From Trachythela sp. YZ-2020 (Eukaryota > Cnidaria > Anthozoa > Malacalcyonacea > Clavulariidae): a stretch of DNA of 64,000 nucleotides. The stretch spans positions 7,705,501 through 7,769,500 of the forward strand of contig JADLSH010000393.1 in assembly GCA_016169945.1 (NCBI GenBank). The letters are read 5' to 3'. How positions within the stretch are numbered: the first letter of the stretch is position 1; each line of letters opens with the position of its first letter. Of this stretch, positions 1 to 64,000 are shown one piece after another. The position numbers were made by a program, and so were the translations under genes. The notes beneath the pieces were generated by a model. The model had not been told where the DNA came from and did not search any database. It saw only the letters and a program-made list of their open reading frames with translations.

Positions 1-305
1 TAAGCACTTTGTAGTTTATGAGTGTTAAATTCCCATTCATAAGACTCTAAAAAGTCTCCAAACGAATTCCTGTAGTAATCTGGTGGTTGCCCATAACTGT
101 CGAAGAATTCTCCTTTCTCTTCCGATTGAAAGTAAAAGGCCACCCAATGCGTTCCTGGTTGACTGCTAGGATTGGTGTTTGCGACAAATCCACATGGATA
201 TTTATCGATTGTCTGAGGTAGCTTATCACTAGGAAACACGCCGCAAAACTGTTTGCTTGTTATAGGATCTTGTTCCAATACACGAGTTATCTGTGTGGTG
301 TTCAT
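1..305 (-). CDS. Adenain-like maturation cysteine protease, partial
   Basis: The frame is open from an ATG at 305 to the left edge of the window, so only the N-terminal ~101 residues are present. It shows GTHWVAFYF followed about 10 residues later by EFFDSYG, the His and Asp region of adenovirus-type proteases used by Polintons/adintoviruses to mature capsid proteins. The catalytic Cys lies C-terminal to this and would be beyond the edge. The ATG directly follows the TAG of the capsid gene (TAGATG), consistent with a compact late-gene cluster on the minus strand. No break is seen in the visible part. Family assignment is from motifs and neighbours. Confidence 0.8.
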   Translation of the reverse strand, partial: MNTTQITRVLEQDPITSKQFCGVFPSDKLPQTIDKYPCGFVANTNPSSQPGTHWVAFYFQSEEKGEFFDSYGQPPDYYRNSFGDFLESYEWEFNTHKLQSA

Positions 306-1610
306 CTATCCAGAGTAGTCGTAAACAACGTTTCTCTCAGCATCAATTTGAATCAGGTTTTGAAATTCCCCGTAACAGACGAGACTCACAGCTGCTGCCG
401 GTGCGGCAGAGAACTTGATGTCAACTGCCAGATTTCCTTTTTGAACGGCATTAAAATGAGGTGACAGATCGAAAGCATAAACTGCATATCCTTTTGGAAA
501 TTCTTCTCATGTTATATCGTTCCCTGTGTTGTAATACATTTTCCCGTGCCAGAAAACAATGTACTGAATGCTTCAACAAATCTGGGGTTTGCACCAAAGG
601 AAAGCTGCATCGGTTTAAACGGCATATCTTCTCCATTCACGGTTATTCCAATAGAGGACACGTTAAAATGTTGAAAGTTGTACGGATTCTTCTTGTATGC
701 GCCATTAAACGCTGCGCTATCAACCAATCCAAAGACAAACGACTTCGGTACAAGTCCATTAAAGATGTTATCTTTCCTCAGGGAGGGATTTCCTGCAGGA
801 ACAATGAAACTCTTGCACTCCACGCGACGAATAGGATAGATAGCCGGTCCTTTTTTCAATGCAATTTCATGAGCCACGGAAATGCTTGGACTAACTTTCA
901 CCTTACGTATCTTGAGATAGGCATCGATCAGCTTTACTCTGTAATCAACATCGTCCGCAGACGCCATCAGACAAAACTCTTTACTACTCCGATTCAGAAT
1001 AACTTTCAAGTCAACAAAACTTAGCAGGAGACGTTCGGTGAAAAATAAGTCGCTGAATATAGGTCCGGTCATTTCAATAGTTCCACTTGTCTTGCTGAAT
1101 GCATATCTTGCTTTAAGACCAAGGTTGGCGTTGGCACCTGCTAATGTTGGATCTGCAACGTCCATTTCCCCTCCCGTGTCTTTATAAAACATAGAGCTGG
1201 TAATTTGTGACTCTTTCGCTGACGGATTATAATTGAGGAGGGTTTCCAGATATGCACGGTACGCGTAAGTTCCAGTGGCTTGTGTCACTTGCTTTTCTTT
1301 CAAAAACATGTCGACTTGTTTGAACAGACTGTAGGAAATTGTTCACAACTCCGACCTTTTCGTCTGCGTCAAGATTTGCACTGTCTGCTTTAGTCACTTT
1401 TGCTCTCACCACAAGAATCGTTTTTGATAAATCGACATAATCTTCAGTGCCTGGAGACAGGAACGTGATTGGACCACCGTCTGATACACTGGAAACAGGT
1501 TGATGATCTATCCAATGTCCTTTTTCCAAACTGACTTGTGTTGGAGGTATAGAGAACAGATCGAGTTCTGTCTTTGTGCATTCTTGCGATTTGGAATGTA
1601 CGAGATACAT
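306..1610 (-). pseudogene. Polinton/adintovirus major capsid protein (hexon-like), broken
   Basis: This is the double-jelly-roll-type major capsid protein, typically annotated in invertebrates as F54H12.2-like. Recognisable blocks are GHWIDHQPV near the N-terminus, VVNNFLQS, then YAYRAYLETLLNYNP and the C-terminal FSAAPAAAVSLVCYGEF. The start at 1610 lies 3 bases after the stop of the upstream basic protein, and the TAG at 306-308 abuts the protease ATG. At least three lesions are visible: a frameshift around 1230-1310, a frameshift near 535, and an in-frame TGA just after it near 508. The pieces together cover ~430 residues, close to full length for this family. The role is inferred from family resemblance and cluster position. 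Confidence 0.75.
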
Positions 1611-1612
1611 GT

Positions 1613-2104
1613 TTATCCGAATATGTCAGGAGCTGTTTTCCGCTTCTTGGTCTGACTGCTTATGGTAATAGATGCCGATGCCTTTCTCTTTTTAACTGTT
1701 TTTCGCTTCTTGGTCTGATTGCTTCTGGTAGTGGATGCCTTTCTCTTTTTAGCTTGCTTTGTACGTTTTCCACTTCCTGTTTGAGCATAAGTTTGAAGTC
1801 GATTGATGGCTTTTCCCTTTGCGACGTTTACAGCTTCTTTACCTCTGGTTTTTACTGCTTCTTTTAGATTTCTTCCAGAAGCAACGTCTCCTAGCACATT
1901 AGCGCCAGCATTCAAAGCAATTTTACCAATAGCTTTTGCTCCACTTTTTACCATAGGCATGACTGCTCTTGCAACGCTACGAAACAGACCACCGAGTCCA
2001 TAGCCCATTTGTCCATGACCCACTTGCCATGGACTGCCTCTGAAAACAGGCATTCCACGTCCTTGCTGTTGATGAAGATAGTAACATACGTATGGATTAT
2101 TCAT
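1613..2104 (-). CDS. Basic pVI-like minor virion protein of the Polinton
   Basis: A 163-residue frame starts at the ATG at 2104. The N-terminus is Gly-rich with an amphipathic stretch (GLGGLFRSVARAVMPMV) like the membrane-active/core proteins encoded between penton and hexon in Polintons and adintoviruses. It is followed by KSGAKAIGKIALNAGANVLG and RGKEAVNVAKGKA. The C-terminus has repeated basic blocks of the type KKRK, suiting DNA binding or nuclear localisation. Its stop is followed by the capsid ATG within 3 bases. The upstream penton frame now reads into it without a stop, an apparent read-through caused by mutation. Exact function is inferred. Confidence 0.6.
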   Translation of the reverse strand: MNNPYVCYYLHQQQGRGMPVFRGSPWQVGHGQMGYGLGGLFRSVARAVMPMVKSGAKAIGKIALNAGANVLGDVASGRNLKEAVKTRGKEAVNVAKGKAINRLQTYAQTGSGKRTKQAKKRKASTTRSNQTKKRKTVKKRKASASITISSQTKKRKTAPDIFG

Positions 2105-2852
2105 CTTTAGGTAAAATAAGTATGCTGTCTGAAGTGCTGTCACGACCTTCCCGTGTTCAAATGGCACAGGATCGCCTGTGTCGTTCCTTAAAAGAATTTC
2201 CATGTCTTCGAATGATTTGGTTTTGGACAGGTACGTATTGTATGTTTGGGAAAGTTTTAGTAATGACGTCACCAGACTTTCCCTCAACGGGAATGCTTCT
2301 GAGTAATTGGGCGCTTGTATCTCCGACGATCTGCGGTTGAACAATATCACAATAAACGTAGATGGTCGTCATCCCAAACAAGTCTGCCACGTAAGGACTT
2401 TCGGTCGTCTTTTTGAGTATTTTTACGTCTCCTCCAAACCCCAAGATAATCGACATTTTTTTATATAAGGCTAGTTCGTATGGAGTTTTCAATTGAACTG
2501 TCACTTTGCCGGTGCGAGCATTAAACGACAACTTAATGTTGTCGTTAACATCTTTTGCCAATGCTTTATTGATGGCTTTGATAATATCTTGCATTGTTTC
2601 GTAGTAACCGTAATCAATTTCTGTCGTCAAAAAATATCCACCTCTGTCCTTGTGATAAATATGACTGTCGAATCCCCGTGCTAAAGTATACCACAAGTTA
2701 GGGTAAGAGATGGAATACAAACCAACTTCTCAATCGCCATTCAAATCAATGGTTTGTGGTAATTTTACACGATAACTAGTTGTTTTGTTATCGGAAAAGA
2801 CATCCAGGGATGCATTGCTAGGAAGCGTAAGATAAAAATGTGTTCCACTCAT
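2105..2852 (-). pseudogene. Polinton minor capsid protein (penton-like), broken
   Basis: The gene starts at an ATG at 2852 (MSGTHFYLTLPSNASLDVF). An in-frame TGA lies at 2730-2732, after which the frame continues (LYSISYPNLWYTLARGFDSH) as the single-jelly-roll penton-type protein. A frameshift near 2225-2250 moves the reading to SFEDMEILLRNDTGDPVPFE, a conserved C-terminal block of this family. The expected terminal stop is absent, so the frame runs into the basic pVI-like gene. Three lesions show that the copy is dead, unless some are assembly errors. It lies between the integrase and the pVI-like gene on the same strand, the usual Polinton order. Confidence 0.7.
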
Positions 2853-2899
2853 TGTCACTACTAAAGTATGAATAAAAGACACACAACACAGACGCTGGT

Positions 2900-3964
2900 T
2901 TAAATCTTATTTACCCTCTCAGGTACCCACGAATTAAACTTGTTCAGGTACCCTAACCATTTTACAAGATATTGTACATTGTTGCCTCTACCACGTTTCT
3001 TCAAAACTTGTTCAACTTCGTAGACGTCATCCTGCTTGATAACCTTTTGCAACTCTTTCTCGTAAAACGTTCCTTTCAGTTCCTCACCATCATAATCTTT
3101 CAACTTATACACCGGAGGATCACGAGGTACTTGTTTGCTTACGGTAAAGATTTCTTTGGAGAAATTTGGCAAGTAACCTTTTTCAAATTTACGTTTGATT
3201 TTACTAATTCTAACTTGATCACCAATCTTAAACTTATACTTTACATTTTTCACAGCACTGTGATCATCATACAAAGTGTGCCACACTTTCTTTTCGTTTT
3301 CAACAGTTACATCTGCTGGTTTTGTTTTAATACTGCGATGAACACTATGATTGTAAGAATACACTAAATCAGGCAGCATGTCAATGTATCTCATTGTTTT
3401 CTTGGCTGTGAAGTATCGCCACATCTTAGTCTTCAGAGTACGAATCAAATGTTCCACGATAGAGGCTTTCGTTTCGTTCTATGTCTTCTTCTTTCATCAA
3501 CGCTCGAAAATGTTTGTTAAAAAACTCAGTTCCTTGATCAGTCATGATCTTTTCAGGCTTGCGTCCAGAAGACAAAATGATTTTGAAAGCTTCAACCAGA
3601 GACTTCAACCAGAGAAGGACCTGTTTTATTTTTCAAAGGAACTACCCAAGCATACTTTGAAAACACATCAATGCAAACGAGCAGATATCGATATCCATCG
3701 TTAAACTTTTGCATGGACTGCGTGTCCGCTAAATCCATCTGCCATTGCTGGTCGATGCCACCCACGATCACACAATTCCTTTTAAAATTGAGACGAATAG
3801 GTTTATGTAAAGTGTATGCATCCTGTTTCATCAGCCATTCTTTAATTTGCTTACGACATATCAAATTTTCCCTCTTTTTTCACGTCACTGTACAAACGAT
3901 CCACTACACCATATCCTCCTGAACGTTTTGGATCGTAATAGACACTAGACAGGTAATCATCCAT
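2900..3964 (-). pseudogene. Polinton chromodomain integrase (retroviral-type DDE), frameshifted
   Basis: Starting at ATG 3964, the reading passes through three frames. The first Asp lies in QWQMDLADTQ, the second in IMTDQGTEF and the Glu in ASIVEHLIRTLK, together the D,D-35-E core. An SH3-like segment follows (KFKIGDQVRISK) and then a C-terminal chromodomain (DVYEVEQVLKKRG, YLVKWLGY, SWVPE). Frameshifts are visible near 3860, 3600 and 3450-3480, so no intact protein is encoded. Integrase of this kind inserts Polintons with 6 bp duplications, but the element ends could not be found here. The gene lies upstream of the structural cluster on the same strand. Confidence 0.8.
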
Positions 3965-3998
3965 GTTCAACTATCACATATAGAATGAGAGAAATCTT

Positions 3999-4238
3999 TT
4001 AGTCTTCGACGTTTTGAATGGTGTGTTCGACATATTGAATACTGTTAATGTGTTCGTCATTTTTCAAAGCATCGTTTTCAACAGGCTTGTAGTTTTTGAT
4101 AGTTTTACTGTTATATCCCATTTGTAAATGTCCTTCGAGATTGAGATCATTGCGACCAACACTTATACCTACTCTAAACATTTTCTGTCTGTTATGATTT
4201 TTATTAATCTTTGGATTTTTGCTAGCAGAGTGACCCAT
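3999..4238 (-). CDS. Small Polinton protein with MGHSAS N-terminus
   Basis: This 79-residue frame begins at the internal ATG at 4238, giving MGHSASKNPK. A Gly at position 2 with Ser at 6 resembles an N-myristoylation signal. The longer frame up to 4325 has no ATG start. The stop lies 35 bases before the integrase ATG on the same strand, suggesting co-transcription. The rest is polar with no recognisable domain. A myristoylated virion protein is a speculation from the N-terminal motif only. Confidence 0.35.
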   Translation of the reverse strand: MGHSASKNPKINKNHNRQKMFRVGISVGRNDLNLEGHLQMGYNSKTIKNYKPVENDALKNDEHINSIQYVEHTIQNVED

Positions 4239-4444
4239 GTTTACGCGATGGCTTCTACTATACTCTGAAGATACCAGACTTGTACGGGTGGTATAAAACC
4301 TTTTCAACTTACGAAAAACTGTCAAACATTCTCTGATAGTCGGGAAGTAAAGAGCTAATCATGTATCGTTCGTCTAAACATTTCGACATTGACAATAAAT
4401 AATTAGTTCTTCATCATCGTCAGAAACGTATTGAAAAGAAACTG

Positions 4445-4771
4445 TTGAAAAGTTACGCTGAAGAAATCGCGTCAATTATATCTCGCCTTGTTGTTGAAAA
4501 CTGCAATGGTTGTATCATTGATCATCCGTCTCAAACACAACATCAGTGCCTCATGATGGAAAAGGATGAGCAGTTATGTTTGTACTTTGACCATGCTTTG
4601 GAAAAGATTTCAGAAGCAAATGTCATGGAGACTTTTACCAAAAGTTTGAATGATATTAAACCTAGAGTGAATGGTCTTGAAATGCTCAAGTATACGTGTA
4701 ATGATTGGAGAACTGTCTTTTGTGCAGATCAGAGACGGGTGCTCAAACAAGAGACCTTTAAGTTATTGTAA
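4445..4771 (+). CDS. Conserved Polinton small protein with Cys/His cluster
   Basis: The ~108-residue frame contains a Cys/His-rich block (NCNGCIIDHPSQTQHQCLM) that could bind zinc; similar small proteins accompany animal Polintons. There is no ATG at the 5' end: the frame begins at TTG and is open upstream to a TAA near 4400, so the true start is lost, spliced or upstream. The C-terminal part contains NDWRTVFCADQRRVLKQE. It is the first of four plus-strand small genes lying between the divergent integrase and the polymerase. Function unknown. Confidence 0.5.
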   Translation: MKSYAEEIASIISRLVVENCNGCIIDHPSQTQHQCLMMEKDEQLCLYFDHALEKISEANVMETFTKSLNDIKPRVNGLEMLKYTCNDWRTVFCADQRRVLKQETFKLL

Positions 4772-4842
4772 CTGAACAGGAAGTGTAACAATCATGATTG
4801 TATAAAGTAACACGGTTTTAAAATGTGTCTTCAGTTTGCAAT

Positions 4843-5139
4843 ATGTCTGGGAAGAGTAAACACAGTTCCCGTAAGAGATCGTCAAAGAGAAACGTTTTTG
4901 GTTCGGTACGCAGTAAATCAGTTAAGAGAAACAATCGAAAAAGAGTCATTTTGGGCCAAAGGAAAAGCATAAAAAATATTACGCGTCAGAATAAAACCAC
5001 ATCACACAGAATGGTGGACTCCTTACGTAAACGAACAGACAACTATTCTACGATGTTCAAACGATCCAAAGTGGTGATTAAAAAGCAGGAAAGACATGTA
5101 AAAGAATCGAACATGAACATTGTAAAGCTGTGTAATTAA
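4843..5139 (+). CDS. Small highly basic Polinton protein
   Basis: This 98-residue frame starts at the ATG at 4843 (MSGKSKHSSRKRSSKRN); the longer frame starts at a GTG. Lys and Arg dominate throughout, with many Ser and few acidic residues, as in protamine-like or core DNA-packaging proteins. A TATAAAG sequence lies about 40 bases upstream at 4801. No domain is recognisable. DNA condensation or nucleolar targeting is inferred from composition only. Confidence 0.5.
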   Translation: MSGKSKHSSRKRSSKRNVFGSVRSKSVKRNNRKRVILGQRKSIKNITRQNKTTSHRMVDSLRKRTDNYSTMFKRSKVVIKKQERHVKESNMNIVKLCN

Positions 5140-5242
5140 AATCAAAACACAAAACTTTCTGCTGTTATTTATTTCTCTGTAAGGTTATAAACATCTAAAA
5201 TCAAGTGGAAGCATTCAAATGTAGCAATCTTTACCAATTCCC

Positions 5243-5276
5243 TATAAAAACACTGCGTCAAGTCTGATTTTTATCA
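5243..5276 (+). promoter_or_regulatory. Small-gene promoter motif, copy 1
   Basis: TATAAAAACACTGCG, a short variable spacer, then TCTGATTTTTATCA lie just before the ATG at 5292. The same arrangement recurs at 5592-5625. The TATA box plus initiator-like TGATTTT suggests a shared Polinton promoter class. Confidence 0.55.
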
Positions 5277-5291
5277 TAATCGCTCGACAAC

Positions 5292-5564
5292 ATGACTATC
5301 GACATACTGTTCATGGCTAAGAATCAACTTGTGTTTCGTGTCAATATGTGTGCTTCTAGTTTTGAAAATAAAATCTTAAATGATTTGACAGGTGATGAGT
5401 TTGAAAAAGGGGTTGCCGTTTATCATGACGACGAAGATAGATATCTATATACTAATGAAGAGTTTATTGAAAAGGTTTGGTATGCATGTGTCAAGCATGG
5501 ATATATTTCTGAAGATTACGATATCATGGGAAAGTTTCTTGACGAAATGAAAGTCACTCCATAA
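5292..5564 (+). CDS. Small acidic Polinton protein, function unknown
   Basis: A 90-residue frame starts at ATG 5292, 16 bases after the promoter motif. It is acidic, with several DE-rich patches (YHDDEDRYLYTNEEFIEK) and no membrane segment or signal peptide. It has no visible lesion, unlike the structural genes. I do not recognise a family. It sits in the four-gene plus-strand cassette and probably has its own transcript, given the dedicated TATA motif. Confidence 0.5.
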   Translation: MTIDILFMAKNQLVFRVNMCASSFENKILNDLTGDEFEKGVAVYHDDEDRYLYTNEEFIEKVWYACVKHGYISEDYDIMGKFLDEMKVTP

Positions 5565-5591
5565 GCAGAAAATGTAACAATTTGAAAAATC

Positions 5592-5625
5592 TATAAAAAC
5601 CCTGCACCGCTCCTGATTTTCATCA
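5592..5625 (+). promoter_or_regulatory. Small-gene promoter motif, copy 2
   Basis: TATAAAAACCCTGCA, a short spacer, then CCTGATTTTCATCA precede the ATG at 5654. It matches copy 1 at 5243 in both the TATA half and the TGATTTTnATCA half, at nearly the same spacing. Confidence 0.55.
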
Positions 5626-5653
5626 GATCAAACAAACATTTTAAAGAAGCAAC

Positions 5654-6007
5654 ATGGTTTGGAGAAACATTGTAACGCATTGGCTTTCGGATAAAATTAT
5701 AACGCAAGAGGGGAATTTGGCAACTCTGGATTTGATGCGACTTTTGATAGAGAAGAATATAATACCAGCAACGCTTGTCGATAATGCGACGTTGCACTCC
5801 ATTATGTTGACGCAAATCATATTGGAAACATTAACAGGTGTATCGGTACCCCGAGCCCCCCAGGGACCGAACTTTACCTATCGTATGAACGCTAAGGAAA
5901 CGATGATGTGGGACTTGGCTAGAAAAAACGAAAAGCAAGTGGCGGCGCTAGAAGAAGAAACTGGGGTGAATTTGGATCATTACCACAAACTTAACATTGG
6001 AAACTAA
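5654..6007 (+). CDS. Small Polinton protein, function unknown
   Basis: A 117-residue frame starts at ATG 5654 and is preceded by the second copy of the TATA/TGATTTT promoter motif. It is mostly helical in character, with a hydrophobic middle (TLHSIMLTQIILETLTGV) that is probably buried helix rather than a membrane anchor. A Pro-rich turn (PRAPQGP) follows and a polar tail ends the protein. No lesion is seen. It lies tail to tail with the 3' end of the polymerase, about 100 bases apart. Confidence 0.5.
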   Translation: MVWRNIVTHWLSDKIITQEGNLATLDLMRLLIEKNIIPATLVDNATLHSIMLTQIILETLTGVSVPRAPQGPNFTYRMNAKETMMWDLARKNEKQVAALEEETGVNLDHYHKLNIGN

Positions 6008-6104
6008 CAAGCTTAGATTTTGTAACATTTATTTCAAACTGCATGAACAACTTTTTTTAATTATATAAATAGCCATAAAATGGCGTAAACGTCAGAATAT
6101 AATT

Positions 6105-7776
6105 TTAAAATCCATAAGGTAATGTTTTGTAATCATCAATAATTACACGTTTGTTATAAACGATTCGATAGTCTTTTTTCATGCGTTTTGTTTCAATGTT
6201 TTTGGTCTTCACATTCCGAGTAATCTTGTACGGAATGTCTACAGTAACTTGACGGGTCTCGTTACACACTGCGTGACGATACACCAGTTCACGTATAACG
6301 TCAAAGTTCACTGTTTGTCTTGCAGTACAATCCAGGGTGATGCCTCGTATCTTGGTCTCGACTTTATCCGTATTGGTCCGGTAGCAATAATTTTTGGGTC
6401 CTCCCGAGATGAAGGTGGTAATGTGATACCCTCCTAACTCGTCAGTTAAATCACCAAGATAAGGACCTATCGGGGGCTCTGGATCACCGGGTTTGCTGAC
6501 ATAAATTACCGAATCCGTATCGTAATACAATACTCTTTCCTGCAATTGGTCCAACACATCATAGAGTTTGAGACGGGCATAAGCGGTGGTGAAAGCGGCG
6601 ATGATTACATTGGTTTTGGCGTTTGGTTCGATAAAATTTTCGGTATACTCATAACAAATCTCTATCATCTCGTCGCTCACCAAACTAACATCAAGCACGT
6701 TAATTTCGTCGGAGGAAAGGTAATCAAAATACACTTCGGGATCTCGAATCTGTAACTTTTCACCATGTTGGGTCGTTGCGCGAATTTACCCCAAAACGAA
6801 TTCAGCATCAATTTTGCTAGGGCGCGCAATCCAGGATTATGCTCAATTTTGCTTCGATCCAACTGTATTCCTTCGTGTTCGTAGTACTCGTCCACATATC
6901 GCTGTTTTTGTTCTTCGGTGATGCAGTCCTTCGGGGTACCCGCTCGCCTCCTGCTTGATTTTCATGAAGGTGTTCATGTAGTCTTTAAACAGCTCATCAG
7001 AGGTTTCAGGAAAATGCCACACTTCGTGGAGTTGTAGGATTTGATAACCTTTCTCTAGGGCTTTCTCCAACTCTACGTGGCACCAGGTTCCTTGGATAGC
7101 TCTTTCGTTATCGGAATGGGTACAGGGGGTCTGGTTACATGTATCTGCGCAGGTTTTGCACAGAGGGAACATCAGCTTACCCTGGGTACGATAGGGAAGG
7201 ACAGGATGGAAAAGACCTCGAGGTGGTAATACCGTGACTTGATCATACCAAAATAAGTGGAAATGTCGTCGAAATTCTCGGTGATAATACGAGGACAACC
7301 AACGACTGTCTTTGTCATTTTGTTGGACCAGGGATAGAGGCTAGTGAAATCTAGGTAGTTTATTTTCTCACCATCCTCGCACTCATGGTAAAGTTTGGCG
7401 GCGTTGGTTCGACCCCCATAAAAACCATCTCGAGGCTCCAAAGGATCCACCAAATCATAGTTGTCAAAGTATGTTTTCATGTCCTCATCACGTTCCAGCT
7501 CTTTCTTTATATCGCATTCCCATACTTCAACGAGATTGAAACCGCGTTCTTCAAGGTAAAGAGCTTTTTGTACTGTGGCTTCGTAAAGATCATGCATTGT
7601 TTTTTCACTTACTGGGTTGACTGTATCACAGGCATAGCCATTTCAAGGCGATATTGGATTGTTTGGTTTTCGGATGGTACCCGTGTTGAGGAATGATGGT
7701 AATGGTATTTTCTCGGAGGTAATTGGTTCGGTATACCAAATTACAAGCCGAGGCGATGGTCAGGCATTTCTCAAAG
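6105..7776 (-). pseudogene. Protein-primed DNA polymerase B, C-terminal half (palm and thumb), frameshifted
   Basis: This is the 3' part of the Polinton polB gene. It contains motif A (YLDFTSLYP) preceded by FYGGRTNA, motif B (KLMLNSFWGKFAQ) and motif C (LYYDTDSVIYV), the catalytic palm motifs of family B polymerases that initiate from a terminal protein. The reading moves between frames near 6700-6740, 6850-6940 and 7180-7290, and an in-frame TGA lies near 7630. Upstream the gene is interrupted at 7777-12285 by an LTR retrotransposon. The final residues (DDYKTLPYGF) lie just before the stop at 6105. All three catalytic motifs remain recognisable, so decay looks limited. Confidence 0.85.
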
Positions 7777-7781
7777 GGATC
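7777..7781. repeat. Target-site duplication GGATC (left) of the Mag element
   Basis: GGATC flanks the LTR element here and again at 12281-12285, the 5 bp duplication expected of Ty3/gypsy integrases. Confidence 0.9.
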
Positions 7782-7897
7782 TGTAATATCTTGTATTATA
7801 CTTCAATACCAACTAATCACTAACTACAAGAGTCAACCCAACCGGGTATTTATACTAACTACCTAATTACTATTCATATTTAGATTACCATATTACA
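7782..7897 (-). repeat. 3' LTR of the Mag element
   Basis: 116 bp, starting TGTAATATGG and ending ATTACA in element orientation. No difference from the 5' LTR at 12165-12280 was found by eye. Confidence 0.95.
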
Positions 7898-7911
7898 CTT
7901 TTCCCCCTTTT
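7898..7911 (-). other. Polypurine tract
   Basis: In element orientation AAAAGGGGGAAAAG ends directly at the 3' LTR. This is the plus-strand primer site for reverse transcription. Confidence 0.85.
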
Positions 7912-8054
7912 AAAGTTCGTGACCTAATGTTCAATACTGGCTTTTTTTTTTGTTCTTTTTCCTAATGTTTATAACTATTTAAATCTACATTAATATTAAA
8001 TAAATTAAGTTCCTATTTAGGTAATACAAAGATTAGTTCTTCAACCTCAGTATT

Positions 8055-8319
8055 TTAAGAGTACATTAATCTTTCTGGTGGTCTTCTACTTCGTTGAGGA
8101 TAACGGCGGTTCTTTCCGACACTTCCTTGAGTTGGAGGCGAGGGAGTATCTTCCGGACTTACAACAGGTTCCTCAGGAAGCTGTAGTCGCTCGTGATCCA
8201 ATTGCAATGGAACAGACACCGGAGAGTCTCTTTCTTGAGGTGCAGGTCTATTCTCGTGCGGAACTGATACAACCGGATCTTCTTCGGAATCTGGCATATT
8301 TCCAAAATTTTCTATCCAA
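8055..8319 (-). pseudogene. C-terminal tail of Mag pol, out of frame by one base
   Basis: The last ~85 residues of the pol tail (Pro/Glu-rich, ending RRYPQRSRRPPERLMYS, a typical Mag terminus) are in a different frame from the main gag-pol. The shift falls in a GA-rich run around 8320-8345 (gagcgagagagat), where the long frame hits a TGA. A slip in this microsatellite is the simplest cause. Integrase catalytic residues all lie upstream, so the protein may tolerate losing the tail. Confidence 0.75.
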
Positions 8320-11300
8320 TCATCGGCATCTCTCTCGCTCGTACTGTATTGGATTCTCGGTTGACGCTACCAGTTGATCCATATGGCACATTCGGGTCTC
8401 CCCTTGAACTCGTACTTGAAATGTTCGTGGACTCAGTTTCTTCACGATGGTCCCCAGGACCCATTTCTCTCTCCCTCCACGGTAATTTCGAACTCGCACC
8501 GTTTGGTTGGTATCAAATGTTCTTGGAACTCGATTCTGTGCCTGATATTTCAATTGGTTGTCTTGTTGTGCTTCCACTCGTTGTCTCAAATTCGGTTTTA
8601 ATAAGCTAAACGTGTTCCGTAATGGTCTCTTCAGAAACAACTCTGCAGGTGATTGTCTCGTCACGGTGTGTGGTGTGCAACGATATTTCAGTAAGAAGTT
8701 GGACAATCGATGTTGGACACCATTGGCACTTTTGGCGTCCAGCACTTGCTTGCGTAACGCTTGCTTGACTACTTGAACTGCTCTTTCTGCTGCTCCATTA
8801 GATGCTGGGTGGTACGGTGGACTAACTATATGTCTTATTCCATTTGCTTCAGTAAACCGTTGAAACTCTTTACTGACAAACCCAGGACCGTTGTCTGAAA
8901 CAATGACTTCAGGTAATCCGTAGGAAGAAAACAAATTCCGAAGGATTTCAATCGTCCTGGACGCGGTCATCAATCTCGTAGGTATGACTTCGATCCATTT
9001 TGAATGGCTGTCAATCACAATCAAGTAGAAATTCTTCTCAAACTCGAAATGATCTATGTGAATTCTTTTCCACGGTTCACTCGGCCAATTCCACGGATGT
9101 ATCGGCGCCGCCGGCGGGGTTTTAACATTTGCTTGGCAGGCGTTGCAGGCACGAACCTTGGTCTCGATCTCCTGGTCCAAATTGGGCCACCATAAATAAC
9201 TTCGAGCCAACGCTTTCATGCGACAAATGCCAGGATGTTGGTCATGCAAATCTTCCAAAATCCTCTTCCGATGGGTAGGAGGAATCACCACCCGTCGTCC
9301 CCAAAGGATACATCCCTGGTCCGCTGACAATTCGTTTCGACGCACAAAATATGGTTTTAGACTTTCATCTGGTACCACGTTTGGCCATCCATTCATGATA
9401 TATTCCAAAGCTCGTGACAATATTGGATCACGACTGGTATCTTCGCTTATCTGCTTTGCTGTCACTGGTAACTCATCAAAATAGGACAACTGGAAAACTT
9501 CGGCTTCCTCTCCAATTGAAGGTGATCCACTCTTCAAAGGCAGACGGGATAGTGCATCAGCGTTCGCATGTTGACTTGAACTTCTAAATTTTATCTCATA
9601 CTGGTATGCGGATAAAATTATGGCCCAACGCTGTAATCGTGCTGCCGCCAAGGTTGGCACCCCCGTCTTAGGCCCAAAAATCGTTACCAGAGGCTGGTGG
9701 TCCGTTTCTAACATGAACTTGCACCCGTAAAGATATTGATGGAACTTCTTCACCCCAAAGACTATCGCCAATGCTTCTTTCTGTAACTGGGAATAATTCT
9801 TTTCACTAGCATTCAAGGTACGAGATGCGATTGGCCTCTCACTACCGTCCTGCAATACATGGGAGATCACTGCACCCACGCCATATGCTGAAGCATCCGT
9901 AGCTAACTTCATTGGTTTACTAGAATCAAAATGTGTCAAGAATGAACTGTCAGCCAGTTTCTGCTTACTCTGCTGAAACGCTTTTTCACATGCTGGAGTC
10001 CAATTCCAGGGTTGATTCTGTTGCAACAGTTTGTAGAGAGGCTGCAGGGTCGTAGACAATTTTGGAATAAACTTGGCGTAATAATTTAATAATCCCAAAT
10101 ACGATTTCAGTTGACTTACGTCGATGGGAACGGGAGCATTTCGAACAGCTGCCACTTTCTCGGGTAGGGGATGAATTCCCTCCTTATCTACGCCATGTCC
10201 CAAATACTCTACGTGCGGTTGAAGCAAAACACACTTGGACTTCCTTAACTTAATTCCGTGCTGCTCTAGTCGTCTTAAAACTTCGTCTAGAAGTTTCAAG
10301 TGTTCAGAAGTGGACTTCTCATTCACCAAAATATCATCCAGTCGGCACCGGACTCGCTCCAGTCCCCGAAGGATGTGCTCTAACACCGCCTGAAAAATGG
10401 CTGGGGCAGACGCTACCCCAAACGGCAATCTCGTATAACGATACAAACCCCTATGTGTATTAATGGTAAGTAACTCTTGTGCGCGTTCGTCTAACTCCAA
10501 TTGCTGGTACGCATGCGCTAAATCTAATTTCGTAAACACCGTCCCTCCTGTTAGCGTAGCGAAAATCTCTTCCGCCGCGGGTAGGGGGTGTTGGGGAATT
10601 TCCAGGCAAGGATTAACAGTCACTTTGTAATCTCCGCACAATCTAACCGATTTATCAGCTTTCGATACTACGACAACTGGCGTAGCCCATTCACTATGAT
10701 CTACTTTATAGATAATCCCCTCGGCTTCTAAGCGATCCAGTTCCTTATCTACAGTTAAAGCAAACGGTACTGTTCGAGCTTTACAAAATTTCGGTTGGAC
10801 ATTCTCTTTCAAATGAATCTGGGCTTTAAAATCTTTAACAGTCCCATACCCTTCAGAGAACAAACTAGAATACTTATCCAATACCTCGGTCACGGAACCT
10901 GGTACCGATTCAGACTTTACTGCGAAAATTCTTGACCAATCTAATTTTAATTTGGTCAACCAATCTCGACCCAACAAAGCAGGGTTATTTCCCTTAACAA
11001 TAAACGCTGTCAATTTCGCGCTTTGTCCCTCATATTGGACAGGTAATTGTACTTCCCCAAGTATTGGAAGGCGCTCCCCAGAGTACGTTTTCAACACGAC
11101 TTTAGATTCGCTCAATGGTATATGGCTCAATTTAGTCTCATACAACTCTTGAGGAATAATTGATACAGCCGCCCCCGTATCAATTTCCATGACAATGTTC
11201 TCATTGTCAACCCGTATATTAGCTTGATATTTCCTAACTTCAGGCATTGTATAAACTCCATATAACCCTAGCTCTTCCTCTGCCGGATCTCTATCATTCG

Positions 11301-12111
11301 AATCATCCTGATCGACATACTTCGTTTTAAACACCTTATTATTAATATGTTTTGCTCGACACACTCTAGCGATATGTCCTTTCTTCGAACAATTATAACA
11401 TTTTTCATCTTTGAATCTGCATAAATTTGGTGCATGACTTCCCGCACATCGAAAACATTTTAACCCTGTACTTTTAGTCCCCGTTTGAGACCCTTGAATT
11501 TTATTTCGATCATAATTTCGATCGGTAAATTGACCTCTCCCTTTTCTCGCCGTTTCTCGCGAGACATTTTTGACTTCCGAGCCGCTAAACGGTTTAAATT
11601 CTTGAGTGTTTTTGTCGGCAATTTCCATGGCCAGAGCTAATTCGTTAGCTCGCTTAAATGTTAAATCAACAACCGACAAAAGTTTTTTCTGAATTGCCCG
11701 GTCCTTTAATCCACACACGAACCGATCTCTCAATGATTCGCATAGGAAAGAGCCAAAGTCACACGTAGATGCTAACTTCCTGAGTTCTACAATATATTGT
11801 GCAATAGACTCACCTTCCTTCTGATATCGACCATGAAATTTAAATCGCTCGGCGATTACCGACGGTTTAGGACTGAAATGATTCTTTAGGATTTTAACCA
11901 ACTCTGCCAAATCCTTTGAACTCGGCCGTTCTGGAGCCAATAAACTCTTCAACAACCCGTATGTCGAAGCCCCTATCACTGTAAGCAAAACCGCTACTTG
12001 CTTGTCTTCAGGGATTGTATTAGCTTCAAAGAACTGTTCTACACGCTCGATATAACATTCAAACTCTTCCTTGCTTTCGACATATTCTCCAATCTGACCG
12101 ATGGTCGCCAT
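8320..12111 (-). CDS. Mag-type Gag-Pol polyprotein
   Basis: I take the start at the Met at 12111 (MATIGQIGEY), because the longer frame starts inside the LTR and runs through the primer site. Order of domains: capsid-like Gag; two CCHC knuckles (CFRCAGSHAPNLC, CYNCSKKGHIARVC); aspartic protease (IDTGAAVSIIP); reverse transcriptase (FTKLDLAHAYQQ, LPFGVASAP, LDDILV); RNase H (ATDASAYGVGAV); integrase with an HHCC-type zinc module; and the DDE core (IDHFEF, VSDNGPGF, NGAAERAVQ). At the usual YxDD box the sequence is RLDD, with Arg in place of Tyr. The frame is otherwise open for ~1260 codons, consistent with recent activity. Confidence 0.93.
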   Translation of the reverse strand: MATIGQIGEYVESKEEFECYIERVEQFFEANTIPEDKQVAVLLTVIGASTYGLLKSLLAPERPSSKDLAELVKILKNHFSPKPSVIAERFKFHGRYQKEGESIAQYIVELRKLASTCDFGSFLCESLRDRFVCGLKDRAIQKKLLSVVDLTFKRANELALAMEIADKNTQEFKPFSGSEVKNVSRETARKGRGQFTDRNYDRNKIQGSQTGTKSTGLKCFRCAGSHAPNLCRFKDEKCYNCSKKGHIARVCRAKHINNKVFKTKYVDQDDSNDRDPAEEELGLYGVYTMPEVRKYQANIRVDNENIVMEIDTGAAVSIIPQELYETKLSHIPLSESKVVLKTYSGERLPILGEVQLPVQYEGQSAKLTAFIVKGNNPALLGRDWLTKLKLDWSRIFAVKSESVPGSVTEVLDKYSSLFSEGYGTVKDFKAQIHLKENVQPKFCKARTVPFALTVDKELDRLEAEGIIYKVDHSEWATPVVVVSKADKSVRLCGDYKVTVNPCLEIPQHPLPAAEEIFATLTGGTVFTKLDLAHAYQQLELDERAQELLTINTHRGLYRYTRLPFGVASAPAIFQAVLEHILRGLERVRCRLDDILVNEKSTSEHLKLLDEVLRRLEQHGIKLRKSKCVLLQPHVEYLGHGVDKEGIHPLPEKVAAVRNAPVPIDVSQLKSYLGLLNYYAKFIPKLSTTLQPLYKLLQQNQPWNWTPACEKAFQQSKQKLADSSFLTHFDSSKPMKLATDASAYGVGAVISHVLQDGSERPIASRTLNASEKNYSQLQKEALAIVFGVKKFHQYLYGCKFMLETDHQPLVTIFGPKTGVPTLAAARLQRWAIILSAYQYEIKFRSSSQHANADALSRLPLKSGSPSIGEEAEVFQLSYFDELPVTAKQISEDTSRDPILSRALEYIMNGWPNVVPDESLKPYFVRRNELSADQGCILWGRRVVIPPTHRKRILEDLHDQHPGICRMKALARSYLWWPNLDQEIETKVRACNACQANVKTPPAAPIHPWNWPSEPWKRIHIDHFEFEKNFYLIVIDSHSKWIEVIPTRLMTASRTIEILRNLFSSYGLPEVIVSDNGPGFVSKEFQRFTEANGIRHIVSPPYHPASNGAAERAVQVVKQALRKQVLDAKSANGVQHRLSNFLLKYRCTPHTVTRQSPAELFLKRPLRNTFSLLKPNLRQRVEAQQDNQLKYQAQNRVPRTFDTNQTVRVRNYRGGREKWVLGTIVKKLSPRTFQVRVQGETRMCHMDQLVASTENPIQYERERCR

Positions 12112-12143
12112 TTCACATAAGTCCCTCGTGTATTCCGTTAGAC

Positions 12144-12164
12144 GAATCCCATCCTCGTCGCCAC
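12144..12164 (-). other. Primer binding site complementary to tRNA-Ser
   Basis: One base after the 5' LTR, element-sense TGGCGACGAGGATGGGATTC matches the complement of the 3' end of animal tRNA-Ser(GCU) including CCA. The match, about 20 bases, covers the acceptor stem into the T arm. The tRNA comparison is from memory. Confidence 0.85.
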
Positions 12165-12280
12165 TGTAATATCTTGTATTATACTTCAATACCAACTAAT
12201 CACTAACTACAAGAGTCAACCCAACCGGGTATTTATACTAACTACCTAATTACTATTCATATTTAGATTACCATATTACA
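12165..12280 (-). repeat. 5' LTR of the Mag element
   Basis: 116 bp copy, apparently identical to the 3' LTR. Followed on the plus strand by the GGATC duplication (12281-12285). Confidence 0.95.
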
Positions 12281-12514
12281 GGATCGATATCAGTAACGTC
12301 ACGGAACAACTCGCGGAAATCAAGACAACAGCGGCGGAGAATATCGACGTCAGAGCGACAGTAGGCGAGGATTTCTTGCTGGAAGTCGAACACATAATTG
12401 TTCTCTTTCAATTCAGTGTGCCATTCTAAAAACTTTTCCTTCTCGGCAGGACTCATTCCATCAGGATTGTAGGATAAACTGGGAGGTATAGGTCCGACAT
12501 AGTTATCGTTCTTG
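12281..12514 (-). pseudogene. polB fragment, exonuclease III motif
   Basis: This short stretch of the Polinton polymerase is trapped between two insertions. It carries the third 3'-5' exonuclease motif (YCRSDVDIL) and the preceding VGPIPPSLSY segment. On its right it ends at the TTAA of a 1.0 kb MITE-like element and on its left at the GGATC of the Mag element. Reading frame is open across the fragment. Confidence 0.85.
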
Positions 12515-13535
12515 TTAACTCTTTATCGTCCAGTCGCCTTGCGCCGTAATTACAATCGGTTGTTTCAAATGTAAATATCGCCAGACGTGTTTATTCTCTG
12601 GCAACAGGACACGCGTCATTCGATAGCTTATGACTTCCTCTTTAAAATTATATTTAGTTTGTCCCGGTTCCATATTACATATCCAAATTAATCTGCATAC
12701 ATGTTCATAAATTATCTAACAATTTTACAATTATTGTTGAAATAAACCTGAATTGCCAGAACAGGATTTAGAATTTTCGAGCAAATGTTAGCAATTCTAA
12801 TCCCAAAATTGTAGCTCATGTAAAAAGGAATATTATTGGAAAGTTTCATTGTATTTGAAGAAGTAGAAGTATTTATTTTTATTTTTGAAAGTCGCATACA
12901 AAATGCCGAGATCGTTGAAATTTGATTCCCGCGCAAATTAATTACGAAATGCCATATAAGGTCAGTGTTGATTGCTATAAACCAATGAAAATCCGCCATC
13001 TAGGCAATTACATCACGCGGAATCGATTGCCGGTAATTTCAATACGCTAGGATGCAAAGCCGCGGAGATTCCGAAGTTGCCCGAGCGTGCGCCGACAAAA
13101 CCGGGATTTTGCAATTAGACGGGATTTTCACGAGAAAAGTCGAGAATTGTCATAAAATGGCTAGTTTATTTAGTATGGATATTTAAATACATCCTTTCGA
13201 ACAGGATTTTCAAGAGCTATCCAATGGTCACACTTAGGAGTTTGTAGCGTGTAAACCAAAGGTAGGAAAGCGAAATGAATATATAATTAGTTTGTATTAT
13301 TGTTAATTTGTAAACAATACAAAGTTCAGAGGTGTTTGAAAGGGGCTAAATTGGCCGCGTAGCATTGTAAACAAACACAATTTACTTCTCTAAAGACATC
13401 GTAAAACGCTGAATCGAACGGTGGTATTTTCATCTACATAGCATGCACTGAACCGAAGATATGAACCTGCAAAATTTAAGACGATATCGTCTTAAAAACA
13501 TTAGCACCTAACAGTACCGGACGATAAGGAGTTAA
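12515..13535. mobile_element. Non-autonomous element with TTAA duplication inside polB
   Basis: The 1013 bp insert (12519-13531) is flanked by TTAA at 12515-12518 and 13532-13535. It has ~15 bp imperfect terminal inverted repeats (CTCTTTATCGTCCAG and CTCCTTATCGTCCGG). It encodes nothing recognisable. TTAA targeting points to the piggyBac superfamily (Kolobok also uses TTAA). The polymerase frame is continuous if one TTAA and the insert are ignored, so this is a clean insertion. Confidence 0.8.
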
Positions 13536-15501
13536 ACAGATGAGGGAAATAACCTTTCGCAAGTTCGTCGATACCAAAGGTTTTAGGGAAATCAGCCAAT
13601 CTTATCGGGATAAAACTCAAGGAGTCGACAAATTTGATTTTGAACATAGGTACAGATAGGGTAAGGACCTTGGCACCGCGCATAATCACATCATACTTGA
13701 CATCGTTCTCGCGTAGGTATTGGAGAATAAAATAACTATCATACCCTTGGAAGTTGTGCGCTATCACAACACATCCTTGTTCCTCGGTAAATAACCATTC
13801 GCAGAATTCGTTTCGTGTATTGTCTCCTTGAAACGACCATTCGTCACCGGCTTCGTTCTGAATCACGCATAAATTAGGTTAGTGATTTCCGTTCTCTTGA
13901 CGACATTCAAAATCGAAGAAAAGCAATTGATCGTATCCGCTTTGGGATGTATCATCCTCATCGTCCGACACGTCGTCGTCTCGTTTCTTTTCAGGTTGTA
14001 TATAACAGTAGTGGTCACCGGGTCGAGTATACTCTTTACATATACGACATTTTGTCATGCCACAATGATGCTTGTCCGCATTCTTCTGGGTTCGTCTGAC
14101 AGTAGTGTTGCAATCAGGGCATTTGACTAAATCAGAACAAATCGATTTTGATTTTCCCATCGATTGTTTATGTCTATCGAAACATTCTTGGCTTTTAAAA
14201 AGGCGATTACATTTGTCACAATGCATCCAGGACACGATGGGACAGTCTGGAAAACGGCAACATTTACACGCGTTGGGACATAAATGATCTCTCTGGTTAT
14301 TGTAAGCTTTCTTACATATGTGACAATAGTAACTCCGAGCCAAAAACCCTGGCATCTTGGTGATGACATCGTAATGGTTATCATGTAAATAAAGGTAAAT
14401 CTTTTTCTCTTTCTCAGGACCGGTATAGATGAAACTGCTTTGATGCTCTTTAGATATAATATTGATCTGGTAATCGGTTAGGTACGTTTGGAACCGTTTA
14501 ACTTCATCCATGCCACAGGGTCCAAGGGGAACGCCAGCATTCTGATGCAATTCACGCGCTAGACGGGTTTGCATTGGCCTTCGATGATCAACTATACTTT
14601 TATACTGTTTATCGTTTTCAATTTTGGCTTTGGCAACAACAAGGGCTCTTGCTAAACATAATTCATCCTTGTTTTGAATTCTCACAATTGATCTCTTCTT
14701 TATCAAATGCTTCTCTAAATTAATCTCACTTCGCTTCGAACCCTTGCCACCATGAGGCATTTCTACATGAACCATATTAACACTAACCGTATCGTTCAGT
14801 CGAAATTTCTTATTAGATTGGATGACACGTTCAATTTCAGCTAACACACGTTCGGTCGTCAAACGTTGACGGGGCATGAAAGGAAGAGAAATGGAGGGAT
14901 CGAGCACAGGCGATCGTAATACAAAACGGACTTGATCGTGTTCAGGAATATCTTGGGCGATGGTATTCAACAAGTTCTCGAATATTTCATGTAAGCGATC
15001 ATGAAATTTGGAAAGTTCCAAATGTGCAAACAGGTCCGTAAACTGAATAGCATGATCCGTACCGGTATACTTAAACTTCTTCACTTTCACTTGTTTAACA
15101 TCGGTCACAGTAAAAAAGTTATCGCTAACCTCGTCAGATGTCCCGGCACCATCGTTCATCTCCTCATAAGATCTTTTCTGGCCACAACCGACTTGTACCA
15201 TAGGCTCATCATTTATCTCTTCGTTCATATCATCATAAGCTCTCTTCTGGCCTTTCTGTAACACGGGTTCGTCGTTCTGCCAATCATACAGAAATCTCTT
15301 TCGTTGTTCCGGGGTCCAGGTATCGGTAAAGTCAGCCACAAGCCCTAGCCGCTCGTTTTCCATTCGCCATTCCCTTATACGATGAAAAATTTCCATTTTC
15401 TTCTCAAACACAAGCCGTTGTTCAATCTCATTCAACACATGTTGGTTTTCCAGCTCAACGAGTTCCGCAATCGTTTGACACTCGTTTATTTTCGTATCCA
15501 T
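13536..15501 (-). pseudogene. Protein-primed DNA polymerase B, N-terminal region and exonuclease I-II
   Basis: The gene starts at ATG 15501 (MDTKINECQTIAELVEL). About 350 residues of a coiled/basic N-terminal region precede a cluster of Cys/His zinc-finger-like motifs (HICKKAY, CDKCNRLF, CPDCNTTV, CRICKEY), then exonuclease I (LLFFDFECRQE). A stop near 13880 interrupts the frame before exonuclease II (IAHNFQGYDSYFILQYL). The right-hand 5' end has no further viral gene, and the element terminus should lie soon beyond 15501. This N-terminal layout is common in animal Polinton polymerases. Confidence 0.85.
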
Positions 15502-15625
15502 GTCTAAACAAAAAGTGTTTTAAGTTCATTTACTGTCTACTACGACCAAGAAAGTTTACATAAATTAACAGACGTATAGGTATTTACCTTTACAATCAGG
15601 TCTTTTAAAATTCAAAGCAGTCCAG

Positions 15626-15803
15626 TTAAGGCCGGTTTACAGTTCGCGCGAATTGGTCGCGCGATCGACTTTTGCAATCATTTTCTTTTGAATTATGAGC
15701 ATTCGACTAGAACGGATCCGGTCGAGGGCTCATAATTCAAAAGAAAACGATCGTAAAAGGTCGATCGCGCGACCAATTCGCGCGAACTGTAAACCGGCCT
15801 TAA
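15626..15803. mobile_element. Palindromic MITE with TTAA ends
   Basis: A near-perfect ~170 bp inverted repeat begins TTAAGGCCGGTTTACAG and ends CTGTAAACCGGCCTTAA. The arms are rich in CGCG. Flanking TTAA suggests the same targeting as the element in polB. It lies ~125 bp upstream of the polymerase start, so it may be in or just outside the Polinton end. Confidence 0.8.
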
Positions 15804-15940
15804 AGTTTTCTCTGTGAACAATATATCAAAGCCAGTCTTTTCACAAGAAATATATCCAACAATGTTCTCTCTGTGAAAGCCGTGAACAATATACCGAGTA
15901 GCATCTATATCCTCAATTTATACTCCCAGATTATCTGTAC

Positions 15941-16041
15941 GTTACGCAACGCTTTATGTAAGCAACGCTTTATGTTACGCAACGCTTTATGTTATGCAAC
16001 GCTATTAATATTTAAACGTTACGCAACACTTTACGTTACGT
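15941..16041. repeat. Short degenerate tandem repeat
   Basis: About five ~19-21 bp units of the type GTTACGCAACGCTTTAT occur head to tail with substitutions. There are no unique spacers, so it is not CRISPR-like. Confidence 0.75.
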
Positions 16042-16647
16042 CACCTCATACTTCCAGGCGTATGAATACTAATTACTTCCGCCGCTGTATAGACAGGATA
16101 AGCTACTAGAATTAGATAGCATAGAATTTGCTGGCCGAATTAAAATGAATATTTGTTGCTCGCAATAAATGCAAATTTAGACTCGTCGACTGTATTTAAC
16201 ATTTGTAGATGAAGGGAAAGTCGAACTTGGTTGTGTGCCTATGGCAAGTACTCCCAAAAAGGATCATGGAAAACATGCTTTGACTCCAAATTCAAAAACA
16301 ACAAAACGAACCGTTTAGAAAGAAACTTAATACATCTGAAAGCCCCCTATCTGTACCTAGACCTGGTGAGTGGCAAGTTGTGACTGTTTGGTTTATACTA
16401 TAATACTATATACAATTTTCTTATAGTTTGTAATTTTTGATGCCTTGATTTTGTATGATGGGATTATTTGAAAGTGCCTAAACTCACTCTTTGTTTTCAT
16501 CAGATTGAAGTTGTTTATATTATATTCCTTTTATAAAATTAATAAACATAGTTAATTGTTATTTATGCCAGGAGGGGGGGATTGTCTAAAGGGTGAGTTA
16601 CCATGAGTTGATGAGTATGTACTTCATCTTCTGGAGCTATAATGGAT
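16042..16647. other. Spacer between Polinton region and element A
   Basis: No supported gene. One short open stretch at 16241-16318 begins MASTPKKDHGKH and resembles the first residues of the DUF6589 gene of element A (MAETQETPKK), possibly a decayed relative. The rest is AT-rich without repeats that I can define. Confidence 0.4.
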
Positions 16648-16656
16648 CCTGACCCC
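16648..16656. repeat. Left 9 bp target duplication of element A
   Basis: CCTGACCCC; the identical 9 bases occur at 26776-26784 just outside the right terminus. Confidence 0.85.
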
Positions 16657-16710
16657 CAACCTCGTACCCAGGGCCTTTTTTAGGGAGGGAAAAGGCCCTG
16701 GCACCGGCTG
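16657..16710 (+). repeat. Left TIR of element A
   Basis: 54 bp, identical to the reverse complement of 26722-26775. It contains an internal inverted repeat (CAGGGCCTTTT ... AAAAGGCCCTG), so each end can fold by itself. Confidence 0.9.
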
Positions 16711-17970
16711 GCACCTTCTGCAATTTCATTGGTCAACTGCCTCGCACAGTTAATTTATTCAAAACGGTATATCTGCATAATTACGTCGAGTAAAAAGTAT
16801 GAGTGAAATATTTAAGAAATAGTTACAAAAAGTTGCGAAGTTGTGTTTTAAAATACCACATGATGGCAGAAACTCAAGAAACTCCCAAAAAGATCACTGC
16901 TCGGAGTTCAGTTTGTCGCTTTGCGGTAGTTGTTACGAAAGTCACCGTATGTGTCGTATACTGAATAAAACTGAAAATATGTGCGTGAAAATAAAAGAAA
17001 CTTGCAAAATTAATGTAACCGAAGATGATAATCTTTTGAAGATGATGTGCAGAAATTGCAAAAAGTTCATTAATAAGATGAGTGCTTTCGTAGAAAAGTG
17101 CCAAAATATGCAGGTCGGAATGGAGCAGTCCTGTTCAGTGAAGAGATGTGTAGAGCTCTCGCCTTCTGTGATACCGCCATCGAAGCGACTTTCGGTTTCG
17201 GCTGATCAAGAAGCATCATGTTTAGTAAAGAAAATGCTTTTTAACTGCGAAACAACATCAACGCCTTCCGAAACTACGCAACCCTTTATACAGGAATCAT
17301 ATGAACCTATGCTAAACGAGGGCCAAAAGCAGAAAATCATTCGAGCAGCAGAGTCAAAACAAGCAGTGGTTTTGGCGCAAATTATAAAGGAACACTGTCC
17401 ATAACGGATGATGTCAGTTCATCGTGCAAAAATCTTTGCAAGCGCTCTGATGGTTCTGTACTTTTTGGCACGACATACGAGAGTCTGAAAGAATTTGATT
17501 TCGACTTAGTGTGGAATGAAATGGCAACAAATATTCCGTTTCTCGTAGACATTTTCAACGCAGTGTCTGGCAAGAATGACCTCATTGAATGCGCTACACG
17601 GGTGAAATACGGTTTTGCTTATTCCGTACTCATGAATGAATGGTGGCATGAGCTAAGCCTGATGAAACGTGTTAACACAGTTCTGGTGGTCGAAGGAGGT
17701 TGTACTAAACAGGTATGGAAATAGGTTATTTTCAATACACATTTGTGAAGTCAGGCATTTGTGCGGGAATTCATTATTAATATGATTTATATAGCCAAAC
17801 TAATAACGGGAAAATATTCTACTATTTTGATTTTCCCACTGAAACATTGCTATGTACAAGAAATACACATAATTGTAAAAAAATTACTGTCAAAACTTGA
17901 AATTATAATAATAATTTCCCGTCAGAATAACAATTATTAAACGTGTTATCACAACTTTATATATAAACAA

Positions 17971-17984
17971 CAATCAATGTTATA
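17971..17984. repeat. Left 14 bp target duplication of Penelope element 1
   Basis: CAATCAATGTTATA is repeated exactly at 19623-19636. Confidence 0.85.
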
Positions 17985-17999
17985 CCATCTACCACCACC

Positions 18000-19253
18000 T
18001 TGGTACGCTTGGCAGAGTTAGTGCTCACCTTGAACAATTTCTCGTTTGATGGTGAACATTACCAACAAATAAGTGGTGTGGCCATGGGTACCAAAATGGG
18101 ACCCAACTATGCTAATTTGTTTGTTGGTTATGTGGAAAAACAAATCTTCGAACAGTACACTGGTCCCTCACCTGACTTCTATCGCCGGTTCATTGATGAT
18201 TGCTTAGGCACTGCATCATGTTCGCGTGCTGATCTGAATTGCTTCATTAACTTTGTTAATGACTTCCATCCAGCACTTCAGTTCACATGGGAGATCAGTG
18301 AGACCAGTGTATCATTCCTAGACATTCTCATTTCTATCAATTGTAATAGGCTGAGCACATCTGTCTTTTACAAGCCTACTGACTCCTACAGCTATCTTCT
18401 CTTCTCATCCTGTCATCCTAAGCACACTAAAACTGCTATCGCTTACTCTCAATTCTTACGTCTTCGTCGCCTCTGTAGCGAAGACGACGACTTTGATGCC
18501 AAATGTTCAGAAATGAGAAGCTTTTTTGTGAATCGTGGTTATCCTTCCCACCTTTTAGATACTGCCCTTAACAAGGCCTCCCTTATACCCCGTTCAGACA
18601 CCTTAAGAGAACCTTCGGTTGCAATTTCTAATAAAAAAGTACCTTTAGTTTTAACCTTTCATCCCTTCAATTTTAAAGTAAGGGACATCATTTGCCGGAA
18701 TTTTAATCTACTTAAAAATGACCCTGCAACGTCTTCCATTTTCTCCGAGACCCCACTAGTCTCTTTTCGACACAGTAAAAACATCCGGGAAACCCTAGTG
18801 CACAGCTCACTGCGACAGGATTCTGTGTCACCAGCTGGCACTGTTTCCTGTGGTCGTGCTAAGTGCTACACTTGTAAGCATTTAAACCCCACCACCTGTA
18901 TTTCGGCTCCTAAATCTCAGTTTGTCATCAAGCACAGTTTCACGTGCATCTCCTCCAACCTCGTTTACTGCATCTCTTGCAGCAAATGTGGCTTGCTCTA
19001 CATCGGAGAGACTGGAAGACGTTTAGGCGATAGGTTTGCTGAGCACTTGCGTGATGTTAAGAACAATGTGCACAACAAACCTGTTGCTAGGCACTTCAAC
19101 AGTGCCAACCACTCCTTTTCTGATATGAAAATATGCGCCATTCATCCCATTATTGGTGCTAATGATACCCGTCGGAAGCAAGAAAAGCATCTCATTTTTA
19201 AACTTGGCCCCATTCAGCCTGATGGTATCAATGAGCGCCTCTCCTTCATCTAG
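18000..19253 (+). CDS. Penelope reverse transcriptase (partial) with GIY-YIG endonuclease
   Basis: The 417-residue open frame starts inside reverse transcriptase: SGVAMGTKMGPNYANLF is motif B' and YRRFIDDCLG is motif C with the FIDD catalytic pair. After a linker, a Cys-rich region (CGRAKCYTCKHL) leads into the GIY-YIG nuclease: LVYCISCSKCGLLYIGETGRRLGDRF, with the catalytic YIG and Arg, here quoted in parts. RT fingers and motif A are absent, so the protein cannot be active. The 3' portion is intact to the TAG. Such proteins prime reverse transcription at chromosomal nicks made by the nuclease. Confidence 0.9.
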   Translation: MVRLAELVLTLNNFSFDGEHYQQISGVAMGTKMGPNYANLFVGYVEKQIFEQYTGPSPDFYRRFIDDCLGTASCSRADLNCFINFVNDFHPALQFTWEISETSVSFLDILISINCNRLSTSVFYKPTDSYSYLLFSSCHPKHTKTAIAYSQFLRLRRLCSEDDDFDAKCSEMRSFFVNRGYPSHLLDTALNKASLIPRSDTLREPSVAISNKKVPLVLTFHPFNFKVRDIICRNFNLLKNDPATSSIFSETPLVSFRHSKNIRETLVHSSLRQDSVSPAGTVSCGRAKCYTCKHLNPTTCISAPKSQFVIKHSFTCISSNLVYCISCSKCGLLYIGETGRRLGDRFAEHLRDVKNNVHNKPVARHFNSANHSFSDMKICAIHPIIGANDTRRKQEKHLIFKLGPIQPDGINERLSFI

Positions 19254-19538
19254 CTCATTCTTTTCTCTTAAATACTTCTTATATACTTTCCTCTATATCC
19301 CCTCTTCCCTTCCCTTGTACGACATTTATAGCGCTTTGATAAGTGTAACGCCTGTGCGCAGGCCTTCTACCCTATAATCGGGCCGAAGCCTGCACGCAGT
19401 CTATATCTTTACATATTAATTCTATTTTGTTATGATTGTTATGACTACTTTATTTTCATTGGTTAATATTTTGTTCACGTGACAGCTTTTATAGCGTTGC
19501 TATAAAAGCTGATGTAATGTGTTTATCTGTCTACTAAT

Positions 19539-19575
19539 TTCTCCTGACGAAGGACTTTAGCTCGAAACGTCGAGA
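19539..19575 (+). ncRNA. Hammerhead ribozyme-like motif, weak stem II (Penelope 1 tail)
   Basis: CTCCTGACGA, a 13-base stem II region, then GAAACGTCGAG reproduce the hammerhead core (CUGANGA, GAAA, GUC) with stem I pairing CUC/GAG. Stem II pairs poorly and stem III is minimal, so activity is doubtful. Hammerheads are a known feature of Penelope elements. Confidence 0.55.
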
Positions 19576-19636
19576 TTTTGTTTATATCTCAATAGGCACA
19601 CGCGAAACAACCCTCATTTGTTCAATCAATGTTATA

Positions 19637-21139
19637 TGCATGCAACAAAAAAACATGTCGATTTCATATTTTAAGAACTTGTCGATTTCATCAATGTTAT
19701 GGCCAATTTGTACATCAACGTTACATCAATTGCAATGTTACGGCCAAAATCATAAGACAAAACAACTCAAAAAATGAGTAGATTTTAAATTTTGGGGGAT
19801 AATTTCTGTTTTAATTGTCACATTTTGCATGCGTTCATCAGTTCATGAATTAATTTCGAGGCATGCAAAAAGTGACGTTTGAAACAAGTTCATATTAACT
19901 CTTCAACTGTTTAAATTTCAGTATAGATTTAGTTTCCCTATAGTATAAAGACAACAATGAAGTTCAGATATGACATGCGTTATCTAGCCTACTGCTTGTT
20001 TTATACAGTAAACACTAAAAAAGTGAACCTTGGATTTAGAAATCAGGAATTTCGTTTCGTGTGCATACACCTAGAAGCTATCTTTAATTACAAAGTGCAT
20101 AAAATCTTGTGTTTTTCAAAAGGTTCAATTTCTAAAGGATCACCTATTTGGCTATTTCTGATACATTCTAACCTGTATCAAATTTAATGACCAAAAATCA
20201 TACAGTCTGCGCCTGAAATGAGCTTGAAGATGGTCTGAAATACACATACTGATATATATTCATATACATATATATATGTATAGCTTATAGCACAGTCTAA
20301 AATACTAAATTATTAATTATGTAATGTTATACTGTAAATTGAATAAACATCTAAAACAGGTCTTACAAAACCAGACATTTGCATATTTTTGTATTGTACA
20401 AAAGCGTTAAAAATATATACATGTGCGCAAAATAATTTTGCATTTGGAAAGCTATAAAACGAAAGCCTTATTCCATCATTCTGTTCTTACTTTGCTGGAT
20501 ATGTGAGTCACCTACATGTAAAGCACAACTCATTTCAACTCATTGCCATTCGAATATTTGTCTTAGTGCGCGCAGAACTGAGACCCTGTCTGTTCTGACA
20601 ATAATATGCATGCTTATATGTATGCCCTTGCGAATACGACCATGCATATTATTTCATTCGCTTAATGACACTGATAATAACGTAAATTACTTCCCATATT
20701 AAAAAATAATAGGATTCTTCTCTACTTATATTTGAATTTTTAGCCTTTCTATTTCGCGCAAGTGTATTTTTTTCGAAGATCACGCTACAGAAGTTGTACG
20801 AAATATGCAGTCGCTTAATTGTGCGCAATGCGCTTGATGTTTTGAGATATAAATCCCCTATATACACAAATTGGATCTGCTGCGTCCGCTCGCTCGCTAC
20901 CGCAGCAATAAATTAAAGTTATAATAACGTGAGTCATGACACAAATTACATTATGATATGAATACTAAAATTAACTAAACCACCATTCACCACAGACAGC
21001 TTTGAAATGACTGGTACATAAATAAAGTACAATTTTTTATTTGACATGCTTTCCCATTGCGAGTGATGCATTAACTAATTATTACTGTTTGTAAATTGTA
21101 AGTTACTAAAATAATTTATATCCTACTTTCATTTTGCAG
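19637..21139 (+). other. Remainder of DUF6589 intron 1
   Basis: AT-rich intron DNA after the Penelope insertion. No gene or clear repeat is seen; it ends at the TTTTGCAG acceptor before exon 2. Confidence 0.5.
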
Positions 21140-21486
21140 CTTCAAGAAGGCTTAACAAGCTTGGTGTTTGTCTATCCCCTAGCAGAAGAGATGATCTTCT
21201 AAAACTACTTGGAGGGCACTTCATGGACCAAGTGATTGAGAAGGTAAAGAATCACAGAGTCTTTCGTGGCACAGGTGACAATTGGGACCTAAAGGTCCTG
21301 AGAGGGCATATGAGGAAGGAAATCCAAAATTAAGACTTGCATCTATTTGCATCAAATCTCATTGAGAACAGGGTTCCCTTTTTCCACCTACCAAATGATT
21401 CTCCCAAGGATAACATTCTGACCCTTCCACGATCGAAATTCAGTTTAAATGGATTGGAATGGAAGAAGTATGCTGAATCAGCTAAG

Positions 21487-22002
21487 GTATTTTGCACATT
21501 TATCAAATGAATGAAACCTACATTTTTGCTATTATAATATTATATTGACTATTGTTTGCAAGAAGCGGTGTTTTATCAGATTATAGTTAATACCATTCGT
21601 AATCTGATAAAACGCATGCTTCGAGATTATTTAACAGTTTCAACAATGGCTCGTAAATATTCTTTATACAAATTATACGTCTATTGAAGTTAAATTTGGT
21701 TTTGTATAGAGAATACTATAGATTTTGTGTTTTAATAACTAAGCTAAAATGCTTAGTAGTGATTAGTCATTAGTTCTTCATGTCGGGTTAGTGTCGATGC
21801 TTATTAATAGGAATAATAGGCATTGTATACCATATATAGTCTTTATTGCTATATATTTGTATATAGACAAATACTATTTAGTATTGTAAATTTGACGCAG
21901 GACCCCACTGAAAAATATGTTTCTGAGTGATGTGGGTATCCTGGATAAATATAATTATTATAATAATTATTATAATAATTATTTATTATTCTTACTGTAT
22001 AG
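21487..22002 (+). other. DUF6589 intron 2 with hairpin
   Basis: Contains an imperfect inverted repeat at 21563-21621 (TGTTTTATCAGATTA ... TAATCTGATAAAACG) and an ATAATT-type AT-rich run at ~21945-21985. Nothing coding is seen. Confidence 0.45.
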
Positions 22003-23441
22003 GAGGTACTCATAGCAAGAATCCTCATTGTTTTTTCCCCAAATTCAATTTTTTAAAGTCTGTCATTCCAAAGCACATTGACCACATCTATTCCAATCAA
22101 ATGGCTCAAAAGTCGTATCTTGCTAGCTTACCAATCATCAATGCAAATGAAGCAAAATATGAGGATTGTGTAAACATTCTAAGAACATATGAGAGCTGGA
22201 TTGCTTAAGTTTATGTGAAAGCTGGGCTAATTGACGAAATGCCTCAAGCTAATGATCCAGTAATCCCAGAAGGGCCAGCAGCACCTGGTCAAACAAATGC
22301 CCACAGAGAAGATACTCCCAATGACCCTATGAGAGAAATGAAGATACCTTTTGGAGGTGACCAGCTGACCAGAGTGAGATTTGCTGGTGCGAAAGACCTA
22401 CTTGCAGGATCCCATACACCATCTGACCGTTTTGAACATTGCTCGCCATTCAAGCCAGTCATGTTTCATACAAGAGCATCGTTGTTGCAGTATTCCTATT
22501 CATTTCTCCACAAGGCTGAATCGGTTAATCAAGTTGGCACTCTGAAGTTCTTTAGGGAAAAATACAACAGATGCAATGCCACTCCATCAAAAGTAATTGA
22601 CTCATTGGACATCACAACTGCAGCAATGCATTTCTTTGGCATGTCCACTACTAATGATGTTCAAACAGAAAATAAGTTTCCAGGGAATACATCCAATGCA
22701 ACATCTGCAGAGAAGGAAACATATTTCAATAACGTGTTTGGAAAGTTCATTGACGAGTTTGTTTTCCAGAAGAACACCAACTCTGGAGCCAATGAAGATG
22801 AGGATTATGTTCAAAACTATGCATTGTGCCATATTTTTCTCACCATCCTCGTATTACAACTGAAGGATACAGCAGCAGAGGCAGACGGTGAAAGAAATCT
22901 AATTAATCAGAAACTATTGTTAATGGTTTTCAAATCCTTGGGGTCCTATAGCAAATATGCTTTGGAAATGTTTGTCAGCATTGCTCAAATAGAGTGTTTG
23001 TTAACTCCTCGTTTAGCTGAAGAGTTCAAATGGGGATTTTTTGTCAACTGGAGAGGTGGAAAGGGCAAAAATATCGAAAATGACATGGCACAAGAGATAA
23101 GCAACAGACTCAGCAAAAACATTGTTCAGAGAATGGGCCCAAACAAAACATTAAGCTCAATCAGTAAAGTTTGCAAGGCAACAAATGGCATTAAACAGGT
23201 TGTAGAACAATTTGATGGCACTGTTGGCATCCACAAGGTTTCTGCGCAACACACAACACGAGACTCAATGGCAGATGAAAAAGAGATGGTTGCTGATTTA
23301 GTTAAACTCGACCCTTTCAATAAAGTACCTGGTAGATCACACACAAGCTTTCCTGCTATAAAAAGGTGCCCTATGCTGTATTTAGATGTTGTTGAATTCC
23401 ATCAGTGGATCGAAAAACACAAGAAGGAACTAAAGAGATAA

Positions 23442-24046
23442 TGGTACATGCCTGCCAATGTGCTTCTTTATCTTAATTTATCTAATGCAATTCTTATTCA
23501 TGTTTTAAGGGAGACTCTTGCTAATCAATTGATCAATGATCTTTTCTGAAACATTCAATCATGTTTATTTCATTAAATACCATAAAAGAAGGTGAATTAG
23601 CTATTAAATGCCCAAATCGGCGAGGGCTATTTAGTGAAATGCCTGATGGCCAAACGCATTCTGTTAAATAACCTGAATCGAGCTGGACTAAATGTAAATA
23701 GATAGTTCACCTCTTTTTATGGTATTACGTTTTGCAATTCCATCATTCCATGTTTGTGGGTATTCCATTTTTTCTTGCAGGCCGGGCCAATAATTACAGT
23801 CAATTTTTATTCAGTACATTTTATGTTTCTCTAGCAAAACCATGTTATCCTTTTCGAATTTTATCTCTGTTGATGTCACATTATAGTTATAATTCTACCT
23901 GGGTTGATGTCAATGGTGGTAAAATTAGCAAAATAAATACTTTAAATTTAGCTATACATGCAGTAAGTGAGATATAGGTTAATTAGTTTTTAATGGCCCC
24001 TTGAGAACAAATTTAATGCCTGCAAACGTGGCACTGTATTATGTAT
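23442..24046. other. Spacer between convergent genes of element A, with a MITE
   Basis: A ~147 bp MITE lies at 23578-23724. Its ends are TACCATAAAAGAAGGTGAA and TTCACCTCTTTTTATGGTA, with TA at both edges as in Tc1/mariner-type targets. The remainder, between the DUF6589 stop and the RecQ stop, holds nothing recognisable. Confidence 0.65.
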
Positions 24047-26640
24047 CTAACGCAAAGGGGCATATGTTGATGTGAGAGAAAAAAATTTGGAATAGCACTC
24101 TTCATCCCAGATACCACAGATATCTAGCAGATCCGACTCTACTCTGATGTACTCAATTTCGGTCATGATCTTTTTGAGACTGTTTTGACATGGAATTGGA
24201 GATTTCATCAGCATCAAACTTGGACTGTTGCTGTTGTAAACCTGGAGTTGGACTTCCTTTAGAATAAGTTTCTGCAAAATGATAGTATTAGCAGTTGTTA
24301 AAAATCTCACCTTTTCTCTACTTTCCATAGGTTCATTGCAGACAGCAGTTGGATTGGATTCTTCACAAACACAACAGCATCTCTCTTGCTTAACACATGG
24401 AAATCCCAAGTAATTCAGGAGGAGTTGTCGAAGGCAGGTCTCTAGCGATTGGCAGTATTCCTTCATAGATTTATCTATATGTTTCAGGTTGTCTGATATG
24501 TCTGAGTTGTTATAACATAATGTTGCACTTGACAATTGACCTGTACGACCAGCACGGCCAATTTCTTGGACATAGGATTCAATACTACTTGGAGGTGTAA
24601 TGTGTATAACATGCATTATATCTGGTGCATCAACTCCCATTCCAAGAGCAGATGTAGCAAATATAACCCTTATTCGCGAGTTTCGTTTCTTAATTTCTGA
24701 TATGATACTCTTCTTCATTTCATTTGTTTGGGGCGCATGAAACTGTGCAAACAACCTTGCAGCTGGATCATTAGTTTCCCCCCACATATTGTTTCTCCTT
24801 TAACACTCTTTCAAACAACCCATATACATATCCACAGTACTTTAGCTTCATGTATATTACTGTCATGGGGTACTTTTCAAGTTTAACAGACAATTCATTA
24901 GCAATAGGTTGAAGGATATCACTGTAGCTTTCGTATATATGGTGATTACTCATTCGCATCTTCTTTGCAAGAAATATATTCTTTCTATTTGGGTTAGCTG
25001 ATACAACTTTACAGGAGCTGTCCAAATTCATGCTATTTTTTAGGTTGTTCAACAAATGGGGTGGTGCTGTGGCTGTGAGTGCAAGAATTGGAATATTTGG
25101 GAAGAAGGCACGTACAGTGGACAAACTTTTATAATCTTTTCTGAATTCTTTACCCCTTGAAAATAGAAAAATATTTCACTTGATAACTTTATCAATAATC
25201 AATTGTTTCACAGATAACTATTGCACAGTCTGAATCAGGGCAAGAATGTTTTACCTTTGAGATTGGAAGATTGATTCTCAATCAGGACTCGACTCATGTG
25301 GTTAAAATCTGGGTTTGAATAAGGTCAATGTTATATCACTCAATGCAATTGCAATACAATCTCTCTGAGTATGTCATCTATCTTGCCACCCAATGACATT
25401 TGTAATATTAATATGACTTCACAAATTTCATTGCTAATGCCACAAATACATTTTTACATTTGTGAAAATATTTCATTCCACTTTCCAATGCTATCTCAAG
25501 CAACAACCCACAAACAGGCATGCTCGATAAGTACAGTGTATGAGATTTTATAAATATAACGTGGAAAAACAAAACATGAAAACATATAGCTACTAGCTAG
25601 TACACACAAAATCTTGTTAACTTGAATGCAAAGAATACTGTGTTAATCAGTGGAATAAGCAGACTACATGTTTGATTTAATGTCACAAGAAATATTTACC
25701 AGTTCCTGATATTTCCTGCCCAACAGAGAAACATACAAGGAAAACTATCGGTGGGGGCAAATGTTTGGTAAATTACATGCCAAATATGTGTAACCATATC
25801 AGTGTACATCAACTACCACAACTAGCACACTATAACTGCACATACTGTTGACAACAATTACAGTCGTCTCACGTAGTCACATACACTAGCTGCTCACATA
25901 GCAGTTTTTACTGCTCTCTTGTTAACTTTTAAAACCTTTTGCCCGCCAGAAGCATGTATACAAGTTACTTTCCATGGATCAATGTTCAATAAAGGTATAC
26001 AATATATTATAATATTTATACACTATACATGCATGCACGGTGTATCATACACTGATACAGTGTGTAAACATGGCAACATGCAGTATGTATTATGTATTAA
26101 ACACTTAACTCACCACATTTCTACGCAATGCGCTTCGTCCACAATACATGCAACAACATTTCTTTGAAACACTGTACTTTTCATAAGATTTCTTCCTTTA
26201 ACACTCAGTAAGGCTTCCGGATGGGTAAAAACAAGTTGAACATCGCCATTTAACAGCTTGTCGTTTAATAGACATACATCATCGCTTTCTGCTGTTCTTT
26301 CATGTGATCCAAACAAACTTTCCGCTACTTCCCTGCGATGATCAACCAACTGGAGAACTTCTGCCTCGATACCAATACTCTTAGCAACCTTTAACTGATC
26401 CTCGATGATTGCATTTAAAGGACATACTACGATAACGATATTTTTGTCAGCCTTGGTCGGCAAGAAATTTGGAAGAAGTTGAAATAAAAAATAATTCCCA
26501 AAACCAGTTGGTAGAACAGCAACGACATCAAATCCGTTTAGTATGTGCTCAAAACATTTAATTTGGAGTGGTTTTAAGCAAAACGAAGGGAATCTTCCAA
26601 CATTTAACGCCTTATGAAGTCGCTGCAGTATGTGAATTTT
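24047..26640 (-). pseudogene. RecQ-like superfamily 2 helicase of element A
   Basis: Exon 1 (about 26640-26113) carries motif I as LPTGFGNYFLF, motif Ia (VVCPLNAIIEDQ) and the DEAH box (CIVDEAHCVEMW), and ends at a GTGAGT donor. Exon 2 (25155-24047) resumes GKEFRKDYKSL. It contains LALTATAPP (motif III), FATSALGMGVDAPDI (motif V), YVQEIGRAGRTGQ (motif VI) and a RecQ zinc-binding region (CVKQERCCCVCE). The Walker A Lys is Asn here, so ATP hydrolysis should fail. A one-base frameshift falls in a run of C near 24775-24785, and no clear start codon is visible. It is convergent with the DUF6589 gene and inside the same TIRs, so it is probably an element-borne helicase. Confidence 0.8.
25156..26112 (-). 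other. RecQ intron of element A
   Basis: About 0.96 kb bounded by GTGAGT (donor) and AAG (acceptor). No embedded gene or definable repeat is seen. Confidence 0.5.
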
Positions 26641-26721
26641 TTTCTAAACACGATGAAAATATTTAGCATATGTAATTATCACGCTAATTTATTCAAAACC
26701 ACGATTCGTGGTTTTAAAAAT

Positions 26722-26775
26722 CAGCCGGTGCCAGGGCCTTTTCCCTCCCTAAAAAAGGCCCTGGGTACGAGGTTG
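26722..26775 (-). repeat. Right TIR of element A
   Basis: 54 bp, reverse complement of the left TIR with no mismatch by eye; followed by CCTGACCCC (26776-26784). Confidence 0.9.
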
Positions 26776-26784
26776 CCTGACCCC

Positions 26785-28180
26785 CACCCAACCTCTACCC
26801 TAACCCCTACCATAAACCCTATACACCTGGTATATATAGGTTGTCGTCCGCTACCACATATTGTCTTCAAGTTAAGCTTAGTCAATATATAAACCAAACC
26901 ATACTCATGGGGTAAAGGTCCACTTTGGCTCCAAAAGATTAAGAACGGTAAGATACGATGTGCTTTTCAAATTCTTAAATTTGAAAATAAAACATGTTAC
27001 ATGTATATTCTGTAACCTATTCAATAGCTGAATGGGCTACCCTGTTAAAATGGAATTTACCATTACCACCATTGTAACGAAACTATTACAGTTTCAATAA
27101 TGCTCACCCCTTGCAAGGGGTTGGTTAGGGTAATGTTCAGTTGATCAGGCTTTTGCCAATAGAAGGTTAAGAAACTCAATTAAAATACCGTAGAACTCGT
27201 TATACATGTTTTTTATCTTGCTTTATGCAACAAATTGGTCATTTCATTGTCAAATGTGTATTTGTATTTCTGCCCAATCAACCAATAGCAATGATTGGTT
27301 TAATTACTCATCTGTGATCTCACAAAATGGTCAATTGACAACATTGGTTGGTTGGGCAAAAATAAAATACACACAAGATGATGAAAGAACCGTTTTTTTT
27401 GGCATAAAGCTAGACAAAAAGGGTAATGAGTTCCACTGTATTTTCAGCGCTTCCTAACCTTGTATGCTATTTACTATGATCAGGCATAGGATGAGGGTCA
27501 GGTCCTTAGAAATACAATGGAGCCACAGTATGATGAAATGCATTATTGATGGTTGATGAATTATGACCATATAACTCATCCAATTGACAATGTGTTTGAT
27601 CAAAGTTGGAGAGACACACCTCCCTCGAAATCCGCCGTTGCTGGTTGTATACAGTATATCGTCATAAACAAGTCTAGGATAATTGGTTATTCGAGAAGCA
27701 ATTACCTATATACCATATATGTAAGAGTACACCATTCCTGAAATTTGCCAAAACCAATATGTGTATTGAAACAGTCAATTCCAGCTGTACCCAACCGCAC
27801 ATCTATCCCTGGGACTTTACCTTGTGCCCAGGGGTGGGGGGCCACATGTTGATTGAATTTAAACTTTTCAGTGACAAAAATAAAAATGTCTAATAGTTGG
27901 GGAAATGGACTATGCTGGAATTGACTGATACATAAGATATTACCGGTAACTCTGTTATGGTCTCATTTATTTACCACCATGTAAGAACTTATAACTGAGG
28001 TACTGTACATGTAAACATACATGAATGATAAATTGTACTATGATATTAACGGCAGGACTTAAAACAGAGTGGAGGGACAGGTATTCCCTGGCATCAAGAA
28101 CACTGGAAATCCTTCATCAATTAATATAGGATAAGCCATTGTATCATTAATATTAATATTAATATTTACGCTATTAACAG
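26785..28180. other. Spacer with small MITE, before locus B
   Basis: A ~88 bp element at 27271-27358 has 16 bp inverted ends (TGCCCAATCAACCAAT / attggttggttgggca). No other feature is supported, and I find no TIR like that of element A on this side of locus B. The stretch ends at a TTAACAG acceptor at 28180. Confidence 0.5.
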
Positions 28181-31100
28181 ATACGACATCAGACCAGCCA
28201 AATCCTGCAGGTGTGTTCTATAAGCGAAGAAGAGCAAGTTATGTCAATGTACTTCTTGACCATTTTGAGGAAAGAAAGGGTTTTGAATTAAAACAAGATA
28301 TAGTTCTTGACATTTTAAAACTGAATAGCCTCCGAAAGAGACAAGCAACAAATGCAATCAAGCAAGCGTTTCCTAATTCCATGGTTGAAAGAAAAGGATC
28401 AGGAAAAGACAGAATAACATTTTACAAACATGTTGCTCCAAAATCACTATTGTTGCCAAGCAAGCCAACCCTTCCATCTGAATCTACAAGTGCATGTACA
28501 TCTTCGACTGCAGACACATCTTCATTTTTGCAACTAAACGAAAGTGCTGAAATAGCCAACCTAAAAGACCTGATCAAAGCTACATCATGTGAACTTGATT
28601 CTGTAAGCAAGACTTGATGATCATTTGTGTAAAGAAGAAATAGAGAAGGATGTTGTAAAAGTTTTTCTTCACATGCAGCACCAACTTCAAGAGAGAGTAC
28701 AAGAACTACAGAACAATTTGACAGCATTGCTTCAGAAAGAAGTTAACAGACTTACTGAAAGTCAGTCACAGTGCGAGACTCTGTGCTTATGAAACGATGC
28801 AGTTGAATGAGGAAATGTCTGTGTTTATTGAATATTTGAACAAAAACATGGAATCAAAGACGTTGTCTAGAGATGATTTTAGTGGCATGTTTTCATCACT
28901 AACTGATGATCTTAGGCAAAACTGCCCTCTGTTGTTTAGTATATTAAATACTATTCTTCTGCAGAAGAAAGATCACTGACAAGTAACTGAAAGGCGCGTC
29001 AAGAGTGTGGTGCATTCTCTTGCTATTCTGGACAGCTTGAAGAGCCAGAAAATTCCAAATGACTTCAAGCTGATGTTCACTTGTTTGTGCATCTCATTTG
29101 GAGCAGGGCTCCGTTTTATCAGCATGTTGAATCATCTTGGTTTGACAGTGAGTTGGGAAAAAGCCATGAAATTCTTTGACAGTCAAAGAATGAAGCAGGA
29201 AAAGGATCTAGCCAACTTATCTCCAGCTGATATTCCAGTGATTTTGATGATGGACAACATTAACATATACAGAGGAAAACGGAAGCATTTACGCCTTTTT
29301 AAGTCACTTGGTCCAACCATGTGGAATTTACTGCCCAAGCTGTGCTCATTCCAAATGTGGATGGTATGGAGGAAATCCTTGAAGATAAGAAATCATGTCT
29401 TTCCCCGCAAGGTTCAGCCACCGAAATGAACCCAGAGGATTTGTTCCTTGAGAGTGATCAGGAGAAATCTTCCTTATTTTCTAAAGTTGTTGACCAGTAT
29501 TTATTGGACGTCTTAGATGTTAGTCTCAACAAAGTTACAATATCTGCAAAGCAACTGAAAGAAATGACTGAACAGCAAGTCAATTCTCATCTGAAGACTG
29601 CTGACTTTCAACCAAGCACTGTGAAGTACAACATAAATGTGCCAACGGATGATGAACTGTTGACACATGCTGTTCCTAATGCAAAGAGCAATGTTAATAT
29701 TTTACCTCTGTCATTAGAAGATAACAGTACTGTCCTTGGCACAATGAGCATCTTGGACAATTTATCCAAAGTGTTCAGTCTGTCACATGAAAAGCGACAA
29801 GCAGAGTACTTACCATTTGACTGTGTAAGTGGTAACTTTGATGCAGTTTCAGCACGATCTCATTTTGAACTCCTTCTCAGTCAACAAAGTCATGTCAAGT
29901 ACATGAAAAGTATTCAGATTAGAATGCGGTCGAATGACAAAGCATTAGATGACTTAGCCGAAAGTGATAATCGTGATAACGATGACAGTGATGAAGAAAA
30001 TTCTGAGGACTTGCATACAGATAGTTCAATCTCAGGAGCAATCACACTTGAACACGAGAAGAGACGCTTTGAAGTTGAAGACAAGCCTTTTTGGGAAGCT
30101 TACAATTCACTGAGTCAAGAATTGTTAAATGTGACATTGACCAACAGCGAAGAGTCCTACATGAATTCAGTGGAAAACCTGAAAAACAGGAAAGATTCAA
30201 CGATCACAGATCATTTGAAGAGAAGCATGTTACACATAGCTGTTGAAAAAAACCAAGAGAACTTTGCAAGATATCTAGTAGACCTTGGACTGAATGTAAA
30301 TGCGAGAGAGGGATGTGGTATGACACTGTTGTGTCTTGCTGTTCTTTGCAAGAACAGTGTTCTCTGCGGATTTTTGGTTGAGTCTGGTGCCATGTATTCT
30401 GGACCCTTGTTTACAAGTATTCCATCTCCACTATATATGGCTGAAGAACTGCAGCTTAGCCAAATACAACAAATTTTCAGTCAGGACAAGGCAGTATCGG
30501 ATGAAGAAGACTTGTTAATTCAAGCTATAGATCAAACATTCTGCAAGAACCCAGCCAATCAGGCGTCTGCTCAACAATATGTGATGAATTGTAACAGAAC
30601 ATGTCCAGGGTTTGTAACACCAGTAGTTGGTGATGTTGGTACATGTAAGACGAACAATGCAGCTATGGCAGATTGGCTTCATATCAGGTTTCACTACCTA
30701 TGGTATGAAATACTAAAGCGCAAGAGAATGACATCTGAGGTGTTCAAAAATAGGAAGTTTCAGGACAGCAATCTGACTAAAGTTAGAGAGGCTATTAATG
30801 ATGCATGTATATTGCTGATAGCCATATGTTTCCATTGAGAGAAGAGATCTTGCAGACAGACAACATCAACCTCCTGCTTCTGACCAGATTCCAAGAGTGG
30901 CTATCACTATCATCCAAGAATGATATTGCTTTCCAGCATAGGGCAACAGCAATTCTGTTTTATGGCCCTCTCCAGAGGTTGTATGATGCTGCAATATCGT
31001 ATGGTGACGGAGTTGCATGTGAAGCTGTGTACCACGCTCTAGCCCCAGTATATGCCCAACTTGGATTCCGAAACTACTTCACTGAGGTGTTCCGCCACAT

Positions 31101-31201
31101 TGTAAACTTCACAACTAAGTGGCTGATTGCAACAAGAATACTGCTCCAAAAAAACTGTTCTGTTAATCTTCTAGGTATGCAAACATTTCTATACTTACAT
31201 T

Positions 31202-31226
31202 TCTCTCTCTCTCTCTCTCTCTCTCT
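31202..31226. repeat. CT microsatellite
   Basis: A run of TC dinucleotides (about 12 units) at the start of the locus B intron. Confidence 0.9.
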
Positions 31227-31296
31227 AATCCAAAAATGGGCTTGTTGTACTGTAGAAGATATAAGAGTGCTCAATACCAAACATATAGCAGAGAAA

Positions 31297-31628
31297 ATAT
31301 AATTGTTTATGCTTTAAAATTTATGATCGCTACTCCGAGTTTCACGCCTCGTTCAAGACGATCTTCGTGGGATTTTGTTCACTGAATCCAGTTTATTGTT
31401 TGTTGGCGTCAACAAATCAACGGTTCGCTGACGCGGTATCTTGCTTGGTTGCGTGCGCTTAAAATTGCCCGCACTAAATCGTTCCATACCGCGTCAGCGA
31501 ACCGTTGATGTGTTGACGCAAACAAACAATAAACTGGATTCAGTGAACAAAATCGCCTGAAGATCGTCTCGAATGAGGCGTGAAACTCGGAGTTGCGCTC
31601 GTAAATTTTAAAATATAAACAATTATAT
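31297..31628. mobile_element. Palindromic (foldback) MITE in locus B intron
   Basis: Two ~150 bp arms face each other: the left carries GAGTTTCACGCCTCGTTC and GCGTCAACAAATCAACGG, and the right carries their reverse complements with a few mismatches. The loop is only a few tens of bases. No coding sequence. Confidence 0.8.
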
Positions 31629-31671
31629 ATATATAAATACGAAGTCACTCGCATCTAGACTGCATTACAAG

Positions 31672-31715
31672 CTGCACTGACGAGCCGTTGAACGGCAAAA
31701 CATGCATGTCTGCAG
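31672..31715 (+). ncRNA. Hammerhead ribozyme copy with mutated core
   Basis: Same layout as the copy at 33189, but the conserved GAAA after stem II reads AAAA (GGCAAAAC), which should abolish cleavage. Confidence 0.75.
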
Positions 31716-31914
31716 ATTTGACTATATATATATATATATCAGTGCAGCTTGTAACGCAGTCTAGATGCGAGTGACTTCGTATTTATACACCATACTCTTG
31801 CCCTCACCAAGCGCATCCAGACATGCGTGAAGTGTCTTGGGGCCATATATATATATATGAATATAAGTGTCAAGTTCAAAATCATATAGACTCAATACCA
31901 ACAACAGTATGGCA

Positions 31915-32801
31915 ACAACATTGGTCTATACAGAGACGACGGGCTAGCCGCTTTCAATGAATCACCCAGAGAAATAGAGAATATCAAGAAGGATATTTGC
32001 AAAATTTTCAACGACCACAGCTTAAAGCTCACCATCGAAGCGAACAAGAAGTGCGTCGACTACCTAGATATCACCCTAGATCTGAGAACTGGAAAGTTCA
32101 AACCATACAGTAAGCCAGGCAATATCCCACAATACGTCAATCACCGCAGCAACCATCCGCCAGCAATTATTCGCACAATACCAGATGCAATCAACAGGAG
32201 GTTATCCAACATCTGAATGTTTTCCGAAGGGTCACCCGCTCCGTAAAAAATATTCAATAGGAACACTCTGAAGTTGAGCTATAGTTGCATGCCTAACATG
32301 AAAAGCATCATCTCTTCGCACAACAAATCTGTAATTAAGAATGAAACTGAATCCAATCCAAACCCAACTACCACATGTAATTGTCGCCAAAAGAATACTT
32401 GCCCGCTCGACCAAAAATGCCAAACGAAAGGAATAGTCTATCAAGCCACAGTCACCAGACAAGATAACATGAAATCCGAAACCTACGTAGGACTGACTGA
32501 AAGCACTTTTAAAACCCGATATCTAAACCACTCTAGCTCATTTAGAAACCTAAAATATAAATCTGCCACCGAGCTTAGCAAATATGTCTGGACATTGAAA
32601 GAATCAGATGTCCACTATGCCATCAATTGGAAAATATTAAAACAATGCAAACCATACTCGAATATAACGAAGAGATGTAATCTATGCCTGCATGAAAAAT
32701 ACATCATTATTTGTCACCCGAAACTAAGCTCACTTAACTGCAGAAATGAACTTGTCTCCACTTGCAGACACAGGAAGAAACATTTACTAAGCAATCACTA
32801 A
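31915..32801 (+). pseudogene. Penelope 2 reverse transcriptase fragment and GIY-YIG nuclease
   Basis: Reading begins within RT motif C ([13 protein letters not shown]) and continues through [17 protein letters not shown] to a TGA at ~32214. In a following frame come the Cys cluster CNCRQKNTCPLDQKC and a GIY-YIG domain (VYQATVTR ... ETYVGLTESTFKTRYLNHSS), ending at 32801. All RT motifs before the YRDD are missing, so this is a 5'-truncated and frameshifted copy. The YRDDG form and the Cys cluster point to a different Penelope lineage from element 1, whose motif is FIDD. Confidence 0.8.
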
Positions 32802-33188
32802 CAAACAATTAACAGACACTTATCACAGTTAGCTATGTGTACGTATTTGTAATATGAGTCATCCGTTTTATAGATTAATCCTAATTCAAATTTCTTAGCG
32901 TTAAAAAATCAGTTGCAATATTCACCTGATGAGTGTGGTATGCTCGGCTTGCCATACGAAACAGATTTGTAGTGAAGTAAAGTTTTAATGAAGTAGTTCG
33001 GGTTTGTACTTTATTTTGTTTTACTATAAAAGCTCACTTCCCTTGTGGTCGTTTGAGCACTCTGGCCCCAAGACACTTCACGCATGTCTGGATGCGCATG
33101 TGTCTGAGTATTGTACCACATGCGCTTGGTGAGGGCAAGAGTATGGTGTATAAATACGAAGTCACTCGCATCTAGACTGCGTTACAAG

Positions 33189-33232
33189 CTGCACTGACGA
33201 GCCGTTGAACGGCGAAACATGCATGTCTGCAG
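33189..33232 (+). ncRNA. Type I hammerhead ribozyme, intact core
   Basis: Stem I CUGCA/UGCAG; core CUGACGA; stem II GCCGU-UGA-ACGGC (5 bp); GAAA; stem III ACA-UGCA-UGU (3 bp); cleavage expected after GUC at 33227. All universally conserved core bases are present. Location in a Penelope terminal repeat matches known biology. Confidence 0.88.
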
Positions 33233-33470
33233 ATTTGACTATATATGCTCCTTCACTTGTGTTGTTGAGCACTCTGTGAGGTTAATTGGTGGCTAATAAG
33301 CTATAATGCAAAAGCTCACTTCCCTTGTGGTCGTTTGAGCACTCTGGCCCCAAGACACTTCACGCATGTCTGGATGCGCATGTGTCTGAGTATTGTACCA
33401 CATGCGCTTGGTGAGGGCAAGAGTATGGTGTATAAATACGAAGTCACTCGCATCTAGACTGCGTTACAAG

Positions 33471-33514
33471 CTGCACTGACGAGCCGTTGAACGGCGAAAC
33501 ATGCATGTCTGCAG
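33471..33514 (+). ncRNA. Type I hammerhead ribozyme, second intact copy
   Basis: Identical to the copy at 33189, 282 bp downstream; cleavage expected after 33509. Confidence 0.88.
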
Positions 33515-34373
33515 ATTTGACTATATATATATATATATATACTTACATTTCTATATATATACATATATATCGACAAATAATGAATGTTTTCACTTTAATG
33601 AATCCATCTTTTGCCTCATGAAAATATTCTTACCATTGCCTTGATAAACATTCGTTATTTCTATATACTGTCTAATGCCAGATTGTTTTACTCTATTTAA
33701 GCCAGTCGTTCTCACACGGGCCCTTATGGGTTAATGGTTCAACACTTTTAAGAGTCAATAGACATCAGGACCCATCAACTGGGTGAACACAATCTTCTGG
33801 CATAAGGCAGAATAAATTGCCTGCATTTTGTAGCCTGTATGTTTTTGGGCAGTGCTAAAAATCCACCTTAAGAAAAGGTATCATGTTGATTGTTATATAT
33901 ATATATATATATATATATACATCTTTTTAGGAAAGAAAGGCAATGGAATTGAGCTTGATGGTTATGTTGAATCCGAAGTTGTGCAGCCATTAAAGAATTA
34001 CGTTTCTGGCCATTCTACCGTCAGCATGTGCGAGCGGTTGATGTCAAATCTGGATATGATGAAGTGTATAAGACGGGAATACATGGGCAAAGACGGCTTT
34101 GACGTACATCATACTTCCAGGCATTCTGTCCAGTCACCACTCCCAGACCAACTGAAAGGTGCATGGTTTTGTCTCCAAAAACAATTCTTTGAAGACAAGA
34201 AACGCCAAGAAGTGGAATGCTACCCCCTTGATGGAAAGGGTTGTGCTTCTGGGAAAATCCCGAAAAACCTGCTTGATGTGGTCCAGAAAGGGAAGAACAA
34301 GATCAAGGACAACTTTACAGCTAAACTGTATGAGAGCTTCCCAGATTTAAGGTACAAAATTTTAATGGAATAG

Positions 34374-35203
34374 AACAAATGTTACAGTATGTGACACTAT
34401 GCAGCATGCTTAGTAATTTGAACCCATCTAACACCAGAAAAGAACTGTGTTAACTGAAATGGAAGAACACCTGTACAGTATAGATCATTTTGCATGTAAG
34501 AACAATAGTTTTGAAACATAATATCATAGTTTATTGTCTTCTATTGTTAATCAGCTAATCACAATGCCTGTTCATATAGGTGCTGTTTAAGTGTGTGTGA
34601 CATGTGTGTTTTCAAAACACATTAATAATTTATTTTATGATCACCAGGTTCTATAATATAAAAACAATCTATAAAATTGGACTGTATTTAACATTGTTTT
34701 GCATGATTCTCAACCACTCTCCTCCACAGTCTTCATTGGCTTTTTCATTGGCCTTTTACTGTATCAATCAGGCATGCCCTTACATCTGCAAGTCCAAAAC
34801 CTCATTGCCTACCTGCAACTGAAAAAAACAATGCAGTCTCCAGAGGAGAGTACTTCTCAACCAACAAATGATTCACAATTACTGTTCAAACTGGAATTTA
34901 CTTAACAGTTCATTTGTCCTCAACTGTTTCTTTCAAAGTCTAAGAGCAAATTTATATGAAAGTTCACAGTTACTATCTAAAATTATTGTAAGCTGTTCTG
35001 GTCAAAGCATACATTGCTAACTTTAATTTTTGCATTGGTTATACCAGAACACCTTAAAATGTGGTATATATACTGTACATTACAATAATACCCTGACTGT
35101 ATCATTAAGTAAGTTAGTTACATTATCAACTGTTATGTACTGTATGTAAGAGACATCTTATTTTCTATGTTCTGTAAGTTCTCTTTTAAATATCCTTCAA
35201 AAT
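34374..35203. other. Spacer between convergent genes of locus B
   Basis: No gene or definable repeat is seen between the DUF6589-like stop and the RecQ-like stop. Confidence 0.5.
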
Positions 35204-36319
35204 TTAGATGCTGCACAACTTTGGTAGAGATGAACTGTTTTGAAAACTGTTTTTACCTTTACCATACTGTGAAGTGGTATGAAAACCATTAGCAATAATC
35301 TCCTTTGCTTTTGATCCCATATACGTCATGACCAGTTGACTAATTTTCACTTTGGATATGATAGCAATCAAATTCTTTAAACATTCCACCACATTCTTGG
35401 CTTCTTGTGTGTAATCCTTGATTTCATGAATGACTCCTTTTTGGCAAGACTTACACGGTTCCCCAGCCTTTTCAGCAAAATATTCTGCAATGATTTGCTG
35501 CCTGCAAACGGAATGTTCCATGCAGAATTGTGACATTGAGTTTAACAGGTGAATCTTGTTTTCTTTCTCTTGCTCTGAAGCCATTCTGGAAATGTTTCGA
35601 AGGTGAAATGTTCGGTCCTCAAACCGGAACAGCAATATACAAGAACAGCTTGCACCATCACGGCCACCCCTTCCTGATTCTTGGACATAATCTTCTAGTG
35701 AAGAAGGTATCGAGAGATGTATCACAAACCGCACATCCTTTTTGTCAATCCCCATACCAAAAGCATTTGTGCAGCACATTACTTTGACTTTACCACTTAA
35801 CCAAAGGGATGCATTTCTCATTCTGTCACCACTTGCCATTCCAGCATGGTAGAATGTGGCTATCACACCATGTTGCTTCAGAACAAATGCCATTTCAACT
35901 GTGTCTGCCTGGGTTGCACAGTATATTATGCCACATGTTTCTGGATATTCATCTTCGATGACTTTACATATCTGCTGCTTGGTTTTTGTCTATTTCTTTT
36001 CAACAACTGAGAAAACTAAATTGTCTCTCCTACATGGCATTCTCACAATCTGTGGATTGTTCATCTGCAGGGTTGAAGTAATGGAATCCAGAGTTTGTTT
36101 TGTTGCTGTGCCAGTAAGTGCAGCAACAGGAACATTATATTTCCTTAATATACCTAATTGTTGGTAAGCCGGTCTAAATTCCCTGCCCCATGTGTTGATA
36201 CAATGTGCTTCATCAATAATGAAAAAGCTCAAACGTTTTTCACTACTAAGCTTATCTAGGCAACTTTGAAATGTCTCGGTTACGACAGCTTCAGGGCTTG
36301 CAAACACAAATTGGTACTA
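35204..36319 (-). pseudogene. RecQ-like helicase of locus B, N-terminally incomplete
   Basis: After a TTTATTTAG acceptor near 36320 the frame reads YQFVFASPEAVV, the DEAH box (FFIIDEAHCINTWG), AALTGTATKQT (motif III), CTNAFGMGIDKKDV (motif V) and YVQESGRGGRDG (motif VI). The RecQ zinc region follows (FCMEHSVCRQQII, CKSCQKG). A TAG near 35990 interrupts it. Motif I (Walker A) would lie in an exon further right. It is not found; instead the ~770 bp inverted repeat of element C starts right at the acceptor. It is convergent with the DUF6589-like gene, as in element A, but is closer to BLM/RecQ-type sequences. Confidence 0.75.
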
Positions 36320-36324
36320 AATAA

Positions 36325-37096
36325 AATATTGAGATCCAATGTAGAGACACTATAAAACACGTCCTTTGATTGAAATGACTGAACCTGTCCAAAAACACGA
36401 GAAAAGTACCATAGATGCGGTCACAACATCAAGGATTAATCGATATAAAAAGATATAAACCAGTCAAAAAAATCCCAGCAGAAGCCAAAAAAACGATATT
36501 TGCATATTGTCTTTCAAAGACAAGGCAGCCGATTGATAAGAGGAGTAAACAAGTGTATATCCAAATCGTAGTTTCATAAAAGTTTTGGCCTACAAAAAAG
36601 AAAAAAAATTATATGATCAGACTTTTTCGAAAAGGTTTATTTCGATCGGGGAACTCGTACTAGCAACGATTAAAAAGTGTTGAACAAGTAAAAAATAAAA
36701 CAAATTTGAAGAAACATGTCTTACCTTGAAATCTTAGTAGTCAGAAGGGGAAAAATCCAGTTTTCACTTGGAAATACACTCCAAAAATAAGACAACTGAC
36801 AAAAACATAAAAACGTGCTCGCCACAATTCAAAAATAGAATGCAGTGGAAGAAATGCGCACACAGATATCATAATTAATAATTTCCTACGCACTTCCGCA
36901 ACATAAATTACGATTCCGCACAAAATTTTAAGATTCCCTACTATATAATAGACCAACTACGCTAAGAATGTAATAGTTCCGATTAGTCTAAACATTCTTT
37001 TCACCTTATTCTCAGCTTCAAAGATTAGTCATATAATACCTTTTGCCACACTTCGTCATGCGATATCTGTTCAGACTATAATGCATGTGCCAGAGT
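36325..37096 (+). repeat. Left ~770 bp inverted repeat of element C region
   Basis: This matches 46251-47018 in reverse complement with few substitutions and one small insertion in the right copy. It begins AATATTGAGATCCAATG and ends ATGCATGTGCCAGAGT, 7 bases before the PIF1-like ATG. Reading outward (minus here), it carries a consensus splice donor (CAAG/GTAAGA at ~36725), so it may act as a promoter plus first exon. Confidence 0.85.
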
Positions 37097-37103
37097 AGAC
37101 CCT

Positions 37104-39010
37104 ATGGCTGATCAGTCATTTAAGTTGACAGAAGGTCAACTCAAAGTTTTAAAACTTGCTGAGAGTGGTCATAACATTTGCCTCATGGGAAAAGCCGGCG
37201 TCGGCAAGTCTACGGTTGTGTTAGAATTAACGAAAAGGCTCTCATCGAAAGGGAAAAAATGCTACATTGTGAGCTCAAGTGGAGTGTCTTGTGAACCATA
37301 CAATGGACTTGCAAAAACTGTACATTCACAGTATGGACTACAAACATGTGAACTTCCCAAACGATTATTGCTGGAGAGAGCTTTAAAGAGAAAAAAACAT
37401 CTTCGACGATATTACAGACACAGATGTTCTAGTTTGGGATGAGATCTCAATGTCAAGCCAACAAATCTTCGAGCTTGTCAATATTCTCCATCATATGGTA
37501 TCAAAGAATTCCTTACCTTTTGGTGGTGTCCAGGTAGTATTGGTTGGTGATTTTGGGCAGTTAAAACCAATTCGTACTTTGTTGGATAAAGGGAGCCCAA
37601 TTTATGATTCCAATTTATTCCATGAAGCATTTCCTCATCGAGTTGAATTGAAATAAGTGAAAAGGCAGCCTGAATCGGAAATTCGCCTGAAGAAAGCCTT
37701 GGACGAAGTACGATCTGGAGAATGCAATGATGGAACAGAGGCATTTTTTATTTCACTAAATAGGGAAATGGAGGGGTATGTTGCCGACGAACTGGTACAT
37801 CTTTATTTCAAAAAACCTCCGGTAGAAGTTCACAACATCAATGTTCTCTCGAGTCTTCCCGGAAAACTCGTTGTTCTCGAAAGTATCGATACTGGATGCG
37901 CCCAGTATCTTGAACGTACTGTGAGCAAAGTCCTAACGCTAAAACCTAACTGTAACGTTATGTTACTATATAGCATAAACAGTCAACTTCGAAATGGGTC
38001 TCGGGGAAAGTGTGTTGACCTTGATAAGTCGGAAGACAGTGAACGACTAATTGTACACTTTCCAAAAGTTGGAACTGTGACGATCAATCGCAGAACTTGG
38101 TATAAATACGACAGGAATGGGTGTATCAAAGCTAGTCGAACCCAGTTTCCACTTACGCCGTGTTATGCAGCAACAGTTCACAAAGCACAAAGTCTGACTA
38201 TGAACGCAGTCGTTGTGCATTGTTCTCAGGAGTTCGTGTCTGGACGGACAGACGTACGTTGCTCTTTCAAGAGTCAGGAAAGAAGCTGCTCTTCGGGTGA
38301 TTGGATTTCAACGAAAATTTCTACTTCCTGTACCTACCGATTTGTTATCTCTAGCCATTGACCAATGCGACCCAGATCCTACCTTGCACTGTTGTAGAAA
38401 CATTATCCTTGATGACAGTTTCTTCCAATGTTCTGAAGAATGCGAGAACGATGATGAAGACGATTCACAAACCGACATCATCCATGACGGTACCACAGCC
38501 AATAATTTTTTCGAGACAAACAGTGGTATTCCAATCAACCGGCAAGCTGTCCTTTCCAGTTTGTGTGAGAAAAAGTTAGCTGCACCTCCAACTGAATTTT
38601 CTATTAAAGATTTTCTGCAGAAAACCGTTAACGGTAGTAATGATGATCCCTTTAGCAACTCAATAAAGTCTGCAGCAAAGTATGGAATTGATAATCTGGA
38701 AGCCTTCGAACTGCTAGCAAAGATACTTTGGTGTCGAGTCAATGAACTCTTTCGAAATTATATGTCTGAGAATGGCGAAGAGGTACACATGACGAACCGG
38801 GACTTCACAGCTGCCACTGCGAAATTGCATGAGCTTTTCTCTACTCAAAAATACCGGAGTGATTTGATCAGTTGTTTCGGAGTTCTATGTTGGTCAGAGT
38901 TAAACGATGGCCAGCGAACTTTGGGGTTTGAGTTGGTATTTTTCCTCTACAAGTTGTTCGCTGTTGAATTGGGAAATCTAATAAGCCAAAGAGAAGAATA
39001 CGAGCTTTAA
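37104..39010 (+). pseudogene. PIF1-like helicase (element C), broken
   Basis: The gene starts at ATG 37104 (MADQSFKLTEGQLKVLKLA). Walker A is GKAGVGKSTV (~residue 29), Walker B VWDEISM, motif III VLVGDFGQLKPI, then the late motif TVHKAQSLTMNAVVV and motif VI QTYVALSRVRK. The C-terminal ~200 residues are poorly conserved. Lesions: a frameshift in a run of seven A near 37395, a TAA at 37654 and a frameshift near 38215-38250. Length over all pieces is ~630 residues, normal for a compact PIF1. It sits immediately inside the left inverted repeat and faces the P-like transposase, so it is probably cargo of the same element. Confidence 0.8.
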
Positions 39011-39687
39011 AGTAGAAGAAATGGGAGCAGACGGACGGGGGAAGATACGTTATGTTGGAGGATGGGCAATAAGGAAGTCACTGGAGATGTCGAGTAGGTA
39101 CATAGTAATAATTTACAATAGTTTGTCAGGAGCTTGTATCAAGTGACCCTTGTAGCCGGTTGGTCAAACTTGGATCATCGCTAACCCTGAGTTAAAATTT
39201 TAACTGCTGTTTTTGTTTGTGTATTTCTAAAAGTCCATGCACATTAATAATTGATCTAGAAGAGTAAAAATTTGCTTTTACGTTTTACGCTAACCTAGGG
39301 TTAAGGTAACCAGCTTTTGAACAGCCCATCCCTGAACGTTTTCTATTTCTTATTATTAGAAAATAAATGAGAACACGCCTTATACAAAGTTGAGGATAAT
39401 AATGCCAACAGTTTATTCTTTGCATATTTTAAAAGGTATGTTTGTGAAAATAAGCTATCCCAGACGACATGTGTAAGAACAAAGCTAAACCATGAGCTAA
39501 AGAAAATAGACCTGATCGAAAACAACGTAGTTGTTAACCATCAAGTTCTTCAGGATTGCACAACAAGTCCAGAAACTCTGCACGTCATTGAGTCTCGGCA
39601 ATATCGCGAGAGAGGTGTGTTTGATATTAGATATTTATTACTTTGTCCATAGGCATAGATAGTTATTTAGAAGCCCTCCTGACAATG
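39011..39687 (+). other. Spacer with decayed MITE, exon-like stretch and Penelope tail
   Basis: 39150-39328 is a degraded copy of the MITE seen intact at 51794-52033 (ends of the type AGCCGGTT ... AACCAGCTTTTGAACA, with inner CTAACCCTGAGTTAA). At about 39430-39613 an open stretch (TKLNHELKKIDLIENNVVV) ends at a GTGTGT donor and may be the first exon of the SAP-like gene. From ~39675 a Penelope 3' tail begins (CTCCTGACAATGG ... GCTCGAAACGTCGAG). Confidence 0.5.
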
Positions 39688-40127
39688 GTTTTTTTTGCTC
39701 GAAACGTCGAGATTTTATTTATCTTCTAGGCACACACATTACAACCTCTAGCATTTGTTATAATTATATAGGTCTGTTTCACATCAGCGATGCTGCGTAT
39801 GCATTTTTTTGCTGTTGGAACAAGAGCATGTTGACAGAATCAATTTCTCCAAGCTGGCAGACTTAAAGAAGAATATGATTGATGATTAAATTGAAAAGGT
39901 TTCAAACAACAAATCTCTCTTTCTTCATTTTAAAGAGTTTTTTTACTTGGAAACCACTGTTGACAAGGTGAGGATAAATATGTTTATGCATACTATTAGA
40001 TGAGGGGGCTTATTTGAGAGTGGGCCTATTAGAGACTAATGGAGAGGGGGGTTATTTGAGAGGGGGAGAAATAAAGGGAATACGGCCGTAATTATTGTCA
40101 TAAAATATTCCTTTATAGGAATTAATA

Positions 40128-40656
40128 ATGGAGATTTACAAAGATGTGATCACCCGTTACTTGAAGATGGGTGCAGGGCAATTCTTGCAAGATTTTCGCC
40201 GCGACTACCATAATTATCAAGAAATCATTGGCTCTTCGAAAGTCGTTGATGTTCAGAAAAGAAAAAGCTCGAAAAAAGAGAATAAAGGTTCATCTTACTC
40301 AAATCGAGCAGGATAGAAGCCCTAGAAAGCGGTCTTCGCACATCCGATTGTTGGCTCTTATCAACGATGTAAAGGAAGAAATTTCTAGCCTGTACAAGAA
40401 ACCTGAGTTACAGGATTTATGCGACGCCTACAAGGTAAGATTTCCTACAACATGGAATAAAGCTAAATTAGCAAAGGCCTTGGTGCAAGCGATCTCTGCG
40501 TATGACCACATCCCTCTCCATCAAATAACATCAACATATACCGTGGAAACAGTTGAGACCGACGTACCCGAGCAAGTTCGACAAGTTCCAGTGTTAAGAT
40601 TACAAGTTTATGAAAGGAAATTCACTGGACCATTCCGAATATTCAGTTATATTTGA
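40128..40656 (+). pseudogene. SAP-like small protein, copy 1
   Basis: The ATG at 40128 follows a TTTATAG acceptor-like site (MEIYKDVITRYLKMGAGQF). After a frameshift near 40290 the frame gives a basic region, then LYKKPELQDLCDAYKVRFPT and TWNKAKLAKALVQAI, a helix-turn-helix layout like SAP DNA-binding motifs. It ends at TGA 40656. A preceding exon may lie at ~39785-39970 (INFSKLADLKKNMIDD ... KSLFLHFKEFFYLETT), with an internal TAA. SAP-like modules occur beside helicases and transposases in large DNA elements. The function here, DNA binding, is inferred. Confidence 0.5.
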
Positions 40657-40728
40657 ATGCATGCATGTGACTATTATAGGAATAACCTTTAAATAGCTTA
40701 ATTTATGTACAACTATTTGTAGTAAAGT

Positions 40729-41048
40729 CACAGAATAGAAATGAGCAGAAGGGTAAACCGGGTATAATGTGTCCTCGTTTTTAGTGCGATCCGCCATTAA
40801 TCTGGCCAGAAACTTGACATTGGATACAAACAAACATAGCGAAACGTTCGGCGACAGCACTCAGGCGATACTGCAAATTCAAAAATATATTATTACAAAC
40901 CATTTTAAAGCACATAACCCATTTACCTTCTTATTTTTAAACTGCATCTGGTCGAATGTTCTGGCCAGAGTAATGGCGTCCATCAATTTTTATGCACACA
41001 AACTTCAAAGGTTCGACCAGCGACCCTTCTGCTCATTTCTATTCTGTG
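40729..41048. mobile_element. MITE inside duplication unit 1
   Basis: ~26 bp inverted ends (CACAGAATAGAAATGAGCAG and its complement at 41029-41048) enclose 320 bp without coding capacity. A second copy is at ~42532-42852 in unit 2, carried by the duplication. Confidence 0.7.
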
Positions 41049-41490
41049 GTAAACTTAAGAAGCGCATTGGGCAAATCCGTCGGAAGTGCGAATAGTATGA
41101 TGCCATGGGTGTATTGGTTAGTCTTCCTGTCAGAATATGTTTATCAATTCTATTTTAACCCATCTGAAAACGCTTAATTAGACCTTACCGTTTATTGCAT
41201 TTTCCCCAATGGCCTCGTTTTCATGTGGGTTTTGTATGCACATTAGGGTAACTGGGTAAGGATAGCCTGTTTGTAAATTTGTTGGGCTAAAGATCGAAGA
41301 GAATCGTGTGTATTCGTTTACATTTTATTGAACACAAGGTCTTGTTTCTATCATTCAAAAGACTGTTTTGAAATCACGAAGACGAGGCTGAATAGTTTTC
41401 GCGATCGGTTGTTATACAGTCTATATTCAAAAATAACTTATGCCAAAAAAATCTATACTTTTCGCGATGGATTTAACATTACGCTGCCCC

Positions 41491-43299
41491 GTTTTTTTTG
41501 CTCGAAACGTCGAGATTTTATTTATCTTCTAGGCACACACATTACAACCTCTAGCATTTGTTATAATTATATAGGTCTGTTTCACATCAGCGATGCTGCG
41601 TATGCATTTTTTTGCTGTTGGAACAAGAGCATGTTGACAGAATCAATTTCTCCAAGCTGGCAGACTTAAAGAAGAATATGATTGATGATTAAATTGAAAA
41701 GGTTTCAAACAACAAATCTCTCTTTCTTCATTTTAAAGAGTTTTTTTACTTGGAAACCACTGTTGACAAGGTGAGGATAAATATGTTTATGCATACTATT
41801 AGATGAGGGGGCTTATTTGAGAGTGGGCCTATTAGAGACTAATGGAGAGGGGGGTTATTTGAGAGGGGGAGAAATAAAGGGAATACGGCCGTAATTATTG
41901 TCATAAAATATTCCTTTATAGGAATTAATAATGGCGATTTACAAAGATGTGATCACCCGTTACTTGAAGATGGGTGCAGGGCAATTCTTGCAAGATTTTC
42001 GCCGCGACTACCATAATTATCAAGAAATCATTGGCTCTTCGAAAGTCGTTGATGTTCAGAAAAGAAAAAGCTCGAAAAAAGAGAATAAAGGTTCATCTTA
42101 CTCAAATCGAGCAGGATAGAAGCCCTAGAAAGCGGTCTTCGCACATCCGATTGTTGGCTCTTATCAACGATGTAAAGGAAGAAATTTCTAGCCTGTACAA
42201 GAAACCTGAGTTACAGGATTTATGCGACGCCTACAAGGTAAGATTTCCTACAACATGGAATAAAGCTAAATTAGCAAAGGCCTTGGTGCAAGCGATCTCT
42301 GCGTATGACCACATCCCTCTCCATCAAATAACATCAACATATACCGTGGAAACAGTTGAGACCGACGTACCCGAGCAAGTTCGACAAGTTCCAGTGTTAA
42401 GATTACAAGTTTATGAAAGGAAATTCACTGGACCATTCCGAATATTCAGTTATATTTGAATGCATGCATGTGACTATTATAGGAATAACCTTTAAATAGC
42501 TTAATTTATGTACAACTATTTGTAGTAAAGTCACAGAATAGAAATGAGCAGAAGGGTCGCTCGGGGTATAATGTGTCCTCGTTTTTAGTGCGATCCGCCA
42601 TTAATCTGGCCAGAAACTTGACATTGGATACAAACAAACATAGCGAAACGTTCGGCGACAGCACTCAGGCGATACTGCAAATTCAAAAATATATTATTAC
42701 AAACCATTTTAAAGCACATAACCCATTTATCTTCTTATTTTTAAACTGCATCTGGTCGGAATGTTCTGGCCAGAGTAATGGCGTCCATCAATTTTTTATG
42801 CACACAAACTTCAAAGGTTCCGACCCAAGCGACCCTTCTGCTCATTTCTATTCTGTGGTAAACTTAAGAAGCGCATTGGGCAAATCCGTCGGAAGTGCGA
42901 ATAGTATGATGCCATGGGTGTATTGGTTAGTCTTCCTGTCAGAATATGTTTATCAATTCTATTTTAACCCATCTGAAAACGCTTAATTAGACCTTACCGT
43001 TTATTGCATTTTCCCCAATGGCCTCGTTTTCATGTGGGTTTTGTATGCACATTAGGGTAACTGGGTAAGGATAGCCTGTTTGTAAATTTGTTGGGCTAAA
43101 GATCGAAGAGAATCGTGTGTATTCGTTTACATTTTATTGAACACAAGGTCTTGTTTCTATCATTCAAAAGACTGTTTTGAAATCACGAAGACGAGGCTGA
43201 ATAGTTTTCGCGATCGGTTGTTATACAGTCTATATTCAAAAATAACTTATGCCAAAAAAATCTATACTTTTCGCGATGGATTTAACATTACGCTGCCCC
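41491..43299 (+). repeat. 1.8 kb tandem duplication, unit 2
   Basis: Direct copy of 39688-41490, joined head to tail without spacer at GCCCCG/TTTTTTTTGCTCG. Confidence 0.92.
41931..42459 (+). pseudogene. SAP-like small protein, copy 2
   Basis: Duplicate of 40128-40656, offset 1803 bp. One substitution is seen in the opening (MAIYKDVITRY versus MEIYKDVITRY), and it carries the same frameshift near 42095. Because both copies share the frameshift, that lesion predates the duplication or is an intron that I misread. The second SAP-like frame (41974-42459) is identical in length and sequence. Confidence 0.5.
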
Positions 43300-43345
43300 G
43301 TGAATAATTCGGTAATGTATAATATTTATTTGCATATATTAATAG

Positions 43346-46300
43346 TTATCGTCGGCTAAATAAATGGTCTTTTGGTAAACCTGCACACGAATTGTTTTTT
43401 GTATTTCCCGTGTTACACTTCTTGCTTATGGTTGTCTGTCCAAAGATGACGGAGTTTTGGGTGCCCTGAACCATTTGGTACGTAGGGTTGTCATTCTGTC
43501 CGTTTGCACCTCGCAATTGACTGAAATGATTCTCCACGACATCTTGATTGACAATAGCTGGCTTGATCAACGACACAGGGAAACGAGCAAACTTTGATTT
43601 CACCAAAGAAATGAAACCAAGTACCATAGATTGTATGTCAAACCATGTTTTATCTGATAAAAACTCTTTTGGCGACGACGTAGCAAACTTCCAGCTAGCA
43701 AAATACCTAAGTGCCCTTTCTAGCTGTATAAGGCGATTATCTTTCACGTCGAAAATGGCGTGTTTGTCAGAAAACAGCTCCACCATCACGCTGGTGTGGG
43801 CGTTTCATTGTATCCAATGAAATGCAGATCACAAGGATTACAATTGGAAAAGTGCATTTTGAAAAACTGCCTGTTAGCATCTCCTCCATCACATAAAGAA
43901 AAATAGATCCTAAACAATTGAAATATAAAGTTAAGCTTATTAGGTAGAGATTTAGGCACATGGCAAGACAAGGCATATTTTAAAGAGGTATTCTACAATA
44001 TTTATATAGTTATAAGTTAAAGTTATAGTCATAGTTAAATACATGTAGTTATACAGCCCACGTACACGAATCCTGCTCTTCTCATCTTTAGTACGCCTTC
44101 CCAAAACTTTAAGTACAACACTGATGCTGGACATTGCGCAGTCTGGAAATGAGCTACCGGGAATCGAAATCCTCCGTCGCTAAGGAACACAAACTGTAAT
44201 AAGTGTGTTGCTATGGAAATTCTGGAATCGTCTTCTAAAAGATGAATGCATGTATATATAATTATATATATGGGAGGTTTGCAGATTTGATTATATTATA
44301 TTATATATTTAGGCCTATACGCGCAAACTCATATAATTTGCCTAATATTAACTAATATAAATAATTTATAACAATATATTGGCTTACGCGATTCTATCTT
44401 CTTCATACTGTTGTAAAAACTCCCAAGTGAAACCATTCCTGTGAGTTGGTGTTTCCCGCCTTTAACAGTCATCTGCAAATCTTCCTGATAAAGAAAATTA
44501 AATTGTTTTACCTAACAATTATATCTGTTCTTAATATGGCTATTGAAATAAATTGTACTCGCAAAATATATTCGCCTTATATATACCTGAATTTTCATCT
44601 CATCCATTAGAAGACCGCCCCAATATTCCTCTGGTTTTAGATTTTGCCGTTTCGCTTCTTTCTGACACCATGCAATCACCTCGTCATTCCAACCTTCTTC
44701 TTGACATACAGAATTTTTGTAGTACCTGCAGCAAAATATAGCAATTAATGTTCAAATTAATTAGGCACTTATATAACTGAATTAATAATGGTTCATCATG
44801 GCACTTTGTATACTAACCTAATAAGACGATTGCTTGGAAGGATAAGAAACTCGTGCATTGTATCCAAAGCTCTAGGATTCTTGCAATAAACATCCAAGAC
44901 ATATCTTATGATCCTAAAAGGAATTTAAGAAATATGTTTTAGGCTATTATTGAAAAAAATAAACCATTCTTAAACTACGTTCGCTAAATTTGATATTATT
45001 AAAATACATGCTTTTCTATAAAGAATGTGGCAAATTTTAAGTTTATAACAATGTATAGAGATGGAATTAAGCACCTCAGATCCCATCTGTTACCATTTGA
45101 CGATTTCCTGGAAAGCCGTTTCATTTGCTGTTCCCATAACAATATTTTCATCAGATCACAATTGTCTTCGTCCACTAGCTCGATCATTTCGGTTTCTTTC
45201 TCACAAGTTTCTTTCTTCATTTCACTGTTGAGCAGCTGCTTTCTTTGAATCGAAATCTTCTTTTCAAGACCCATGTTGTCTAAGAAGCGCAAATTGCACT
45301 TCTTGTCTGGAAATTGGTTAGTTGAAGACGAAGTTGTAGCTTTGCGTTTTTGATGATCTGTTTCGAAACAGCTTCGCCGTGTACGAACAACTTCTGCAGG
45401 CTTTGACGCGAAATCGGAGTAACAAGCATGACGTGGACACCAATTGCTTGTGCTGTTCCTCATTGTCGAAAGTTACGGTAATAACTCTTGAGTCTGCCAC
45501 CTCCAATTTGAAGAATTGATCTTCATCTTCGCTGCTGATTGTTTGTCCTATACACGGAGTAGTGTACTCGAGAAAACAAATTGCATCGTCGATTGTACGT
45601 AGAGTTATTTCTGTGGTGTATTTTCCGATAACTTCACAAAGAGGAACTTCTCTACCGCATGTGCTAATGGTAATTACGGGCCTTGGTACCATGTTTATTT
45701 TAATTTCCAAAGTAAGGCGGTACCCGTCAATAGCAACAGCTTTACTACGATCTGGATTAAGCGGGCGAATTAATCTGATTGACTTTTCGCTGACGAGGGA
45801 CAAGTCGATAATCCATCCAGGTCGATTTGCGCAAAGTAAGGTGATATCTTCAATGGTTTGAGGAGTCAGCTCAGTAATAACGGTGTTGCTTTTATGCAGG
45901 CCATTAATGGGACGCTTTCTGAGGTTCAAATAGCCGGTGACCTTATTAATATCACCAATGCGAGATATTCTCGGCTTTACTCTTCCTTCCCAAACGTCTC
46001 GGATCAGCATCCCCAATGATTTTGAACTCACGTGTTGGTGTTCTCCTGAACTACAATCCAATATCTCTTCGATTCGCACCAACGCATTGTCACAATACTC
46101 ATAGTTCGAAATGATCCTACATAAGCAAAAAAGCGTAACAAAGTTTCAAAAGTGTTGTATTTAAAAACGTTTTGTTATTGATTGAGTACATTATATATCC
46201 CTATTCCTCCTCCCACTTTTATATCTATTCGTTTTTTTCTATTGGTAACACTCTGGCACATGCATTATAGTCTGAAGTCAGAACTGATATCGCATGACGA

Positions 46301-47491
46301 ATTGTGGCAAAAGGTATTATATGAATAAGGTGAAAAGAATGTTTGACTAATCGGAACTATTACATTCTTAGCGTAGTTGATCTATTATATAGTAGGGAAT
46401 CTTAAAATTTTGTGCGGAATCGTAATTTATGTTCCGGAAGTGCGTAGGAAATTATTAATTATGATATCTGCGTGCGCATTTCTTCCACTGCATTCTATTT
46501 TTGAATTGTGGCGAGCACGTTTTTATGTTTTTGTCAGTTGTCTTATTTTTGGAGTGTATTTCCAAGTGAAAACTGGATTTTTCCCCTTCTGACTACTAAG
46601 ATTTCAAGGTAAGACATGTTTCTTCAAATTTGTTTTATTTTTTACTTGTTCAACACTTTTTAATCGTTGCTAGTACGAGTTCCCCGATCGAAATAAACCT
46701 TTTCGAAAAAGTCTGATCATATAATTTTTTTTCTTTTATGAAACTACGATTATGATCAAAACTTTTATGAAACTACGATTTGGATATACACTTGTTTACT
46801 CCTCTTATCAATCGGCTGCCTTGTCTTTGAAAGACAATATGCAAATATCGTTTTTTGGCTTCTGCTGGGATTTTTTTGGCTGGTTTATATCTTTTTATAT
46901 CGATTAATCCTTGATGTTGTGACCGCATCTATGGTACTTTTCTCGTGTTTTTGGACCGGTTCAGTCATTTCAATCAAAGGACGTGTTTTATAGTGTCTCT
47001 ACATTGGATCTCAATATTCAGGTACAGACGATTTTTGTCTTTGACTTGGTAGTTCATATTAAACTTTTGTTACTTTTATACCCACAAGGAACAAAACTCG
47101 TAATTTCGCCGGCTTGTTTATAAAGTTTGAATCACACATTAAAAATCTTAAATGTGCCTATATTAAGTATTTGCCTAGCATTTTCATGGCTTGAAATTGT
47201 GTTTATGTCAATGGTGTATAATGATGAAAAGAGGCAGAACATTTTTTCAGTGAAACATTTCAATTTTACAAACTTTTCACAAAGTATGTGCTTCGTGCCC
47301 GATACAAAGGTTTGAGCCTGCATGCATAAAATAGTATTTTATATCAGCCTAACTCGAGATTTCCCCCCCAAAATAAAGCACTTTAGTAAGAGCTTTATAG
47401 TATCTCAGATATATCGTGTATATATGCAGCAACTTACCACAAAAAAGTGTTCACATCTTTGCAAAATCCACTAGTCGTATGCTTTGTCGCC
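43346..47491 (-). pseudogene. P-element-like transposase (element C), multi-exon, broken
   Basis: A possible exon 1 at 47491-47437 (MATKHTTSGFCKDVNTFL, GTAAGT donor) joins in phase to an exon at ~46125 (IISNYEYCDNALVRIEEIL). Then follow ~45463-45080 (KKISIQRKQLLNSEMKKE), ~44913-44817 (YVLDVYCKNPRALDTMHEF) and ~44727-44587 with the RNase H-like Asp (WGGLLMDEMKIQ). Later parts are ~44487 (EDLQMTVKGGKHQLTGMVSL), ~43905 (CDGGDANRQFFKMHFSN) and the C-terminal block AIVNQDVVENHFSQLRGANG ending at 43346. These match the RNase H, GTP-binding and C-terminal Glu regions of P-element/THAP9-type transposases. Frameshifts occur near 45430 and 43780-43800. The right inverted repeat would lie in its first intron. 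Confidence 0.6.
46251..47018 (-). repeat. Right ~770 bp inverted repeat of element C region
   Basis: Reverse-complement partner of 36325-37096. Reading outward (plus), it contains the donor CAAG/GTAAGA at ~46611 and ends AATATTCAG/GTACAG at ~47018-47023, an acceptor-like junction. Confidence 0.85.
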
Positions 47492-50138
47492 ATTTTCTTC
47501 GCCTTTTCTTTATTGTCAGACTGTCCACTGTTTTCGGAAAACGAAGGAAGCTGGTTAATTTTGTTTGTGAAAGTATTTTAAAGTCGGAAAATGAAGTGTG
47601 TAATTTTATCTACAGTTTATGTATTTCTTGTTTGTTTACACATAATTAGTATAATTATGACTGATATCATGTAAACACGAGAATATTAGTTTGCGACTGT
47701 AAAGTACTTCGCCTTTTTCGCTTCAATGTTTGCCTTATATGTTTTATACTTAAAAATAGTATTACATACCTGAATAATTCGTCCAGGGAGTTTTCCAAAT
47801 CACATTTTCACTGCCAAATTATTTTTCTTCTGTATAGACAGTAAATATAAACAAGCGCGCTATTTTTCGTAGACCGGGACCTCTGGCATCCAGCATCGAG
47901 ACAGGAATTTCTCGGCAAAAATTCACAATTTTTGGTACTTTTTTCAACACTGCGGCGGTATTTTAACAATTTTTTTCTATGGGCAAATAGCAAAAGTATC
48001 AGTACTGAGTGTGCTATAATTATTTTCGGTTTTCATTTATGTGTACGAAGTATTTTGCTGTTTATTTTTTGTCGTAAGCATGAATCAGAGTTGCCTACCT
48101 TATATAAGATAGTAATGTTGATATGAATACTAATGAGTGACAATGCGGCGCGCGTTAAATGGCAGAAGAATATGGGGCGAGTTTATTCTCAAAGGATTAT
48201 TTAAAGCTTTCTACACATATTTTTGGGCTGCCTATGCACAAATACGACATGTTTATGCATTTCTTGACAGTTTGTCTGAGAAAATTTTTAACCACCAACT
48301 ACTGAACTAGCAAAAAATATTCAAACAGTACCTTCAAACAAAAACTGCCTGATATATTTGGTTCAAGATGAAAAATCAACTTGACAGCCAATGTCGTCAA
48401 AGCAGCTTGACAAAAAACCTTCGCTTTTATACCGAATCCAGGACAATAGTGAAGCAGAACAACGAAAAACCAATCTGTCTATCATTGTGCACTATATTTG
48501 AAAAATTTTCAGCAGTTTTTGTGCCTTTTTAATCCCTAATTTTTGTTGAGTTGCAAGTTTTTCGCTCCTTCGCCGGCCAGAATTCAAGCTTGTAGTTGTT
48601 GCCAAGCAATGAAATCATTAAAAAGCTTGCGAGTGACATCAGTGATTACATGTTAGGAGAATATCAATATTGATCTTTGAACAAAATTGTTTACTGTACA
48701 AAATTTAATTAAAAAACTTGTCTTGGGCCGCTATGGTGTAATAATGCACTCGGGAGATGTTGGGAGAATACTCGAGAAGCGTGTAAAACACTCAGCTACG
48801 CCCTGTGTTTTACAAGCTTCTCTCGTATTCTCCCAACATTCACCCCTCGTGCATTATTACACCATAACGGCATGCGACTCGTTTTTTAATTCGCGTGCCG
48901 TTATGGTGTAATAATGCACGAGGGGGGAATGTTGGGAGAAAGTATAAGCAAAACTAGAAAGTATATAGAATGCATCATACATCATCCCCGAGCCAGCGCG
49001 AAGCGCCGTGCGAGGGTACTAATTCCGAGCGGATATTTACACCCGGAAAAAAAGGAAAGCAATGGGAAATCCAAAGTTCATCAAGTTTTGCGGGCGCATG
49101 GCTATGTTTCATGGGTGTGCTGGGTGGTCATCTCACTAATCTTTGTTAGGAGTGGAATGAGCGAATTATAAAAAAACATGAGTAAGTCATATCAGTAAGT
49201 CTGAATTATAACTTATAAATAGCTTTTTGGGACTTCAGGAAAAGCTGCGGAACAAATTTATCATTTATACTTTATAAAAAAGGATAAATAGAGATAGATA
49301 GTCGAAAAAATATGGCAAGTTTCTTATATTAAATTGTTGATATAGCCGTAAGAATGTTGTTTTATTTACATACATTTTCATTTTACAATTAAAATATCCT
49401 ATATTTTATGCTATCAAAAAGTTCCAACTCAAAAGGAAAGCGAAATCGTTTCACATGAGAGAATTTGTATATTTTCAACTGATTTCATTTCAAAAACTAA
49501 TTTATAAAAGGCAGTTTCGTTTTATAAACTTTTGGCAACGTTTTAGTAAACGGAAGGTTGCATTTAAACATTAATTTGAAGCTTATAGAATGCATAAGAA
49601 CATACCTACACCATATATCTCAGATTTGTATGGCTAAAACAACTAATATTTTAATTATTTTTGTAGTTTTTGTAACCTGTTGTTTTGTACTCCAGAAAAG
49701 AAGTTTATTTTATCGTGTTGCCATGGCTACTGTGCTTCCTCTTCTTGAAACAAAATTTCCATTTTTTATTCTTTCAAAATAAATTTCCCAAAATAATATT
49801 GTTTCCTTCCACTCTTCTTTCCAAACTAGAGGAGTAATGATCAAAATTTTAATGGCAAATTTAAAATGAAGGAAGCCACAGTGATTACGTCAGGTAAAAC
49901 ATTTCATTTGGCGATAGCCTTTGGTTCCGTCGTGAAGAGGGGTGTGAACCAAGGATCCAATTCTGTTTTCTATGCCAAAAAATTGTTTTGAACGCAGATA
50001 TCCGACTCGCCTACAACCTTTGCATGGCAGATTTTTTGATAAAAAAGATTAGCAATAGTAATGTTTTGGAATGTAATGTCTGGCAATGTTCAGCTGGGGC
50101 GAGGGGTTACTGCAAGCATGTATTTCTAGTAGTTATAT
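47492..50138. other. Gene-free stretch with hairpin MITEs
   Basis: A palindromic MITE lies at 48733-48866 (ATGGTGTAATAATGCAC ... GTGCATTATTACACCAT). A partial second copy follows at 48897-48945. The remainder is AT-rich with only short frames that match nothing I recognise. Confidence 0.6.
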
Positions 50139-50147
50139 ATACAGACG
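50139..50147. repeat. Left 9 bp target duplication of element D
   Basis: ATACAGACG, repeated at 58689-58697. Confidence 0.85.
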
Positions 50148-50290
50148 CAGCCTCGTACCCAGGCGCTTTTAAGGAAAAGAAAAAAAAATCGCGTTCAGCT
50201 AATTTATAGAGATCAGTGGCTGAGATTAGCGAGCGCACGGGGGTGCTTGGGGAGGACGCGACGAGAGGGGGAAGCGCCTGGCAGAAAATG
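50148..50290 (+). repeat. Left TIR of element D
   Basis: About 143 bp; pairs with 58550-58688 with several mismatches and short indels. Confidence 0.85.
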
Positions 50291-50398
50291 CAGATAAGTG
50301 AAGAATTTTGACCGAAATGTGAAGAATCCTTTCCATCGCTTGATTTGAGGTGCCTTTTCGTCAGTTTTTCTCCCTGGTGTGTTATCATTGATATCTGT

Positions 50399-51367
50399 AT
50401 GGATGAAATAGACCATTCTTTTCCAGAAGCTCTAACTACAGGTATTTTTATGTATATATAATATATTTAATATTTTTGCAAAGCCTCTAGTGGTTAAAAT
50501 TGTGTAAATGTATGAAATGGTTGCACAGAATTGACGATTTTTCTTATTTGTGGTCACAAAACTAATTGGACCTTTGATATGCTATATCCTTGCGAGATTG
50601 TCGTTTTTCATTCGGGCTATTTTGCTATTTTCTTTAAGCAATTTGCATACTTTGTTGTCGTTTTTATATACAATAACAATTGAATGCTTGATCACAGTCT
50701 ACGATTTTGGTAAATTTGTATCGCTAAAACAAGTTTCTTTTATATGCAGAATTTAGTTCAGACGATGAATTTAATACTTCCTTTCGACAACTGATGTTCA
50801 AGGTAATTTTTACTATTATTTTATAATAATATAGTCATAGCCTCATAGGCATTGTGTATTGTTATGTATTCATTTAAAAATCTGTCAGTGCTTCTTGATA
50901 TTGACTGAAGTAGCATGGTTACCAAGAGCATCCGAAAATAACCAGTATATTCATGAGGTAGGGTCACATAACCTACCAACAGGATATATTGCTACCAACT
51001 TGCCAAAGTGGCATGGACACTGTTTAAAATAGTTGTCGGGTTGATATGTATGTATATTAATCATATGACGTCTTTGTTGTTTTGACATACAGTCACATTC
51101 GTAGTGAATATTAAGGTAGGATGTCTTTACATGGCTTATGTAGAGAAAAACAATGACCTTTTGCAAAGGTAACCCTATCTCTAGCATCACCCTAACACAC
51201 AATAGACTATAGGGTTACTGGTTACCAGGGTAACCTTGTGGCTAGGATCACCCTATTGTCATGTAAACAGCCCATGGGTCAAACAGTGTGCTTTGTGTTC
51301 TTTTTAGCTTACAATCTGTCAAGTTCCCAGTGTGATGAGAGAAGGCATAAGTTGTCAACTGAGCTAG
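50399..51367 (+). CDS. Candidate three-exon small gene in element D
   Basis: The ATG at 50399 opens MDEIDHSFPEALTT to a donor at 50442. An exon at 50750-50802 (EFSSDDEFNTSFRQLMFK) is flanked by GCAG and GTAATT and joins in phase. An exon from 51308 after TTTTTAG reads LTICQVPSVMREGIS to TAG 51365-51367. The product would be ~51 residues, with an acidic N-terminus. I do not recognise it; the phase agreement and splice sites are the only support. Confidence 0.25.
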
Positions 51368-52451
51368 AACATGTTGCTGAGTATTGATGAAGAATCAAAT
51401 ATTTATGTGAAATAGTCATTGTGATGGATTTGCTTGATTTGACATCCAACAAGAAGAACATTCTCACTCGAACAGTTAAAGCATGTTTTCCAGGTCCAAC
51501 AAAACAGAAATAAATGACTGAATGTGAACAAATGTGTTGTATTTTGTAAAATTATTCTGTCTGCATGCCATAGTATAAATTTAATGTTTGTAGCATAATG
51601 CAATTAGGGTGTTTTATTTTGCTTTAAATCCTTTAATATATAGTATGAGATTTTGAGGTGATTAATACAATAACAAACCTGAGAAAACTTAAAATGGATA
51701 TACATTAATAGCCCAGCAAATGACTTTCAATGTCTTGTTTGAATGTTATTTGCTGAACTTTTTTGGAGCCTGATAAAAATATCTTATATACCAGGGGCCA
51801 GTTGTTCAAAAGCCGGTTAACGCTAACCCTGGGTTAAATTTTAATCTGCTGTTCTGGTTTGTATACTTCTACATGTTTGTTTATTTCAAAACTTTATAAA
51901 CAAAAACTTCTATCGCCCAGTACAAGGTTGATAGAAAAAAGTATTCATATTAATATAACCGATGTCTGGAAACTTGTATGAAAGTTACCACTAACCCAGG
52001 GTTAAGTTAACCGGCTTTTGAACAACCGGCCCCAGGGACCCTGGGGAAAGGGTATAAACATGGCCCTGTCAGTCATTGAAATCCGAATGTGAAAGACAAA
52101 GCACAGAGTGCCCCCCATATAGGAGTAGCCCTAAAATGTTGTAAACATAGCATGAATTCATTACAATTTGAGTATGAGAAATGATCGATGGTCTATACGT
52201 ACACTGCTGTCAAATCACAGTGTGTATATACAATTTTAATAGGTACTAATCTTTCTGTGAAAACAAATGGCAGAAAGCACATGCATGGAATAATTCAGTG
52301 AGCATAAAACAGAAATTCTGTTTTTAGAAAACCAAATTAATGATATTCAGATGGGAGTTGAGATTACATTAGCCAGGACACTGGCAGGAAAGTTTAACTT
52401 AGAACAATATTAAATTAAATTGCAAATTATTAATGTTTTATTATTTAATTA
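50803..52451. other. Interior of element D left of BEL/Pao, with a MITE
   Basis: An intact 240 bp MITE occupies 51794-52033 (GGGGCCAGTTGTTCAAAAGC ... CTTTTGAACAACCGGCCCC), related to the remnant at 39150-39328. Apart from the candidate last exon at 51308-51367, no other gene is seen. Confidence 0.6.
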
Positions 52452-52456
52452 ATACG

Positions 52457-52675
52457 TGTTATGAAGATCGATTTTAGCTCAACACACACACGTCTATATT
52501 GTATGGAAAACATTTACAATAACAACTAAAACCCTACAATACAAATTACAAAATGCCTAATTTACCCAGAAATGTCAACGCTAAAAATAGAGTTACAAAA
52601 ATAAACGCGAATATAAAGTTAATCTAATTAATCGTATAGTGTTCGAATTCTGTAAAATATTAACCGTTCATGACA
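52457..52675 (-). repeat. 3' LTR of BEL/Pao, with adjacent purine tract
   Basis: 219 bp with canonical TG...CA ends. A short purine tract (TTGGGGAG in element sense) abuts it at 52676-52683. Confidence 0.9.
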
Positions 52676-52763
52676 CTCCCCAATGTTTAGTCACTGAATG
52701 AATGAAGTGATAAACACCTACAAACTCAACTACGTAAAAATGTTACAAAATGTTACTTTCTCT

Positions 52764-55196
52764 TCATCTCACTTCACCAACTACTGCGGCTGTTCGACGC
52801 CTTCTTACATTTACATCGTCCTCTGGCGTTTCTTTTTCGACGTTTGGCTCATCGCTAGATGACTCTTCATTTGATGACGTTGACTTGACCTCAATAGGTA
52901 CGAGTAGTTCGATTGGTCGTCTTGTCGTAACTGATTTGCCTTGATTACTTCCCAACTTAATAACAGCGGATCTAGTGTTTCCATCTTTTCCAGGCAACAA
53001 TTCCTCAACTCGTGCAAGTCTCCAGAATGCTCTTGGCGTCGATTCATTTTTCACAATAACAACATCACCTTGTGCAATGGAACAACTCTTACCTCGTACA
53101 TTCGATTTTGCTGACGACTGTTCGCATAAGCTGGTGAGATATTCTCTTCGCCACTGCTTTGTTAGCTGTTCCAACAATCGCTTATGATGACGAGCTCTTC
53201 TAGTTAATGACCGATTTGTACTCACGACTTCGTGATGTGCACTGTTTGGGCTTGTCGTAATACGTCTACCGTAAATGAGATGAGATGGTGTTAATGGTTC
53301 GTAATTGGACTCTTCGTCGTCGTAGACATAAGTGATAGGTCTCGCGTTGATTATTGCTTCGATTTCAACTAGGATTGTATTCAATTCGTCATATGTAAGA
53401 GTAGATCTGCCGACAACACGTTTTAGGGGTCTCTTGACACTGCCCACTAATCGCTCCCAGAAACCACCCCACCATGGGGCACGTTCAACAATAAATCGCC
53501 ACTCGACTCGTCTATCGACCAAATATCGCCATACTTCTTGTGATCGTATTATTTTCCCAATGTCCTTCGTAGATGCTTTAAAAGCCTTTGCATTATCTGA
53601 AGTGATAGTAGCTGGCAATCCCCTTCGACTGGAGAACCGTCTGAACGCAAGCAAAAATGCTTGTACACTGACTCCCAGGGTCATTTCAAGATGCACAGCC
53701 CTTGTTGACGCACACATGAACAACAGTACGTAAACCTTAACATTACTACGAGAGGCTCTGTCACTCCGCGATGTTGGGCCTTCTTCGGGCTTTGATTGAA
53801 TGTACAGGGGACCAGCAAAATCCAGTCCTACATGAGTAAAAGGGGGATCATCGGAAACCCTGGTTGCAGGTAAATCTGGGGTTGGTTGGGATTTGAAAGG
53901 TGCTCCTTCGTACTTGCAGCAGACGATGCAATGTCTTACGATTTTCTTGACCACTTCTCGACCGCGCAAAATCCAGAATCTTTCTCGCAAGGTAGTTAAA
54001 GTATCTCTGACACCACTGTGCTTGATTTGGTTGTGGATATGCAAGACCAATAAATCGACAAATGGATGTTTGCTCGGCAGAAGTATCGGATTCTTACCAC
54101 TTGTTGGAAGCGAAGACTCATTCACTCGTCCACGAGATCGCATTATACCGTCCTTATCTAAATAAAGACCAAATTGATTGATTTTCGTCTTTGGATTAAC
54201 TGCGTTGTCAGTTGCGGATTTATTCAATAATTTCACTTCTTCAGGGAAGCTCGATAGTTGAGTAGCCTGTATCCATAACGCTTTGGCTGCATTCATGTCT
54301 TCGACATCGCGATCGACAGTTGTTTCATGTAATTCTCTCAAGACTTTCGACTTTAACACCTTTATGAAACGTAATACTGTTGCAGTGACCCTCAACAATT
54401 TTTGTAGACTACCGTACCGTTTAATTTCTATTACTTCATCGACTTGTGCCTTCGGTGGTATTGTTTCCTTATTGAGCATGATGTGAGTTATATCGGGAGG
54501 ACATTTCACTACTTCTTTATCGGCATCTTCATTACTTTCGAAAGATTGGTCTTTCGACGGCCATTCATTTGGTGACTTGTGCAGAAATTCAGGACCATTC
54601 CACCAAACCTTGTTTTCAGCAAGATCCTTCGCGTTGATGCCTCTCGAAGGCAAATCTGCAGGATTTTGAATGCCTGGACAGTGGTGCCAAGCGGACGTAC
54701 AGCTTAATACACGAATTTCGTTGACTCGGTGTTGGACGTACTGTTTCCAGTGTTTGTCATTTTGAATCCAGCAGAGAGTCGTCATTGAGTCAACCCAGTA
54801 GGTACAAACGAGCTCCCCAATTGCCTGCATGATTTTGTCGCAAAGTCGTGCTAATATTACAGCTCCAAGGAGTTCGAGACGAGGAATACTCTGGCGTTTT
54901 AACGGAGCGACTCTGGTCTTGGACGCGATCAACTGAACTCGAACCGTGCCATTCTCGTAGACTGACCTGATGTAAACTACGGCAGAATATGCTTGCATCG
55001 ATGCATCACTGAACCCATGAAGTTCAATGACGATAGGTTTGGATTGGAGATCAAAATAACATCTTGGAACACGCACTGAATGAAGACAAGATATGTCCTG
55101 CACAACAGCTCGAAATTTCTGAAGTAAATCACCCGACAGTTCCTCATCCCAGTCGACCTTTCCCTCGCATAGAACTTGGAATAGGGTTTTCATCAA
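52764..55196 (-). CDS. BEL/Pao pol, RNase H and integrase part
   Basis: 810 codons are open. The first part has the RNase H-like segment (IELHGFSDASMQAYSAVVYI; WVDSMTTLCWIQND). An HHCC zinc region then includes HIHNQIKHSGVRDTL and CIVCCKYEGAPF. The DDE core reads VGLDFAGPLYI, ITSDNAKAF and WWGGFWERLVGSVK. A DUF5641-like C-terminus (GDVVIVKNE, RAFWRLARVEEL) follows. It is out of frame with the upstream RT part at ~55200, which breaks the original polyprotein. No stop interrupts the integrase itself. Confidence 0.9.
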   Translation of the reverse strand: MMKTLFQVLCEGKVDWDEELSGDLLQKFRAVVQDISCLHSVRVPRCYFDLQSKPIVIELHGFSDASMQAYSAVVYIRSVYENGTVRVQLIASKTRVAPLKRQSIPRLELLGAVILARLCDKIMQAIGELVCTYWVDSMTTLCWIQNDKHWKQYVQHRVNEIRVLSCTSAWHHCPGIQNPADLPSRGINAKDLAENKVWWNGPEFLHKSPNEWPSKDQSFESNEDADKEVVKCPPDITHIMLNKETIPPKAQVDEVIEIKRYGSLQKLLRVTATVLRFIKVLKSKVLRELHETTVDRDVEDMNAAKALWIQATQLSSFPEEVKLLNKSATDNAVNPKTKINQFGLYLDKDGIMRSRGRVNESSLPTSGKNPILLPSKHPFVDLLVLHIHNQIKHSGVRDTLTTLRERFWILRGREVVKKIVRHCIVCCKYEGAPFKSQPTPDLPATRVSDDPPFTHVGLDFAGPLYIQSKPEEGPTSRSDRASRSNVKVYVLLFMCASTRAVHLEMTLGVSVQAFLLAFRRFSSRRGLPATITSDNAKAFKASTKDIGKIIRSQEVWRYLVDRRVEWRFIVERAPWWGGFWERLVGSVKRPLKRVVGRSTLTYDELNTILVEIEAIINARPITYVYDDEESNYEPLTPSHLIYGRRITTSPNSAHHEVVSTNRSLTRRARHHKRLLEQLTKQWRREYLTSLCEQSSAKSNVRGKSCSIAQGDVVIVKNESTPRAFWRLARVEELLPGKDGNTRSAVIKLGSNQGKSVTTRRPIELLVPIEVKSTSSNEESSSDEPNVEKETPEDDVNVRRRRTAAVVGEVR

Positions 55197-55201
55197 AATG
55201 G

Positions 55202-56659
55202 TTAAAATGGTGCAAGAAATCCCAGCGGGTCAAATATCTTAGCAGTGAGAATCAGCAATGACCGTTTTGTAGTTGGAAGTGAAGTCGCTTCTTCCTTCCA
55301 CTTGTCGAAATTGAAGAACATTTCATCGGCTTTCGTGTTCCAATTAGTCCCAAGCACTTTGACACTATCGTTTGATGGATCAGTTGTATTATGTCCTGTA
55401 GTTGATTTAGCGTACGACTCGTCCTCTTCCGAAGTTTGTGGCATTGGATCTTTGCTACGGTATCCCTCGAATTCGTGTTCGCTCGCTTCGATTTGTTCAA
55501 GTAGTTCTTGCGAATTGGAGTTCCACTTCCGAAGATTGAAGCCGCCCTCGGACATGATTTGTTTCGACCTCTTGTAAATATGGAACGATTCACCAACATT
55601 TTCTTCGCCAGACACAAGATCATCGACATAAAATGAATTTCGTAAAACTTCCACTACCTTTGAATCGGATTGAGAATATTTTCCTACGTGATGGGAAATG
55701 GCGAACCCAAGAATGGACGGTGAAGGTCGAAGACCAAAGACTAATCGTTTGAACCGAAACATCGTCAATTTGGGATGGCACTCATTCGGATCGTCAAACC
55801 ACAAAAAACGTAGTGCATCTCGGTCAGCCTTTTTGATGCCAACCATCAAAAAAGCCTTTTCGATATCAGCTGTGATAGCAATTGTATTCCAACGGAATTT
55901 GACCAAAATATCAAAAACATGCGGTGTATAATTCGGCCCAGTTTCGAGACAATCGTTCAATGATTTTTCTTCCTTTGAACCCTTCGCTGATCCGTCATAA
56001 ACGACACGAACTTTCGTGGTATCCTTGTCCTTTCGAATAACCGGATGATGAGGCAGATAATTCACTCGGTTATCGCCTTCACTAGATTCACCTTGATTTG
56101 GTACCCTTTCGATAATGCCTGTTTCGAGTTGTTCGCGAATTATCTTATCGTACTCGTTTAAAAGAACTGGGTCTGTCCGTAACTTTCGATGAAGATACTG
56201 GAGTCGATTGTAGCATGGATTGTAGCCGTCAGAATGGGGAAAACAATTGCCCTTCCAAGGTAAACCTACCTCGTACATTCGACCGTCAAACGCGAAATCT
56301 TCGATAAAACCCTCGTGAACAGCGCGATCATCAATGCTGTTAATTTCCGAAATTCCGATAGCCTCTGTTTCCCAAAATTGCTTCAAGATATCTACTACTT
56401 GATCGTTTCGTGGCGTTTCCTCGTGAATAAAATCTTCAGTACGTAAAGAAATTACTAAATTCGCGGACGTATTCCCTTGTTGCTCCCCTCTGGACTTGGT
56501 TAACTCAGATTTACCGGAAAGCATCCACCCAAATTTGCTGTTTACAGCTACGGGCCCAGAATCCCCACGAATCGTTTCCCCGGTGACAAAGTTCCAATAG
56601 TAATCAGAACCTACGAGGATATCAATCGAGTTGTGATGCTCGTTTCGGGGTTTCGTCAA
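55202..56659 (-). CDS. BEL/Pao pol, protease C-terminal and reverse transcriptase part
   Basis: The frame starts in the DUF1758-type protease region (DILVGSDYYWNFVTGE, FGWMLSGK). It continues into reverse transcriptase: RVVYDGSAKGSKEEKSLNDC, TADIEKAFLMVGI (motif A), FGLRPSPSILGF and SFYVDDLVSG (YVDD). The end (LTAKIFDPLGFLAPF) leads into the A17-type region. One-base shifts separate it from the gag/protease frame near 56640 and from the next frame at ~55200. Confidence 0.9.
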   Translation of the reverse strand: MTKPRNEHHNSIDILVGSDYYWNFVTGETIRGDSGPVAVNSKFGWMLSGKSELTKSRGEQQGNTSANLVISLRTEDFIHEETPRNDQVVDILKQFWETEAIGISEINSIDDRAVHEGFIEDFAFDGRMYEVGLPWKGNCFPHSDGYNPCYNRLQYLHRKLRTDPVLLNEYDKIIREQLETGIIERVPNQGESSEGDNRVNYLPHHPVIRKDKDTTKVRVVYDGSAKGSKEEKSLNDCLETGPNYTPHVFDILVKFRWNTIAITADIEKAFLMVGIKKADRDALRFLWFDDPNECHPKLTMFRFKRLVFGLRPSPSILGFAISHHVGKYSQSDSKVVEVLRNSFYVDDLVSGEENVGESFHIYKRSKQIMSEGGFNLRKWNSNSQELLEQIEASEHEFEGYRSKDPMPQTSEEDESYAKSTTGHNTTDPSNDSVKVLGTNWNTKADEMFFNFDKWKEEATSLPTTKRSLLILTAKIFDPLGFLAPF

Positions 56660-58203
56660 AATCGGCCATCTCTAAACCTCTAATATGTGGATAATCGAAA
56701 ATGTTGACACTGGCTGGCAAAGGAGAACATATAACTGGGAAACTAAGCACAGAAATCATCGATATGTCGCCATCGCGGTCGCTTAGATTCAAATTAAACA
56801 ATTGACAAGATTTTCGTTGGTGTTTGTTATCTCCAAAAGTATTTAAATGCAATGTTTCAGTTTTAACCGCATTGAGATGTAATTTACGCTTTAAATCGTC
56901 AGTTATATACGATCTCTGACTTCCGTTATCGAAAAGAATACGAACTGGATATGCCCTCGAACCATCTTCATTCGCTGCTGTGGCGCGCGCTGTCTGAAGG
57001 AGTACATGCCTTTTATTCGCTACTCGAGATCCTGCTGTTAACGTTTTGCTCCCCACATTACTCTCTTCTTCACTCTTACTGTTCTCGTTACTCTGTTCTG
57101 GCTTCTCTGGTAAATAACCCTTACTACATATGGACTGGTGATGACTTGATCCGCATTTACGACAGTTTCTTGGATTTCGACAGTCTTTTGCCCCATGCCC
57201 TTGTCTCAAACATTTAAAACAGCGCTTCGCTTTAGATAACATTTCCTTTCGTTTAATAGGACTTGTAACTGATGTGCACGATGCAGAATAATGTGGCGAA
57301 TTGCAATAAACACAGCGAATTTTGAATTCCTCAGTTTGTTGACTCATCAAAGTACTACTACCACCCATTGTCGGTAGGGGTTTTCGGGAAGGATTCTCAA
57401 ACGGTTTTTGGCGCTCTCCGATTTTAAAACGCTCACTCGCCTCTCGTGCTTCTATTTCCTCTTTCAAAATTTCTAAAACGTCATCGATTTTCCAAACATC
57501 CTCCTTTGACCCTCTTGCTACTCTCAAGCGTAAGTCATTTGGTAGTTTAGACATGATGATTGGAATCAACAAACTTCCGAATTCATTTGAAGATACCCCT
57601 AGTGCCTGTAGCCCCGCGACGTGCGCTTGCTTTATCATACATACACATACGAAAGATACCCCTAGTGCCTGTAGCTTGACGGAACGCAGCGCTTGCACTC
57701 ATGCATCGGCGAGGAAGATTTGTCACCATTACAATTCGGAAGACGCAAAAGTTCGTCCATGTGTGCACTGATCACTTGTTGCGGCTTGCCAAATCTCGAC
57801 TTTAATAATTCAACGGCAGAATCATAATTCGCTTCGGTAAGTGTAAGGCCTTGAATTGCCCTACAAGCTACGCCTTCTAATAGAGAATTTAAGTAGTTAT
57901 ACTTATCTATTTTCGAGATTGCTTCGTTGGTATGAACTGCGGAATTAAAACAGTACCAGAATGAGCCCCACTTCGTCACGTCGCCTTTGAAATGTGGGAG
58001 TTGTAATTTCGGTAGTCTCGTTGTCGCCGTGTGGACCACTCCACTTGCCCCTTGCTCGCTCGTACTACTCGCTTCGATATTTGGTAAATGCGAACTCGCA
58101 TTAACCCTTGTCACTCGTTCGATTCTTTCCTTCGCTTCGGTAATTTTAATAACTATCGCTTCGTTTTCTTCGATTTCCTTTTCTACGTCTTCGATTTTAA
58201 TCT
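56622..58203 (-). pseudogene. BEL/Pao gag and protease start, frameshifted
   Basis: The gag frame runs from the LTR junction at ~58205 (NEIKIEDVEKEIEENEAIV) without an ATG. It continues through the DUF1759 core (LPKLQLPHFKGDVTKWGSFW; SLLEGVACRAIQGLTL). A frameshift near 57680 and a ~63 bp imperfect duplication (22 bp repeats at 57591 and 57654) follow. Then come two Cys knuckles (CFKCLRQGHGAKDC, CRKCGSSHHQSIC) and protease start ILFDNGSQRSYI. The N-terminus of gag is missing because of the LTR/PBS deletion. Confidence 0.85.
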
Positions 58204-58209
58204 CGTTTA

Positions 58210-58418
58210 ATCGATTTTAGCTCAACACACACACGTCTATATTGTATGGAAAACATTTACAATAACAACTAAAACCCTACAATACAAATTACAAAATGCC
58301 TAATTTACCCAGAAATGTCAACGCTAAAAATAGAGTTACAAAAATAAACGCGAATATAAAGTTAATCTAATTAATCGTATAGTGTTCGAATTCTGTAAAA
58401 TATTAACCGTTCATGACA
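58210..58418 (-). repeat. 5' LTR of BEL/Pao, truncated at its inner end
   Basis: It matches the 3' LTR for 209 bases, then at ATCGAT switches directly into gag. The last 10 bases (CTTCATAACA in element sense) and the primer site are absent. Confidence 0.88.
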
Positions 58419-58549
58419 ATACGTAAAAAATATATGAAAGTACACTAAAATGCTTTTTGTTTTCCAGAAAAAACTCCTCGCAGTGCATTCATTCATCATT
58501 TGGACACAAAATATTTCCTGAACATACAACACTGCCGCCATCTTTAATA

Positions 58550-58688
58550 CATTTTCTGCCAGGCGCTTCCTTCGTCGCGACCTCCCCAAGCACCTCCGCG
58601 CGCTCGCTAATCTCAGCCACTGATCTCTATAAATTAGCTGAACGCGATTTTTTTTTCTTTTCCTTAAAAGCGCCTGGGTACGAGGCTG
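58550..58688 (-). repeat. Right TIR of element D
   Basis: Reverse complement partner of 50148-50290; followed by ATACAGACG at 58689-58697. Confidence 0.85.
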
Positions 58689-58697
58689 ATACAGACG

Positions 58698-60433
58698 CAC
58701 AAAGATACTGTAGGTGGGCCAGTTTTGACATCCGGTTTGACCCGTACGCTACATTTCAAATTTCGCCGTAACTTTGTCAATTTTTATTGTTTTTCTTTGA
58801 AAGTTGGTCAGTATGTACTGTTTTTAAAGCTCTATAAAAGGGTGTATTAGCGAAAATCACACGGTTTTTAAAACAAAAGTTATAATCGACCAAAGGTACT
58901 GAATATATAATTAGTTACGATATAATAAATATCAGATTACAAGGTGTAAAACTCATCCTCACCAAAATGCCATTCGCATTTGTAAACAACTGCCCCGTCA
59001 ACAGAGATGTGTTCTATTAATTAATATTACATAACAAATGTCAGAATTACACTCTACGAGTCTATGGACAGAGTATAGCAACTTTTACTATCTATAAAAT
59101 TCGCCAGAAACAACACAGTAGCCGTATTAATGTGTATAAATTGTACGCAAGTCGACTTACGTTAGATCACTGGTTAAATCCAATGCTGTATACTATAACT
59201 AACATATTCGATATTTACGGTAAGGCCCAAGGGATCTCATCAGGTCTTGAATCTTGTATTTGATTTTTTTTATAGATAACCAGCACCAACCTGCCTCCTC
59301 CGCAGGCTCTTCTACATAATTATCAGTGTTGCCACTTAAGATTTTCGAAAATCCCAATATCTAGGGTATAAAACTATACTAGAAGTTACTATCGCAAGGG
59401 AAGTGCTGCCTTACGGCCCAAAGTCCTGGGGATTGATTGTACCAAAAAACTTCATTTGTTTAAATTGCCTTATATATACACTGTATGTATGAATTTATTT
59501 TGTTTAACAATGCAATAATTACTATATACTGTAAAGTGTACTTTGGATTTTCATATTTACACATTGATTGTTGGTACCAATGTTTTAAACCTTCTTCACT
59601 TGTCAAAACGTCTAGAGAACATAATTAGGAAGAACAAACATATATCTTTTAACGTGATATGATTAGTTTGTTGCAAGTTTTCACATTCTTTCCAAGTAAT
59701 AATAGTCTACTCTATTTTCCATTTGGTAAACAAGACAGTGCCATTCATTGTTTTTTTTGTCCAATATGCAGATGTTTTGTATTTATTTAGCATGTACAGG
59801 TAGTGTCCATTGTTGGCCATCATATTGTCCAATAACTTGTTAGGTTACTGTACATAAAAAGGTATGTAATATCTTGATGTACAATGTTCCTGACATCGAT
59901 ATGGTAGATTGGAAACAAGTACAGCAATTTAATAATACATGGGGATTCCATATCCCATTGCATTAGATGTATTGTAATATATCCATACAATCTTGTAAAT
60001 CAGCATTCTTGTTTCAATAGAAATACACTTCTGTTAATCCAGAAGCTCCCATCCATTTTCATGAGATGTACAGTAATAGATCCATATTATACTTTGGCTG
60101 TAACAACCATTTGGTTTCATCCAGCAGTTAACATGGCACCATTCACATCTGTCAGAATTGGAAAACTATGGAAAAAAATAATTGGTGGCACGAGATATTT
60201 ATGTGGAAACATAGAAGAACATAACTGAATGAAAATAAAAGTAGGGCAGGGGGAGGGGTTAATTAAACAAATGACTTTTGTCTTCCAAATCATAATATTT
60301 TCATACATAGAGTGATAACAAGGAGTAAATTAGTTATTATATAATAAATTAAATTATTTAAAAGGGCATATACTCAAAGTACATACCAAACTATAACTGG
60401 GATCTATATATGAAATCCTTCTCTTAATCAAAG
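58698..60433. other. Gene-free stretch
   Basis: AT-rich DNA with no coding region or repeat that I can support. The 3' end of the adjacent minus-strand Helitron should lie here, but no CTRR end with hairpin was recognised. Confidence 0.5.
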
Positions 60434-62960
60434 TCAATAGTTTGTTGTTCTAAATGCACTGCTGGTAGCCTGTGCTAACTGATCGAGCCTGTTTTCTTCT
60501 TCAAGCCTATTTTGTAAGTTAGCGGATGATTTCAAGCTTGTTAATCGTTCATACGTCATTGGTTCAATGACACAAGATGTAAGTGTTTTTACTCTGCTAA
60601 TAGCAACATAAGAAACTCCAGCAGTTCTTTCCGATTTACCAATATTTATCCATGCTTTTGGAAGTGTAAGTCCTTGGCTCTTGTGTATTGTTAGAGCCCA
60701 AGCAAGTCTAAGAGGTAACTGTTGCCTCTCATGGAAACCTATTTCTGTCTGTGATGTGACAGTGATTAGATATATTGGGATACACAAGGTTGATAACCTT
60801 GTTCACCAACAGCATTTGATGGTCTAGCATGGTAAAGAGGTTTATCTGCTACTGGTGGCAATTGACCTGGATCACCAGTTAAAATCAATGATTTTCCTCC
60901 AAATACTTTGTCATTATAACCAGTTGCTTGTTTGCAACGCTTGTCTATCCAACCAAAAGTAACTTGGCCAAGCATGGAGTATTCATCAATAATGATGTAT
61001 CCAATGTTATTAATACTCTCTTGTAACCTACACAAGGTTTGTCCTGTTAGGTCTTTATTACCTCTTCATCCTATAGGTAACTTTAATAGAGAATGCACAG
61101 TTACACCTCTAATGTTATAAGCTGCTTTACCTGTGGTAGCAGCAACAGCACATTTACTTTGCAAACGATTTCTAATAGCATTAATAAGGTAACTTTTACC
61201 AGTTCCTGCAACACCATTTATAATGAGACATAATGGCTCTTTTTCAGATGATACATCATCAAAATGAGACTTAACAATATTATAAGCAAGTTTTTGCATT
61301 TCACTAAAACTGTTGATGTCAACAACATCATATTGCTCATCAATAGTGTAGTCCTCTTTGTTTGTTTTTATCCATGTTGGCATTTCTTGGATTTGTTGTT
61401 GTGAATAATTATCTCTGTCAAGATGCCAGTCATATGTGGACTCTGGTGTTTGTTCAGAGTTGTCAAAAGGAGTGTTGAGGTCTGATAATATCATCCACTC
61501 TTCTCGAGTTTTCTCCTGTTCTTCAGAAGGTTCATCTTCTGCTTCTTGACTTTGAATGACAGCTTGTAATTTGTCAAACCAGTCTGGGGCATTAGATTGT
61601 CTGTAAGGTGTTCGCAAGAATTCTTGCCAAGAATTAATTAGGATTTCGTCAGTTGGTTCTTGGTCATCCCATGCATTATTTTGGGTTGTTCTCCACGGTT
61701 TATACCTCAAAAGTTGATATTTACAATATAGGCCAAAATTTGGACCTTTGGGATTAGGAGAATATGTTGGAAATATTCGTGGTATAACATCCTCTGGCAA
61801 TTTTGTCAGTTCATTGTTAACAACTTTGTATGTTGTAGCAAATTGAACAAAGTTCATGTTTATTATATTTTGTGAACTCTCATATTGTTCACGATTAGCA
61901 TACACATCAAGAAGTGAATAATCGGTGCATGAGTCACCTCATCAATACTTGCAGTATCACGCACTCTGCGTGAACCATTCAGACTAACTGGCATCACTTT
62001 CAATGATGAGCTGTGGAGTTTTAAAGACAACAAATGATGCATTGTCTCTTGAGCTGCATAATCTCTTTCACCAAGAGATTTCATAAATACCTTCTTAATA
62101 GCTCTATGAGGGTCAGTATTACTGTCAACATTTTGCACAACAGAATTGAATGCCTGTTTCAATGTAGGTGATCTTGGCTCACCTTTAGCTGCATATTTTG
62201 TGAGATATTCAACACAAGCATAGTGATCTATAACAACTTGAATATCACAGTTAGCTCCCCATCCTTGGAGCTGAAGTTGTTGATGGTTATTTAATCTGGA
62301 GTCATTTCGCTTACTCACAATCTTAGCTCGATAATGCTCATTATCACCTGTTGAGTGAATTTTTTCAAATTCTAATTTTGTCTTGGGACAAATATCAAAA
62401 GGGAAATGAAATCTACATTTCAACTCTGTTTCATTTGACTTCTTTCTAAGACAATAACTTGTACTACAACGAGTGTGTCGTTGAACCATGTTTAATAGAT
62501 CTACATAATCTGATTGTTTTTCATGTTCAGGGATGTCATTATGACTTCTTTGACATGGATGAGTTTCAGGTCTTATTCACATGTCCTCATCTGGTGGATT
62601 AGGATTGACGGTTGATAACAACCAATCAACATACTGACATACTGTGTCAGCAGCTCTCTGACCAGCTTCAATATCCTGGTCTAGTTCAGTTGTGTCAGAA
62701 CAATCATTTTCATCTTTAAATTTTTGAGCTAAGAAACCTTTCAAAGCAGTCTGAGTAAGCTGACATAAATCTGGGACATTACTTAGTTTAGCAGTACCAT
62801 GACAATGGATACTACTAACAGTACCTCTACCTTGATATTCATATCGAAACCAGTGCCATTTTGCACCAAGTGTATCATAGAGCCAATCTACAATATGCGG
62901 ATTGTTAATCACATTTTGCCGTCTTACCTCACTGGTAGAATTACCAATTTCACAGTCAGT
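60434..62960 (-). pseudogene. Helitron replicase (HUH Rep plus PIF1-type helicase), broken
   Basis: Reading from an acceptor-like site at ~62975, the HUH box is [11 protein letters not shown], followed by the tyrosine motif HYACVEYLTKYAAKGE. The superfamily 1 helicase has Walker A (INGVAGTGKSYLI), TTGKAAYNIRGVTVHSLL, Walker B (YIIIDEYSML), LILTGDPGQLPPV and the late motif TIHKSQGLTLPKAW / YVAISRVKTL. Lesions: TGA at 62577, frameshift near 61880, TGA at 61066 and frameshift near 60780. The N-terminal Helitron-like region is absent. Order and spacing of Rep and helicase are normal for Helitrons. Confidence 0.88.
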
Positions 62961-64000
62961 ATCAGCCTTAAACTAGAAATACATGCATGCAGTAACCCCT
63001 CGCCTAGGCACCATTGCAACATTCTATTAAGAAATCTATTTTTCTTAAATGTTTATATAAATCTGTGACACATGCATGGTATTATAATTTGTACAATAAT
63101 TCCTGGGTTTATATTCGTTCGTAAGCATTATACACAGGGGAGCTTATATTCGGGGGTGGGGGGCTAATACATGGACTACATTTGTGTTAGTAATATTTAT
63201 TGTGAAAAGCTCCGAAGCTGTTACACAGAAGATTCGGGGGTCCTTATATTTGGAATGGTTTGAGCGTTGAGTGAATATAATGGGCTTATACAGTACACTG
63301 AGGTGCTTATATTCGGATGGGCTTATAGTCGGAAGTTTACGTTAATATATCAGTAAACAATTAATCCAATTATTAAAATTTATAGATTTATTTAATTAGG
63401 CAAATAAATAATTCAATAATGAAATAACATTAACAATAATTAATTAGGAAAACCGTTCAACTGTGAAAACCATTGTACCATTTGGGAATACATATTATGC
63501 ACTCAAATTCCCAAATGTGCAGTTATTTAAGTTTAATGTGGAGACCTGGTTCAAGTCTTTGGGAGCACTTGACGCTGGTGTGTTCCCGTTCACTGCACAA
63601 CCAGCATACCACTCCTATATAAAGAAAATATATATGCTATTGCCTGTTGATTTAGTTTTGTATAATATTAATATATTACATAACGAGGATATAATTGTAT
63701 ATATGCCGGTATGAATTTTTGCTCTTTCAATTCAAACACTCATTTGATGTAGTTTTACACGAGCAAGGCAAGGGACGTTAATTCAGAATTTCACTAAAGT
63801 CTATAAGTATACAACAAATGCAACTAATAAAGTTATTTTTAAAAATATTTATTTGTTTAGTAATGTACTTACTTGCTTTGCACATGTTTGCATACTAAGG
63901 TCACATTTATAGCACCGTCCTAAATTCAAATAAGGTTCAAATCAGTCCTGTGTGAATGAAACTGTACAGCATTTATATAAAGAAGTTTCATTCTGAGTGT
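62961..64000. other. Right-edge stretch, minisatellite-like phrase
   Basis: Variants of GCTTATATTCGG recur at about 63141, 63233, 63310 and 63328, suggesting a degenerate minisatellite or a decayed element. No supported gene; the missing 5' part of the Helitron gene was not recognised. Confidence 0.4.

What the first reader, a model, noticed from the sequence alone, without database searches (positions are those of the whole stretch)
16657..26775. A transposon pairing a DUF6589 protein with a RecQ helicase
Seen: perfect 54 bp TIRs (CAACCTCGTACCCAGG...), a 9 bp duplication CCTGACCCC on both sides, and between them a multi-exon DUF6589 gene convergent with a RecQ-like gene. Known: DUF6589 is an uncharacterised, multi-copy eukaryotic family, and RecQ helicases normally belong to the host. 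Inferred: DUF6589 is the transposase (or part of it) of a large DNA transposon class that carries its own helicase. I know of no described superfamily with this gene pair and these ends.
Basis: partly seen in the sequence, partly recalled or inferred. Interest (0 to 1): 0.88.

Follow-up and report, generated by a model that had tools for sequence, protein, structure and literature searches.

The report
Jumping gene with its own helicase
A decayed copy of a cut-and-paste jumping gene that carries both a DUF6589 protein, which looks like its transposase, and a DNA-unwinding RecQ helicase; the kind is very probably already described as Academ/AcademH, but it gives a job to a large protein family that had none.

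Summary
16657-26775 has perfect 54-bp inverted ends, the 9-bp duplication CCTGACCCC, and a DUF6589 gene convergent with a RecQ-like gene. This copy is broken: frame shifts, stops, a deletion, a 1.6-kb Penelope-like insertion. In the window's own genome the ends occur at 11 places; 10 hold both genes or parts of them, convergent; 7 have exact 9-bp duplications, two (one site, duplicated) 10-bp. Genome-wide, 28 of 102 listed DUF6589 loci have a convergent RecQ 0.9-2.0 kb away (0.28 expected within 10 kb, any orientation). A family with diverged proteins (C73, C233) shares the ends and 9-bp duplications. By VIA-align the predicted structures match P-element, Hermes and RAG1 best, with conserved D/D/E in place; Foldseek alone is not significant. 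So DUF6589 is very probably the DDE transposase, with a RecQ helper. The claim of no described counterpart fails: papers name 'RecQ Helicase in Academ' and 9- or 10-bp AcademH duplications. Most likely a new AcademH family; Academ proteins could not be compared. What seems new is the identity of DUF6589.

The parts
16648..16656 (.). target site duplication, left copy, CCTGACCCC
16657..16710 (+). left terminal inverted repeat, 54 nt, with an inner palindrome CCAGGGCCTTTT..AAAAGGCCCTGG
16860..17697 (+). first exon of the DUF6589 gene: zf-AD (ZAD) zinc finger and N-terminal part; broken by two frame shifts
   Evidence: zf-AD above cut-off in relatives P0035, P0198; exon ends inferred
17985..19622 (+). 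nested Penelope-like insertion (reverse transcriptase remnant E 0.034 and GIY-YIG E 2e-5), 14-bp duplication CAATCAATGTTATA; absent from 4 of 4 compared copies
21142..21487 (+). middle exon of the DUF6589 gene, holds the first conserved Asp (TGDNWD); one in-frame stop; exon ends inferred
22029..23438 (+). last exon of the DUF6589 gene, PF20231; second conserved Asp (GDQLT) and conserved Glu (NIE.D); one in-frame stop and a deletion of about 40 nt
24050..24829 (-). RecQ-like gene, last part: Helicase_C and RecQ-type zinc cysteines
24783..25166 (-). RecQ-like gene, middle part; frame shift at the join with the last part
26113..26643 (-). RecQ-like gene, first part: DEAD domain with DEAHC box, Walker A altered in this copy
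26722..26775 (-). right terminal inverted repeat, 54 nt
26776..26784 (.). target site duplication, right copy, CCTGACCCC
50148..58688 (.). second element with related ends (CAGCCTCGTACCCAGG, TIR 117 nt 97%), 9-bp duplication ATACAGACG at 50139-50147 and 58689-58697; no DUF6589 or RecQ found inside with the composite queries or the A3 profile; filled by a BEL/Pao-like element
28980..34370 (+). second, divergent DUF6589-like gene with ankyrin repeats (joined exons: PF20231 30.1 bits, cut-off 27); exon ends inferred
35207..36316 (-). RecQ-like helicase (DEAD, Helicase_C, RecQ_Zn_bind, RQC) convergent with that second DUF6589-like gene

Best explanation
A degenerate copy of a large cut-and-paste DNA transposon, most likely a cnidarian family of the AcademH lineage. 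The DUF6589 protein is its transposase: a ZAD zinc finger (probably dimerisation and DNA contact) followed by an RNase H-like DDE core (D362, D550 and E801 in the relative P0035) split by a large helical insertion as in Hermes, P element and RAG1. It would recognise the ends CAACCTCGT-CCCAGG and the palindrome behind them, cut there, and join the element to staggered cuts 9 (sometimes 10) bp apart. The RecQ protein, convergent and sharing the element, is a helper that would unwind the hairpin-prone ends or process intermediates and gaps. Shown: ends, duplications, gene pairing, multiple copies, RecQ identity. Predicted: the DDE fold. Inferred: catalysis, end binding and the step at which RecQ acts.
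Confidence: 0.83

Rival explanations
1. A DNA transposon superfamily of its own, which works like Academ but is not Academ: DUF6589 transposase and RecQ were joined independently.
For: No Academ sequence was on hand to show homology; the name DUF6589 occurs in no held paper and PF20231 in none on the subject.
Against: Pairing with RecQ plus 9/10-bp duplications is just what is reported for Academ/AcademH.
Confidence: 0.13
2. The RecQ is the element's engine or a passenger, and DUF6589 is an accessory (for example a DNA-binding regulator), the true transposase being elsewhere.
For: No activity has been shown; Foldseek alone does not call the fold.
Against: Eight ORFs of the window copy scanned against Pfam gave no third gene except the nested Penelope-like one (other copies were not scanned for further genes); VIA-align puts known DDE transposases first for DUF6589 models, with acids conserved in place; RecQ has no known end-cutting activity (recalled).
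Confidence: 0.05
3. Chance nesting of a host DUF6589 gene and a host RecQ gene between unrelated inverted repeats.
For: The window is full of nested elements.
Against: 10 of 11 places with these ends hold both genes or parts of them; 28 convergent pairs, 30 in any orientation, against 0.28 expected within 10 kb; second family with the same layout, ends and duplications.
Confidence: 0.01

Closest known systems
Academ superfamily, lineage AcademH (Kojima 2020, Mob DNA 11:15; the paper is not held, only its title in reference lists and passages of papers citing it were seen)
   Same: DNA transposon with a helicase; 9- or 10-bp duplications (passage in PMC10045372); RecQ reported in Academ (passage in PMC3627910); found in animals and fungi (title).
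   Different: Whether its transposase is DUF6589, whether the helicase is a separate convergent gene, and its end sequence could not be compared.
KolobokH and other RecQ-bearing Kolobok
   Same: Carries a RecQ helicase with a DDD/E transposase; one red-alga family, Kolobok-1_CCri, has RecQ on the complementary strand, as here (passage in PMC9587614).
   Different: KolobokH is found only from fungi, with RecQ downstream of the transposase domain; TTAA duplications (recalled), here 9 bp.
hAT (Hermes) and P element transposases
   Same: Predicted fold of DUF6589 aligns best with them by VIA-align: RNase H core with a large helical insertion.
   Different: No sequence match (one search finds only a ZAD domain); hAT usually makes 8-bp duplications (passage in PMC12730594), P element too (recalled); no RecQ (recalled).
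MuDR/MULE
   Same: 9-bp duplications (recalled).
   Different: No MULE domain in the Pfam scans of the DUF6589 exons or of two relatives.

Membership tests
Academ / AcademH | 9- or 10-bp target site duplication | tested here: met
   of 11 places 7 have 9 bp, 2 (one site in inverted duplicate) 10 bp, 2 no clean pair of flanks; 2 of 2 in family C73/C233; not shown in 2 of 2 of family C189/C212
Academ / AcademH | element carries a RecQ / superfamily 2 helicase | tested here: met
Academ / AcademH | terminal inverted repeats | tested here: met
   not mirrored in C189/C212
Academ / AcademH | DDD/E transposase with RNase H fold (Academ is listed as DDD/E in PMC9587614) | tested here: met
   by structure prediction only; Foldseek alone not significant
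Academ / AcademH | transposase sequence groups with Academ reference proteins | not testable with these tools
   Repbase and Kojima 2020 are not on hand
KolobokH | RecQ helicase | tested here: met
KolobokH | TTAA target site duplication (recalled) | tested here: not met
   9 or 10 bp of differing sequence
hAT or P element | 8-bp target site duplication (hAT; P: recalled) | tested here: not met
   9 or 10 bp
hAT or P element | RNase H core with helical insertion | tested here: met
MuDR/MULE | MULE transposase domain | tested here: not met
   no MULE family at E <= 1
RecQ helicases | RecQ core motifs (Walker A, DEAH box, RecQ zinc cysteines) | tested here: met
   for relatives; RecQ_Zn_bind itself is below its cut-off in the window gene and in P0076, P0079; Walker A altered in the window copy

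The most novel reading that the evidence does not exclude
DUF6589/RecQ elements with ends CAACCTCGTNCCCAGG form a DDE transposon superfamily separate from Academ, with a ZAD-fused transposase and a convergent RecQ gene whose unwinding of palindromic ends is needed for transposition.
Probability: 0.13. Interest if true: 0.75.

Novelty: new member of a known kind. Interest (0 to 1): 0.45.

Why it matters
Pfam's DUF6589 ('family of unknown function') is carried at 102 or more places of this one genome (lower bound); the data make it a DDE transposase and tie it to a RecQ partner, so gene annotations built on it, and 'RecQ-like' genes beside it, are likely transposon parts. It also gives a testable system for why a transposon should bring a RecQ helicase.

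Tried and rejected
Chance nesting: rejected. Relatives in viral contigs (47 pattern matches, none confirmed) and genome contigs (109, none confirmed), so no context from there. Looking for the ends of the second DUF6589/RecQ pair in the window: none found; an end-like motif near 27820 found no partner. Placing the second RecQ in a tree: branch too long to place. Comparing by eye the contig lengths of DUF6589 and RecQ protein hits (the RecQ list shows 120 of 909): no useful signal. Target preference in nine duplications: none seen by eye. Papers: DUF6589 in none, PF20231/DUF 6589/IPR046496 only in an unrelated physics paper; other searches for Academ, AcademH, RecQ transposons; AcademH/AcademX in 7 listed papers, of which I read passages of four; Kojima 2020 itself is not held.

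Full report
What is there. The window (C82:7705501-7769500 of an unnamed 578-Mb genome) holds at 16657-26775 an element with 54-nt perfect inverted ends and the 9-bp duplication CCTGACCCC. Inside are a plus-strand DUF6589 gene (PF20231 E 1e-26) with a weak zf-AD match at its start, and a minus-strand gene with DEAD and Helicase_C domains. The nearest named relatives of the helicase are from an octocoral and a stony coral (Dendronephthya 83%, Montipora 55%, 120 of 909 shown), and every DUF6589 relative listed with an organism name is cnidarian, so the host is inferred to be a cnidarian. A profile of 14 helicase relatives matches RecQ helicases in its first 38 rows, three of them named only 'ATP-dependent DNA helicase'.

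The copy is dead. The DUF6589 gene has two frame shifts, two in-frame stops and a deletion of about 40 nt; the RecQ-like gene has a frame shift and an altered Walker A motif. A Penelope-like element of 1638 bp with a 14-bp duplication sits in an intron-like stretch. Exon limits are inferred.

The ends are a family. In the window's own genome a 33-base end pattern with up to 3 mismatches matches 20 times and its reversed control 0 times: nine facing pairs and two singles, 11 places. I fetched the ten outside the window. Exact 9-bp duplications flank 7 (window, L010, L011, L013, L014, L018/L019, and L021, whose right end was found with more mismatches), exact 10-bp ones flank 2 (L009 and L015-L017, the same site in inverted duplicate); L012 has a changed right end and no clean duplication; L020 has no left end within 30 kb. 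Both genes or parts of them, convergent each time, are at 10 of 11; L020 shows DUF6589 only. L009, L014 and L021 hold only parts of the genes; four copies (L010-L013) are 8.6-8.7 kb. Aligned parts of the nine other places compared are 91.6-97.3% identical to the window copy. Six of seven other copies checked keep GFGKS in the Walker A motif.

The pair is not a feature of one family. PF20231 matches 104 stretches of the genome (690 candidates, 102 scored, so a lower bound; 0 of 14 control genomes). The RecQ protein P0076 matches 91 stretches (1593 candidates, 89 scored). After merging pieces, 30 of 102 DUF6589 loci have a RecQ within 10 kb against 0.28 expected if RecQ loci were scattered uniformly; 28 of the 30 are convergent with a gap of 870-2022 bp, and the other 2 are 7.2 and 8.6 kb away and not convergent. 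22 of the 28 lie outside the TIR pairs. Copies of one family are not independent, transposons may cluster, and 72 loci have no listed RecQ. Of 4 DUF6589 places fetched from the top of the list, 3 had a convergent RecQ: L024, already among the 28 and with the window family's right end, and L026 and L027, whose RecQ is missing from the RecQ list; L025 had none. In the window itself a second, distant DUF6589-like gene with ankyrin repeats (30.1 bits, cut-off 27) converges on a second RecQ with an RQC domain.

A second family shares the ends. C73 and C233 copies, whose DUF6589 proteins are diverged (41-62% identity per exon to octocoral relatives), have ends CAACCTCGTTCCCAGG alike at 16 of 16 bases, and duplications GTATGGTGG and CTCACTCAT, with the genes convergent. 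An element without these genes at 50148-58688 of the window (CAGCCTCGTACCCAGG, duplication ATACAGACG) and one nested in L009 (CAATCTCGTACCCCGAG, duplication GGAGGGAAA) fit the same pattern. Against: in the C189/C212 family the left end starts GTCAACCTCCGTCGCAGGG but the right end does not mirror it and no duplication was found in either copy; L026 and L027 showed no ends in the 10 kb read; the C107 copy has no left end in 15 kb.

How it probably works. DUF6589 protein dimers bind the ends, cut, and join at 9- or 10-bp staggers. RecQ, coded opposite so that both genes end in the middle, is a helper. Each end carries a palindrome (CCAGGGCCTTTT..AAAAGGCCCTGG here, CCAGGCGCTT..AAGCGCCTGG in the second element), which a helicase might be needed to open; that step is inference.

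Known or new. PMC3627910 (passages) lists 'RecQ Helicase in Academ' among transposon helper proteins; PMC10045372 (passage) says that AcademH makes 9- or 10-bp duplications and relates this to its helicase; PMC10799480 (passages) treats DEAD and Helicase_C as domains of AcademH, KolobokH or Helitron. The original AcademH paper is not held. The 9/10-bp mix and the RecQ match so closely that AcademH membership is my reading, but no Academ protein was compared. The link between Pfam DUF6589 and a DDE transposase is in no held paper that uses the name; papers outside the held library were not searched.

Noticed in passing
window 36325-47018: Inverted repeats of about 0.75 kb (several blocks, up to 399 nt at 99%) enclose PIF1-like helicase ORFs (37029-38358) and an ORF with TNP-like_RNaseH_C (43804-43349): another transposon with a helicase of a different type; its duplication was not clear.
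   Followed up: partly
window 28980-36316: Second, diverged DUF6589-like gene with ankyrin repeats converging on a RecQ with an RQC domain; no ends found.
   Followed up: partly
window 52467-58418: BEL/Pao-like retroelement (long pol-type ORFs, named by eye, not scanned) with identical 209-bp direct repeats at 52467-52675 and 58210-58418, nested in the second CAGCCTCG element.
   Followed up: partly
L009 137-2996: A 2.9-kb element with ends CAATCTCGTACCCCGAG and 9-bp duplication GGAGGGAAA inserted inside the inverted repeat of another copy.
   Followed up: partly
G000 C11:368825-376915 and C11:1751426-1774462: The same insertion with the same flanks in inverted orientation on one contig: an inverted duplication or an assembly effect.
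   Followed up: no
P0035 residues 32-100 and other full-length DUF6589 proteins: A ZAD (zf-AD) domain, which I recall mainly from insect zinc-finger proteins, heads these cnidarian transposases.
   Followed up: partly
window 32247-32798: ORF with a GIY-YIG-like stretch (YVGLTESTFKTRYLNH), probably a second Penelope-like remnant inside the second DUF6589-like gene; not scanned.
   Followed up: no
L028-L031 (C189, C212): DUF6589/RecQ family whose left end begins GTCAACCTCCGTCGCAGGG with a palindrome, while both copies stop at the same inner point on the right without it and without a duplication.
   Followed up: partly
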